From Darksidea phi (lineage: Eukaryota > Ascomycota > Dothideomycetes > Pleosporales > Lentitheciaceae): a stretch of 64,000 nucleotides of DNA. Made by a program: the position numbers and the translations under genes. The notes under the pieces were generated by a model. That model had not been told where the DNA came from and did no database searches. It worked only from the letters and a program-made list of their open reading frames with translations. Shown here piece by piece: positions 1 through 64,000 of the stretch. The DNA lies in contig JASJFT010000151.1 in the NCBI GenBank assembly GCA_030770425.1, forward strand, positions 1-64,000, given 5' to 3'. Position 1 is the first letter of the stretch; each line of letters opens with the position of its first letter.

Positions 1-61
1 TAATTTTTTTTTTTATTAAATTTAAAAAAAAAAAAAAAAAATTTTTTTTTTTTTTAAAAAA

Positions 62-110
<49 letters not shown>
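1..110. repeat. A/T homopolymer low-complexity edge
   Basis: The first 110 bases are almost entirely long runs of A and T. This looks like low-complexity sequence at the edge of an AT-rich island, or an assembly/contig edge. No coding signal is visible. Confidence 0.8.
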
Positions 111-113
<3 letters not shown>

Positions 114-386
114 AGGTACGCCGGCTTAAGGTTAAAAAACTAAAGGGCTATCTAGGTATAATAGCTATATATCTATTTAATATTAAGCTACTTACTATAC
201 TAGATTAGATAGATAAGAGAATAATTAGTATATAATAAAAAAAATTATAAAGGCTTTATAAACGTCTATTATTATTTAAATAATAGTAAAAGCTTAATTT
301 AGTAAATAAGACCTTTCTTAGATACTCTATCCTTAAGTACTTTAATAACTAAAAAGGTAAGATTATATATACGTTTAAACTAATAT

Positions 387-1564
387 TTAATTTAGATTTA
401 TATAGTAGGAGTCTCTTTAGAAGGTTTATATAAAATATAGTAGGAGTTTATATATAGTAGAGGTACTATACCTATACCTTATATATAATAATAGAGCTAT
501 AGAGTTATATATAGTATTATCGATTATAAGTAACGAGGTAATATTTCGAATATTAAGACGCTAGACGAGAAATAATATATAATACCAAACTATAGAGCCT
601 AGTTAGGAGACTAATAATAATAGTAAGAAGTTAGTATACTAATACTACTACCTACTATCTATAGTATAAAAATTACCCGCGATAATACTAGTATCCTACT
701 TACTATATCTATCTCTTATCCTTAGCTAGCTTCCTTATATCTATCTCTTATTCTTAGCTAGCTTTCTTATCTCTTCCTTAAACTTATTATTAATACCTAC
801 TAACTAGATATCTTTACCAACGATCGTTCGCCTAGTCCTTTAGTAGGAGGTATTAGAGTATAATAGCCTATTCGAGTATAGTACTCTAAACGTTTCGAAT
901 ATTACGGCGGAGTATCCCCGGCGCTATAGGAGGGAGATACTATTAATAGAGCTCCTCGATTATAATAACTATTAGTATAAAACTAACTATATATTAGATA
1001 TATTCGAGGAAATAAGCGATAATAGGATTCTCGTATAGCTATTAGTAGTTATCTATATTATATTCCTATCCAAGGCCCTATATAACGAGAATAGGTATTT
1101 CGTCTAAAGGTAGCTATACCGTCTACGTAGGCTAGAGGAAAAGCTTATATAGGGAAGACTATTAAGAAAGGAGGAATCGGCCTTCTTAAGAGGCTATCGA
1201 GGGAGCGAATACCTAACGTAGAAGATAGAGCTAGTATCTATAGTAGATATAATACGAATAATAGCGTAGGGGATTAAATACGGAGGAACCGGTAGGGATA
1301 AGTAGAATAGAGGACGATAGGGATACCTAGCTAGAAAGGCTTACTATCGTTATTAGTAGGGGATTCGGTATTATTAGCGCGTTTAACTATCTATATATAT
1401 TATTAGTAAATTAGGAGCTATTATTATCCTATAGTTACTACCTATTACGTAAGATATCGAAATATTAAAATATAATAAGATAATTAGAATTATAAAAAAT
1501 ATAGCTAGCCTAGAAGCTAACGTAACGTTATACTAGGTAGTAGCCTAAGCTCCTAGAGGAGGAG
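387..1564. mobile_element. RIP-mutated 1.2-kb insertion in host repeat
   Basis: Compared with the uninterrupted copy at 5.5-6.1 kb, this segment is extra. The 14-base string GTTTAAACTAATAT occurs immediately before it (373-386) and at its end (1565-1578), consistent with a target duplication or recombination junction. Its left end is the LTR-like dispersed repeat described at 391-688. The remainder has RIP-broken reading frames that I could not identify; it is possibly a truncated LTR retroelement. Confidence 0.55.
391..688 (+). repeat. LTR-like dispersed repeat, RIP-mutated copy A
   Basis: This copy aligns almost base for base with 60558-60820 (same strand) and with the reverse complement of 31251-31408, except that nearly every CA/TG in those copies is TA here. 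For example, TAGAGGTGCTATACCCACAC in copy B reads TAGAGGTACTATACCTATAC here. The element begins near AGATTT(G/A)CA(T/C)AGTGGGAGTCTC. Confidence 0.85.
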
Positions 1565-1982
1565 GTTTAAACTAATATATATAAACTATTAAATATTATA
1601 GTTACTAGTAAAAAGTTACTAGTAGGCGAATTATATATTATAAATATAATATATTACGTATACGTATAAGAAAAAAATAAAAATTAATATATATTTATTA
1701 TTACTATTAGCTATTAGCTAGGTATTCTTAAGTAGAGATAGTAAAGAAAAAAGAAAGAAAAAAATAATAAAGAAAAGAAAAAAAAGCTACTATAAGTTAA
1801 TAATTAAGAATTAATAATTATTCTTACTAAGTAACCTAGAGCTATAATAAATTATTAGTTAAGTTAATAATAATAAGTTATTATAAATTAGGTTATTAGC
1901 TTTTATTTAATTAAGTATTAAAATAAGCTCTAGTAGTTTTTAACCTTATACTAGAGATAGATAGTTTTTAATCTTATATTAA

Positions 1983-3853
1983 TATATCTTATAGACGAGC
2001 GCTATATATAGGTAAGTACTATACCTCTACTAAGACTCTACTAAAATTATAATAATTTTATAGTAAAATACTCTAAAATATAATAGATTATAGTAAATTA
2101 TAGTAATTTATTATAAATTATACTATTTTATATTACTTTTATATATTCGCGTATTATATCTAGCATTATTATATCTTTTATAATACTTTTAAATAGGCTT
2201 ATTTTTATTAATATATACCCTCTTCTTATCCTTCTTCTTATTATTTTAAGTATTAAATTTTTTTAAAGTAGTTAACTAAGCTTTCTTCTTAAATATTAAG
2301 GTATTCTTCTTTTAAATTTACTTTCTTTTATATAATTTACGTCGCGTAGCGGCTTTATTAGCTACTTAAAGCTTAGTAACCTAGTTATATAAAAGTACCG
2401 CTAAATATACTATTAACTTAGTACCTTTAGTAAGCTATATAAGTAACTTAACTATTAAAATAAAAAAGCTATTCTAGTAATTCTAAATCCTTATCTTAAT
2501 TAGCGTTAATTAGGACTAGAATTTAATAAAGTTACTTAGTATTTTTAACTTCTAAAAAGTATTTTTAATAATAGGGGGTATTAGCGTATATAATTAAACT
2601 TTAAGCTTTAATAATATTATCTTTAAGTTAAAGAAAACTAGGCTAGTACTTTAAAAATTAGCCTAAATATTACTTTTTATAAAGATACTAAAAAAAGCTA
2701 CTTTAAAGTATAATAAGAACTTAATTTTTATAATATAAGTAATTTAATTATATATTAAATCCTTAACTTAACACTTATATATCTTCTTTAAAGATAAAAA
2801 ATAGCCTATATCTAGTAGCTATAGTAGATACGATAAATAAGGTAGTATATAAAGAGTAATTATTTTCTTCTTCTTATAAAATATTTAAAATTATAGTAAG
2901 TTATAACTATTATAGCCGTTTAGAATTAATAATTAATATATACTAGTAATACTACCCTTTATATACTTATTAAAGTACTCTAGCTACTTAATACTAGCTT
3001 CTTTATTTATTTAGCCTTTTTTAGTAAGTTAAATAACCTAGTTAGAAGGTATTTTATTTTTCTTATACTAGACTAAGAGATAATACTTATCTAGAAAGAT
3101 AATAAAAAATAAAATTACTTATTTTATTATATTAATACCCTAGATAACTATAATCTACTTCTAATTATCTAGCTAGAGTCTTTTTAGTTATTCTTAATAC
3201 TTAAAGCTAGTAACTACCACTCTAGTTAATATTACGCCTATTATAAAGCTAGATTTATTAAAGTTATATATATCTTTATTAGTAATACTATACTTAGCCT
3301 TTATATTTATTATAAGTTAAAATTAGCTCTTAATAATCTTTAAATCCTTATAGAGAGCTCTCTTATAGTTATACTTTTAATTAAACTTAATCTATAGCTC
3401 TAGGGTACGTTTTATAAAGATTATAGTCTAATTAATATTTATAAGCTTTTAGCCTTACTTAATAAGTAAAAAATTTATTATATTTTTTATAATAATAAGT
3501 TAGGGGGAAAATCCTTATTTATTTAAATTAAATATATATCTAATAATTACCCCCTCTTCTTTCTTTATAAGAGCTATTAAATTTAGGGTAGAATCGTATT
3601 ATAACGCGATTCTATTACGTCGCCTTTATAAGGTTTATTCGGGTATCTTATAAAGTATTATAGTACGTTATAAAGAGATTATCGCGTTTTATTTAATAGT
3701 CTAAAGAGTAAGCTATATATTAGCTTTAGTATAAGTATATTAATTATATTTTTATAAAGATATTATAAATTATAATAAAATTATTATAATTTTAGTAGGG
3801 TCTTAGTAGAGGTACGGCGCTCGTCTATATATAGTACTTACTTATAAGATATA
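1983..3853. mobile_element. RIP-mutated TIR element flanked by TTAA
   Basis: The sequence TTAATATATCTTATA at 1979-1993 is mirrored by TATAAGATATATTAA at about 3843-3857. Inner inverted matches follow: AGACGAGCG and TACCTCTACTAAGA(C)YCTACTAAAATTATAATAA occur on one side and in reverse complement on the other. The second host-repeat copy has only one TTAA at this point (about 6073-6078). A TTAA-flanked, about 1.87-kb element with terminal inverted repeats is the simplest reading. Internal coding is destroyed, so the superfamily is uncertain. Confidence 0.5.
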
Positions 3854-5100
3854 TTAAAGGTAAATAGTTTATACTTATATCTAAAAGTTTAATTTTATAT
3901 CTTAAAATATTATTATTATATATAAGAATTATATAAAATTTAAATATATACTTTTATATACTTTAAAGATTTTATTTTTTTAAAATTATTAATTAATTTA
4001 TATCTTATAATTTATTTTTCTAAATAAAGAATTATATAAATTTATATATTTAAGTTTTAAAAGCTTTATTAAATAGATATAAAGTATATATATAGTTATA
4101 ATTCTTATATATAATTATTTTTTTATTATTATATTATATAAATTAAATTAAGCTTTAATATATTATTATCTTAAATATTTTCTTTATCCCTAGGATATAA
4201 ACCTTAATATTTCTACTATTAATATACTAGACTTTATATAATAGACTATAAAACTATTAAAATTTATTATAATAGTTTAGTACTATATTAATAAAATATT
4301 CGCTAATAGTTAGTAGAACTAATAGATAGTTTATACGTGTTATATATTTATTCTATATTATTATATATTTCTAATATTTCTAATATTTTTAACGGCTAGT
4401 TACTATATTATATATATCTAGTATACGTTTACTATAACTACTACGCTCTCTACGTCTACTATTACTAGTAAGTATAAAATATAAACCTATATATTAGTCC
4501 TAATTAGAAAGTTATATTATATTATTATAGAGCTAATTTTTTTCTTTAAAATAAACTAAAAATTATCTAATTAGGCCTAGTATTAGTAAAGTTATTAGAC
4601 TTTAAATCTTTAAGAAATAAATTATTCCTATTTAGGAAATATCCTTATACTTAAGAATATTTATTAAGATAGAATTTTAAAAAGGTTTCTACTAATATTA
4701 TAAACCCCCTTTTAAATTATTATTATCTAATAAGTAGTAGTTATTACGTCGTTAAACTTATAAAATAATCTAAAAAGATAATATAAAAAGATATTTTATT
4801 TTAAATATCTTAAAACGTAAGAAAGTTATTAGTTATAGTTATTATTAGGACCTAAGACCGTTAAGATATAATTATAAAAATAATAATCTAAGCCTTATAA
4901 AAGAGAGTATATTATATACTATAAGTAATAGCTAAAGCCTTAGAAAGGGTATAGCGCGTATTATAATATAATATTTTAAGCGTTATAAAGTAGATATAGC
5001 GCGTATTATAATATTAAGCGATAGTAATAGTAGTTTATTAGACTTAAGAGTAAAAAAATATAACCTACTATCTACTTAACGTCTTATATAATAAAGTATT

Positions 5101-5172
5101 ATACTTTATTCTTTATTCTTTATTCTTTATTCTTTATTCTTTATTCTTTATTCTTTATTCTTTATTCTTTAT
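5101..5172. repeat. 7-bp microsatellite (CTTTATT)n
   Basis: About ten perfect tandem copies of CTTTATT lie inside the RIP island. Confidence 0.95.
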
Positions 5173-5511
5173 AGTCTTATTAATTACTTTACTTATTTAT
5201 ATAGCTAGCTTATCTCTTTAATCTTTAATATTATTTATCTTTATTTTATAACTTTACTTTATAATCTTATTAATACCTATAGGGCTATTTTTAAAGCTAA
5301 TTTAAAACTTATTTATTATATTAATTTATAATTCTATAATAATTATATAACTAAAGGGTAGCGTTATTATAGGCGTATAGGTATATTATTATTTTTATCT
5401 TCTATTTATAAAGATAGCCTTTAAGTATACTAATAATAAGTCTAGTAATTTTAATTATCTTATTCTTACTAATTTTAAAAAGTAATATAATTAGATATAC
5501 TAGCTTAAGAT

Positions 5512-6110
5512 TAGAGAACTAAAGGGCTATTAAAGTATAATAGCTATATATCTATTTAATATTAAGCTACTTACTATATTAGGTTAAATAAATAGCGGGA
5601 TAATTATTAAATAATATAAAAAATTATAAAAACTTTATTAATACTTATTATTATTTAAATAATAGTAAGAGTTTACTTAAATAAATAAGATTTTTCTTAA
5701 GTATTCTACCCTTAAGCGCTTTAATAACTAAAAAGATAAGATTATATATATATTTAAACTAATATATATAAATAATTAAACGCTATCTAGTTATTAATAA
5801 AGAGTTATTAATAGATAGATTATATACTATAAGTATAATATATTATACGTATCTATTAAAAAGAAAAGAATAAAAATTAATATATACTTATTATTACTAT
5901 TAGCCATTAGCTAGGTATCCTTAAGTAGGGGTAGTAGAGAAAAAAAAAAAAAAAAAAAAAGTTAATAGTTAAAAATTAATAATTATTCTTACTAAGTAAC
6001 CTAGAGCTATAATAAGTTATTAACTTTTATCTTATTAAGTACTAGAATAAACTCTAGTAGTTTTTAATCTTATATTAAAGATAAATAGTTTATACTTATA
6101 TCTAAAAGGC
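5512..6110. repeat. Host repeat, copy 2 (uninterrupted)
   Basis: This is the compact homologue of the 130-1980 segment, lacking both insertions present there. It provides the empty-site comparison used to define them. It is RIP-mutated like its partner. Confidence 0.7.
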
Positions 6111-6879
6111 TTAAATTATTATTATAATAGAAAAGCTTTCTAGATAAAAGTCTTAGATCTTAAAGATTTAAAATAATAAAATAATTTTTTCGTTATTATT
6201 CTAGCTAGCTAGGGGGCTAGCGAAATTTTTCTTAATATTAAAACTTTATATACTATATATAAAGATTTTTTAAGCTAAAAATATTAGTTTAATATCTATT
6301 AAATAGCTTTATTTTTAGCTTTAAACTTAATTTTTTTATATAAATTAAGTTTATTTATTAAATATAAATCTTTTTAATAAATATAAATCTTATTTCTAAA
6401 TATAGAATAAAACTAGGCCTAATATAGTCTAGTTTTATATAAAAATAATATTCTAATAGTTCTATTAGAACTAGTATTAGAAGAAAATATATTTATATTA
6501 CTATTAGAATTAATACCAGCTATACTAGTTATAGAATAATATTAGCGTCGTAGAATAACTATATAACGGGTATAGGTTAATATAGAACGCTTATAGAATC
6601 CCTACTATACTATATAATATTATACTACGTTTTTAATCATTTTTTTCGTAGCGAACATTTTGCCGATATAGTTATAAGAATTAGAGCTAAGTAAGATAGC
6701 TATTTTTAAAGCTTAATAACTAGTTTTATATAAGTTTAATATAGGTAATTTTTAATTTTATTTATAGCCCTATAATAAGGCTTTAAAATAATCTAACTTT
6801 TATTAAAATCAACCTAGTATTTATAAAGTTATTAAGCTTTTAATATTTCTTAATAAAAGTACGTAGCTTGCTTGTAAAG

Positions 6880-8181
6880 TACGTTAAGACTTTAAACTTT
6901 TATAATTATCTAGCCAGCCTCTATTTATTAGAGTAACTAGACGACGAATCATACGCCTAGATAGGTCTATACCTTCTCTAAGACTAACTATAACGACTTC
7001 TATTTGACTCTAAAGTAGATAAAAGGAGTATTTAACCCTTAGATAAAGGTACGAGCTAACGGTAAGCTATATATATTAATCTATAATAGGTTCGGCACGC
7101 ACGAAACCCTCGAAATACTAGAGTTCTACTTTAAAAAAAAGAAAAAAAATTATACTAATTGCTCTCTTATACCTCTTATAAGCTTTAACCCTACGACGTT
7201 ACGGTATTTAGGCTACTAAAGATAGTCTACCGCGACTAGATAGAAAGACTATATCGTAGTAGGGGAACTATAATCCTTAAGGAGCACTTTACCTCTTTGT
7301 ATAGCCCTACTAGGGAGACGGCCATAAGTAAGAAGAATATTCTTATAGGATGGGCTAAGGCTGGTCAGTTCCTGTTTAACCCAGACAGGGTACTCAGGAG
7401 TGTGGCGAAGCTAATTGCGCCGCTATCCGTCCGCAATGAAGGCACTGAACCGTGTCCATCGCATGGAGTACTTCGAACTCTAGTAACCCCGGTTTCGTCA
7501 GAAGCTCTCTCGTCCCTACTTACCCGAATCAGACAGGATCCTTATGATGAGCCAAGTAGACGGCGTCATTAGAAGCTCGTATAGAAGCTTGCCAATGTCG
7601 CCCCAGATGTCCCTTACCCGGCAGGCCCTCGACCCGGACCATATCGAGTTTCTATCGAACATGAACAACGAAGCCAAAACTCGACGAAAGACCAAGTTAG
7701 AATACTTGGCAAGGCTAAAGTGATGACCTATGAGGATATCGAGGCTGTACGAGCGAAGCGTGCTAAGCAGAAGGCTGCTACAGAAGCCAAAGGCAAGCAA
7801 AAAAGCGGTCGAAAACCGAAGCGCTCTGCGACAGCGTCGGATGAGACTTCAGAGGCAACAGAGCCAGCGGAGGCAGCAGAAGCCTCACCCGTAGCGGCAG
7901 CTGAAGGTACTGCGGATATGGACAAAGCTCTTACAAAGCGCAAGAGAGCGAGGCGGAGTCGGCGGAAGCCACAGCAAGGAGCGCGAAACGCAGTAAAAGT
8001 TGTGAGACTGCTACATTGGAGCCTGCGAGAGCTGCAGAAATGCAGACAATCGGAAGAGGCAATAGTGATTTGCCTGCTTAATTGCGATAACGAACGGGAC
8101 CTTAACCAACTAAATAGCCAGGCTACGGAGGAGAGGATCGCGCCAGCTTCTTATAGAGCCCCGGTGGCACGCACGTATTAG
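6880..8181 (+). pseudogene. Fot1/pogo-type DDE transposase remnant
   Basis: Conceptual translation shows the C-terminal half of a fungal Tc1/mariner (Fot1/pogo, DDE_1) transposase. In order it has a broken segment resembling the family's G-HETLEILEF region (near 7090-7130), YRDxIERLYR (about 7225-7255), ILKEHFTSLYSP and the typical NILxGWxxAGxFxFNPDRVLR block (7335-7395), then a YEDIEAxRAKRAKQKAATEAK basic tail (7727-7800). Upstream of about 7.29 kb the frame is shredded by RIP stops, whereas 7.3-8.2 kb has normal base composition but is frame-shifted near 7.57-7.72 kb. The transposase is non-functional. Confidence 0.8.
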
Positions 8182-8348
8182 CAGAGGCCAGGCGTTTTCG
8201 AAAACATGATTTGATGCACGGACCTATGCGCACCGAGATGATTTGGCCCCCGGTCCTTGCTAGCATTGCCCTTGGTTTCCTGTCACTACTACACCGCTAT
8301 CAGCGTTTGCTAACAACCTGCGCGTTCACAGAGCATGCGTATGCCGCG

Positions 8349-8588
8349 ATGCGCCTTTTAAAGCGCCTGCCGAGCAACACTTTCGAGCTGACGTCCTTCG
8401 ACGACGACCACCCGCCGCCATACGCCATCCTCTCGCATACCTGGACAGAAGGTCAAGAGGTCACGTACCATGAGCTGAATGCCGGTGCAGGCAGGTACAA
8501 GACGGGGTTCGACAAGCTTCACTTTTGTGGCGAACGAGCGGCGGCGGATAGCCTACAGTACTTCTGGGTTGATACCTGCTGCATCTAG
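8349..8588 (+). pseudogene. HET-domain N-terminal fragment
   Basis: From the ATG at 8349 the frame encodes about 79 residues with the classic start of HET-E-like incompatibility proteins: MRLLK, YAILSHTW near residues 27-34, GFDKLHFC, and YFWVDTCCI before a TAG. Downstream DNA is AT-rich element sequence, so the rest of the HET domain (which should continue with DK-S--EL and WY motifs) is missing here. It is a truncated gene, cut by an insertion or by RIP. Confidence 0.75.
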
Positions 8589-9550
8589 GAATATCACCCT
8601 AACTAACAATTCCCTACAAAAGTAGGTGTACCTGCCGCCAGAATTAATAGGTCTTTTACCCTAATATAGGTCCGAGCGTAGCCGATGTTATAGGTATACT
8701 ACTAATAAAGTAGCTAGATTTATATAAATATTACTTATCTAACGTTTTTATATTCTCTTACTTTCTCTCTTTTTTTTTCTAGCCTAATATTTTTATCTTA
8801 TTCTACCTATACCTCTAAGTTAAGCCTATATAAATACTATATATCTATTAATTTATTTATACTTATACTTAGTAAGTATATTTTATTTTTTTTATTATTT
8901 ATCTTATTACTAACTTATCCTTAGTTCTATTTCCTAGAGTAATAAACTATTTATTAATCTAGTTACCTCTATTATATTATATAATTCCTTTATTATATTA
9001 AATATTTCGTAGTTATACCTAATATTCTTTAAATAATTAAGTTATATTTTTAATAATACCAAATATAATAGTCCTATAGAATATAATATAATTATATTAT
9101 TATTATATATAACTTATATTATAGTTATAGGTTATTTACTACCTCGTTATATCTTACTTCTTTAATAATATATATATACGCCGCGCTAGAATAAGATATA
9201 TTTATTTTTTTCTATTATTAATTATCTTTACCTAGCTTATTACGAGCCTCTTCGTACTAATAAAACTTATTATATTTATCTTTTTATATTTTTATTATAT
9301 CTTATAATTATAATCTTTCTTTAATTTAATTATAGAGTACTCTATATACGGTAGTATAACCCTTATACTAGATTATATCTTAGTAAAACTTATAAACTTT
9401 TCTAGCTTCGCCTATTCTAGTATTATTTACTAATCTATTTAGAGTTATATCTACTAATTAATAGATTAGTAATTTTTATATATAACTAGACTAAGTAATA
9501 GCTATTATATTTACTCTAATAATATATCTTTATAATTAGGGTTATCATCT
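8589..9550. repeat. RIP-mutated element DNA
   Basis: AT-rich sequence depleted of CA/TG, with no recognisable protein. It adjoins the C-terminal side of the DUF3435 remnant and probably belongs to the same element. Confidence 0.6.
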
Positions 9551-12050
9551 ACTACGTACTTTACTATCCTCTCTTCCTACTTAATATACCTTACTTTATC
9601 GCCCAAAATAATTTCTTTTAAAGAGAAGATAATACTATAGATATCTAATATATATCGCTATAAGTATATTTTATCCTTAAGATATATCTAGTAAAGATTA
9701 TAGCTAAGCTTATCCTCTTTCTTAATATACCGTAGATACTTTTTCTTAAAATATTTACTAAGATCCTCTAGACTATAGAACGGGTAGGTACGTTTATACG
9801 TAGGTAGACTTTCGTTATCTAGATAAAAGAAATATATTCTTAACCTCTTCTCTTTATAAACTACTATCTTAACTACTTCTAATACTTTTCTATTTAGATC
9901 TAGCTAAGTATCGTCTTTATTCTTACTAGGTAGCTTAGTATAATAGCTTAAGTATTATATCTAAGATAGGTATATTCTATCTTCCTCGAATATATAATAT
10001 CGTATAATAGTATAAATAGTCCTATTTTACTAGTTAAGCTTCTTAGCCTCTATAAGTCCTAGAGAAGCGAATATAATAGCTATTAACTTCTATTATTTTT
10101 AGAATAGTATATAAGGTACTACTTTAAGTTTATTCTCTATATTAGTACTAAGACTAGTAAGCTACCGCTTAATATTATATACTAGCTATTTATACTCCTA
10201 CTATTTCTAGACTTTCTAAAGAAGGATATACTAATATTACTACTTTTTCTAGTTAATTCTACTAGTAAGTACTTAGTACTTCGGATTTTTAATTACGTTA
10301 ATAAGAGTATATTTAAGATACTACCGTTGGTTAAGAAGGGAATAAATAGTTAGATTATTATTTACTAATATAGACTATTTTAGAGTAAGCCGCTATAGTC
10401 GATAATAATCGATTAAATAGTTTATAGTATAGACTATCTATATTAGTATTATCTAGGGCTAGATACCTTATATAATAGCCTATATATTAATCGTAATATA
10501 GTATAAAAGGTAGTACTTTAGAAACGTCGCTATACTTATATACTCTATTATTAGGTTTTATATAGTATTACTAATATTATCTATATATAACGTTACTACT
10601 ATATCTTATATCCTATACCTTATAAACGATAGCTTATAGTACTTACTATTCTTATTAAACGCCTTCCCTTCTATATATTTTAGAGAATAGGGACGAGTAA
10701 CTTATATAAACCTTATAATTTTCCTAAGATTTTAGATCTATAATAGTAAAGTAGAGTAGGAAAGAGACTTTATAGGTAAAATAACCTAGTTATATAAGGT
10801 CTATACTACTTTATAAAATAAAGGAATATTATCTAAGATCTAATTAAGTTATAAATATAGCTTATTATAATCTAATAGAATAGTAAGCTAATTTATCTCC
10901 TCTAAGAAGATTAGGTTATAGGCTATAAACGCTCTATTATAGAAGAGTATACCGAGGAGTATAATATATAGACTAAAGATAAGAGTCTCGTCGTAGATAA
11001 CTTTAAAGAGAGGAAAAGTATTCCTAATAAAAGAGTTAGTATTCTTATTTATTCTAGTAGATAAAAAGTATACCGACGTATATATCTTTAATACTAAGGA
11101 ACTCTTTTATAAACTTATAGGTAAACTTTAGTATTATTTAATAAGAACTACTCTCTAGATTCTATAGTAGAGTAACCTATATATACTAATAGTAGAGACT
11201 AAGAATAGTCTATAGCCGATTAACTATAAAATTACCTAGTTATAGATAAAGAAGGTCTTATATCTAATAATATCTATAGGAGTATATTATTAGAGTTATA
11301 GCTAGATTCGTTCGTAATATAAGAAACTAATCTTCGATATATATATAGGTCTTATCTCGATCTATCTTCGTAAGACTATATTTATTTACTAGTCTTCTTA
11401 GTATCTACTTTTTATATTAATAGTTATAGATATACGTATAATACTAGACCTAAAAGACTAGAACCTTTATATCCTATATATACTCTAATTTATCCTTATA
11501 TTTATCTTCTTACTAATAGCTCTTTTATATATTAGGTAGGAAATCTTCTAGTACGTTCTTAAGAAGCTAGCGTACTTAGTCCCTTAGTATCTTCTTCTTC
11601 TTTTTTTCTAGTACTAGCTTAGTAGCTAGTTAAAGAATATATAGAGAGTATTAATAGATATAATTAAGAAGTTACGGTACTCGTCTTTCTTAAAGTATAT
11701 TTAGTATCTATACTAAATTAGTTCTATATAGTTTAATATAGATAAGAAGAAAATAAAAGATCTACTTATACTACTAATCCTCTATATAATTAATTAAACG
11801 AGTAGTACTATTCTTATAGTCCTCTTTCGTATATTCTTATTTATTAAAGGTCTCTAGCTATTAGAGATAGTACTTAGATAGATAATCCTTATTAGAGAAG
11901 AGCTATACTTCGTTCTTATTCTTATCCTCGTCGTCTCTATAGATAAAGGTATTAATATCTATCGAATCCGTATCTAACTTTATACTATTATCTATATTAG
12001 AAGTAGACGTAGTATAATTACTCTTCTTAAAGGAACTTTTAACTAAAGAG
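9550..12050 (-). pseudogene. RIP-inactivated DUF3435 tyrosine recombinase
   Basis: Read on the minus strand through RIP stops, this is a DUF3435 protein. Near 11.87 kb it has an N-terminal SNKDYLSKYYL--LETFNK-EYTKEDY segment. At about 11.04-10.91 kb it has NTFPLFKVIYDETLIFS followed by LLGILFYNRAFIAYNL. At about 10.70-10.66 kb it has VTRPYSLKY-EGKAFN, and at about 10.53-10.50 kb ATFLKYYL, where the family has the nucleophile-tyrosine region. A C-terminal FYSLEDLSKYFKKKYLR segment lies near 9.8 kb. DUF3435 proteins are the tyrosine recombinases of Starship giant elements (captains) and relatives of Crypton elements. Dozens of in-frame TAA/TAG codons make it non-functional. The family call rests on remembered family motifs, not a search. 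Confidence 0.75.
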
Positions 12051-13130
12051 CGTCGTTATATATTACTATAGTCTATAATAAGGTAAAGCGTCTAGAAATA
12101 GAATATCTAAAGATAGAATATTTAAGGTAAAGCGTAGAGAGAAAGAGATACTAGGGAAGAATTCTAGCTTAAATAATAAATACTACTAAGACGTACGCCG
12201 TAAATAGAGAGAGAATAAAGAAAAAAGAGATAATAGTTCTTATTTTAGGGTATATAGACGATAAGAAAAGATTCTTAAGTAGCCTACCGGCCGTACGGCC
12301 TCTATTTCGGGTATAAGTAATAAGAATAAAAATAAGATAGGACTACTAGGGTTATAAGTACTACTATATTCCTCTTTATATAGAAAACTAGAACCGGGTC
12401 CTCGTTATAGGGTAATTATAAGGATACGCTAGTCGAGGTAGAAAATCCGAAGAGGTACGTATACTCTAGTCTAGGGTATACGACTAGAGGGGTTTTATAA
12501 TAAGTTAGCCTCTAGAAATAGTATTAGAAACTACTAGAATCGGCCTCCTAAAAGCTATTAGATTATTTAAGATAGTAAAATAATTATAGAAGTTATACTT
12601 AGTAAATAGCTCTTATATAAAGATAGTAAGTATCTATTAAATAGAAGTTACTAAAAATTATCTATAAGGGGAGTAGTAATACTATTACTACTAGTATAAG
12701 AACTAATAAGAATATATATAGACTATAAGCTATAATAATAATAGGTAAAAGTTATAAATATATATTAATAATAGATTAATATTTAAGTTATATATACTTT
12801 CTAATTAAACTAACTATATATTATAAAGTTAGGGTTAAGAGCTACGAGGCTAAAAAGACTATAAAAACCTCTTATTAAGATAGTAGAGTATAATATAGAT
12901 ACTAAATATCTAAAAAGTCTTTTCTATAAAATTATTTTTTCCTTAGAAATAGAGTTTTTTAAGAGTATAGATACTTAGGTAAACTTTTCTAAAGAAAGTA
13001 AGAAGACTAATAGAATATATTATAGTAAATAACTCTCTATAAGGGCTGAGACGGCCTTTAGGAAAGGGGGAGGCTATATTACGCCTACTTCTACTAGAGG
13101 ACTCCCGGATCATTATCGGCCCGGCCACGG
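12051..13130. repeat. RIP-mutated element DNA
   Basis: AT-rich, CA/TG-depleted DNA upstream of the DUF3435 remnant. Nothing is recognisable apart from broken frames. Confidence 0.6.
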
Positions 13131-13720
13131 TCACGTGCCGGACCCTATATAGTCCTACGTCCTACTATCACGTCTCCTTAAGGATTCGTCTCATCTCCAT
13201 CCGAATACAACCCTTTTGCTGCCTCAGCGTTTCTGTGCCTGCCTGCCTACACGTGCCTCACAAGAACTATTAACTATAGAGCTCTAGCGCGTACCGGTAG
13301 AGACGCGAATAATTAGAACAATAGTAGCGGAGAGGAGGACGTAGGGGGTATTTTTATCACTACCTCTATTACTATCTACCTTAGTATAGTACGACGAGTA
13401 TTCGAGGCCCGCGAGGCTATTATAATAGCCCTATTAAGGGCTATCGATATCTATATAAAAGGCTTTAATAGCTTAGAGGAGAGAGAGGTCGGGAACGACC
13501 CACGCTAGCGGATAATTGAGACCCTTACAACTACCTTAGGCCCCTTCTTAGACCCCTCCTTAGACTACTAATCGAGCGGCGACGATAGTATATATACCTA
13601 TAGGAGCTAGATAGAAATTACTATAACCTCTAAAAACTTAGGGGAAAGTAATAATGCTATAAATAGCTCTAGTAGCTTAAAGAGGTAGACAGTTAAATTT
13701 TTCTAGCATTCTCCTTCCTG
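13131..13720 (+). mobile_element. Unidentified RIP-altered element ORF with normal-GC leader
   Basis: A normal-composition leader of about 150 bp (13135-13265, with CCTATATAGTCC and a pyrimidine-rich tract) precedes RIP-altered sequence. On the plus strand that sequence still shows a long near-open frame (about 13385-13700) containing FEAREAIIIALLRAIDIYIKG and LGPFLDPSLDY broken by TAG codons. This resembles a retroelement leader plus gag-like ORF, but I do not recognise the protein. Confidence 0.4.
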
Positions 13721-14059
13721 CTATAGCTAGTAAGCAGTGCTGCTTTGCTTAGGCGCTTATCACCCTCGGCTCACCCACCCCTCAGTCACGTTGCCCTGCG
13801 CTCTCCTAACAGCCAATCGTACTCATTTATGAGTCGGACATAACCTCACGATTCTATCAAGTCTGGACGAGAGGGATACTTGTAGGCAGGTTTTGGGCTC
13901 TGGGGCGCATTTGGAAGGGGGGACAAAATTGTCCCCCAAGGACTAGGGACGAAATAGGCTCCCTTGCCATGCGACCCCCAGCATCCCACGAAACTAGCGC
14001 CATCTCTCCTTGGAAAGATGGCTTGTGCTATGCCTTTGCACTATAAAGGCACAGTCGTG

Positions 14060-14994
14060 CTGCTAGGCTAAACATACTTGAGTTCGTCAAGCGCTGGGTC
14101 CGTAAGAAGCAGAGTCTGAACATCGTGTGCTCGGCGGGTGTGGGGCTTCTCAAGACAGGGGTTCGTCCCCAGGTGCCGTCGTGGGTGCTGGATCATCGCC
14201 CCTGTACGTCGATGCGAGCGTCAAATTGGGGACCCAATTTCTGTGCCGACGGGGGCAAAGCCGCGGATTTCTCTTTCAAAGACGAGGAACGCATCTTGAC
14301 GGCCAAAAGGTTGCATTATGACACCGTCAAGCTCATCTTCCCACGCGTGACTTCAATAACTCAGCCCTTCCCCCCTGAGCTGGTGAAATACCTAGGGAGC
14401 GATGAATGTCTGTCGCGTGTGGTGGACAGAGCGCATGTGCGGAAGAATTGGAGGATTGAACTGAGGTTCTATTGTATGAAGCTACGAACAATATATGTGT
14501 TGAGAGGCTTTAAACAGCGCTAATGCAGGAAAGGCAGCGTCCTCTCACTCACAGTAAGGCGCCACTGCAGACAGGGCAGTAGTAAGGGAAGTGCTACGAC
14601 ATGCCATGGTAAGAGAGATCCTGAACCGTGACAATATCCTTCCCACAAAACCGGGTTCTCAAACTTCCTCATGCTCCGTCTCGCAGCGGTGGGTGAGAAA
14701 TCGCGCTACCCGCATGTCCTCAGTACGTCCAGGGCAGAACAGTTCTTCCGCATCACTGCCGGATTCCTGTACGCTCTGGGCGACTACATACAAGAGTTCG
14801 ACGGCATCACGCTACACTGGGATGATCTCAATGCGCGCTTACCGGATTACATCCGCTCGTGGTTGAGTCTCAAGTGGCGGGGTCAAATGAGTCCTGCGCT
14901 CTACGATTTTGCTGCGCTGTCACTCTGGGAAGCTAAGGGGTACGATATACTGGCCTTCCGTCCTGTCCTGCATCTGGGACTGATGGCGCGCTGA
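14060..14994 (+). pseudogene. Decayed HET-type protein, C-terminal region
   Basis: The frame around 14060-14523 encodes EFVKRWVRKKQSLNIVCSAG, VPSWVLDHR and DFSFKDEERILTAKR. This matches the region after the HET domain in HET-6-like proteins (LxVLSxAG..., PSWVPDW, and a strand before the second ordered block). A second open stretch (about 14671-14991) with FFRITAGFLYALGDYIQEFD lies in another frame. No HET domain precedes it; upstream is element DNA. Normal GC indicates it escaped RIP. Interpretation as a fragment of a HET-like gene is an inference. Confidence 0.45.
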
Positions 14995-15107
14995 CGGCAA
15001 TGGTGCTGATATAATTGCTAAGATATGACCCGTAGAGACGAAGGATGTTTTGAAGAACAGTTTGCCAATATATAGTGTTTGCAGGTATGCGTCGCTACCG
15101 GCATCCT

Positions 15108-16295
15108 TCATGACTTACTAATCGGCTGTACAAAGACAACCAGAACAGCAGAATATCTGCGATATGATTATCAATAAGAACTATGCCGAATCCACAGATG
15201 AGCTTACCCAGCTGTAGCTGCCAGAATCTGAAATGGTGACCCAGACATTGCGAATGAGAGCAATGTTAAACAAGCCAATACAAAGACCGTGATGACGACC
15301 AATTTCGCATTGGTTGAATTCACTGCCTGTAAGATCCATAGCGGAGCTATGAAAAGCACCAAGGCAGAAAGAAATTCAGAGACAACCACAAATCGATTTA
15401 CCCGTTCTTCATTACTCACACGCAACTTGCCCCCCTGCCAGTGAGTCACCCTTTGTTTAGGATCCTTCCGAAAGAACCTGAAGAGATTGTCGCAATGCTT
15501 AAGCACCAGATGATCGAAGTATGCTCTTAAAGCTACTTTTGGAGGTTGACGAATAGCGACCAAGTCCTCAATATGCGTCACGAATGAGGCTTCTTTGTCA
15601 TCAATGGCGCCCCCACATTGTTCGATGGCCTCATTCTCTTTGTTGATCGTAAAAGCACCACTTTCTTTGATGGTGTTATCATTTCCCTTTCCAGTGCTGG
15701 TGTTATCGACTTTTTCCATGCCAGGAATCGTTTGTTTGTTACTACTTTCGTAAAAGCATCCATTATTCTTGAGCCAGTTCTGAAGGCTTTCTGGGTTCCA
15801 TTTCAGAGGTTTTGGCAACGAACAAACAGCGTGGTATTTAAGCAACAGCTTGTCTACATTCTTAGTTAGAAAAATCGACCCAATCATTTCTCCTCTCTGA
15901 CTTTCTCGGAGACATACCATATATCAACAATTTTGGGATTAACTCCTCATCTAGTTGCCGGCGTTCTTCTTCCGTGTCGCACCGAAATGTACCATTATCT
16001 GTGTTACCTTTCTTGATATACTTATCATTCAGCGCGCTAAATCGCTCTTCTATCTTGGAAAGCTGATCCTGGGTGGAAAGCAAGGCTCGAGTATGAAGCT
16101 CGTCAAAGCGACGCACTATCATAAGTTCTGGATCCGATGCAATAAATGACACGAAGCCAGGGTAACCAATATGCCGCCTATGAAGATAAGATGACAGTCT
16201 TGCTATAATTCCGCTTGCGCTTACCAAGGCTCATGCGCTTCCTCCCTTACTTGACCAACCTCAATATCAGGCTGACTGTTCCCCATTGTCGTCAT
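15108..16295 (-). CDS. DUF6594 integral membrane protein
   Basis: Four exons give 341 aa: 16295-16225, 16177-15918, 15853-15208 and 15156-15108 (introns of 47, 64 and 51 bp with GT-AG ends; all phases agree). The protein shows the DUF6594 plan. Near the N terminus are RHIGYPGFVSFIASDPELMIVRRFDELH and the LLSTQDQLSKIEERF helix, then DKLLLKYHAVCSLPKP and LQNWLKNNGC. The C-terminal membrane region starts with VNRFVVVSEFLSALVLFIAP and ends AATAGYSAVLVVFV. The last two motifs are reconstituted exactly by splicing, which supports the model. The start is uncertain, because ATGs at 16295 and 16286 are in frame. Function of the family is unknown. Confidence 0.8.
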
Positions 16296-17936
16296 GTGAT
16301 GAAGGCTCTGGATGCAAGACTTGAGAAAATGAAAATACGAACGAGCTGCAATGGCCGCAATCAAATATTGGCGATCACGCGGCGGAAGTCGACAGATAAA
16401 AGGCTGACTGCTAGGCACACAGGGCTCTCCGCCCATGTGCAATGGCCGTAATCAAGTATTGGCGATGACGTGGCAGAGATCGGCGGATGGCTGACTCCTA
16501 GGCGCACAGGCCTCTCTGTGCCCGTTTGTAATGACTATTGGTCCCAAATGATCCTTGAAAAACAGCCTGCAGAAAAGGCAACCAAACCGGTCAATTTGAT
16601 GATTTAGCGCGATTATGAACGCAAACCGCCAACGTCGCAATACATAATGGCCTGAAGCACATGCCAAATGAAAAATTAGAATCCATTCGTCTCCATCCAC
16701 AAGGAAATTCTCCAATACAACAACTCACTATACCCAGACGCAGAAATTCTTTTCCAGGATCTGAGGAAAATGATTTGGGTAGTGCAACTTGTCGTAATCG
16801 TTGCCTCTGCACTAATACCCATTGACACCCATGGAGGAACGCATGTCACTCAAAACACCAGTACACCAAAGCCAAAACCACGCCCGACAAATTCCTCCAA
16901 AGACTAGAGTAGGTAAAGGGTACGAGGGTAAGGAAGAGTACAGTTTCTGCCTATTAGTTTATGCACTAAGAAATTGCGATTCTATAGTTCCGAAATTATT
17001 TACTCTCATCACTTCATTGAGAGTACCACGGTATCCTCCTTCGAGGCAATTCGCATTATAAAAACGGAAACCAATTCCTCTCGAAAGAATCAACTGACAC
17101 GACTTATACTTATATGTGGAGAAGATCGAGACGACGGTGATGACAGGTGGAACATTCGTTATGGGATGAGGTCGGAAACGCTATGTTAGATGTTTGTATA
17201 CTCGTATCAAATCGATCTCAATTGGATAGAGTTATGAAAATGCTAAAGAAGTCTGATATAGATGAGCCTATTGTGTTATCTATTGATTAGCTTGAATATA
17301 GCTTGAGAAGAAATTGACTGCGTAAATATGAACGAGATTTTGTCATCGTATTCAAGAAGGAATACAAGTTAACTCATTTTGTTGTACATTCAAGCAGATT
17401 GGGACATAAAAGTACGAATCAATCGCACTTAGAGGGCTGTAGTTGGCTGAGTAGGCAGTTTAAACTCCTGGGGCAATAAGTCAAAGGGTGGCATGACCCG
17501 CTGCCGACGGCGGGTCATGCCATCCTTTTCGTAAGGAATTGTCACTTTGTCTGCCCTGATGTACTGGAGATCATCATGAGCAGTTATCACCTCGCCGAAC
17601 CGGATTTTGGCAAATCCTGTACGACGCATGTTGCAAGAATCAATGCACGACTTGGGGGCTGGTGCACCCCAGCTTACCTCAGGTGCATTACCAGGGCCCT
17701 GTTTTGTATGAAAATATCAATAATAGTATGTATGATACACGGGTTTCCGTCAGTGACGCGCCAACAAGCCTTCGCGCCTTGGCCTGCATTACTGGGGTGC
17801 TCCCGATTACTTACTACAGTGCTCCCTAATATCTCCCCCCACACCTACCATCCCATCCCATCCCCATCCGCTCTAACAATTTCACTTCGTTCTACCTACA
17901 CCACCACATTCCTTCATTAAAGGTCAGTCGCCATGC
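16296..17936. other. Intergenic region
   Basis: Normal-GC sequence with no convincing gene. A short minus-strand open stretch (about 17720-17429) reads like protein (for example KVTIPYEKDGMTRRRQRV) but has no start context or recognised domain. Confidence 0.5.
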
Positions 17937-20465
17937 TCAGATGATTCTGACTTCCTGCTTCTTGTTCTTATTGAACATCGGCTTCACATTCTTCCCTGAT
18001 TTCCCAGCCTCGTCATTCACATCCACAGGCCACTCCATCCAGAATCGCCCGACTCGCTTATAGGTCGCTTTTACGCCGCTGGATCCTCTGTCCAGAGTTC
18101 TCTGCAGAACAAGACCGTTGCTCCAGACGGTAGAAAGGCTTTTCTTATCTTTTTTCTCGTATATAACTTCTCTCATTAGCTCCGTGCAGAATACCTCTTT
18201 AGACTCGTCAAATGCAACTGAGTCGGGCCAGAAGTCTGCGCAGGCGCTCTCCTGCGCTGTTTGGATCTCCAGACTACTAGGTCCCGATGTTTTATTCCTA
18301 GCGTTACTGCCGCGCAAGACGGGACACCTCAACGTGAGTAATTTGGAGGTTCGGAGCCAGGGTAATGATTCGGCGCGATCATCGTTCGTCGCGGGGTCGA
18401 TCAGTTCAGCGACCCTTAAACTGCTGCAGCACTTTCCTTGGGCTTCTTTCATGAACATCTTCAGGTGATGTCTGACACACCCATCAACAGACTGCCACGA
18501 CCAAGTCGGCGCTCGCTGCGATTCTGGTCTCTCGGCTCGCCCCGGTTCAATGTACCATAATAAATCCAGAATAATGTGGCGACTCCCTAACCCATGCATA
18601 TACTCCAATCCACTCCCAGAGGTGGCGATTTGCTGAGCAAGACCAAGGATAGCAATGGATCGGTCTAAGCCTTGGTCCATATTGGCCTGTGTGTACTTCC
18701 CCAGTAGCAGGGACCAGCACCAATATGCGTCCATTTGGGCCTCTTCACTGAGTGTTGTTGAATTCGCTTTCCTCAGGAGATTTGACATTGCACGATAACC
18801 GTCAACCGGATTGTATACGCTTGGAGACGCATCAGTGTCGAGGTCTGCTGAGTCGTCGTGCTTACGGAACAGAGTACGAAACAGTTCTCGGGTTTCTTTC
18901 CGGTATGGTTTGCCTTGGGGTACGGTCTCGGATGCAATATGTGTGTTGCATTCGAAGAAAATGAAACGAGAGCCGAAATGTAGGATTCGGGGTGCGAGAA
19001 GGCGGGCTTGCAACGCCCATGCGTGCTGGCTGAGGGCGCTCTTGTCGACCTCCCTGGAGAAAGAGTCTTTATCAAATGAGTCTACCGTGGACTTAATCGC
19101 CAATCCTTTCGATTTCGAGAACCGGAGATAACACGGAAATTCCTGGAAGCTGGGTGTTCGTTTATGGAAGCAACCGCCGTCTGCATTACTGGAGCCGCAT
19201 GCGGAGATCGTACAGTACGCATGTGCATATACGCTCCCCACGCTAATCGACTCAGTTCTCCACTCCGCTCGATCGACGTCATCTTGTAGGATGCACAAGA
19301 CGTCGATCCAGAGAAAACTAAGGCCCAGTTGACGAGTGAGATGAACAGCATGTTGGAATGTGAATGGAAGAGATGTTATCTTGATGTACGTTTTCCATTC
19401 CTCTTCTTTGTCCAGGGTCAACGTCTCTCGTGCGGATATTTCGTCACCTCTGCAATAGCTGAGTGCAAGGTACTTGATTTTCGCCAATTCCAAACCAACT
19501 GCGCGAATCTCGACGAGATGAAGCGCGCTTGACATCGCGTCCCCAACGTACAAGAGTCGTTTGGGAGAACTTGTTTCGACACTTCAGAAGCCTCGGTACT
19601 GCAATACTGTGTGTGGTTGTTCCGGCAATCTTCGATCCAGGACTTTGCAAGCTTTATGGAATCCTTGCTGCCGGTCGACAGGGATACTGTGGCGGATGGC
19701 TGTAGTCCGTTCAGATCCCCTGCATAGATCAGCATATGCCTCCTGGAGTCCATTACTGAAGTTCATACCTTCTTGTATAGGTATTGGGTCACTCAGCTTC
19801 GTATGTTCATCAGGCTGACCCTCTCCATAGAAAACCTGGATGTAATAACGACTGTTATCACTAGATTCGCCTCTCCAGATCTTCAAATGCGCCTGGAGAT
19901 GTTTGCCCTGCCGTATGTCGGTGATAACCCTGTCTCTGATCTCTGGGGCCGCAGTGAACCACAAGATTCGACACAAATGACAAGAATTTCCTCGTAATTC
20001 CGTCGCGTGAAGAGGCAGTACCCAACCATGCCATTCAGCCCGTCGAAAAAATGGGAGGATTGATCCAGAAATAAGTTTTGACTGGCTCACTACGCGGAAA
20101 CATTCCTGACAGAGTGCACTGGTGGTGAGGGTATCGAGTGAAATTGAACAGTCCGGTTCTGATAATAGAGATGTCCGGGCGTCTGCAAAGCCCTTCAATA
20201 ACTGCCACGCGAAGCGCCGCGGAGGGATAGTGAAATTGCGCCGAAGATCCAGGAACAGCTCCCTTGCAAGAGCTGGAAGACTCAAGATGAGAAGACAAAG
20301 CCCATATATTATCCAACAAAGGCCATAGACCGCTGCATAAAGTGCCCCATGGAGGAAAGCTAGGCAGATAGAACCAAATAGTGCGACCCCAGTAACGGCG
20401 ATGGAGACAAGGAACACCGCCCAAATGCCTCGAAGTAACTCGAGGATCAGGTGGCCTAACGACAT
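17937..20465 (-). pseudogene. HET-domain incompatibility protein with frameshift
   Basis: The ATG at 20465 opens an N-terminal part with two or three hydrophobic helices and a CQEC...HATELRGNSCHLC Cys/His region. A 49-bp intron (GTATGA at about 19764 to CTATGCAG) joins IQEG to DLNGLQPSATVSLS. The HET-family motif SWIEDCRNNH then runs to VLP, where the frame breaks. One missing base at about 19559-19565 would give the expected LP-RLLYVGD, and the remaining 530 residues follow in the new frame (LALSYC-GDE, FLWIDVLCILQDD, GSVYAHAYCTISA, a tryptophan-rich WSW region). The canonical LSYxWG motif reads LSYCRG. The gene is probably inactivated, unless the lost base is a sequence error. HET proteins trigger cell death on non-self recognition. 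Confidence 0.75.
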
Positions 20466-22162
20466 GACAACAAGCGAAGTATGGATGCGACAAGGCTCGA
20501 GAGGGAGGGCCAGTGGCGCTTCCTCGAAATATGCCTCTGAGACCGTTTTCCTTCACAGCCTGACATCGACCCTTCAGCACCTCGACGACTACGTCAAGCC
20601 CAGCCCACAGAATACCCTCTTCTCTAGTATCTCAAGCCTGCTGGATACGGTTCGAGGCCCTCTGGATGACTTTAAAGCCTTTCTGGACGAGCACGAAACC
20701 TCATTGGGAAAGGCATCAACGAAGTCGAAGCTAGGCAAGGTCCCGAAGACGATCACCTACACCTTGAAGCATATATCTGGGAAAATCAAAAAACTTCGTC
20801 AACAAGCTGAGCAGCCCCTCCAAGCGATCAATTCACTGCTCTCGTTGCAACAAATGTAGGATTCTCTCGCTTTCGGTATTAGATCTGCAGAAAACTGACC
20901 AGTCAATAAAATCGATCGAGGAGCTGCCAGATCAACCGTGGCGACCCGAGCATTGTGCCCAGATAGTGGAAGCAATCAAAGTGGCAGATATCCCGACTGA
21001 ACTGGATAAGCAGATCCGGGTACTCCAACGATCGGCATCCGAGCACAACATCAGGCAGGATGAACAACTACAGCGTATCAAAGACCTGCGCGCTAAACTC
21101 AACGGCGGACTGGCAAGCCTTGCTGTCAGCCTCGAGAAAGTCAAAGATGCGACCACGACCGACGTAGCCACAAAAGCCGACCAACAAGTTCAGCTCGACG
21201 TGTCGAAGGATCTTCGATCCAGCGTTTCGCAGCTTTCGGCTGCTTTGGAGACTGGAACGAAGGAGATGAAAAAATCCATGGAAGTGCAGAAAGATCTCAT
21301 TCTTGTGATTAAGACATTTCTTGAAGAGAAAGCCGCCATTCAGGAACGTGCGATAGCGGAGGCAGAGGTTTTATTCGATTTGAATGACAAGAAAGTCGAA
21401 AGCTCGGCATGGCCATCGGCGACACTGCCCGCTGCGCACCTGGCGATCACGCTGCTTTCGACAATAGTGTCCAGTGTCACGGCAGTGTCGGTTGTCAAGC
21501 AAAGTCAAAACGCTCGAGAGCCAACGCCGATGTTATCCTCCAAGGTCCCGGACATTCTGCGAACTATTAGCTCTACCACGTCAAATAGTACGATATCAAA
21601 GACTGAGATTCCATCCGAGCCCCCCTCGCAATCCAGAGCGTCGACTTGGGTCTCGGACTTCTCGAGCTCAACCGGATATGGCCAAACATCATCGATCACA
21701 CAATATACATCGACCCCAAAACTTACGCGTAGTGACTCGGCGTCCACTCGTGTTTCATTCGGGGGTTATAGCGGTGATACAGGCTGGAGCAAAAAGATCT
21801 CGAAGCTAGATGATAGTGATTCGGTCTCTGGTGGGAGAAAGAACAAAGAAAGACCCCGCCGCCATCCAGACTTAACCTACCTTGATAGTCCCGGTCCCGT
21901 CGTCCCGCCTTCAAATGAGGGACTCCACGCTGGTTCAGGACATGGGCGACACTTTCGAAACCATTATGGGGGCCACCATAGCAGTTATTCTAGAGGATAT
22001 TCTGGAGGGCACTCCGGGAAGTACTACGGAGGCTATATTGGAGGTGACTCCGGAGGTGGCGGTCACTCGGGAGGATCCTCGGGAGGCTACATTGGAGGTG
22101 TTGGTTCGGGAGGTCACTCAGGAGGCCACAGTGCCAGTGAGTCTGATTCCGGCAGCGACTGA
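20464..22162 (+). CDS. STAND N-terminal-like coiled-coil protein with Gly-rich tail
   Basis: The first frame (to about 20859) contains SGASSKYASETVFLHSLTST, LDDFKAFLDEHETSLG and HISGKIKKLRQQAEQPLQAIN. These are characteristic of the fungal N-terminal domain found on STAND/NLR-type proteins. A one-base frame change at about 20850-20860 (no canonical intron fits) leads to a second frame with an alpha-helical/coiled-coil segment (about 20970-21400), a hydrophobic helix (LPAAHLAITLLSTIVSSV), a Ser/Thr-rich linker and a Gly/His/Ser/Tyr-rich tail. No NACHT/NB-ARC ATPase follows. The usual first 20-25 residues of the domain are missing, and the ATG at 20464 overlaps the ATG of the divergent HET gene. 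The gene could be 5'-truncated, frameshifted, or spliced in a way I cannot see. Confidence 0.5.
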
Positions 22163-22675
22163 TTTAAATATTGAGGCATCCTTAGGTGGGTTGTTAAGTC
22201 CCGCCGACGTATCCCCAGAGATCCTGGAGTTAGCAACGAGGCTTGGGATCTCGTTGGAAGAAGCGAAAGCACTACTTCCCGTGCAAGGGGCTGTGTTGTT
22301 CCGATGATGTATTGTCATGATTCTGTATATGAGTTCTTTCTCTTAACTTGGAACATTTCGTTGCCTTAGCTCCACGCTCTTGTGAAAGGCCGACGCCTCC
22401 AATCGCAACCGTTGCTCCCTACTCAGAATAGATCCGTAGACTAATCACTCAGCCTGGAGGAGTGCCGCCGTTTGTTGCCTCCGATCCTATAGCTATCCGT
22501 CGATCGACGCGATGGCTGCTACTCATTCGATACTTCAATAATAAAGAATATGCTATTTTGAATACAGGAAAACCCTGTTTCGTTATGAATACCTCTACAA
22601 CACGCTATTCGAAGCCCAACCGCTCATTTCCGATATAATATCTACAGTCCTCCACCCCAACTCTAAACGCTCCGC
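22163..22675. other. Convergent intergenic region
   Basis: About 0.5 kb between convergent genes. No gene or structured element is seen. Confidence 0.6.
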
Positions 22676-24184
22676 CTAAACGTGCGTCTTAACAGCCATA
22701 ATCTCATCCGCCCCCGGCGTCGCTCCCCTGGTCCCCTCCGTCCCCGCCACACTATTCCCCCCCTCCCTCGCTATCCCTTCATCATACTTCACACTCCACT
22801 CAACCCCCTTCTTGATGATCATCTGCTCGCTATCATCACTCCCACGTTCGCTTCTCCTCTCTTGACTCCCTGTTTCAGTCGCAGACGCCCTAACCTCATA
22901 TTCCGTCTGCTCCGGCCTCAGCTTCCCCAACCTCAGCGCTGATCGTCTCCTTCTCCCGACTTCTCGCTTTTCGAGTTTGACATTCCGGGAACGATTTTCT
23001 CTAAGAACGCCATCGTCGTCGAAGTCCATAGTCGCCAGAGTGGTGCTTGCTGCTCCGGAGCTTTTTGAGGTTAGGGCTGAGAGCTTGAAGCGTGAACCGC
23101 CGGAGCGGGAGGAGGAGGATGGGTAATACGACGCACGGGATGTGGTGGGGCGCTCGTACGCCATCATGAATGGTTTTAAGTACGGGATTATAGAGGCTGT
23201 GATGCTGTAGCCGAGGGCGAGTTGGGTGGTGGACACGACGCGAGAGTTCCAGATGTGGGAGGAAGAGGTTTCGAGGGGGCGGTGGAGGAAGGCGAGGCGG
23301 GTTAATGTGAACGCTATATTGCTGTGCGGGTGTTAGCTGGGGCACTTGGGTAGATAGAGGAAGGGGTAAGTAGAAGGGGCAGTACGGTATTCGGCACGAG
23401 AACGCTCCGACGACGATGAGTTTGCTCCGGAGCGACATTTGCAAATTCAAGACTATGTAGACGGAGGTAGCGACTAGCCCGAGTTCTATGACTGCATCTA
23501 GAACGGCGATGACGGCCCATCGTGCGAAGGAGTTGGTACAGGTGGACATGTCGTCAGCCCAAGGACGGGTCGGGTTACAACGAATGGCTTCTACGATGAT
23601 GGAGGTAATCACCCATGTTACGGATGCTGCGATCGTGGTCCAGATTACACGCATGTGGCCGAGGCCTGGGGTGAGGTAGAGAAAAAGGAATGCGGTGGAG
23701 CATTTTGAGAAGAAGAGGGTGATGAGGTAGAAGAGGTCGGCGACGAATCCAAGCTAGACAAAGTTAACAATAACGCTACATGTTGGTAAAGGGAATTGTG
23801 ACCATAGGGCTGTTTACCTTTTGAATGGTTGAAATATCGGACGGATGCACTTTATCTTCAGCTTTCCCCAGCCCTTTTTGAAGTTCCCTAAAAACCAGTG
23901 ACGTTTGAACGATTGCAAAAATCTACCCAGATCAGCAGCGCATCTATAGCATGAACTAAGGACATACGTACCGAAGCAGCAAAGAAGGTAAAGTCATCAA
24001 GTCGGTATAAGCGGAATTCATGCCTTGAATATATCCGCGTCGCGATCGACAACAGAACCAAACCCAACGAAAACGCCGTCAAGATGGCTATTAACCCACT
24101 CTGATCCTGAGCGTTGATACCTGCCAGTGGATCCGAAATGCCTTCCGGCAAACCGGTGGGAGTGGGAGTCGCCTCCTCAACCAT
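22676..24184 (-). CDS. Fungal rhodopsin-domain (PTH11-like) 7-TM protein
   Basis: Four exons encode 443 aa: 24184-23972, 23922-23818, 23753-23386 and 23321-22676 (introns of 49, 64 and 64 bp; phases consistent). The protein has the seven-helix layout of the fungal rhodopsin domain family (PF20684). TM1 is followed by SRHEFRLYRLDDFTFFAA, then IFAIVQTSLVF before a GLGKAEDK loop. LGFVADLFYLITLFFSKCST, TWVITSIIVEAIRCNPTRPW, VIELGLVATSVYIVLNLQMS and RIPNIAFTLTRLAFL follow. The cytoplasmic tail is Ser/Arg/Glu-rich. Such proteins are surface receptors or sensors of the PTH11-like class, though most are uncharacterised and none binds retinal as far as is known. Confidence 0.9.
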
Positions 24185-25405
24185 CTTCCTTCATCCACTA
24201 AAATTCCACGGTCGGATTAGTTAAGGTGTTCGAACTCGTGGAGACGGGGACCAGCGCCGGCTTAAAGGTTCGTTGGCATCGGTACAGTGGTCAATACCCA
24301 GAAGCCGGGACAAACTGCAACACGCAGTGCGTGCAGTCAAGGCAGTTCCTACTCACCAGGAGCATTTTTTGTGCCCGGAGAGAACGTTCTGTGCTTGACC
24401 GATATGCTGTCCGGCAGGCACGCTGCAAAAGATCCCAGAAGATGGGGCGGATAGGTTAGTGCTAGGATAACAGAAGGTGGAGGGCAGGTGAGGAGATTGG
24501 TCCGGCCCGTCCCATCTGGGGGGGCCTTATTACCCGCCAACAAGGTTGCTGTTGGACCTCGAGAGGGAGCCGTTGGTTGCACAGACGTTAGCCGGGGGGG
24601 TGGTCAGGGGGGTGTAAGCTGAGGTGAGATTGAGTTGCCGAATTTAGACTGAGCGGCCACTGCGGCGTGGCTTGTGAGCAGATCCGACATCGCGGTTCAA
24701 TAATTCTGCAGCCTGCGTTGTTGGATGCATTTAACCACTTTCCGTCCAATTTGAGGATGATTAGGATTTGGCAGAACTAGCCTCTTTTGATGTCTCCTCC
24801 GGCAGTTCGTCGAGGATCGGCCGAGGCGGATCAGCTGAAACTTTTCATTCCTCAGTTCGCAGTGACGCAGTGGATTCTAGTGTCAGACCATGTTCTGTGC
24901 TAGGAAGCGGAGCGGGTATGACCGTACGAGATCGCAATCCCGACCGTTATCCTAACTAGTGAGGTACCGCTACGGCACCCGACGGGGCCGAGGAATGGCT
25001 CCAGGAGCGCGCAACAATATTCCGCAGAACATCAACCCTTTTTATTACTGCGGCGACATTAAGCTACGCAATTCTTCGTAATAAGAGACTATCACCGCAC
25101 AAGACCCTTTTTTTTTCCGTAGTATTTTCCGTGGTTAGATGCGCCGGCAATCTATCGTGGAGTTGAGGGCGGAAAACGCGCGCGAATCGGCCGTTCAGTC
25201 GGCCTTTATCAAGTGCTGCACATGGCGCGGTGTGCGAAAGCCGCCTCCCCCAAACGTGATAATGCTGCACCAAATCTATCTACATGGTTACAAACTGTGC
25301 ACTCGCATTTCCGTTACAACTCGTCACATATATCCCGAAGTTTCCCCAAGCCCTTGCTAAGCACATCCAAGCACTCGCCTTGTCCTTGTCCAGCACTCCG
25401 CGCCT
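24185..25405. other. Intergenic region
   Basis: About 1.2 kb with no convincing gene on either strand. It contains short G-runs near 24590-24610 and a CTTTTTTTTTCC run near 25106. It presumably carries the rhodopsin-gene promoter at its left end. Confidence 0.6.
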
Positions 25406-27184
25406 CTAGTCGAGTCTCGACGCCCTGACATCTGTAACAGGTCCCTTGTAGACTTTTCTTCCCCGAACAAAATACATCACCAGGGACATGATGAAAACGC
25501 CTATGAAAAGCACGACCGACCAATTGAAAGTTTCCAGAGTAACGGGCGTCTCATTCGGCCAGAACGCCCAGAAAAAGGAAAAAGTGGCATAGGAAAGACC
25601 AATGAAGTTGACGGGAATGCCCCATTTCCCAAGGCTCCAGCGTGCCGTAGGGATCAGTTCCGGGTGCCTGATGCGCCGATACAAAACGCAGGAGATGGAA
25701 ACAGCGTAGGTGCTGAATAATGCGACAACCTGCAAGGAGATGATTGCGTTGAAGGCTACCGTGGATCCTATGTTGATGAGGGAAAGGAGCATGGTGAACA
25801 AACAGGTCACGGCGATGGCGTTGGCGGGGACCTCTTTTCCGGAGTCAACATGGCCAATCCATTTGCTAAAAGGTAGCCCTTTGTCTCTCGCGAAAGCAAA
25901 CGTCTGGCGAGCCGTGGACGCGTTGAAGGAAATGTTTGCGGCGATAATGAGGAGGAGGACGAGGATGGTCAGTGCATTGACCCCCGCTGTGCTGACGGCA
26001 CTTTTGAAGACGTAGATGAAAGGGTACCCAGTCGGATCATCAAGCGCGTCTTCGATGCTGTCTATGCTAAAGAGGTAGCTGATGAGGAGGATGATCGCCA
26101 TGACTCCGTTACCGATATACGACCAGAAGAGTGAGATTGGAACGTAACGACCGGCATCCCGGACTTCCTCCGACATGTGTGCCGTCGCATCACTTCCTGT
26201 CCATTTGTATTAGCAACATCTACAAGACCGTAGGAACAGAGTGAGGAGGTTGCCTACCCAGCATAGCATACAGAGCGGTGATCTGCCCCACCATCAAACT
26301 CAATCCCATTGTTGGCCATCCTCCTGCATTGGTGAACTCGGTAAAGACCGCCTTTGCACTCTGGTGAGGCGCCATAACCCAGAGTGTAATGATGACGGCC
26401 AGGAAAGCGAGGATGTGGAAAATGAGCAGACCATTCTGGATCCTTGCCCATATATCCGAGGCCCAGATATTAACAACACATAGAACTATCACCATGGCGA
26501 ACACCAAAAGCGTGCCTTGCCAGCGTTGCGGCTCGTAATCCGGGTAGTTGACGACGAGAAGGGCCTGTATGATGGTCCCTGTCAAGAACGACCCTGATGC
26601 GTTGCCAGCTTGCCAGGACAAAGTAGACATCCAACCGACGATATAGGAGAGGAATTGTTGTAGGCCCGGTGGCGCAAATTCGGACACCCAATGATATTGT
26701 CCGCCAGAAATAGGTGCCATTGATGCCATTTCTGCAAGACTGAGTTCGACGAAACCGAAACCGATAAATGTCCATATGTAAGACCAGAAGACTCCCGCGA
26801 GACCTCCGTCGATGAGACCCTGCGTATTTGCGACCAGGAGAAACTCCCATACCGCGGTTAAGATGATTGCGAAACTGAGCGCGGAGAGTGGGCGATAATT
26901 TCTCTAGACATAGATTAGTGAGGTTCCCGCCTTCGCATTACAGCTCGTTGCAACTCCAAGTTCGGCGAAGAGGGTAGTTGAGAAGAGCGTACCTTCAACT
27001 CTTGTGTCTTGCCCATCCTCCACATGTCCTTCTGGTCAGACTTGGTGAATCCCGGCCTCGCCGGGTTGGCTCTAGAGTAGACATCTGTAGCATTGCCTTC
27101 TTCAATACCATCGAGACTGTATTTTGTCTTGTGAACTTCAATTGAAGAGCGCTGGGCTTCCGATTTACTGCTGGGTTCCACCAT
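25406..27184 (-). CDS. APC-family amino-acid/GABA permease
   Basis: Three exons encode 542 aa: 27184-26993, 26903-26258 and 26196-25406 (introns of 89 and 61 bp). A hydrophilic N terminus of about 70 residues is followed by about 12 hydrophobic segments typical of fungal GABA/choline-type permeases of the APC superfamily. They include FIGFGFVELSLAEMASMAP-SGGQYHWVSEFAPP (TM2 and loop), SWQAGNASGSFLTGTIIQAL, the SDATAHMSEEVRDAGRYVPI loop diagnostic of the subfamily, and FNASTARQTFAFARDKGLPF. Splicing restores the SDATAHM motif precisely. The predicted role is proton-coupled uptake of amino acids or related amines at the plasma membrane; substrate cannot be assigned. Confidence 0.92.
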
Positions 27185-28160
27185 GTTGATAGCCTTCCCA
27201 ATACCCACGATGTTGAAGATCCGAATCCCAGTGCGAAAGAAATGTGACAGAGAGGCGAATGCCGGAAAAAGGATGCAGGCAAAATGGCAGTACCGACCAC
27301 CTGGGGCTCCCGAGCCTTTCAATAGCTGAATATTTAGCACACTCCTGCACATGCAGCGGTCCTCGAGGTAGACCCCTGTATAGCTCGTAACGTGCACGGA
27401 CTCGGACGCGGCAAGCACAGGCTTGCAGGAGAATCTCCGCCACCTGCATTGGCATCAAGGCTTTCTCCATCAGTGTGCATGCCGAGACGAGCTGGAGACT
27501 GAGGGGGGCGGGGGTATGGGAGTCTGGAGAATTAAGGAGACTTGCGCCTCGCACTCTCATCAGGCGACTCCCTCGTCCTCTTATCCTAGGTTACGACTCA
27601 CCTGCGACGTATTCGTAGCGATCGAGTCCAACTTCCTAAAAACTCTGCCAGGTGGAGCAGCAAGGGGCGGGGGGAGGGCGGCAGGGCGAATTTAGCCTAC
27701 GGAAGAAAATACGAGTTTCCCCGATGAACGGGGGTACTAGCGCGTTCGCTTGTGAGAGGCCTGTACATGGATCGTACGAGAATCAAATAACCTAGCTGTT
27801 GGGGTTCCCGCGTATCGAATGAGTACAGTCATTACTTGTGATTGCCTGAGGTTCACGCCACGGCATGACTGCGAGGGCAATGGTCCGAGCCCCACGAAAG
27901 AGGGCGTGGCGCGTGCCGTGGCGCAACGTTCTGAGCCTCATGGAGAGGCCGTGGCGCGTGCCATGATGTTGAAGAATTGCGATTATATAAAGAAAAGAAC
28001 GTTAAACGAGAGCTACGTATAGAATAACAATACGAACATGTTAAAAAAGATTCCCAGCTACGTTTTCCTATATTTCCTACGTTGGAGGCAACTCAGTCCA
28101 AGACGAACTGTACTTTGAGAAAAGCTGCTTTTAGGATAGCGCCTGGGCTCAGTCTTGTCA
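27185..28160. other. Intergenic region
   Basis: About 1 kb with no gene recognised. Positions 27890-27965 contain two imperfect copies of a GGCGTGGCGCGTGCC(G/A)TG-type sequence, the only visible local repeat. Confidence 0.6.
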
Positions 28161-29209
28161 TCAGCCTAACATATACCCCGTTGCTCCTCCGTTGTTCTGC
28201 AAAATACCGCCGCTGGTGTACGTCATTGTCGCGTCTGCGAAATCGACATAGAGAGGCGCAAGTTCAACAGGCTGCGCCGGGCGGCGAAGCGGAAGGGTTT
28301 GACCAAACTGGTTCAACGTTTCAGTGGTAAGGCCTCCCTCTGCGAGAAGAGGTGTAAATGTGAGCCCAGGGGCGACACCATTGACGCGGATCCCTTTGCT
28401 GGCGAGCGAGATACCAAGAGTTTGGACTAAGCTAGCCACTGCACCCTTACTAGCAGCGTAATCGTGAACGCCGTTAGTAGGGTTGGCGACCACGTCGGAC
28501 ACAGTCCAGATAATAGAGGAACCGGGCGGCATGTGAGGTACAGCAGCTCGAGTAAGCCAGAAGCCGGCGTACACATTGGTGCGGAAGACCGTATCCCATT
28601 GTTCTGTCGTGTAGGTTGTTATATCGTCATTAAGTACCCCGGTTCTCCTGTTCTAGCAGTTAGATTATTCTGCTTAGTTAGGCTAATAAAAGCTCGGGAA
28701 CTTGCCCTGCATTGTTCACAAGTATATCGAGACCCCCTAGTGCCTTCTCCGCCTTCGAGACCAGCTTTGCACAAAAATCTTCATCGAGTAGATTTCCAGG
28801 AATTCGTACAATGCGGACTCCTTCCTTGGCAAGAAAATGGGCAAGGTCTTCGGCGTCAGGCTCCTCCTCCGGTAGGTAGTTGATCGCAACCTTCGCCCCC
28901 TCTCTGGCCATGGCAATGACAATTGCACGACCTATACCCGAATCACCTCCAGTAATTAAGGCACGCCGGCCAGTAAGGCGACCACGGCCCTTGTAACTGC
29001 GCTCGCCGCTGTCTGGCTTGGTTGGAAAGTCTCGTTGCAGCACGGGAAAGTCCTGTGGAGGAAGCGACAGAGTCAGGTTATTGAAGCGAGTTCTTGGATC
29101 AATCAGATTGGGTCCTGGAGCAACATGTTATCTAGGAATCTACAGCGAGGCCGTAATGGCTCCACATACCTCCAGTAGAAACTGCCTCATTTGAGTCCGT
29201 AGATGCCAT
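28161..29209 (-). CDS. Short-chain dehydrogenase/reductase
   Basis: Three exons encode 311 aa: 29209-29170, 29114-28706 and 28647-28161. The first intron is GT-AG (55 bp). The second (28705-28648) begins GCAAGT and ends AACAG, a GC-AG intron; only this junction restores LVNNAG followed by DDITTYTTEQWDTVFRTNV. Rossmann signature TGGDSGIG lies at residues 68-75, followed by the NNAG motif and the catalytic Ser/YAASK segment. The N-terminal extension (PRTRF...LPPQDFP...KPDSGERSYKGRGRL) places it with the YhxC/YghA-like stress-associated SDRs. It is probably NAD(P)-dependent and cytosolic; substrate unknown. Confidence 0.9.
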
Positions 29210-31250
29210 CTTTCAGGTTTGTTGAGGAGACGCCTTAGGTTATCGAGTTCGAGGACTTTGTTTGAAGTTGCTGTACTCTGGTGGATTAATGGATTTAGAA
29301 TAAAGAATTCTGCTCTGCGAATTCAGGCTCTTTTATACTCAGGACGTAGACAGCGGTGTCTCGGCTAGAGAAGGAGTTTGATAACGTTGGATTTCAGGCC
29401 GCTGATAGAATCCCTACACGCTACCATTTCTATTCCGTCACGCGTATCACTGCGCCATATTGTTTCCGCCTTTGAGACTGTCAAAGGTCACCAGATACGT
29501 ATAAGCCACCGGGCACAGGTGACGTAATGCTTGGGCCAAGGAGCTCATTAAGGCTGGGAAATGCATATCTTGACTTGAGGTTTCTACGCCCAGCAGTCGG
29601 AGTAGAATGATTTAGAAGGGCTTAATTAGACTAAAAGAAATACGCTTGATGGCCGTTTGCGTCCTTTTATACTGCTAAACCGCTACAGTGTCGAAGGGTA
29701 GACTAACCGTTTCTATCTGAGCGAGGTCCAATAAGCATTCAGTGTTCCGTCATATTCGATCGACCTACACACAAAGTCTATCAGAACTTTTTACCTCGCA
29801 CGTGCAATGTTTCTCGCACATGACAAAATCTTCATTGGAGGAGGGCCTCGGTACCTGCGTCAGACGTAATCCGGAGCGATCAAGCATGATTTCTCGTTTA
29901 ACATTACGGCCAGAGACGGCGTAGTTGAAGTAAGCTTACTTTCCATCGCTGTATAGCTGTACCTCACATGACGTTTCATCAATGGAAACTAGATACAAAG
30001 AAGTTCTTTTTTAAGCTATCACGCAAACTTGGTACGTAACTTTCACGGTACAACGCAACGCACAATAACATACAATAATAACAGCGTGTATTCTTTGACA
30101 TGTAGACACACGATAAGTTTGATTTCTTATAAATTAAGCTGATTCAACGTGTCTCTAAAGACTGCTCCAGAAGGGAGATCTAGTACTGGCACGATTCGAT
30201 AAAATCGAGCTCCTTCGTCTTTCCATGTTTACCTTCAGCCTTCCACCCTGAATGCGCAACTCGCCTTCAATATTCAGTCACCTCCACTGCTCGGCATAGC
30301 CACATTTCTTAGCATTGCAAACCTCATCACGCTCACTCAGCTTAGTCTGACTCGTTCCTTTGACATCGACACTCCCAGATCCATGCTCGAACAAACGGAA
30401 GGCTTACGAGACGAGTGGTTCTGATGATTCAGCTGTTGCGTTGTCCGCGAATATCCTTATCATTGTGCAAAGGAGGGATCACTTGCCTGAGCCCGGCAAT
30501 AAACTGCAGTATCGGCTTCTTCCAAAGCTCGGTCATCGGCATGGTGGCAACGTAGAAGAAGTTGGCGATACTCACACAAGGACGGTGTACGCACGAAAAA
30601 TGGTTCGAATCTATGGCGGCGCGATAGGAAAATCGCCGACAAATATTTGACAACGAGGTAAAAGCCATACGCGACCTCAAGAGCAATCATCATATGATAC
30701 GTATCTTTTCACCCATGATGCGAAGCGTGAAGTAAGCTTGATTCTATAACCTGTGTTAGAGGAAGGGGATCCGACTGTGGTTGCAGGGGCAAATAATGTC
30801 ATTGCCACACTGAGCAGTTCGCACGGGTCTACTTAGGTTTAATAGATGACTGCATAGAGGGTTACTTTGTAAGAGATGCACCTAGGATAATTAGCCCTTT
30901 AAACTTTGTGGGGCACCTGCTCAGGGTGCTGATGTGACACTTCTTGCCCTTGCCACCACAGTAGACGCATATTTAGATCAGGTTCATGAAGAGTCGGAGG
31001 AAAACAAAGGGGCCAGTGGTGTTTGTATGTGAATCTCTTAAGAGTTCGTTTGGCTACTTGACAAATAGACTCGCATTCATGCACCGACTCAAAGTCCGTC
31101 ACATAGCCATTATATCTAGGCTAGTCATCGCAGGTGATTTTTATACCGTGGGAGGTAGTGTGGGTGTACTACTCTTTGCTACCGCTATTTGAGTCTACCA
31201 ACGTTCTGCTCAACGATTTTAACGCTTGTCCCTTTTCATCGCCCGGTAAT
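29210..31250. other. Long intergenic region
   Basis: About 2 kb of mid-GC to AT-leaning DNA with only short frames lacking coding features. No RNA gene is recognised. It leads into the inverted copy of the dispersed LTR-like repeat. Confidence 0.6.
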
Positions 31251-31408
31251 AATTAAAATATCACCTAGTTGGTCGCGAGTATCCTACTATATATAGCTCT
31301 ACAGCTCTATTATCGTGTATAAGGTGTGGGTATAGCACCTCTGCTGTGTACAAACCCTACTGTTTCCTGCTGACCTTACAAAAGAGACTCCCACTGTGCA
31401 AATCTAAA
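31251..31408 (-). repeat. LTR-like dispersed repeat, truncated copy C (inverted)
   Basis: The reverse complement reads TTTTAGATTTGCACAGTGGGAGTCTC and continues through AGGTGCTATACCCACACCTTATACACGATAATAGAGCTGTAGAGCT. It is nearly identical to copy B at 60.6 kb and is the un-mutated counterpart of copy A at 0.4 kb. The match fades after about 160 bp, so this is a partial copy, perhaps a degraded solo LTR. It shows little or no RIP. Confidence 0.85.
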
Positions 31409-32175
31409 ACAAATCAAGCCTAGGTTGAGGACAATGCGAAGTGTATGCTTGAGGGCCAAGTACTAGTCGATAACAAGGTATAGCGTGTCAGTCCAATCAC
31501 GGTTGTCGGCAACAATGCACTCACGAGAGCATGCGTAGATAGCCAAGCGCCTAAAACCAGCCGCATACATTAGCAAGGCAGATTTATCAAGCTAGCGCAT
31601 TCCAGGTGTAATAGACAAGAAGTCCCCGGGTTGAGGGATAGTATACAACGCATCAAAAATTGAGGAGAAGCGCACAATACCTCACTGGAGTTCGAACAAC
31701 CCCCCACTCTCTATACCCTCCCAAACTACCCCTGCCACTCTGTTCTAGCTCCCTCCGACCCGCACGGTGATCCCTCCAACGATTCCCTCACTAAGCACAT
31801 CAACACGATAGTCGGACTACTTACCGTTCTCCACTTCTCCCAGGATGAAACAATAAAGTTCGTTGACACGGCGCCAGTAGAGAATTGTCGGGCAAGAGAA
31901 CGAACAGAGACGTGGAGAATTTTTGCTGAAGATATCGAGTGCCGGTGTTCTCGGACCATTGATGCAGATCATGGCATCGAGGAAAAAAGAGGTGCTGAGT
32001 AGGGTGAATGAGACTCAAGTCTCATGATCATGTAGTGAGTAGACTAGACAAGAAGAACCGACTGACAATGGCCAAGGTGCAAAGTAGAGCTGAAGTTTCA
32101 AGTTGAAGCAGGGCACATGCGCGAAAGCGACACCACTCGTAGTGATTATATTACAACGACCATAAGTTTGATACC
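31409..32175. other. Intergenic region
   Basis: About 0.77 kb downstream of the gamma-tubulin complex gene. No gene recognised. Confidence 0.6.
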
Positions 32176-34997
32176 TCACACAGAGCCTTTCGCAAAATAC
32201 CCATCCATCTCCAGCAACACATCCAACCTCTCTAGCGTGTTGTCTTCCGCTGTTCCTCTCCCTTTTCCATATCCCTTCTTTCCCGTCAACTGCCTGCAAA
32301 CGCTTAAGAAGACCTTAATTTTCCCTCTTAATTTGCCATACAGGTCTCTCACACTCTCTTCCACTTGTGTGTCTGTATTCTGCTTCTTTGCAAAGAGTAG
32401 TATAAGTTCGAAAATTTCTTCCACTAGTGCCATGACCTTTCGCTGGCGTCTACGCAAAAGTAACGAGAAAAGGATGCTGTCTAGACATTCTTCGTGGGCT
32501 GTGCGAAGAGAGGCGAGACCCTCCGTTATGCGTGTGCCGAGTTCATCTGCGGCGTCTTCTTCTTCAAGACGACGTTCCACAGTGGAGATGTAGGAGTCAA
32601 AGGCGTCCCAATGCTCTGAGATGCCGGTCTGGAAGATGTATGTTGAGAGGGATGTGACGAAGTGATGCGCTTCCATACGAAAATGGCGCGACACCGCTTC
32701 TGAGTATTGCCGGGGTAGATGTGCGACGACGAAGATCATGCGTTGAAGGCGCAGAAGGAATTTAAAGATACTATCGTACTTATCCAGAGCGGAAGCAGTG
32801 ATGAGGAGGTTCAGAGGGCTGGGCGGAACGTATTGGAGGCGCAGGAAGTCGAGGGCGTAGAGTGCGTAGGGGTCCATAACCCTTTCCATCTCAGGTTCGG
32901 TGAGTTGGCGTACAGCGAAGTTGAGCTGTCCTGGTAGCTCCTCCTTCTCCTCTCGTTTAACTGTAAGCGCACCCTCCTTCTGAGTGGAGTAATACAGCGC
33001 TGAAGAATAATAGCTCTCATTCAAGACGCCCATGAGCGCAAGTCTGAGTTCTGAACTGGCTGGTGGCCAGCTATCGCGTGAACCCAGTTGCAGACCCATG
33101 TGCACACCACTACGCATCTTTCCCTTATGCCGCTCGGTGCTCTCGCGTTCTGGATCAAAGAGAGCTGAAGCTAGGCGTGTGGAGAAGACGCCATCGCCAA
33201 AGAGCTGATACTGCCGCTGGAGTGAGAGATGGAGTCGAAGCTGATGAGAGCGAAGAAACAAGCGGAGAGTCGTTGCGTTCACGAGATTTGCTTGTGCTGT
33301 GAGTAGAGGCCGAAATGAAAGAGCAGATGTAAGTAGTAATGGTGGTAAGAATGTGTTGGATGTTGTCGAATTAGCCGAAGCTGAGCTTGTGAGGATTTCC
33401 TTTGTAAGCGATCGGACCTCATCTGGGAGCGCGTCAAACAACGGACCAGATGGGGCATCGAAAAGCTGCGCAGAGTCTTCGAAACACTTGACGAGGGCGA
33501 CGCCGTCCGCAGCCTCTTTACGGATTGCTAAGGAAGTTGAGGCGACCGGAAGATCTGTAGGTCTTTCCCCTCGTGAGAATTTTAGGATAGTGGCCCGAAG
33601 CTCCTCTTCGTAAGCATTCGCTTTCTGAGAAATCGTCTCGATATCCTGCCACCCGAACTTCCACTCTAGTGCTGGAACGTTCACCGCGAACTTCCTCAAA
33701 GCGGCCAATGGGTGCTCGGGATGGTGCAGCTTCAGAAAACGGAGGCTGTTCCCTGTTTCGAAGATGGTGTTGGCGTCTTCAGCATTGATGTACCTGGGCA
33801 TCATGCTGGAATGAAACACGTACTCGAGGGATCCTTGGTGTTCTGAGCTGCCATCGATGGCTACGAAGCTTCCTCGCTCATGGAAAGGCACCGTCTGTTG
33901 TTCCTCCTGGATACCAATCCATTCTCCGAGTAGGTCCAGACTGGGCTTTGCTACCTTATGGAGGATCTCGCACAATAGTTGGCGGATATCGCCATCGCCC
34001 TCCTCGATCTCCAAAACACGATGATGCAGGATCGACGATAGTTGTTCATTGGTTTTGGCATGCTTGATAGCGTCGACTGTTCGAGCGATGTAGTTGAGAA
34101 TCTTCTGGGGCTTGGCAAAAAGGCGCTGCAACTCGAGTAACGATCTGATATTTCCAGATTGTCGACCCAGATGATCTTCGAAGGTGGAGATGATGCTGGA
34201 CACTGACGTGGCCAAGGCTACTCTCGCCGGGATGGAGTTTGTTGAAGCGAATGTGCGCTCCACGAAAGAACGGAGGTAGAGGAAGGTATTTCCGGTGTGG
34301 ATAAAATGGGTGGTGATATTATGAGCAGCGCGAAGACTGAGCCCATATGTCCGCCCGTCGGATACGGAGAGCTCGAACGATCGCTTCTTTGCGTTGAAAG
34401 AGAACAGGATGGAAGATCGTCCAAGCCCTAGGTTCCAGAGTGACCCCAGAAGCGCATTGCCTTGGACAACTCTGCCTGCGGCTGCTTTTGCCTCGTCTTT
34501 GGCGAGGGCAGCATCAAAGACATGGGCGCCTGTCTCGGTGACGTAGGTTGTCTGTTGCTCGACATGGCCTGCGCCTTCAAACGTCTCCCAAGCAAAGAAG
34601 GCGATGTCCTTGTTCGCTGGTCCCAGTTCCAGAGCAGCCTGCCACACGTCGTCTTCTTCTATTTCGGTCGGCGGGGTATCGAGTGAAACAGACGACTCAT
34701 CGAGGCTGTCGAGCTCAGGGAGGGGCCCGAAGGCGAAGGCGTCGATATCGGGTAGCCGGAGCTCCCGGTTGAGCGATTCCTTGGGTGCATACGGGTGATG
34801 GAGCTTGATCGAGGGGACTAAACGCGGTCAGACATGTGGCCGACGCGTGCGTGCATTGAAGACGCGCCAAACGTACCGTCAAGCTGTAGCGGCGCGAAGA
34901 GGGAGGATGCGTGGTCGGCGGGGTCGTCGAGGAAGGAAGACGACGTCCACAGGTGGTTGCTCGCAAAGGCATCACGTGTGAAGTCGTCATGGTGCAT
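32176..34997 (-). CDS. Gamma-tubulin complex component (Spc97/98 family, GCP5/6-like)
   Basis: Two exons (34997-34877, 34817-32176; 59-bp GT-AG intron) encode 920 aa. The sequence follows the GCP family. An N-terminal grip1-like helical region includes TTHFIHTGNTFLYLRSFVER and RYINAEDANTIFETGNSLRF. The C-terminal grip2 part has MDPYALYALDFLRLQYVPPS, LNLLITASALDKYDSIFKFL, RLQRMIFVV and FVTSLSTYIFQTGISEHWDA, motifs that bind gamma-tubulin in GCP proteins. Length and divergence suggest the GCP5/GCP6 (Alp16-like) class rather than GCP2/3, but I cannot settle that. It acts in microtubule nucleation at spindle pole bodies. Its start is 131 bp from that of the divergent EAF7 gene. Confidence 0.85.
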
Positions 34998-35128
34998 TGT
35001 GGGTGAGGTGCGGGTGTGGGTGCGGTCGCGGTGGGACGTGCCGACATGACGCCAATCAGCCCTATGGCGACGGCGACTTTCCCATGTTGACTTCCACCAC
35101 ACTGGCCATACCCACCACCACTTTGTCG

Positions 35129-35974
35129 ATGCCCCCCCGCAAGAAGGCCAAAGCGAGCGCGGCCTCGACGCCGCTCGCCGACACGCAACCCAAGACGCCG
35201 CAAGACACGGGCATCGCGGTGCAGTCGCACGAGGAGCCGCTCCACGATGCCTGGGCCGACGACCAGGAGACGCAATTGTTCAAGAGCATGATGAAATGGA
35301 AGCCGACGGGCCTGCACAAGCACTTCCGTATGATCTCCATCCACGCCGACATGCGCTCGCACGGCTTCGCGGCCGACGACGCGCCGCACACGCGCATTCC
35401 CGGCATCTGGCGCAAACTCAACGAGCTCTACGACCTGCGAGCCCTCGACGAGCGCGAGAACGCCTACGCCTTCAGCGAAGACCCAGACCCCAACGACCCC
35501 GACGAAGCGGTCGAAATACCCGACTTCGAGCTCCCCGAAGACGAGTTCGGCGAGATGATGTGGCAGCGGCGGTTCCATGGCCCCGAATCTGTCGCCGCTT
35601 CATCGCCGCCCGCGATACCTACCGAAGACGACAAGGTACTGTACCAACCAGGCATCGGTCTGCTCAAGGAACCGGCACATGGTGTGCAATCACAGAAAGC
35701 GGAAAGTGTGCCCGAAGCAACGCCCACGCCAAAGAACCCGAAAACGACACGGGCGAGCAGGGCTGCCGCGAAGGGCGGCAAAGGTGCAAAAGGGCAGGCG
35801 GTGAAGAACACCAAGGCCCAATCTGCGGCATCAGACTCTGCAGATGAAGGGGATGAGGAAGAGGGCGAAGAATCTACTGCCGAGTCCGAGGAAGACCCTG
35901 CTCCTAGTACGCGGCGGACGAATCGAAGTGCGGCAAAGGCACGACCAGCACCCAAACGGACGCGGAAGAGATGA
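35129..35974 (+). CDS. EAF7: NuA4 subunit Eaf7 (CT20/MRGBP family)
   Basis: A single-exon gene of 281 aa. After a basic N terminus (MPPRKKAKAS) the conserved Eaf7/MRGBP domain spans about residues 35-110. It contains WADDQETQLFKSMMKWKPTG, LHKHFRMISIHADMRSHGF, HTRIPGIWRKLNELYDLRAL and DFELPEDEFGEMMWQRRF. The C-terminal half is low-complexity, Ala/Lys/Glu-rich with basic ends, as usual for fungal Eaf7. It is a subunit of the NuA4 histone acetyltransferase complex (Eaf3/5/7 module). I chose the ATG at 35129 because MPPRKK is the usual family start; an upstream in-frame ATG at 35087 is possible. Confidence 0.92.
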   Translation: MPPRKKAKASAASTPLADTQPKTPQDTGIAVQSHEEPLHDAWADDQETQLFKSMMKWKPTGLHKHFRMISIHADMRSHGFAADDAPHTRIPGIWRKLNELYDLRALDERENAYAFSEDPDPNDPDEAVEIPDFELPEDEFGEMMWQRRFHGPESVAASSPPAIPTEDDKVLYQPGIGLLKEPAHGVQSQKAESVPEATPTPKNPKTTRASRAAAKGGKGAKGQAVKNTKAQSAASDSADEGDEEEGEESTAESEEDPAPSTRRTNRSAAKARPAPKRTRKR

Positions 35975-36787
35975 TTAAGAGGAACAACTCTATGCCACGG
36001 AGCAGCTCAACATGATGGCCGCTATGGCAGAGAGTATGAAAGTCTTATTTTCTAATAGCTCGACAAAGATAGAGTGCAATGGTTATTGGTGGGCATGGAT
36101 ACAATGCTTCACGCGCGCTGGGATGTCTGTTTTGTGGCACCTACGAAGATCAGGTGTGGGCGGGGGGATCGACCCGTGACGGGTTGCTGGTTCTCGTCAA
36201 GCTCAAGACGACCATGTCAGGAGGTTCTCGTGGATCAGTAACCATGTTGAGGAGCGTGCTGATAGGATGGTGAAGGGGAAAGGACTGTTACGCAAGTGCT
36301 GCGTTACTCGTGCTCTCAGGTGCATCAATATCGGCAATCGAGTCCATTGTGGTACGGATCAAAGCGTCCATATGTATCATGTGTCGCTGAGTACTACTTT
36401 CATACGCTTCACGACCCCCCGTCATTTGTCCTTTGGCCAACATGACCATCGACTACCCTTGTATTCCATTCTTCCATTCAATTTTCCCCGCTGTACTACA
36501 GCGCATGACCTTGCTTGCCACCAACGCACTCAGAGCACAGTGGCTCCCTACCAACCCTACGAAGCAACAAACGCACTTTCACACCGTGGCTTCCACGCCA
36601 ACCGGCTCACTTCCCCGCCCGCTCGTCTTTAGCGCCTACGTACTTAACCTCCCCCCTCGCTCTCGGTACCAACACGCGCTTCCACCTACTTGCATCACCA
36701 ACCCCGTGTTGGACCTTTTGGACTGCACTGTACTGCACTGCACTGCACCCCCAAACCCCTTTCTCTTCCAAGCATCCGCAATCAGCA
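35975..36787. other. Intergenic region
   Basis: About 0.8 kb. The end nearest the secreted-protein gene is pyrimidine-rich with a short ACTGC repeat (about 36723-36746), consistent with promoter/5'UTR. No other gene seen. Confidence 0.6.
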
Positions 36788-37209
36788 ATGAGGTCCCTTC
36801 TCACCTTCGCTCTTGCCGTCTTCTCGGCCACCCTTATTGTAGCCGCGCCGTCGGTCAGGTCCGATGTTCAGGCGCTCGACGATGCCCTAACCCAGCTTAG
36901 TCGCCGCGATGGCATCGAGTCCTGCGATGAGTGCGCGGGTCACTTGGACATGTGCATGAAGGTAGGCGATGCACAGCTTTGTGAACTCGCTCGCACGGAA
37001 GTTTGGGGGTAGGGCTAATGTCAACAGTATGCTACCGCGCACGGTATCGGTGGATGCGAGGACGTCTGTATGAGCCGACTCTGCAGGAAGTGGCCCGACG
37101 TAAGGCCTCTTTGGTAGTCAGCGTGTGGATAGGAAAAACGTACTGACTTGATGTGCAGTGTCGCAAATGCGACGAGAAGTACGACCATTGTACCGACCGC
37201 GATGTTTAG
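36788..37209 (+). CDS. Small secreted cysteine-rich protein (9 Cys)
   Basis: Three exons (36788-36961, 37028-37099, 37159-37209; both introns phase 0 with GT-AG ends and CTAAT/CTGAC branch motifs) encode 98 aa. The N terminus MRSLLTFALAVFSATLIVAA is a clear signal peptide. A short propeptide ending in LSRRDG (a possible Kex2 site) precedes a mature domain with nine cysteines spaced CDEC, DMC, GGC, DVC, LC, PDC, RKC and DHC. All cysteines stay in frame only with this splicing. It has no recognised homologue and effector-like features (small, secreted, Cys-rich). Confidence 0.8.
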
Positions 37210-37436
37210 GCGCCATCTACGCCTTGAAGGTGTACGTTTCTCGGCCTTCGGACAGCTGTGGTTATGGCGGCGGGGCACTTCCTTCGACGACGAGGACAGA
37301 CTTGAACGTACCGCGCGACGGCTGCGGGTACGGCTGGATGTGATGGACACATAAATTGATACCCCATACTCTCAATCGACTTCAGACTCCGCGGGCCCTC
37401 TGTGCAATTCTCATCTTGTTCATCTGACGGCAGTAC

Positions 37437-39203
37437 TTAAAGCTTACTTCCCACACTCAACCACTCTCCCTCTGCTACCCGCTTAGAGATCTTGGCCAGT
37501 ACCTCCCCGGCCCAAGCAAAATCATCCAGATCGAGGTAGACCTGCCCACTCAACCTAATCCACCAAGCACCACCATACCACATAGCCGCCATAAAGGTAT
37601 CGTAGTCATCAAGCAATGCCCTGCTAATCCAGTCTCTGACCACGGTCCCCACATCGTCTCTCCGAATAGCCGCTCGAGAGCCCATCTCTTGCAACTTGGC
37701 GACTTCAAGCGGCAATCTCACATTCGCCATGCAGCACCGTGTCAATGTCCCCGTAGAGTTGTCGAGCACCTCTGTACCCAACATGTTCGCGACCTTCTTC
37801 GTACCCTCCTGCACAAGAGTTGTGCAATAGTCTCGAATTGCTTGCTCTCCACCAATGGACTCGCGCCACTGCACGGCGGCGGGAATGCACAGGTATGGCG
37901 CATTGTCGAGCGTACCCACAAACTCGAAATTGGTCACGAAGACGGATTTGGGACTAATGGAGGCCGGAAGGGGGTTGGTGGGCGCTCCAGTCGTGGGGAT
38001 GAAGCCATGCGATGTGGGTAGCGTGGAGCGGATGAGGGGTTGATTGCGCAACGGGATGTGGAGCACTGCACAGCCACGGGGGACGTGAAGCCATCTACAC
38101 ATGGTTAGTATGCTCAGTTTATATCAGGCGGGGGAACAACTTACTTGTGGCAGTTGCTCACAAAGAAGTCAGCGTCTAACTTCCCTAAATCTAATGCAAT
38201 ATGCCCAACCCCGTGCGCTCCATCCACCAAACTTAACACTCCCAACTCTTTACACGCCCCGACCAAAAGCTCAAACGGCATGCGGACACCAGGCATACTA
38301 ACCACAGTATCGAAAACCGCAACCTTCACTCTACCCCCTGCTGCTTCTACTTCCTCTACTTTCTTCTTGAACTCGGAGACTAGCCAGTCGTCTTCCACAG
38401 GATATGTGTAGGCGATCCTAACGGCTGAGGCAGGCGTAGTTTCGGTGATATAACTGATCGTATTCTCACATGCGCCATAAATTGTAGCGAAGTAGAGGAT
38501 ATGATCTCCTTTTCTAAAAATCAAGTTGCGTAGCACCGTATTCACGCCCGTCGTCGCGTTTGGCACGAAGACCACCTCTTCGGTAGGTGCATTGACAACC
38601 TAAACTTGTTAGCAAAGTACGCAAGGTCCGGGAAGAATCGTTGGTGGTTAGCTAGTTAGAATGAAATCAGAGATAACATTACTTTAGATATCACGGCACG
38701 CGATGAGTCGAGAAGTTGGGGGTACGTGTAACGACTGAACTGGTCGGGTCGGGCTTCGGCTTGTTGTTGGAAGGAGTGGAGGGTGTCGCGGACGGAGCGA
38801 GGATAGGTGCCGAAGGAGCCTGGGTGGGTTAATGAGCAGGCCTTGTAATGCAGAGGACGTGGGATAGTTGAAATCTATATAGATGCCTTCCGCAATTGAG
38901 ATAAGCCGAGAAATAGAACCAAGTCGAAGAACCCGTACACGGAAAAGAGAAGCAGTAGCACAATCCACCGCTTCTTGGCGTGTTTTCTGGTAATTGAAGG
39001 TTCGGATGACAGTGCAACATTTGACATGCTCTTTCAGCAAACCCCAGTCGGCAATGCAATAGACGAAGAAAAGGAGCAAGGACCTCACCATGGTTCAAAT
39101 TCCTATACTTCCTATCAAACAGAAACTGATTCCTCAGCTCTTTCCCAAATCCGATCCCCGTCTGCATTCCCATCTCGAGAGCCGTTCCATCTATTGTCGT
39201 CAT
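37437..39203 (-). CDS. PLP-dependent class V aminotransferase
   Basis: Four exons encode 454 aa: 39203-39089, 38819-38683, 38599-38145 and 38094-37437 (introns 269, 83 and 50 bp). The fold-type I, class V features are in order. The N-terminal LNHGSFGTYP motif, split by intron 1, is followed by VFVPNATTGVNTVLRN, VAVFDTVVSMPGVRMPFE, the SLVDGAHGVGHIALDLGKLD strand with the PLP-binding Asp/His, and NCHKWLHVPRGC with the Schiff-base lysine at residue 236. This is the isopenicillin-N-epimerase-like/cysteine-desulfurase-like group common in fungi; a true epimerase or desulfurase role is not implied. Intron 1 is unusually long for this window. Confidence 0.88.
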
Positions 39204-39775
39204 GGTTCACCAAGATCTCGTCAAGAAATTTCCAAATCGCCTTGTACAAAGAAGAGATGAGGCGGTAGAATCGAAGTCTTATATACGGCAAAAAGAACCC
39301 CAAGGGGTTTAACTTGTGTGAGTCAGACTCATTGCGGGCGGGGATAGCTTCTGCCCGATTGCGATGTAGAGCGTAGGGCGTGCATGTTGTTGTCGCTGGT
39401 TTGTCATGGAATTGGCGAATTAGAGTAGTGCGGTTAGCGACGGATTGGATCGGTGGACCGTGCATTTGGACCGGTTCCGGGTGGTAGCGAAGTATTCGCT
39501 TTCAAGTTATAATCTGCTAATGTGTATTGCCATCGAGGACTTTTCATCTAGCTACATCTATCTTGCTTCCCCCTCGAAGATGAATTCAGCCGCCAGGATG
39601 CATAGGTTCGGTCCGCGGCCAGAACCAGCTTTAATTATGTACAATATAAGGAGGAAAAGAAGAAAAGGATTGCCCAGCATCGCATTCGTTGCAAATCTGC
39701 TTCGACGTCCCGCCAGCACAGCACAGTGAAACATACTTTTCAAAACAACACAAGGAGAATCATGATAAGCTTTTC
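39204..39775. other. Intergenic region
   Basis: About 0.57 kb between genes on the same strand. Nothing recognised. Confidence 0.6.
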
Positions 39776-40804
39776 TCAAATTGTGCGCACATTCCTCGCC
39801 GCCTCGTTCTTCATACGCCTGCGGTATTGATCGCGGAACTGTATCCTGCCGTAGGTACCCAGACCGACGGAGCCGACGAAGCCAATCAACCATATGCAGG
39901 TGATCAAGAGACCAGTGGGGAAGAATGCGAGGGTTGTTCCGGGAAGTACGAAAGGAGGTGCGCTTGCCATGGCGGGGGCTGCGGAGGCTTGCTTAGCGAA
40001 GATGCCGTTGACGAAGGCTGCATCCTGAGAGGCGAGAGTGGCTTTGACCTCCTGGCCGGATGTGGGGCTTTTGGCGGTGAGCTCGATTTGCGGGATGAGG
40101 AGCGGTTGCAGGGCCGCTCTGTTGGTGGTCAGTGGTGGTGGTACAGTTGTCAGCATGAAAACTACTTACGGAGTCATGGGAGTGCTCATGAGGCTTTTGT
40201 CGATCTGCCCAACGTACATAAGCACCTTGAGCTGCAAAGGGTCGTTGGCCTGCCTTTTCACAAGCGTTCCGTCAACGCCCCTCGCCTTGATTGGCGGCCA
40301 ATCTATCCCGCGCTTCGTAACAGTAGCATTCATGTCCGACACAGTAGCGTTTTGGTAGGACAGCGTCATGCTCACATCGGCGGCGACGATGCCGGTCCAG
40401 GGATCGACGGGCGCTGACAGATTGTACATGCGAAGCTCAGCTTTGAAGACGCCCGTCTGGTCGTCGAGAAATGGAAGATTGTAGCAGACGGCGATACCGC
40501 TGGGATTGGATGCCTGCCCGTTGAGCGATTGAAGTGCCGTCCCACATGCTGCCTTGGTCTGCTCCTCCCATTGCGCGAAGTCAATCTTTGATGCGTCGCC
40601 AGAAGCCGGTGTCGGTATGGCCTGCGGAGGGGCGGCGGCACCATTGGAGTCTTGTCGTCGAGTGAGGGAGGCTATCAAATCGGCATCGCGCCTCAATGCT
40701 TGCTCGATGTCCTCGCCCCGTTGAAATAGCACGTTGGGTGCGCGGGCCTTGGCCGAAGCGTAACCGGCGAGAAGAAGGCCAGCCAGGGCGTGGTTGAGCA
40801 GCAT
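39776..40804 (-). CDS. Conserved secretory-pathway protein with C-terminal TM
   Basis: Two exons (40804-40170, 40118-39776; 51-bp intron) encode 325 aa. There is an N-terminal signal sequence (LLNHALAGLLLAGYASA) and a lumenal region with several N-glycosylation sequons (NLS, NAT). A conserved core contains CGTALQSLNGQASNPSGIAV, CYNLPFLDDQTGVFKAELR and GIVAADVSMTLSYQNATV. One TM helix (about LAFFPTGLLITCIWLIGFVG) is followed by a short basic tail, YGRIQFRDQYRRRMKN. I recognise this as a widespread fungal protein of unknown function, possibly the DUF7729 group, but I am not certain of the number. Confidence 0.8.
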
Positions 40805-42720
40805 CGCAAAGCAAGAGATTAGGAAGAAGCTGCTGTATTAAAGGCGTCTAAGGAGAAGGAATGGGAGTGCCGAGCTGGCCAGCAGCGGTTGGAAAGAGGG
40901 TGGGGAGAAGAGAAACTGAGAAGGGAAACAAAGAGTGAAGATGAGAAGTCAACGACTCTGCATGGGAGGAATTAAGAAAAGTGGACGCAACGGAGCAACA
41001 GTGGGGTGACGACGGCGTAGGCCCCAAGGTCCGTAGGAGCGGCGTGTAATGGCGTGAGGGTCGAGGGCACCTAGACTCAGCCAGGAGCAGCAAGCCGAGT
41101 TGGAGGTGTCATGGCGCGGTTGAGACGAACTGCGACTGACGCTGAGACGAGTGGCGGGGGACGAGGTTATGCAGACGGTTGATCGAGGCTCGCGAAGAAG
41201 CTTAAGTGCGCCAGATGGTGCCTAAAGGGCTAGTGGCGAGCTAAAAGCCAACCAAGCTTTGCGGTGTGCGTGTGCGTGGTGTAGTCGGCATGAAGAGTGC
41301 GGAGAGCGAGGGCCCCTTGAGACAATTGGTGTTGAAGTCTCGCTTCAGAAGGCCCGTGACTCGCCTGGCGGGCGAATGAGCAGGCGGGCCGGCCGCAACG
41401 TGCCGAGCCTCTCGTGCCTGCACGGTTTCACGTCCGCCTCGTCACCTCGTCGCTCGTCTGGATGGATGCATCGTGAATGGTGAATCACGCCTACGCCTGC
41501 GAGCCGACTCCAGCTTCAAGACAGGCCGTGACAGCTCGCCCTGGCGGCTCGCCCGTCTGGACACACACAATCAAACGCCCAGCACCGGCTCCCAGGACCA
41601 AACAGCCAAACAGCCAAACAGTGCGCCCGACGATCCAGCGCGTCGCCCACGCCCATGTCGCCCTGGACGGCGAGTCAGACGCCGGGAGAGACCTTCCTGT
41701 CCGGCGCCCGGAGAGACCTTCTTCCTGCCCGGCGCCCGGAGAGACCTTCTTCCTGTCCGGCGCCCGGAGAGACCTTCTTCCTGTCCGGCGCCCGGAGAGA
41801 CCTTCTTCCTGTCTGGCGCCCGGAGAGACCTTCTTCCTGTCCGGCGCCCGGAGAGACCTTCTTCCTGTCCGGCGCCCCGGCGAAACCTTCTTCCCGTCCG
41901 ACGCCGCCCAGGAGTTACGGTGAAGGGTGACACACAACATGGCGTCCTGTCCCGTCGTCGCAGTCCCGTCGCAGGCCCGGGCAGATAGCAGCATCGTCCC
42001 TTTATAGCCGTCCCAATGACGGCGGCGTCGCTGTCGAGCATGCCATCGCACCGTCGCTCACCATGGCGACGCCCGCGAATGAAGCTCGCCGACGCCCGCC
42101 CCGCCGATGCCTGCGCTGTCGGGACGGCGCGCTGTATACATCCCCTCGCCGCGATGATCTGGCACCACACGAGCGCTGCTGACAATGGCTGCCCTGCGAA
42201 CAGGTGCAGACGACCGTCGCCCTGAACGAGGCGACTCCGAGCGAGCCACGTTCGCGTGCAGCATGCTAGCCTACATGGGCGCCCTCGTGCCTAATGTGCA
42301 TTCGCCCAACACCCCAACTCGAGGGCATATATTGTCAACGGATACTAATGCGGTGCGGAATGCAGAGGTGCAGAGAGCAATGTGCCAGCACATCAAAAAG
42401 CCTTCTGCGCGTTTTCTCGACATAGCCTGGTCCTGCCCCAGGCTTTCGTGATGGAGCCCAAGTCCTTTCCCAGCCTGCATCAATACATGTATTTGGGCTG
42501 AGCGCCTGGGTGCACTTTCCCTTCACTGCGTGCTCCCACGCTCCCCCCTCTTGTGCTGCTATGCCCTTTTGCTTTTTCATGCTTCTCTGCGCGTCCTCCT
42601 GCTCGCTTCCACCAATCACCGCCCACCTCCCGCCTGCATTTGCCCTCCTGCGGCCTCGTCCCATCTCTCATTGATCCATTTCGTGTTCACCTGATAGATC
42701 GGCTTTTCACGCTTGCAGCA
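40805..42720. other. Long divergent intergenic region
   Basis: About 1.9 kb of GC-rich DNA between two divergent starts, holding the minisatellite at 41681-41900. Long stop-free stretches on both strands are a by-product of its composition. The 200 bp before 42721 is pyrimidine-rich and ends CGCTTGCAGCA before the ATG, which could be a 5'UTR intron acceptor. Confidence 0.6.
41681..41900. repeat. 28-bp GC-rich minisatellite, about 8 units
   Basis: A unit of the form GGAGAGACCTTCTTCCTGTC plus CGGCGCCC repeats about eight times. The first unit is 3 bp short, six are nearly identical (with single C/T changes), and the last is degenerate (CGAAACCTTCTTCCCGTCCGA). Each unit contains the palindrome GGCGCC. 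Because 28 is not a multiple of 3, any translation cycles through all frames, so I treat it as non-coding. Confidence 0.95.
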
Positions 42721-44697
42721 ATGCAGCACAACTCCAGCTCCCCATGGCGGACGCCTGCGTCGGACTACGCCAAACCGCAGTACCTACAGCACACCGTGTC
42801 CATGGTCAACCTACACGATGAACCGACCTGGTACAACCGTGGACCCCCATCCCCCACGGCCTCTTCTGTCTCATCTTGCACGAGTCGAAGTGCGACTCCG
42901 ACAGGTTCTAATGCCAATACCAACAACCCCTGGTTAAATAACATGGCCAGCCCGAGTTCGACGTACTCGGGCAAGTCGACCAACTCCTCCCCAAAGGATA
43001 GCCCAAACCGGACCCCACAACACATGAGTCGATCCACCACCCCGGTTGCTCCTCAGCCATTAAGGCCCATCAACCCAGCAACGGGATTCGTACCCATGCC
43101 TCCCCCTCCATCAGCCGCAGGCGAGTCGTTGAGAAGCACAGAATATCCTGGCTCACCGATTCCTATCTTCCCCGGATCGCCGAACCCCTATCGACAAACA
43201 CTCTTTCCTTTCTCGCCCTTGGTCAACGGGTTCATCAACACGTCGTTGCTCTCTTCCCAGGGACAGTCGCTTTCGGGATGGTTCTACGATCTTGCAAGAA
43301 AGCAGTACGGGGAACCAAGCATGGTTAGAAAGGTCTGGCAATGGACCCTGTCTAACCCTAGACTCGCGATACTGCTCGTTGTATGCGATGATGTGGCGTC
43401 GTGGCGCCAGGCGGCATTCTTTGACCTTAGGGATGAGAATCTCCCTTTTCCAGAAGACCGTCTTCAAGGGATCGTATCGGATCCACGTAAAGTCGTCGAC
43501 GAACAATGGCGAGCTACGTCGAAGGAGCTTCCGCTGAATGGACTTCACGTGGATTTTACCTCCCGCGAGACGGTACCGCTACAGCACATCAATCTGATTC
43601 GAACGTCAAGAGGTGCTGAGAAGAGCGTCGATCGCGTTCGGATGCTTCCAAATAACGAAGACCGCATTCTTATTCGAAAAAGATTCGTCATCACTCGGCC
43701 AAACCAGAAGAGTACGCTTTTAGAGCAGATCAACAAGTTCAAAGCCTACGATCACAAGAACATTGCCAAGCTTCTTTGCTCATACGCTCAACCGAGCCAT
43801 GTGGGGGTTGTCACTGCAAAGGCTCAATACAGTCTTGACGATTATCTAAGCCTGCCGGGAACAGATCCGAACCGCTCGAAGCTACTAGTCGACTGGATGT
43901 ATGATCTATCTCAGGCGCTTGAATACCTTCATTCGCAGTCAATCTGTCATCGCCACATCCGACCACGCAAAATTCTCATCGATGGTTCACGTATATACTT
44001 CGCCCCTTTCGGCATTGGAAGCGGCAGTGACACCCTCAGCCCAACCGTACCCAGCCCACAACGCCTCGACCAGATCCAGACCTACTTTAACGACCAAACA
44101 TACGTTTATGCCGCGCCAGAGACGCTCGTTTCACGCGGGAAGCGCTTCTCAGACGTCTTCTCTCTCGGCTGTGTTTTCTTGTCTATGATGACAGTTGCTC
44201 AAGGCCACTCACTCTCTCTATTTGCTCAGTACAGAGCAGGCTCTTCCCACGATGCTTCATTCCACAATCACTTGGATCGCGTTGCAAGTTGGCGAAACCG
44301 CTTGCACGCCATGACGACTTCAGGACAGCGGAACGGCACTGCCGGGCCGGGCCGCAAAACGCGGCAGCTTAAATCGGAAGCCGATTGGCTCCAGATCATC
44401 GAAGAGATGATCAAAGCCAAACCGAAAGAGCGGACTAAAATGGCGGTTATTGTGAACGGCTACGGGAATGGAAAGGCAATAGGAGGCCGCAGAAGAAGCC
44501 TGGATGGGGGTGGGTACAGTGGACAGGCAGCAGCGGTACTTGGTGGGCTCGCTGGCAATGGCGTGAATGGTGGTCCGGTCGGCAGTGGCATGAATGGCAG
44601 GCTAGGGCCCGCTGGACAGAAACCAGAGCTCAGCGTGTTTGATGGTTATTTTCAGCAACAACAGCCACGAAGGTTTGAGCAAGCGGGTGGTTGGTGA
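42721..44697 (+). CDS. Predicted pseudokinase with disordered N terminus
   Basis: The ATG at 42721 gives a 658-aa, single-exon protein. Residues 1-170 are Ser/Pro/Asn-rich and disordered. A region of about 150 residues follows, including FYDLARKQYGEPSMVRKVWQ. From about residue 320 comes a protein-kinase-like fold: an IRKRF strand, KFKAYDHKNIAKLLCSYAQP (helix C), MYDLSQALEYLHSQ, then CHRHIRPRKILI where kinases have HRDIKPxNIL. Here Asp is replaced by His412 and Asn by Lys417. DFG reads PFG (429-431). APE (YAAPETL) and the helix-F Asp (FSDVFSLGCVF) are present. Loss of catalytic-loop and metal-binding Asp argues for a pseudokinase scaffold. Its tail is Gly/Asn-rich. Confidence 0.85.
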   Translation: MQHNSSSPWRTPASDYAKPQYLQHTVSMVNLHDEPTWYNRGPPSPTASSVSSCTSRSATPTGSNANTNNPWLNNMASPSSTYSGKSTNSSPKDSPNRTPQHMSRSTTPVAPQPLRPINPATGFVPMPPPPSAAGESLRSTEYPGSPIPIFPGSPNPYRQTLFPFSPLVNGFINTSLLSSQGQSLSGWFYDLARKQYGEPSMVRKVWQWTLSNPRLAILLVVCDDVASWRQAAFFDLRDENLPFPEDRLQGIVSDPRKVVDEQWRATSKELPLNGLHVDFTSRETVPLQHINLIRTSRGAEKSVDRVRMLPNNEDRILIRKRFVITRPNQKSTLLEQINKFKAYDHKNIAKLLCSYAQPSHVGVVTAKAQYSLDDYLSLPGTDPNRSKLLVDWMYDLSQALEYLHSQSICHRHIRPRKILIDGSRIYFAPFGIGSGSDTLSPTVPSPQRLDQIQTYFNDQTYVYAAPETLVSRGKRFSDVFSLGCVFLSMMTVAQGHSLSLFAQYRAGSSHDASFHNHLDRVASWRNRLHAMTTSGQRNGTAGPGRKTRQLKSEADWLQIIEEMIKAKPKERTKMAVIVNGYGNGKAIGGRRRSLDGGGYSGQAAAVLGGLAGNGVNGGPVGSGMNGRLGPAGQKPELSVFDGYFQQQQPRRFEQAGGW

Positions 44698-45809
44698 ACA
44701 TCGCTTGAAACGACGATGCCACACCAGCTAGAACGCGACAGCTCGGCGTCGGCTGGCTTCGGTGAACGAAACAGACATCGCAGATGTCACGAAGAGTGAT
44801 CGGAAGGATGAGGCGGAATATATCGGGATTGCATCGTGGCACTTACCTTCCCTGTCTTGCGCCTTTTATACATATAGTTTTTTCGGGCTGGACATTTGAT
44901 ACCCCTTCACACATGTTGGAAGAGACGACGGGAGAGAGAGCATTTGGTTTCGAAAGCACAACGACAGGGCTGCATGAGAGGAAGATATCAATAAGACACT
45001 GCACTGATGATGTAGCATTTTGGCTCGTTTCTTTGGTCGTGCGATTTTATTAGCGAATAGATAGGATGGAGTAAAGATGGCGCTGGTAGGGTGTCTGCAA
45101 GATAGTTGTCATAGTATCTTGTCTGATAATAAAGCTTCTCGGAATATTGAATTCTTGTATCCAAGTTCCCCAATTGCTGGCTCTCTAGTCATTAGTTATC
45201 CCACGCATCTTTTATGCTCCATGTACATGATTATTTTTGATTAATACTCTCGTTGGTTCTAGAGCACCCTCTTCCATATCACTCAAACTCAAAACAATCT
45301 ATTTAGCCATAGTGTCCTATCCCCTAACCATGCTCTCAAACCGAACTTGAAGCGAGGTAGCGTATCCCATTAGGCAGAACTATTCTATGCACACCATTCC
45401 ACTCGATTGCTTTCGCACGAGAGGTGAGGGGAGATGGTGGGAGCGGTAGGGGCGGAACTGGCAGTGAACGGGGAGAGGTAGAAAGATGGCGGAGAAAGAG
45501 GGAACGAGCGGGAAAGAGCTTAAAGATGAATGAGTGTCTCGCACTACCGGTCATTAAACACAACTTAAGGAAACGTACTCAAAAGGAACTATGGATCTAT
45601 AGTCCTTAGACATGGAGGGAAAAGCATGTCGAAAATGGGAAGTTTATGCAAGCTTGTAATACAGATACATGCATTGAAGGGTATTCTCGCGTTTGGTATT
45701 ACACACATATCAGCAAAGACGAGTCCAGTCAGCGCGCAATCGCACACGCCAAGTCCACCCAGTGCCACAAGCCAATTACACGTCGAACTTAACACAGCTC
45801 CTAGGTACC
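44698..45809. other. Convergent intergenic region
   Basis: About 1.1 kb between convergent genes (pseudokinase and CAP). No gene or RNA recognised. Confidence 0.6.
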
Positions 45810-47564
45810 TTATCCTGCATGTTCTACAATCTCGCTCACTAGTTTCCCATTCTTTACGTACGTTCTCATCTGCTCCGGAACCGGATTCTCGACGAAATCC
45901 TCTTCAGGCGTTGGCAAATTGATGTTGACGCTCGAACTTTTACTGGTAAAGATTTCTGTGTTCAAGGAGTCCTTCGATAAATAAATGGTAGCGCCGTCAA
46001 CTTGATCAAGCAAAATGGTAGGCAGGGTTCCGATGACCTGGAGGGCGAACCTGGGGCACTTGATGACATCGACGGAGCTGACTAGAGAATCGATAACAAG
46101 AGACGTCCTTTCTGAGTTATCGAGCGAGATGGCGTTGGCTTTGCCGTTGATGCGGATGGTAGTATTTTTGCAGCGTGAGATGAGAATCGAGTGCTGCATT
46201 TCAGCATCGATCTCCACCATTTCACTAGGGTTATCAAAATGTTCCTATAGTTTAGTAAGCACTTGTGTGCAAAGAATTTTCGTGTGGTTTCATCTTACTA
46301 TTATCCACTTGTTTCCGTCCAACTCCTTCTTCGGCGGTTTCTTCGTGCGCATGCTCTCTGGTTTGGGCTTCTTGCCAGGAGGGGCTGGACTCTTACTCCG
46401 CAGGGAACCATTACTATCGCTCCGCGTCGGCACAGGTGCGGTGGCACGCAGCGACGGGTTCTTGTGGGTCATTTGGCTGGGATCCACCTTCTTCAGTCCT
46501 TTTGTAACCGCCTCGCCCTTGTTCAGCTCGTCAAATACGGCACCCATGTCTGCCGCAGACTTCTTTGTTGCGGGCGCTGCGCCGGGAGGCGGGGGAAGAC
46601 CTGGCGGGGGCGGAGGTCCGGGAGGGGGTGGGATGCCCCCTGGCGGCGGAGGTGGCGGAGGCGGAATACTAGATGCAGGCGGACCTGAGGAACCATCTTT
46701 GACCTGTTTGGCCGCCTCCTTCGCATCGATGCCGTCCTGGTTCCATGCGACAGAGGTGGTGTGGTACTTCTTTGCGTATTCGGAGAGGGCTTTGAAGAGC
46801 TTGTAGTATGCCTGGACCCACTCGACATTGGTCTTCTCCGGCTTGTCCTTGTACTCCTTAAGCACTTTGTTGCCGAAGATCTGAGCTCCTCCAAACAGCT
46901 CCGAGATGTATTCATAGGGCTTCGGGCTGCCCTCGACAGTGACCCAGCCCAAAGCACCCACACCATCTGCGACCATGGTCAAGGGATCGCGCAGTTGTGG
47001 CTCGCGATTGCCCTGGCGGATCTCGTCGACCTTCTCCATGGCGGCCTGGAGGTCCTTGAGAATCTCCATGCACGTAGAAATGTCGGGCTTTGTGGCCTTG
47101 GTCGCAATGAGAAGGAACTCGCGCTGGGCGGTGAAAGCCTGCTGCACCGCTTTGGCCTGACCGTCAATGACAGTGCCTAGTTTGCTGCTCAAGTCCAGCC
47201 ATGACTTCAACTCGGTGTTGAGAAGTGCATCAAACGCTTCGATGGAAGGAGGCAGGCTTTCGGCTTTGGGCGCCGACGGAGCGCTTATAGCCGCAGTTGT
47301 CGAGCCGGCGGGAAGGGTCGAGGCTCCGTTCGGGGCGGCATCGTTGAAGCCTACGGACGACGAGGCTATGTCCTCCAGACGGGATGTGGCAGCTTCGAGC
47401 CTGTAGATAACCGCTGTCAGCACGTTGCTCGTCGTTGCAATCGGACCCCGACGGCCCAGGACCTGCGCTGGAGACCCGGCCATGGTAGGAAATCATGCTG
47501 CTTGGTGGGAGGATACACACCGCTTTATAAGAGTGGTCAAGTTGTTCATGTTGTTCTGAGCCAT
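45810..47564 (-). CDS. SRV2: Adenylyl cyclase-associated protein CAP/Srv2
   Basis: Three exons (47564-47521, 47400-46299, 46244-45810; introns 120 and 54 bp) encode 526 aa. Exon 1 supplies MAQNNMNNLTTLIK, which joins the hallmark RLEAATSRLEDIASS motif. The helical folded domain (about residues 55-230, ending KKYHTTSVAWNQDG) follows. A polyproline stretch (SIPPPPPPPPGGIPPPPG) comes next, then a WH2-like/KNPSLR segment and a C-terminal beta-helix CARP domain (KELDGNKWIIEHFDNPSEMV and on). CAP recycles cofilin-bound ADP-actin monomers and links to adenylyl cyclase in yeast. It lies head-to-head with the MAK32-like gene, about 300 bp between starts. Confidence 0.95.
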
Positions 47565-47864
47565 GCTGCCCGCAGAGCTCGGGGAAGGGGGCAGATGGGC
47601 GCTTGCCTTCTAGAAAGCTCCGGAGTTTTGGAAGTTCTGGGGTTAGGAATAGATGCGCTGCAGGGAGAACGGCGGCTCGATGGTAGGGCTCGAGGGCACA
47701 GAAGAAGCGTGGAAGCTATGCCGCGAGCGTGTCAGTTCACTTGTCACACTTTCTCCTGCATCCGTAGCCATACAGTGCACTAGCGCGCCAAGAAGACAGC
47801 TCCCAGCAACCGCCATTCAGTGTTCAATGTCACGCGTCAGCCCAACCACCACGACACACCCAAC

Positions 47865-49024
47865 ATGGCCGACGATGCAGCCAACATCGACTTCTGCACG
47901 CTGGGCATGTTCATAATCGGTAATCGACGACTTGCGCCATAACCGCTGGCTGTCGCTCAGTATGTTTTAGATGAGATCGAATTCCCCCCGCCAACGCCGC
48001 CCGTCAAGGATATCCTCGGTGGTGCTGGCTCATACTCAGCCCTGGGGGCGCGAATCTTCTCTCCGCCCCCTCGCTCGCGAGCTGTGGGATGGATCGTAGA
48101 CTGTGGATCAGACTTTCCGCGTGAGCTTCGAGAAACCATCGCCAACTGGAACACCGGGGTTTTGGTTCGCGAAACGCCGCAACGCCTGACCACTCGCGGT
48201 TGGAATGGCTACGGCGAAAACGAGCATAGAGGTGACCAAGGCCCGCATCAGTCGTTCGCGCGTACTGATGTGCTGCAGCCTTCTGCTACATGACCCCAAA
48301 GCTGCGTCTGGACCACCATGCTCTAACTGGCACACACCTGCTCTGGTCTAAGTCTTTCCACCTCATCTGCTCGCCGCTGCGGTGCATCGACTTGGTTGAA
48401 AACATTCTTGCATTGCGCGACCAATCCGCGAAGATGGCATCTGAGACGCGTCCTCTCTTCATATGGGAGCCAGTGCCTGATCTGTGCACGTCGGAAGAGC
48501 TTACGAATTGCTTCAAGGCACTGAAATACGTTGATGTGGTCAGTCCCAATCACGCTGAGCTCGGCGGCTTTTTCGGCGTGAACACGCATAGCGAGGACCA
48601 CGTCAACTATCGATTGGTTGAAGAGCTGTGTGATCAGTGGCTAGAGAGTGGTATCGGGCCAGAGGGACAAGGTGGCATTGTAGTTCGAGCTGGCAAAGAC
48701 GGGTGCCTTGTCGCTCGCCCAGTTGTTCGTAAATGGCTGCCTGCGTATCATCAGTCAGCCGACAAGGTCATTGACCCTACCGGCGGAGGCAACGGCTTCC
48801 TAGGCGGGCTAGCGATGGGCTTGGTGAGAGGTGACGCAACCCCAGGCGTAGACAATCTGGAGGAGGCCGCAGCGTGGGGTTCCATCTCAGCGAGTTTCGC
48901 CATTGAACAAATTGGGATGCCCGTCTTGTCACACACTGCACAGGGCGAGACGTGGAACGATGTTCGTGTCGAAGATAGACTGTTAGAATTCAAGGAAAGG
49001 CTGGGTAAATATGTACAGCCCTAG
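47865..49024 (+). CDS. MAK32-like PfkB-family carbohydrate kinase homologue
   Basis: Three exons (47865-47919, 47971-48231, 48279-49024; introns 51 and 47 bp) encode 353 aa. Order of motifs: CTLGMFIIDEIEFPPP (PfkB N-terminal strand), DILGGAGSYSALGARIFSPP (ribokinase-like GG-x-GxYxAxGAR), YMTPKLRL, VDVVSPNHAELGGFFG, GIVVRAGKDGCLVA and DPTGGGNGFLGGLAMGL. The last is the PfkB C-terminal signature, but where most members have the catalytic Asp (GAGD) this protein has Asn (GGGN). That matches my recollection of the fungal MAK32 group. In yeast MAK32 is needed for maintenance of a double-stranded RNA. Enzymatic activity is uncertain. Confidence 0.88.
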
Positions 49025-49083
49025 TGCTCCAGCAAACACCAAGGTCCCTGAATCGATCCGTCTCGCCCCATGCCCGCCTACTT

Positions 49084-49474
49084 TTAAATTTCCTTCTGTG
49101 TTCGCTCTTGCTCCTTCATCTCCTTCTGTTTCCGCTCGTGCTCAATGATCTGCTTGCTCCAACTGTGCCATTGTCAGCGCTTCTTTTGCAATTTCGACGC
49201 ATGGCTCGTACTATCGGCTCGGGGCGAACATGTGCGGCTCCGGCATCTTTTCGCGGTGCTCTAGTCTGGCGCTGACCATAAAGGCCATTCCGGCAATTGA
49301 GAACATGACGGCGGTTGCGATGGCCGTGTTGGCTTTCCAGTTCGCAGGTTGGGCGTACCAGCCACCGGCCGGCGACCAGACGTGCTTGGGGTATCTGGGC
49401 AGATTCGGGTCAGCAGCGCAACCCCATACGTCATTGAAGGGATCTTCTCACGGGATCTTTTTTCCGCCACCCAT
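49084..49474 (-). CDS. Small mitochondrial single-TM protein, probable complex I accessory subunit
   Basis: Three exons (49474-49452, 49394-49212, 49162-49084; introns 57 and 49 bp) give 94 aa. The protein starts MGGGKKIPYPKHVWSPAGGW, continues YAQPANWKANTAIATAV with one TM helix (VMFSIAGMAFMVSA), then PEPHMFAPSRYWSKQIIEHE and a charged tail. This is a highly conserved small fungal protein that I recall being annotated as an NADH:ubiquinone oxidoreductase subunit. The exact subunit name is not certain. Exact phase agreement of three tiny exons supports the model. It is divergent from mL44 (224 bp between starts). Confidence 0.8.
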
Positions 49475-49698
49475 TGTGATTGCGTGGATTTGTGGTGTTG
49501 TAGAGTCGTGAAGAGTGAGGAGGTGAGCTCGAGGTTGCGAGAGCTAGCGGTGCTGACTAAGACGCCCTTCCCTCCCTGGCCAGAAATTTTGGAGTCGCGA
49601 CCACCGGAGCGCCAGAAGACACACGACCAGCCCACTTGCATTCGAAGCCTTTTGACGCCCTTGCTTGATTCTTCCTTTTCTCTTCTGCCCTGTTGTTA

Positions 49699-50889
49699 AT
49701 GAAGCGAATACGCATATCGACATGCGCCACGCAATTGTTGGCAAAGAAGGCTCCACGCCGCCCGTCGTGTCCCGTACAAGCGCGTTTCCAGTCAACAGAG
49801 GTGATAGAGAACGCCAATGAATCGCGGTTTGAGATAAGAGAACCAACATTTGCGCAGGTCATCCAGACTCCCCGACCACTAGCTCCGCACAGGAAACGAG
49901 TCCCTCTCGAGCGTCTCCCCTCACCACACCCCTATGCAGCATCACATTCGACAAAATTGTCCGCTCTGAGAGCTCGTCTCTCACTCCACCAACGATTTCC
50001 ATTGCAAACGCTTGCTCGAACGCTAGTGCATCCCTCAGCCGACCCCGACCCCGCCTTCAACAACGCCTCGTTATCCATCCTCGGAGCCAACCTCCTGGGC
50101 TACTATACGACTGAATATCTAATCTGTAATTACCCGCGTCTGCCTATGCCGGTCATCTTTGCAGCACAGCATGCATACACCGGTCCAAAGGCGTTGGCTA
50201 CCATCGCCAGCGAGTGGGGCATTGAAGCCGCAGCGGAACCGGGCGGCGAGGTCGACTCAGGCTTGTTGCAGTTCAGGAGGATCAAAACTGGGGACAATGT
50301 GCCGGCAGCGCTGAGGCGACAAGCACCCTGGAAATGGAACGTTACCACCACCCACAGGATCGTTGCGACCGATGAGTTCGGCTCCCAAAATGCGCCTCCA
50401 GACCCGCACTCTTTGAGCACCGTTCCGGTGCCCATGGAAGAAGCTGCGCAGTCGTTTGTGCGTGCTCTAATAGGAGCACTGCATCTCCATCTAGGGTCAC
50501 CCCTTGTGAAGCGCTTTTACAGAGATCACTTCCTGAGCCGGCATCTCGACCTAGCAACCCTCTTCGATTTCCGCACACCGACCCGCGATCTATCCAAGCT
50601 ATGCGCAAGAGAAGGCTTTGAAGCCCCCGTTGCGCGCCTCATCTCGGAGACCGGCCGTGCGAGTAGACACCCCGTTTTTGTAGTTGGCGTGTACAGCGGC
50701 AAGGACAAACTTGGAGAAGGGGCAGGGGCGTCGCTAGACGAGGCAAGGTTTAGAGCCGCGGCAGCTGCATTGAAGGCGTGGTACCTGTACAGACCGGTTG
50801 AGGTTACACTACCAAGCAGCATGGAGGGAGAACTCGACACGAGCAAGTGGAGACCGAACATGGTGGATTGTGGCGAGGTCATTGTGTAA
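49699..50889 (+). CDS. MRPL3: Mitochondrial large-subunit ribosomal protein mL44 (MRPL3)
   Basis: A single-exon gene of 396 aa from the ATG at 49699. The N terminus is basic and poor in acidic residues (MKRIRISTCATQLLAKKAPR), a mitochondrial presequence. It is followed by an RNase III-like fold (LQTLARTLVHPSA, LSILGANLLGYYTTEYL, AAQSFVRALIGALHLHLG) and a dsRNA-binding-like region (FVVGVYSGKDKLGEGAGASL, EARFRAAAAALKAWYLY). RNase III catalytic acidic residues are not evident, as expected for mL44, which is structural in the mitoribosome. Next to another mitochondrial gene, it probably shares a promoter with it. Confidence 0.9.
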   Translation: MKRIRISTCATQLLAKKAPRRPSCPVQARFQSTEVIENANESRFEIREPTFAQVIQTPRPLAPHRKRVPLERLPSPHPYAASHSTKLSALRARLSLHQRFPLQTLARTLVHPSADPDPAFNNASLSILGANLLGYYTTEYLICNYPRLPMPVIFAAQHAYTGPKALATIASEWGIEAAAEPGGEVDSGLLQFRRIKTGDNVPAALRRQAPWKWNVTTTHRIVATDEFGSQNAPPDPHSLSTVPVPMEEAAQSFVRALIGALHLHLGSPLVKRFYRDHFLSRHLDLATLFDFRTPTRDLSKLCAREGFEAPVARLISETGRASRHPVFVVGVYSGKDKLGEGAGASLDEARFRAAAAALKAWYLYRPVEVTLPSSMEGELDTSKWRPNMVDCGEVIV

Positions 50890-51206
50890 AATAAGAGAGA
50901 ACCACACTTTGGAGTTATCTTGGGTCTTGCTTTTGGAATGCATGCGTCGAGGGGGGCTATGTTCTCTTCGTCTGTGTACTCTTCGGACGGAGAGGTTAGA
51001 GACAAGTGATGGATGAGCTAGGGCAAGGAAGTGACGGTTTACAAACAGGCGCCAATCCGCGCCATGTACCATATGTCTGTCATATCGATAAGGATATCGC
51101 TGGGAAACCGCGTATACGCTATTAGAAGAGTTTACTCGATACTTTGTAGTACCTGATCATCTTCACAAATAATAATTCGCGCCCACCCCTCCAAGTAATT
51201 CGACAA
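50890..51206. other. Convergent intergenic region
   Basis: About 0.3 kb between convergent genes; nothing seen. Confidence 0.6.
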
Positions 51207-52788
51207 TCATTTCGCAAACCATCCCGCCAATCCCTTCCCCCTTTCTTTCACCTTACGTTCTTTCTCCTCTCTTTCCTTTTTCCTTGTCAAGATGAGCGTC
51301 AACATATCCCGATCTCTCCTCTCCAGCTCTTCTCTATTCATAAGCCCCTTGCCGCCATCGGGTTTCTCGTCCGCCTCCTCCCCCACTTTTCCCTCTACGA
51401 TTCCCATCGCCTTCGTCAACCGCAGGATCTTGGAAGAAAGCCACTCCCTATGCGCGAGCCCAAGCGCCCAATGCGCAGGCAAATTAGCGTACCCAAGGTA
51501 AGCACCGATAAGTGCCCCGGCTGCGGCACCGTTGGTGTCTGAGTCGCCTCCTTCCATGATCAAATCGGTCATGAGATCCTCGAAGAGAGTTTTTGGGGGG
51601 AGCGTCGAGTTGCTGGCCTGTATACAAAACCGCAATGCCAGGATGGCGGAACCGAGACATTTGTAGACGTATCCCATCTCCTTGTGGTTATCTAGATGTA
51701 AATCGGCGTACGAGGTGACGTATACGTGGCGCTCAAATTCTCTGCGGTCAAGATGGCGTTTGATCTCCCATTCCGTGAGTTCAGTGGAGAGCCCGGGATT
51801 TGTGAGCTCGGGTCGAGAAAGAACCCAATCATACGCTTTTTCAATGGTCTCGTCCACCTCTACTTCACTGGATATCTCACCGCGAAGAATCCCTCGGATC
51901 AACCCAACAGAAATGCAACATGCAACCGTACACCTCGGATCCGCGTGCGTTGTCATCCCTACTCCAGCCGCCAACCTCCAACAGCCCTCTTCCTCCATTC
52001 CCACCCCCAAAACGCCAATAGGATGCGTTCGCATTAAACTTCCGTTGGGGGCAACGTGGCGGGCGGTCTTCACCCAGCGCTTGATGGCTGTTTCCTCTGG
52101 ATTGGAAAGATAGCATGTGTCGGTTACGACACCACCGACGAGGGCGCCGATACCGCATGGGAATCTGTTTAGGGCGCGGAGACCTTGTTCAACCCAGATT
52201 CGAAGACGAATGGCGAAATCTTGGGGGAGTGTGGTTGCGAGGTTGGGATTGGCAGTGGAAGAAGATGGGGAGAGAGAGGTGGAGCGGGCGTGGAGATACG
52301 AGAGGATGATCAGGAGGGCTTGGTCGGTGTCGTCAGTCCAAGCGCAAGGTTCAAAGCGAGCTATAAGCTGTCAGTCATCGTGCAGGAGCATTTCCTTTGT
52401 ATCTAAAGAATCCCATGCGGGCGTTTGTTTTGGAAGTGTTTATTTGACCGTGATGAGGTGAAAACTTACTCCTGTGGCTATCACCATACCACTCCGTAAC
52501 TTTCCCTACCAAACTAAAATGCCTCTCTTTATACACCTCTGCACATGTCGCCTTTGGCAGAAACTCGGTGTATAAGCCAATCGTATCGCCCAGCGCTGAC
52601 CCAATAATACACCCGTAGATCTTATCGACCAAAGTTAATCGGACGAATGGGTGGGCATCCAGGAACTTCAATTCATGCTCTGGTGGTTCTGGCTTTTGTA
52701 AGTTCGGTGAAGGTTGCTGGTCGTCCTGGATCGATATCTGTTGGAGTACTGTGGATGATGGTGATTCAACGTGTACGAAGTCTGCCAT
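51207..52788 (-). CDS. ADP-ribosylglycohydrolase family protein
   Basis: Two exons (52788-52470, 52360-51207; 109-bp intron) encode 490 aa. DraG/ARH-type motifs are present: KIYGCIIGSALGDTIGLYTE near residue 56, PCAWTDDTDQALLI (metal-ligand TDDT, completed by the splice), APNGSLMRTHPIGVLG, THADPRCTVACCI, and EGGDSDTNGAAAGALIGAY (metal-ligand DSDT). The C terminus is a Lys/Glu-rich helix. It probably removes ADP-ribose from proteins or small molecules using two divalent ions. All expected acidic metal ligands appear intact. Confidence 0.92.
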
Positions 52789-53552
52789 AGTGCGAGAGCG
52801 ACAGATTTAGGAATCGGATCTTCAGATGTGACTCTTAGAAGTGCCATCTTGACATATTTATAAAAAGTCGATGCCTGAAGGAGATGGCTGAAGCGAGGAT
52901 ACGAGCGCTTGCTGCCTTGGCAACTATTGAGGTGGCTGTGTATGTCGGCGTGAGGCGCTACGTTTGCTTTATGAAGGAACAAATGTACATGAGCAGGATT
53001 TTGTCGTGGGAATGACGAGGCGAGTAGGTGCTAGTGGAAGATTGTACTGCCCATAATTGTTGAGACGTGGTCTATAGGCCAGTGACCCCGCTAGTCGGCT
53101 TCTCTGAGACGTGCATATCATCGCTGTCATTATCACCAGCAACACAAACTTAACATCGCATTTGCTTCCAACCAGCGCCTGTGCTACTATTACAATACGG
53201 GTAGACCTGTCTCTCATTTTAACAAAGTATATTCACATTGTTCTCGAGGAGTGCGCCCAACCGGTCGATGACGTGTCCTGAACGCTCAGTAGTTTACGCA
53301 GTCATGATTGATCAATGGTTTCGTGAACGTAAACTTTAATTGAGCTTACAAGAGCGCCGATACGGAATATTTGAGATCTAGCCTACGCGCTCCGATCTGT
53401 ACCTTGCTCGCAGCGATTAAATTTTGACCTTAGTGAGTGTGCTCCCATACGGCGACAGCAATATGTACAAGGAAAATAATGATAATAATAATAAAAATTG
53501 ACTTGGAGAACGGCTACCCTCAGCCAAGTTCAACCATGTATTCATCCCGAGT
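52789..53552. other. Intergenic region
   Basis: About 0.76 kb; no gene recognised. It includes a short AT-rich patch (53470-53500, AATAATGATAATAATAATAA). Confidence 0.6.
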
Positions 53553-54026
53553 TCAGCACTGCAACCCATTAGCGATCACTCGTCCATTCATCCAAGGATT
53601 TTGTTCTATGATCGAGAACGACTGGGGAAAACTAACATTCAGCACCGGCGACGGACATCCACCTTGTGCTCTTTGGTAACAAGCCATTTCCACGTAGTGC
53701 TTGAATTGGCATAGCTGGTCCTTAAGTTAACCAACCGTTCCCTCATTCCTCGGGGCTTATGCCCATCCCCTATCTCCCACGGCGCTTACCTCTTTGTCCG
53801 AGAACACACCAACTGGAATGACCGGTCTATCGCAGACGCATCCGGTCTTGAACGTCGGCGTCGGTTCTTTGTGCGGGTTCCTATGGCCAGTCCCCGTCCT
53901 TGTCCGGTTTCTGCTCTTCGTGGGGAGGGGGACAGGGGCGGATGTGCTGAGAGCGTCGACTTCAGCGGGGTATGGGGAGGCAGTGACCATGGCCGCAAGA
54001 GCGAAGACGACGAGTGCGAGACGCAT
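53553..54026 (-). CDS. Small secreted protein with six cysteines
   Basis: The ATG at 54026 begins a signal peptide, MRLALVVFALAAMVTASPYP. A Ser/Thr/Pro/Arg-rich linker follows, then TGCVCDRPVIPVGVFSDKE. A 75-bp intron (GTAAGC to ACCAG) joins to LCQFKHYVEMACYQRAQGGC. The model given uses a second intron (GTTAGT to TTGCAG, GCTAAT branch) leading to a two-codon exon, Cys-stop, for 106 aa with six cysteines (exons 54026-53790, 53714-53637, 53558-53553). Reading through that intron instead adds about 30 residues and also ends in Cys-stop. No known homologue; effector-like. Confidence 0.65.
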
Positions 54027-55265
54027 ATTGGGTATGATTTGGCTCGGGGTTGATTGAAGACTGGACGTATGCGTGGGAGCAATAGAAAATGGGACCTTGA
54101 AAAAGAAATGTCAAATATCAACAATCTCCTATCGACGGACGAGGATTCAAGAAACGTGAGTGAGAAACGCGGGCTCGAGATATTTGCGCCATACTGGGTA
54201 TGTATATCCTAACCGATTTCCGCATTTAACCCCCCATTCTAAACACCATATGTCTACCGACATCGATCCGGGCTTAAGGAAATCCAGGTGCGCGAAACCT
54301 AGAGAGCTTCTCGTAGTACAGCTGCGCGGCCTAATATCCATATACAAGTTCTCCATCTAAGATGCCGGTGTGCCGGGCTAGATGATATTGCCGGGTAAAC
54401 AGCCTCCTGCCCCGCATACCACCTCAGACCCCAATAGCCATCGAAGGCCGCCACACTTGGAAATAGCCTAATCGCATGTCTACGTGAATTGGGTGATCTT
54501 CGACTCCACTGGTGAAAATGTATCCGGCGTTTTCAAACAGCAGTCATCATACTGTCGCCCCAAACACATGTCACAGGACGACTAATGCTCTGGCTACTAC
54601 CGTCCATTACCTATAATACCATGTCCAATCAAGTAGAAGCCGATAATGGAAAGAATTATGGACGCCGATCACTCCTCTCAACCCCAAAGTCCCCATCATT
54701 TCCTACCTCAGCAAACGCAGCGACAACACCCCTGGCCAGCTCCACAACGCGTCATCGCGAACTCCCGGGACAGCCTCCCCAGAAACACACTGCAGCATGC
54801 CAAAAATAGCAGTGGTAATATCTGAGATGTCGGCACTAACCTGTTCTTCGGTTTCTATTCAATTTTTCGGAACCGATTCTCGGCAACAAGAAAACCCGAG
54901 TCGAAACAAGCAGATGTTTGCACGGATACCACGTGTATGGGTAGTGAGGCATATGAAACATCGGTGCAACCCCAAGAGCAAATGGTCAAACATGTGTGTG
55001 CACGCGATAGGAAAGAGAAGGCGGTTGCGAGAAGTGAGCAAGGATGCGATTTTACAGCGCCTGGAAATGCTTGCGGAGGACCACTTGAAACCAAGACCTA
55101 ATGGGCTTTGAACGTTGCAACCTAATGATTCAAAAATCAAAGAGTAGCCAAAGTGATAGATGAATACAACTTCGCTATCCGTTCGTCTCTCTGTCCTGTA
55201 CAGAACTCGGCTTTCGTGTGATATGTTCAAACTATCAAGAGCCCGCTATGACTAAGTATATAAAC
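54027..55265. other. Intergenic region
   Basis: About 1.2 kb with several short frames but none with coding character, a domain or supporting splice structure. Confidence 0.55.
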
Positions 55266-56219
55266 TCACACATCCTCATAAGGCATCGCATTGTCATTAG
55301 CCCACTGCTTGATCTTGTCAAAGTTCCTACACACGTGATGGCTTTCATAGTCCGGCCAGGGTCCATCCCTACCCTCGACATCGTGGAACGTGAACACATT
55401 CACGTCAGAAAGACACATTAGGTTCATTCGGAGGATTTCAATACAGTGGTCTAGAAAGCCATTAGCGTTGCACTCACGTGTGGAGGAGAGGATAGCGCGG
55501 GATGAACGTACCAAGATGTGCCCTCACTTTCTCCGGCTTGTCATTCGTATCCGACCACCACAATTTGGTGTAGTACTCTGGGTATGTCGACATGCGCAAC
55601 AGATTGAGGCAGTGTAGTTGATGGAACACTTCGAGACCAACACGATATCCCGTTTCGCCAGTTTTGGGGTCGGTGACCATGAGGGAGTCGACAGGCTTTC
55701 GAAGTTTGGGAAACTCCTCCATGGAGACCATCTGATCGGGCACTGGTTGATCGTTAGCTTGGCGAGGCAAGAAATTTAGGGTAGAGGAGCGTACGATACG
55801 CAATGTCCATCCAAGCATTCTCCACTTCGTCTGTGATCCCAACGTATTTCGATTCGTTGAGCGGGTTTGGCAATTTGAATTGGACGTGCTCATATTCTAC
55901 TACATGCATCGCAGGAGCTTCTCTTCGTCAGTAAAAAGCTCGTCGAGACCGCATAAGGATGCCGCTTACAGAATATTCCAAACTCGTCCATTAATTTGGC
56001 AGCAGAATGCGTTGACTTCGTCCGTTGCGAATACACGGTACAAACAAGTGTGAGGGCAGACATAATGAATACGAACAGATTAGCTAATAGCAAGTACATC
56101 ATTCCTTTCCTTTTCCTCGTCTCTGGGCTGCTATGTCCGTTGAGGAAAGACGTGTTCTCGTTGTCGCCCTGGAAATTTAAATCGTCATAGTCGACCTCGG
56201 ATTGTAATCGTTTCTCCAT
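55266..56219 (-). CDS. UstYa-family (DUF3328) oxidase
   Basis: Four exons (56219-55970, 55917-55795, 55742-55512, 55450-55266; introns 52, 52 and 61 bp) encode 262 aa. The plan is type II membrane: a 39-residue cytosolic N terminus, one TM helix (MMYLLLANLFVFIMSALTLV) and a lumenal domain beginning SPAMHVVEYEHVQF. The two family-defining motifs are intact: HQLHC at 165-169 and DHCIE at 202-206, the latter created by the last splice, followed by LRMNLMCLSDV. UstYa-type proteins oxidise and cyclise ribosomally made peptides (ustiloxin-type dikaritins) and act in other pathways. The gene is divergent from the repeat-peptide precursor, 1.09 kb between starts. Confidence 0.92.
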
Positions 56220-57313
56220 TGTGATGAAGGGTGCTGCTAGATTTGCGAGAAAATGAAGTAAGAGGGAAAGAAGAATATAAAAGCCGACCTGTGATGTTAG
56301 GGAAGCGAAAAGAGGTGCGCTCAACGCTGGAGATCTGAAATCGAAGGAAACGATGTCGAAGCAGAAATGGTGCCTGGCGGGAAAGCCTAGTCTTTCATGA
56401 TGCATGCCAGATTCGTTACCGCTCAAGTGGATGTCAACCTCCCGCATGCGTGTAACAAGGGTAAGAATGTTGGAGAATATCATCTGAGGCAAGAATACCC
56501 TAGTCAAGCATATTTGCGACAATATCCTTGTCGCGCATGACGCAGCTGGTTGGCTCGCGAACAGTTTTGGTTTCGCGATGTGCGCTAAGTGATGTCTTCC
56601 ACTCACTACCGTTTCATCTTGGCGATCTGACAAAAGAGCCGGAACATGACACTCTGGTGGCACGTTCTTTCCACGAAAAGCCCCAAAAGCTATCCGGGCC
56701 GGGTTTGAGTGTCCCGCTGTTTTAGTGCCGCAGCATCTTCGCTGCGCTGCTTAGACCCAATGAGCAGTGTCAATGACATATAAGCCTTGTTTCAGAACGG
56801 AGTATGATTTGAGGAACTCAGTCACGATGCTAGGTAGCCCAAATGACGAGATGGTGAGGCTAGACAGTAAACGGTTCTCTGGTGCGCAGCTCCGCTCACA
56901 CTTGCTCGGCAAGGTGCCGCCTTACCCATACAGTTGCCGATCCATTCGCCAGTGCCTAAACAAAAGACTGCTCGAAGCATTGTATGTTTCCTGACCCAGA
57001 TAAAACACCGTCGCTCTAGGCTGCCGAGAAACTGGACGTTTCTATATCCATTTCAGCGTTGGCATCAATGCCATGTCGTCTCAGGAGCCAAGGCGTCGCC
57101 TAATAGGGCAATCAGTATGGGGTTAGCTTCTCAATGAAAGCTCGAATATAAGGTGAGTAAACGTCCGACCATGTTATTCAAAAGGCGACTTCAAAAGGCG
57201 ACTATTGTTCTTATTCATTCACATACCAACTCCTTTTTCATACTGCCGGTCAGGTCCTTGCATTCAGTTTATCTCTATCATTTAATTATTCACTTAATAC
57301 GCGTGCCTTCATT
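56220..57313. promoter_or_regulatory. Shared divergent promoter region
   Basis: About 1.1 kb between the start codons of the UstYa-family gene and the repeat-peptide precursor. No other gene is visible. GGCGACTTCAAAAGGCGACT near 57183 is a short direct repeat (AAAAGGCGACT twice). Co-regulation from this region is an inference from the layout. Confidence 0.45.
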
Positions 57314-58049
57314 ATGAAGTTCGCAGGAGTTATCCTTCTAGCTCTTGGAGCGTCAGCATACGTGGTGAATTATCAGCCGAAGGGTGATGCAGTAGAAGCC
57401 CGTAATCCGGCAACGGTCAGTCCACTTCCAATTATCCCTCGAAGTAGCTAACGTCAACTAGGGAAGTGGTGCGGCCTTTGACAATCATGCCGTTAATATC
57501 GTAGCTAGGCACCGTGAGTTTTAGCCTTCTCACGAAGGAGTGAGACTTGCTAACACTCCAAAGACAAGGGCAAGGGCAAGGGCAAGGGCGGTGCTGGTGG
57601 TGCTGCCAAGGGCCTAGGAGCGTTGTTCGGAGCCAACAAGCGTGAGGCTCAGCTTGAGCCAGAAGCAGAGGTTGAGCAGATTGAGAGGCGTCATCGTAAG
57701 TTGACTGCGCCATCCACGACGGAAATAGTCTAACGACATACCAGATAAAGGAAAGGGCGGTGCTGGTAAAGGTCTCGGCGGCGCTGGTAAAGGTCTCGGT
57801 GCCTTATTCGGAAACAACAAGCGAGAAGTGGAGCCTGAGGTTGAGAATATTGAGCGCCGACATCATAAGGGTAAAGGTGGGGGTAAAGGTGGAAAAGGTC
57901 TTGGAGCTCTATTCGGAGCGAATAAGAGAGAAATTGAGCCCGAGTTTGAAGGCATTGAACGCCGTCACCACAAGGGCAAGGGCGGCAAGGGCAAGGGTGG
58001 TGGAGGCGGCGCGGGCAAGGGCCTTGCTGCCCTATTTGGTGCGAACTAG
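57314..58049 (+). CDS. Secreted Kex2-type repeat peptide precursor (candidate RiPP precursor)
   Basis: Four exons (57314-57415, 57462-57513, 57564-57695, 57745-58049; introns 46, 50 and 49 bp) encode 196 aa. A signal peptide (MKFAGVILLALGASAYVV) is followed by four tandem units. Each has HHKGKG-type Lys/Gly-rich sequence, the block KGLGALFG(A/N)N (residues 67-76, 111-120, 146-155; KGLAALFGAN at 187-196), a KR pair (77-78, 121-122, 156-157), an acidic spacer (for example EVEPEVENIE) and an RR pair before the next HH. Two dibasic sites per unit are typical Kex2 cleavage sites. Introns 2 and 3 fall at the same codon of the unit (the His after RR). The layout beside a UstYa-family gene suggests a dikaritin-like RiPP precursor. 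A precursor of linear cationic peptides is the main alternative. Confidence 0.85.
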
Positions 58050-58175
58050 CCCGAGACTCAGATCGAAGCTTGTGCGGCTGAAGATCAACATGAAGAAATC
58101 CAGCGTCGTCATCACAAGGGCAAAGACGGAGCCAGTGGTGCGAGCAAGGACTTGGGGGCTTTTTTCGGGAACTGA
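58050..58175 (+). pseudogene. Decayed fifth precursor unit downstream of stop
   Basis: In the same frame past the TAG at 58047-58049, the sequence encodes an acidic spacer, IQRRHHKGKDG, then SKDLGAFFGN and TGA (58173-58175). It is clearly homologous to the upstream units. Where the other units have AAC-AAG-CG (Asn-Lys-Arg), this junction reads AAC-TAG-CCC, so both the Lys codon and the dibasic site are lost. Confidence 0.8.
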
Positions 58176-58831
58176 GCCTTCGTGAGTGGTAATATTGAGC
58201 TCGTCCGTTTGGGGCTAGCATGAGAACCGAGCAGGATGTCCTCTCTAAGTCATAATTTTTCTATCCTCTCTCTATTTAAATTCAAGCGCAACTGTCTTTC
58301 AAGGAACATGAATGGGATCGAGTACGGCTTTTAGATCAAAATGCGTATACTTGCTTATCAGTGATTGACCTCCCTCCGAACATTACCAGCATATTGAGCT
58401 TGACTATCAGGTCCGTAAAATCTAAGCTGAAATTAGAGAGGATGAACACTCGAAATTGCAAGTAGTAGCTTCCGGTGCTAGATCTATTGTTGAGTGGACA
58501 CGGGTGCTGTTGGGGTTGGCTTGCAAAGTGTGGAAGGTTTCGAGATTATGAGGGCTGGCATCACACGACAGGAGACTGGTCCTCTGGGCGAATGAGTTGG
58601 AATGAAAAGTGTAGCTAATTATAATAGGTTCAAAAGCTGCGTGCTATACCAGTGTGGTTGATTGAAAATGGTCATCGATCCAGTCTAGAACAGAGCTATC
58701 AGACTCAACTATCAGAATCAGACTCCTATGTTGGCGAAGGTAACTCTCGGCCGTCGTTTATCGTCCGCCATTGCATCTTGCCGTCAACGAAGCGTCCACG
58801 CACAGACTCCGCTTTCCAGACAGGTTAGATA
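58176..58831. other. Intergenic region
   Basis: About 0.65 kb, the convergent 3' flanks of the precursor and the DUF7730-like gene; nothing else recognised. Confidence 0.6.
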
Positions 58832-60256
58832 TTACCTCAGAGGATAGAATAAGCTGGTTCTGGAGCGCTTACAGGGTATCGCAAGACTGAAGCCGAAGCC
58901 GATGGGTGGCGGCGGCGGAGGAGGAGGAAATGGAAGAGGAGGTGGAGGAGGAGGTGGAAGAGGAAATGGAAGAGGAAGTGGAAGCGGTGGAGGAGGTGGT
59001 GGGTTGGTCCGCCACTCAACCTCCACATCGCAAACTGCGACTCGACCCAATAAATCCTTCAACGGACCATATATTCCTTCCTCGATTGTCGAAGCTCCGA
59101 AGCTAAACCGCCACCAACTAAGCACCATTCTAATCGACTTTAACCCTCTCATGTCGTCTAATAGCCGACAAGCCACATCCCATGTCGTCGCTTTATCGTC
59201 TAATTCGTGCTTGGGGAGTTTTCTGTAGTATTTAATACTTGTACCATGGGCAAGAGGTGTGTAGTCCATTGGACAATTAATCGAATCAGCCCTTATATAA
59301 CGGCATAGTGACTTCTTGTCATTGAAAAGACAATACTGGTTTACTTCGGAGAAGTGGATTATATCGACCGGTGATAAGTCCTGGAACCCAAAATAGACAT
59401 GTTGGATGTTGTCGAACCGCTGTGGAAGTAGGGATGCTGAGAATGCAATGAATGAGTATACGTCGCAGAAAGAGAACCGAAAGTTCCGATAGACCAGGCC
59501 AATGACTTCGGAGTATCTGGAGCATTCAGCATTGCGTTCGGAGAGTACGGGCTTGGATCGTGGCAGTTGGTCGGCTTACATGACTCTGCAAGTTTGAAGC
59601 AAAGGGAGGATGTCAAGGCTACTTCTTCTTGGCCGCTGTATCATAGACATATCACTTACGTCTCCTGAACTGACTGTTGAGCCCCCATAAGCAACGGATT
59701 CCTTGTCTTCTTCATCCTTGACACGGAACGAAGTCAGCCTCCCTTTCTTCAATATCACATACGTATCCCCTCTTCCAAGATACTCTTCCCAGATCAAAAG
59801 TCTTAGTTCAGCCGGTAAGCTCATCAGTCGCGAAATGTCTTGCTGTGCCGTCTTCTTGCTCCTAGTCCCAAATCGTGGCTTCTCCAAAGGCAAACTCAGC
59901 GCTCTCTTGCGCTGCGTCACTCTAGGCGGCTTCATGCTTGCCTTGTCAAGTCTTCTTTGGTTCCATTCGCTCCGTCGATATGAGGCCCAATGATAAAGGC
60001 CCCACGGAAAGATCACCGCTAGCATATATCTCTTAATACTCCGACCTCGACGCCATCTGGGCATCGATGACTCGGTGTTATAACTGTACGAGGAAAAGGA
60101 ATCGTTCTCGCTGTCGGAATTGTTCTCGCTGTCGGAATTGTTCTCGCTGTCGGAATTGTTCTCGCTGTCGGAATTGTTCTCGCTGTCGGAATTAGTCCTC
60201 CGAAAGAGGCCCAGCCGATGCAAGAGACGCAATCTGCGGGTGGGTAGGCGTGCCAT
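58832..60256 (-). CDS. DUF7730/F-box-like protein with SDSENN repeats and poly-Pro segment
   Basis: Two exons (60256-59580, 59516-58832; 63-bp intron) encode 453 aa. The N terminus has five tandem SDSENN hexapeptides (residues 22-51), then a basic region with a possible TM helix (YMLAVIFPWGLYHWASYRR). The fungal LPAELRLLIWEEYLGRGDTY motif comes next, and the conserved LLQTCRVIYSEVIGLVYRN block is restored exactly across the intron. The rest is typical of the DUF7730 group. The C terminus carries a Pro/Leu/Phe-rich run (about residues 385-420). Function unknown. Confidence 0.8.
60103..60192 (-). repeat. 18-bp coding tandem repeat, 5 units
   Basis: Five perfect units of GTTCTCGCTGTCGGAATT (plus strand) encode the SDSENN hexapeptide array. 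Such perfect in-frame repeats are prone to copy-number change. Confidence 0.95.
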
Positions 60257-60557
60257 TTAGGACAGTAAATAATTTGAACGGTCGTGGTAAAGACGCGATA
60301 AGGCCAAACGGTCGGAGATCATAGGGAAGAATAGTCTTGGCGGCTGCCTGGTGCTGTGGCACATAAACGAGGTAAGCTAGCGTATGGGGTTTCCGGCCAG
60401 CCCTAGTTTCCGGCCACCTTCCCTTATAAAATATGGCCTTGCATAAACGTATACCTCTATAACTACTTAATACAATTTAGTAAATGTCTGAATTATAATA
60501 CCTTATATAGTAATATCAATTTTAGAATAAATTTTAATTTGTTAAATAATTACTTGG
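60257..60557. other. Intergenic region turning AT-rich
   Basis: Promoter side of the DUF7730-like gene, then AT-rich, CA/TG-poor sequence from about 60420 that flanks the dispersed repeat and looks mildly RIP-affected. Confidence 0.55.
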
Positions 60558-60820
60558 GTTGGATTTGCATAGTGGGAGTCTCTTGGTAAGGTCCGTACGA
60601 ACACAGTAGGAGTTTGTACACAGTAGAGGTGCTATACCCACACCTTATACACGATAATAGAGCTGTAGAGCTGTACACAGTATAACGAGGTGATGTTTCG
60701 AACATTGAGGCGACGAGCAATGACATGTGCTGCCGAACCGCAGGAAGACCAACAGCGGTAGCGATGAGTTAGTATACCTAATACTACCGTCTATAGTATA
60801 AAATTTACCTACGATAATAT
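60558..60820 (+). repeat. LTR-like dispersed repeat, copy B
   Basis: Same-strand homologue of 391-688 and inverse of 31251-31408. It retains CACAG, TGCTATACCCACACC and GAGCTGTAGAGCTGTACACAG, where copy A shows TA instead of CA/TG. It ends with CTATAGTATAAAATTTACC, shared with copy A. No internal retroelement coding adjoins it, so it may be a solo LTR. Confidence 0.85.
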
Positions 60821-61517
60821 AACTAATATTATATTTTATATAAATCATTATTATTTTAGAAACAATTAGATTTTATTCACTAATTATGGAGGTACATAGT
60901 CTAAATTTGTCAGTAAAAGTGACCGGAAACTACGGGTAGCTGAGAAACCCATCACCTAGCTTATCGGTTCAATCAGATGTTGTTTCCTTTGTGCAACCTT
61001 GCAGTAAACCTATCCCCTCACATGGTTCTTCCGTCCGGATGTCAAAGCTGCTCAGGCCTACCATAGCGCCCACGAGCAGACCTTTACTGCTTGTGGTAAA
61101 GGCAGCACAGGCGACGTAGAAATACCTCCCCCACGTGGACGACGACCATTGAAACGGCCTGATTGCTCTTAGTATGAATCCAAACAGTCCGGCGCATTAT
61201 GGGGTCCGGGCATGTGGCTTTGTTTTGCAGCAGGCCCGAGAAGGTCATGAAGCAGTTGGCTTGCCAGCTCAAATCGCCAACGTAGCCTTCCAAGTAAATC
61301 TTGAACACTGTTGGCCACCGGCTCATAGCGTATAGGATTTGGAGGTGCAGTCGGGGTATTCATAAATTTTTTTGGGTGTAGGTGAGCTGGTAGATGGTAT
61401 CGTAGGACGTGATTGAATGACAACATGAGACGATCCTCTAGTACTAACGAGCATTTGAGAGCTTTTGATGGACTGGGATCTAGGACCGTACCTGAAGATA
61501 GGCTTCTTACCTTAACC
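60821..61517. other. Intergenic region
   Basis: AT-rich to about 60900, then normal. Short minus-strand frames at 61084-61525 lack domains, so I do not call a gene. Confidence 0.5.
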
Positions 61518-64000
61518 TCACCCACTCCCCTTCAGCTCCTCCAACCTCGCCTTCAGCCTATTCCACGCCTCACTATCCTCCCAACTATCTTTTCCCTTGC
61601 CCATAACACTACGAGCAGCACTCCTAGCCTTGAATTTCCAATCCTTTGCTACTAGTTCTCCACTTCCAGCTGCTAGTCCCTCAGTCCTCTCCCGCGGCCC
61701 CAGCGTCTCATAGGCATCCACAAGATCTACTGTCTGGGTTACTACTGCATTCCACTCTCTCTCTCCCTTGCTCTCCCAATTAGGCTGACTTGTCACAGCG
61801 CGCCACGCCTTTTCATGGCATTCAAGCGCTGAGGCTGGGCGGTTTGTGTGGATGTAGAGTGTTGAGAGGATGGTCCATAGCTGAGGGGAGAAGGTAATAA
61901 GAGGCTTGACATGGTGTTCGATAAGCTCGTTCGTGAGGCGGGAGAGTCCGGGCTTAGTGATATCAAAGGATTCCGAGGATTGGATAATGTGGCGAACCAG
62001 GAGGTCTAGAATCTCGCCGTCGATACATTTCTCGCCGTCAGTGGAGCCGCGAAGATCGCAAATTCGACGTTGCGCGTTAATGATGTCGTTGTAGGACGGG
62101 GGCTCTGTGGATGCGGCGACGGCGAGCACATTGGACCAGATGCGGTAGCTGTCGTGCTTGAGGGCTGCAGCGCGTTTGAAGGCTTTCAGGGCGTCGCTAC
62201 GGGGGTGAGAAGTCACTCGTGCATTGGGATGCTCAGCATCGGTGTTTGAGGTGGATTTGGGCCGAAGATGGAGGAGTGCGGCCGCGAGGTTACTCCACGC
62301 TTCTGCATCTTGGTCATCAAGTTGGACGCAGCGAGAGAAGGCTTCCGCGGCGTCTTTAAAGTGCTGGAGCTCAAGCCTTGCGCATCCCAAGGCGAACCAC
62401 GCGGGATGGTTCAAGGCGTTAACCTTAAGGGAGAGAGCGTAGGCTTCTGCTGCCTTCTCGTAGTTCTTTTCGACAAAGTACCGTTGACCGAGAGATCGCT
62501 GAGCCCGAGTGTATCGCTTACCCGAAACCTCCCACGCTTTCTCGTACATAGACAGGTCCTTGTCAATATCGCCCAAAATGCAGTAGAGTCGCGGTGCCTC
62601 TGCTGGCGGCGGGTTCCGTTCGGCGCCCTCCCACTTCTCCTCCTCAAGATCTACGTTTGCATCGTTACCGCGGTTAGCATGAAAGAGCTGCCGGCGAACT
62701 ATCTTTTTCGCTTTATCCTCCTTTTCGGTAGCTGCCCAACACAAGGCCGCTTCGGCCCACATTTCCAACCTCTCGTAGATCTCAAGCGCTGAGCGAAGAC
62801 CGCCGACACTGACCCAGCGAGCTGCGAGTTCTGCCTCAAGTTCCCATCGAGAGGGAGAGCAGAGCGGGAACACGTAGCGAAGACGTTCATTTACCGGAGC
62901 CGACTCTCCATCTTTCACCTTTGGCAAGAACGATGTTGCTTGCTCATCGGCTTCTCCGCTCGTAATTGCATTAATATCGGATGTCTCTACAATGACTTGG
63001 TCGACTAGAGCCTGAAGCTGAAGAAGGCCACGTTCCATTGTTCGAGAGCGATAGCCTTCTATTCGACTTCGCACAAGCAGTGCCTGCGTGTAAACTTGCC
63101 AGTTCGAACTACCGCCATCCAAAACCCGAGTGGCATAAGGTAAAGTCTCTTCCCTCGTAAGTCCGTCGGCGGGGTTTGTGTTGGTGATGGAAGAAGCCAA
63201 AGAAAGCAGTATAACCGAGTCTAGTGGGTCTAGTAGAGGCTGGTTCTCCGGGTGTAGCGAGCCAAGGCCAGCTGGTAGCGAGGACTTGGATCTGACCTCT
63301 GTGCTAGCCGCTTCTGGAGTAAATGATATCGACTCGAGAAGTGTATCGTCGTTGAGATTCAAATTCTCCGGCCCCGACGCAGCAGTCGTTGATGTCCCAT
63401 TCGGTTCCGTACCCGCGCTTCGGGCAAGAACTAACAACTGGCTAGTGTCTTTCTCTTGAAACTTTGTTCTCTTTCCCATCAACCCAGTCAACGCAAACTC
63501 AAACTTCCTCTCCGAAGCGGATTGATCAAGATCCGCTTTAGCCTTCTTTTCTAGCCCGTGATGCGTATGAATGGCCGCTCTTTCTAGCAGAAAGTGCACA
63601 TGTAGATCCTTGATATCTTTCTCTTTACTCAATGAGACGACCTGACTCTCCAGAGTACCGAGATCTTCGTAAATAGCATCCTGCAACGATGGTGCAACCT
63701 CTGAGAGCAACCGCTGATGAACAAAGTTGACTCTCAGCTTGGCCCAAGTAGAGGCCTGAATATTTTTCTGCAGCGGCGGACTCATCAGGATTGCTTTGGC
63801 AAGACATAAAAGCTCGATATTCGGGGTGAGCTTGTACGCTGCAACACCATCTGCGCTCAGCGAAGTGACAAGCTCTGCCCGCAGATTGCTTAGTGCGGGC
63901 CCGTCCAACGCTACTTCCTTGGGTAGCAGAGCATGTGCAGAATTGAAGGGAAGGGGTGGTCCCGTAACGTTTGACTGCATGAAAGCGTAGAGAGCAGCAA
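61518..64000 (-). CDS. EMW1: TTC27/Emw1-like TPR protein (5' end beyond window)
   Basis: The open frame runs from the stop at 61518 through 63980 and stays open to the window edge. Its upstream codons read ALYAF before MQSNVTGPPL, a motif internal to TTC27 homologues, so the start lies outside. Visible features: HFLLERAAIHTHHG (helical N-terminal domain), CSPSRWELEAELAARWVSVG, and tandem TPRs (for example SLGQRYFVEKNYEKAAEAYA, HPAWFALGCARLELQHFKDA, AFSRCVQLDDQDAEAWSNLA). The C terminus is EAWNRLKARLEELKG. TTC27/Emw1 proteins are essential TPR adaptors (cell-wall maintenance in Aspergillus). No intron is seen in the visible 2.5 kb. Confidence 0.9.
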   Translation of the reverse strand, partial: AALYAFMQSNVTGPPLPFNSAHALLPKEVALDGPALSNLRAELVTSLSADGVAAYKLTPNIELLCLAKAILMSPPLQKNIQASTWAKLRVNFVHQRLLSEVAPSLQDAIYEDLGTLESQVVSLSKEKDIKDLHVHFLLERAAIHTHHGLEKKAKADLDQSASERKFEFALTGLMGKRTKFQEKDTSQLLVLARSAGTEPNGTSTTAASGPENLNLNDDTLLESISFTPEAASTEVRSKSSLPAGLGSLHPENQPLLDPLDSVILLSLASSITNTNPADGLTREETLPYATRVLDGGSSNWQVYTQALLVRSRIEGYRSRTMERGLLQLQALVDQVIVETSDINAITSGEADEQATSFLPKVKDGESAPVNERLRYVFPLCSPSRWELEAELAARWVSVGGLRSALEIYERLEMWAEAALCWAATEKEDKAKKIVRRQLFHANRGNDANVDLEEEKWEGAERNPPPAEAPRLYCILGDIDKDLSMYEKAWEVSGKRYTRAQRSLGQRYFVEKNYEKAAEAYALSLKVNALNHPAWFALGCARLELQHFKDAAEAFSRCVQLDDQDAEAWSNLAAALLHLRPKSTSNTDAEHPNARVTSHPRSDALKAFKRAAALKHDSYRIWSNVLAVAASTEPPSYNDIINAQRRICDLRGSTDGEKCIDGEILDLLVRHIIQSSESFDITKPGLSRLTNELIEHHVKPLITFSPQLWTILSTLYIHTNRPASALECHEKAWRAVTSQPNWESKGEREWNAVVTQTVDLVDAYETLGPRERTEGLAAGSGELVAKDWKFKARSAARSVMGKGKDSWEDSEAWNRLKARLEELKGSG

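Follow-up and report, generated by a model that had tools for sequence, protein, structure and literature searches.

A Kex2-repeat precursor with Tyr-free units encoded head-to-head with a UstYa-family protein in Darksidea phi

Described repeat precursors and UstYa-family oxidases

Precursors of the KEP class are defined by an ER signal peptide and at least three tandem repeats of at least 8 amino acids between KR, KK, RK or RR pairs (PMC7329392). In the accessible part of a survey of 1461 strains (Umemura 2020; PMC7329392), DUF3328 (UstYa-family) genes peaked at the gene adjoining the KEP, and 6120 of the 7878 KEPs had no DUF3328 gene within 15 genes. Two di-histidine types did have one in this range for most members, G-3 (#6) in 57 of 64 and G-8 (#15) in 45 of 49, and HH content differed little, at 5.7% for KEPs with DUF3328 and 3.9% for those without. 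G-8 was recorded from genera including Pyrenophora, Bipolaris, Paraphaeosphaeria, Ascochyta and Periconia; in the same accessible part, Alternaria is listed for G-9 (48/48 without DUF3328) and not for G-8. Type membership was set at a reciprocal BlastP E < 1e-30 with > 70% coverage. No product or chemistry for di-histidine precursors near DUF3328 was found in the portion of the open-access literature searched, and a text search of the open-access literature for HHKGKG gave no match.

Tyr is the cross-linked residue in ustiloxins, phomopsins and asperipin-2a (PMC7329392). Dikaritins have been recognized by a UstYa/DUF3328 protein with two HxxHC motifs or, following Ding et al. 2015, by multiple DUF3328 genes, a tyrosinase and a methyltransferase (both as cited in PMC12048977, whose accessible text also describes later clusters without some of the latter features). 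Victorin is closed between the side chain of a C-terminal Phe and an internal Leu (PMC9233826). In the accessible account of the DUF3328 enzyme CctR, HxxHC(x)nHxxHC forms a binuclear copper site, and alanine mutation of the motif residues abolished activity (PMC12435403).

The gene pair and its repeat units

In the 64-kb window (the whole stretch of D. phi DNA analysed), a UstYa/DUF3328 gene and a repeat-precursor gene were found head-to-head, as the preliminary description had proposed (Table 1), and the stretch between them could, from its position, act as a shared promoter. Splice sites of both genes were inferred from the sequence and picked by eye for frame and conserved motifs. The UstYa protein matched PF11807 in a Pfam search (210 bits, 3.9e-62) and represents the single UstYa match region in the window, in agreement with the one gene seen earlier. 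It contains two intact HxxHC copper motifs, HQLHC and HLDHC, the second of which (residues 200–204) is split by an intron; HQLHC stood as first described, whereas the DHCIE paired with it is only part of HLDHC. A hydrophobic helix was seen by eye at the N-terminus. The top relative among the best 120 of 183 matches was 92% identical over 85%, and a sequence search for a solved structure returned none at E 1.

Table 1. Positions of the two genes, the stretch between them and the repeat units in the window
Feature	Position	Strand	Details
UstYa/DUF3328 gene	55266..56219	minus	exons 56219-55970, 55917-55795, 55742-55512, 55450-55266; four exons, 262 aa joined open frame
Intergenic stretch between two start codons	56220..57313	none	1,094 bp
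Precursor gene	57314..58049	plus	exons 57314-57415, 57462-57513, 57564-57695, 57745-58049; 196 aa
Unit 1	57510..57637	plus	HHKGKGKGKGGAGGAAKGLGALFGAN; spans intron 2; then KR 57638-57643
Unit 2	57692..57818	plus	HHKGKGGAGKGLGGAGKGLGALFGNN; spans intron 3; then KR 57819-57824
Unit 3	57861..57923	plus	HHKGKGGGKGGKGLGALFGAN; then KR 57924-57929
Unit 4	57966..58046	plus	HHKGKGGKGKGGGGGAGKGLAALFGAN; then stop TAG 58047-58049
Fifth unit, behind stop, same frame	58050..58175	plus	head RRHHKGK kept, tail drifted (KDLGAFFG)

The precursor, whose four exons are separated by introns of 46, 50 and 49 bp, begins with a putative ER signal peptide, MKFAGVILLALGASA (judged by eye), and its leader ends in VAR. 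Four units of 21–27 residues then alternate with acidic spacers at KR and RR sites, each unit consisting of an HHKGKG head, a Gly/Lys/Ala linker and a KGLxALFGxN tail; four such units with dibasic boundaries fall within the KEP repeat definition. The head is present in 4/4 coded units, as is the Phe of the tail, and neither Tyr nor Trp occurs in any unit. Units carry a net charge of +5 to +7 (terminal KR counted where present) and spacers −3 to −4. The four KGL(G/A)ALFG(A/N)N repeats reported earlier were thus recovered, with their KR/RR boundaries needing amendment: RR precedes units 2–4, but a single R precedes unit 1, and no KR follows unit 4. The end of the gene previously placed at 58175 was also revised, as that position is the stop of the fifth unit, and both the in-frame TAG before it and a related fragment (P0124) that ends at the same residue place the end at unit 4. 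The precursor had no Pfam family at E 0.1 and hence no MF_alpha, and by eye XA follows KR in only one spacer, so the repeated STE13 XA/XP signature of an alpha pheromone is absent and this assignment was rejected.

Comparison of the four units gave a pS of 0.86, which is near saturation, against a pN of 0.08 (pS and pN, here and below, were counted without correction over 7 to 10 codons, and the pairs compared are not independent); because synonymous sites are near-saturated while the peptide has been kept, the repeats are more than chance. Head and tail were both strongly constrained (pN 0.02 and 0.08 respectively, with a pS of ~1), the head at least as much as the tail, and the spacers less so. 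RHHKGKG, not GLGALF, is the most constant element of the precursor. The tail of the fifth unit had a pN of 0.17, compared with 0.03 when the four coded units were set against each other (over 8 codons); as the coded units are constrained and drift is confined to the tail behind the stop, a decayed gene was rejected.

A second precursor copy in the genome, on contig C1, shares the HHKGKG heads and acidic spacers and lacks both the KGLxALFGxN tail and aromatics, the tail being found only in the copy beside UstYa. In this paralogue, His-His directly follows a single Arg in 6/6 units, and the genome search gave no UstYa match on C1. Contig C179 had a weak precursor match (E 0.23 in the genome search). 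A second head-to-head UstYa/repeat-precursor pair was found on contig C452, and UstYa loci with Tyr-containing precursors occur on C2 and C452; the genome repeat scan is not exhaustive, because it missed the two-unit precursor on C2. Elsewhere, two protein searches (one capped at 8000 scored candidates, the other scoring 530) returned four precursor fragments, two similar to the window precursor in the leader (P0122 and P0123) and two in the units (P0001 and P0124), with, by eye, a similar unit layout and apparent introns at the same places. The one unit read in P0001 has GLGALL, i.e. Leu for Phe. Inspection by eye of the longest contig per protein, short exon pieces excluded, found no contig common to UstYa and precursor relatives. 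Searches for relatives in viral_contigs (UstYa and precursor fragments) and genome_contigs (UstYa) gave nothing useful.

In our own annotation, UstYa is the next gene to the precursor and so lies within the 15-gene range used in the survey. Only ~0.007 chance neighbours would be expected, given ~24 UstYa loci and 5.25 KEPs per genome, 1.5 kb either side and 51 Mb. The further neighbours in the window are of housekeeping type (ADP-ribosylglycohydrolase, RNase III/mL44-like, cyclase-associated protein, DUF7730 and TPR genes), which led us to reject a large biosynthetic cluster. Tyrosinase, methyltransferase and peptidase genes were absent from the 26 window ORFs scanned, a scan that short or split exons may escape.

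By its described features, as distinct from compared sequences, the pair fits G-8. It shares with G-8 and G-3 a (here putative) signal peptide, dibasic-bounded HH repeats and a nearby DUF3328 gene; however, in the accessible description HH or W of these types is 'accompanied by P' (which may refer to W only), and HH in the window units is not beside P. These di-histidine types fit the pair better than do ustiloxin, phomopsin or victorin. A Kex2-repeat precursor, here predicted to be secreted, and a UstYa-family protein with two HxxHC motifs are common to the dikaritins and this locus, but the window units are Tyr-free and longer (21–27 residues compared with 13, 14 and 8 for ustiloxin, phomopsin and asperipin-2a), a single UstYa gene is present, its neighbours are of housekeeping type, the gene set of Ding et al. 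2015 was not found among the 26 window ORFs scanned, and any core within the units would be without Tyr. With victorin, as far as its accessible description goes, it shares a multi-copy precursor with a Phe-containing repeat; the window Phe, however, lies inside the tail, away from a Kex2 boundary, and is not invariant, and the ORFs scanned include no peptidase gene. The UstYa protein resembles CctR, ApnU and AprY, in their accessible descriptions, in HxxHC(x)nHxxHC, an N-terminal hydrophobic helix and further conserved cysteines, but the substrate of CctR is the cyclic peptide cyclochlorotine, whereas the window protein is a putative enzyme, 14 of whose 43 named orthologues are short of one or both motifs.

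Orthologues of the UstYa protein and their copper motifs

Two UstYa trees were built from the best 120 of 183 matches, the first with 45 rows picked by name and the second with 46 (43 Pleosporales and three outgroups; 11 of 44 inner branches were open). The window protein groups with Pleosporales in a 44-row clade (support 100/100), beside Lentithecium (97/88), and both proteins keep both HxxHC motifs. The gene therefore looks vertically inherited in Pleosporales, as far as the protein tree can tell. Alternaria also has an orthologue.

Both motifs are kept in 28 of the 43 named orthologues, the closest relative included, whereas 14 (Cucurbitaria, marked partial, being excluded) lack one or both: 12 have neither and two have one. 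All eight rows of the window's sister group are among the proteins without one or both motifs. Dicopper catalysis has therefore not been kept throughout, and the inactivity of the CctR alanine mutants (PMC12435403, accessible part) implies that motif loss may mean loss of function. At least three motif changes are forced by well-supported branches, and there are five on the best tree, with Cucurbitaria counted in both. The four Cys columns, by comparison, hold Cys in 57/57 rows of the UstYa alignment.

Possible products of the pair

The reading we favour, with about an even chance of being right, is that a single dicopper UstYa enzyme oxidises a Kex2-repeat peptide that lacks Tyr and belongs with the di-histidine KEPs; the two window proteins are plausibly enzyme and substrate. 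The signal peptide would take the precursor into the ER, and Kex2 would cleave it in front of HHKGKG, at the R or RR, and again past GAN or GNN, at the KR, which a carboxypeptidase would then trim off. The products would be four cationic peptides of 21–27 residues, nearly identical to one another, together with short acidic spacers. The UstYa protein, predicted to be anchored in the membrane with the dicopper site facing the lumen, would oxidise either the precursor or the peptide. Its likeliest target would be a conserved residue other than Tyr, in the His-His head or in the Leu/Phe tail. In favour of this reading are the two intact copper motifs, which Lentithecium also keeps, the constraint on head and tail, the layout common to the precursor relatives, the apparently vertical enzyme tree, the association of DUF3328 with di-histidine KEPs in the survey (PMC7329392), the second pair on C452 and the small number of chance neighbours expected. 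Against it count the orthologues short of copper motifs, the C1 paralogue with no UstYa match on the same contig, the listing of Alternaria, which has the orthologue, for G-9 and not for G-8, the small difference in HH content between KEPs with and without DUF3328, and the lack of Tyr in the units.

Alternatively, the units may be linear, unmodified cationic peptides with an antimicrobial or signalling role, UstYa being a neighbour with another substrate. We regard this as unlikely, although deserving of real weight. It is consistent with the charges of units and spacers, with the C1 paralogue, where the same heads and spacers occur on a contig lacking a UstYa match, and with the many KEPs in the accessible survey that have no DUF3328 gene nearby. 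The direct head-to-head adjacency, the association of HH-type KEPs with DUF3328 in the same survey (PMC7329392) and the restriction of the tail to the copy beside UstYa argue against it.

A further alternative is a dikaritin- or victorin-like RiPP, in which a short GLGALF core is excised and cyclised through Phe; the preliminary description had proposed a dikaritin-like locus with a core in or near GLGALF. Its Kex2-type precursor beside an intact UstYa gene holds, but we consider a GLGALF core in which Phe stands in for Tyr rather improbable. Phe in every coded unit, the Phe–Leu closure of victorin (PMC9233826, accessible part) and the Tyr-containing precursors at other UstYa loci of this genome favour it. 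Against these stand the absence of a Kex2 site on either side of GLGALF, the length of the units, the GLGALL of P0001 and the constraint on the head, which, unlike the tail, is common to the C1 paralogue; nor does the single UstYa gene have a further dikaritin-type tailoring gene among the 26 ORFs scanned.

N-terminal His-His can bind copper. If cut at the Arg sites, the peptides would carry His-His at their exact N-terminus in 4/4 window units and 6/6 units of the C1 paralogue. As the units offer no Tyr, His itself may be what UstYa oxidises or cross-links; alternatively, the peptides may be secreted and serve as copper ligands that work with UstYa. The repeated loss of the enzyme's own copper-site His in sister lineages, with the rest of the protein kept, makes a lasting role other than classical dicopper catalysis possible, perhaps with the peptide His-His as partner. 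To this set of readings we assign a low probability.

We give only a small chance to the view that UstYa in this lineage serves the precursor non-catalytically, for example by carrying it at the membrane or by assisting in its processing, the window motifs being the ancestral state. The orthologues without motifs, the repeated changes on well-supported branches and the retained cysteines point towards it, but most orthologues, including the closest relative, keep both motifs, and hidden paralogy among them is possible. It is very improbable that the adjacency is chance and the precursor an unprocessed structural Gly/Lys-rich secreted protein, since its low-complexity Gly/Lys stretches and its splice sites and signal peptide, which are inferred only, are set against dibasic sites where the inner units meet the spacers, near-saturated synonymous sites in a conserved peptide and a similar layout in the relatives.

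The pair fits a class that has already been catalogued, and the chemistry of di-histidine KEPs near DUF3328 is a gap in the accessible open-access literature searched. It offers a clean minimal case, with one enzyme, four near-identical units and an unpaired C1 paralogue that provides a natural comparison. Descent of the UstYa gene looks vertical, yet the copper ligands are gone in several related lineages. Thus the pair makes testable both the action of UstYa without Tyr and the role of orthologues without a copper site.

The two genes and their relatives

The UstYa protein matched the PF11807 (UstYa) profile with 210 bits over nearly the whole of that profile and has, by eye, a hydrophobic helix at the N-terminus. 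Both HxxHC motifs are present, HQLHC (residue 165) and HLDHC (residue 200); an intron splits the second, which is why it had earlier been seen as DHCIE. For the DUF3328 enzyme CctR, the binuclear copper site has been shown to consist of HxxHC(x)nHxxHC; activity was lost when histidine and cysteine residues of the motif were mutated to alanine (PMC12435403). Together with both motifs, these data suggest that the UstYa gene is intact and its product probably an active copper enzyme.

The precursor comprises a signal-peptide-like start, a leader ending in VAR and four units of 21–27 residues, each made of HHKGKG (the head), a Gly/Lys/Ala-rich linker of 5–11 residues (also holding leucine in unit 2) and KGLxALFGxN (the tail). 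The first three units are followed by KR, then by an acidic spacer of 10–14 residues and RR. Net charges are +5 to +7 for the peptide pieces (terminal KR counted where present) and -3 to -4 for the spacers including RR. Introns 2 and 3 both lie within HHK codons. Among the four units, pS and pN were 0.86 and 0.08 for KGLxALFGxN and 1.08 and 0.02 for RHHKGKG, and 0.71 and 0.21 over seven consecutive codons in the three spacers. The low pN at high pS indicates that head and tail are both kept by peptide-level selection. A fifth unit lies in frame beyond the stop. Its head, RHHKGK, is unchanged as protein (pN 0.02); drift is seen in its tail, where pN over eight codons is 0.17, compared with 0.03 among the four coded units. 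The preliminary description, otherwise sound here, had set the precursor's end wrongly at 58175.

Coordinates of the features described
Feature	Location	Strand	Description
UstYa gene	window 56219-55266	minus	four exons, 262 aa
Precursor gene	window 57314-58049	plus	four exons, 196 aa; stop TAG 58047-58049
Fifth unit	window 58050-58175		head intact, tail drifted
C1 paralogue	L040 4822-5577		intronless, secreted, 251 aa
C452 UstYa gene	L031, to ~1860	minus	
C452 precursor	L031, start 2717		
C2 precursor	L041 8372-8647		92 aa, small, secreted, two Tyr-containing units
C2 UstYa matches	C2:25978, 31393, 33289		three genes surrounding the C2 precursor
Small secreted Cys-containing protein	window 54026 leftward to ~53640	minus	MRLALVVFALAAMVTASPYPAEV...; likely intron from ~53789; Pfam match absent for ORF 53760-54110
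Tandem repeat	window 60098-60193		five 18-bp units coding SDSENN repeats, at DUF7730 gene start
Long frame outside the window	L043 3044-6805 (C59 ~67.0-70.8 kb)		two LSGGQ motifs, ~9 kb from precursor; by eye, probably a full ABC transporter

Searches over 5.8 billion proteins gave four fragments related to the precursor, P0122 and P0123 with a closely similar leader and P0001 and P0124 with units. By eye, introns appear to be read through at the window's places, after VARH in P0001, P0122 and P0123 and before DKGKGG in P0001 and P0124. P0124 ends, as unit 4 does, with KGLAALFGGN and a stop, so the precursor's end at 58049 is likely the native one. The sole unit read in P0001, KGLGALLGAN, indicates that the phenylalanine is dispensable in some relative. 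The genome comprises 51.35 Mb in 477 contigs, and the window corresponds to positions 1–64000 of contig C59. Within this genome, one clear further relative was found, on contig C1; a match on C179 was weak (E 0.23). The RHHKGKG head recurs six times in this paralogue, which also has acidic spacers, Asn/Ala-rich tails and boundaries of a single Arg; aromatic residues are absent after position 60, and the UstYa search of the genome gave no match on C1. A DNA pattern for RHHKGK, which misses two window units split by introns, occurred at eight places (six in C1, two in the window) and at none in the reversed control. The head is thus what the family has in common, and the GLGALF tail occurs in just one of the two copies, that next to UstYa.

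The 31 UstYa matches in the genome are spread over 22 contigs and amount to about 24 loci, three of them on C2. A scan of 30 loci from the UstYa search, ~1.5 kb either side, missed the C2 precursor and found one repeat precursor, on C452, head-to-head with UstYa; the Tyr- and Phe-containing units of this precursor have the form LNSRFAKYEAEKR. Methyltransferase-, transporter- and P450-like frames were seen by eye near the C2 precursor, and that locus is dikaritin-like. With these two loci the fungus also holds Tyr-type loci, from which the window pair differs. Domains among 26 scanned window ORFs were ADP-ribosylglycohydrolase, RNase III/mL44-like, cyclase-associated protein, DUF7730, TPR, gamma-tubulin complex, EAF7, amino-acid permease, aminotransferase class V, kinase, HET and SDR; none had a tyrosinase, methyltransferase, P450 or peptidase domain. 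Window positions 1–14000 are AT-rich (17–37% G+C per 2 kb, against ~50% in the adjoining gene-rich sequence), perhaps through mutated repeats.

Inheritance of the UstYa gene and its copper motifs

Among the 120 matches listed of 183 returned, the closest was from Lentithecium (92% identity over 85% of the query), followed by named Pleosporales proteins at 56–81% and by named proteins from other groups at 37–48%. A 47-row tree placed the window protein and 43 named Pleosporales proteins in a single clade (support 100/100), with L. fluviatile as sister to the window protein (97/88); 25 of its 44 inner branches were well supported and 11 open, and an earlier 46-row tree agrees. Groups inside the clade largely match families, and the genera around the window protein belong to the Massarineae, order Pleosporales. 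Other UstYa pieces in the genome had 23–47% identity to the window protein over short stretches. The pattern suggests that a single gene was inherited vertically, in contrast to toxin clusters, whose distribution is usually patchy.

In a 57-row alignment from which the window protein was left out, four cysteine columns were kept in all rows and the four motif histidines in 55, 48, 50 and 50. Both HxxHC motifs occur in 28 of the 43 named orthologues, one in two (Massariosphaeria, Clohesyomyces) and neither in 12; the Cucurbitaria orthologue, marked partial, is without the second motif and is not among the 14 counted as losses (P0011, P0016-P0018, P0025, P0029, P0034, P0036, P0039, P0040, P0042, P0043, P0048 and P0057). 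These 14 retain the cysteines and the remaining protein. Both motifs are absent from all eight rows of the group adjoining the window protein and Lentithecium in the tree (Periconia, Byssothecium, Massarina, Bimuria, two of Paraphaeosphaeria, Paraconiothyrium and Didymosphaeria), which have HQLQC or RQLQC at the first-motif site. With Cucurbitaria counted, the motif state changes five times on the best tree, and well-supported branches force at least three changes. Unless hidden paralogues are involved, the protein has persisted through more than one loss of the copper site. Beyond the 43, 11 of 15 further relatives have both motifs; the other four, read for the first motif, have that one, and in P0047 the place of the second falls at a read-through intron. 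The losses tell against a uniform dicopper oxidase role of the UstYa orthologues and are no argument against activity of the window's own protein.

Relation to catalogued precursors and possible modification

A survey of Kex2-processed repeat precursors (KEPs) counted 7878 in 1461 strains, 22% of which have a DUF3328 gene no more than 15 genes away, with DUF3328 frequency peaking at the adjacent gene; DUF3328 genes go with seven of 23 abundant types, four of these with tyrosine, and the di-histidine motif with the DUF3328-associated types G-3 and G-8, the latter having 49 members in 18 genera and DUF3328 with 45 of the 49 (PMC7329392). Di-histidine type, DUF3328 and genus overlap make G-8 the likely home of the window pair, as judged from the description of the type. 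Ten of the 18 G-8 genera belong to the Pleosporales, and seven of these ten (Pyrenophora, Paraphaeosphaeria, Bipolaris, Exserohilum, Ascochyta, Pyrenochaeta and Periconia) are present among the named UstYa relatives listed. Against G-8, two of the seven, Paraphaeosphaeria and Periconia, have orthologues without copper motifs; Alternaria, a genus with the UstYa orthologue, was covered by the survey, which lists it for G-9 and not for G-8; and HH content is similar overall in KEPs with and without DUF3328 (5.7% and 3.9%) (PMC7329392). Parts of PMC9233826, PMC12048977, PMC12186524, PMC10206099, PMC8146201, PMC7099791 and PMC6339444 were also drawn on.

Most likely, the UstYa enzyme would modify the peptide or precursor inside the secretory pathway, and Kex2 would free four peptide copies; we give such modification by the neighbouring UstYa protein, at some site, about an even chance. 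The tail is a candidate site, as it is what sets apart the copy next to UstYa and contains the units' only aromatic residue (spacer 3 has another phenylalanine). The head is another, being under the strongest constraint and linked to the HH types, and the tail phenylalanine is variable in P0001. Two observations speak against modification at either site: the C1 paralogue manages without a neighbouring UstYa gene, and related UstYa proteins have lost copper ligands. That the precursor yields linear peptides seems rather unlikely to us. Cyclisation of a GLGALF core in the manner of dikaritins or victorin is improbable. The dikaritin label first given to the locus was too specific, and the observation of UstYa beside a repeat precursor stands. 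A non-catalytic role of UstYa appears more improbable still, and chance is hardly credible.

The window pair is best regarded as a new and well-delimited example of a kind already catalogued but uncharacterised, of interest for its testable chemistry and for an enzyme family with an unexpected record of copper-site loss.
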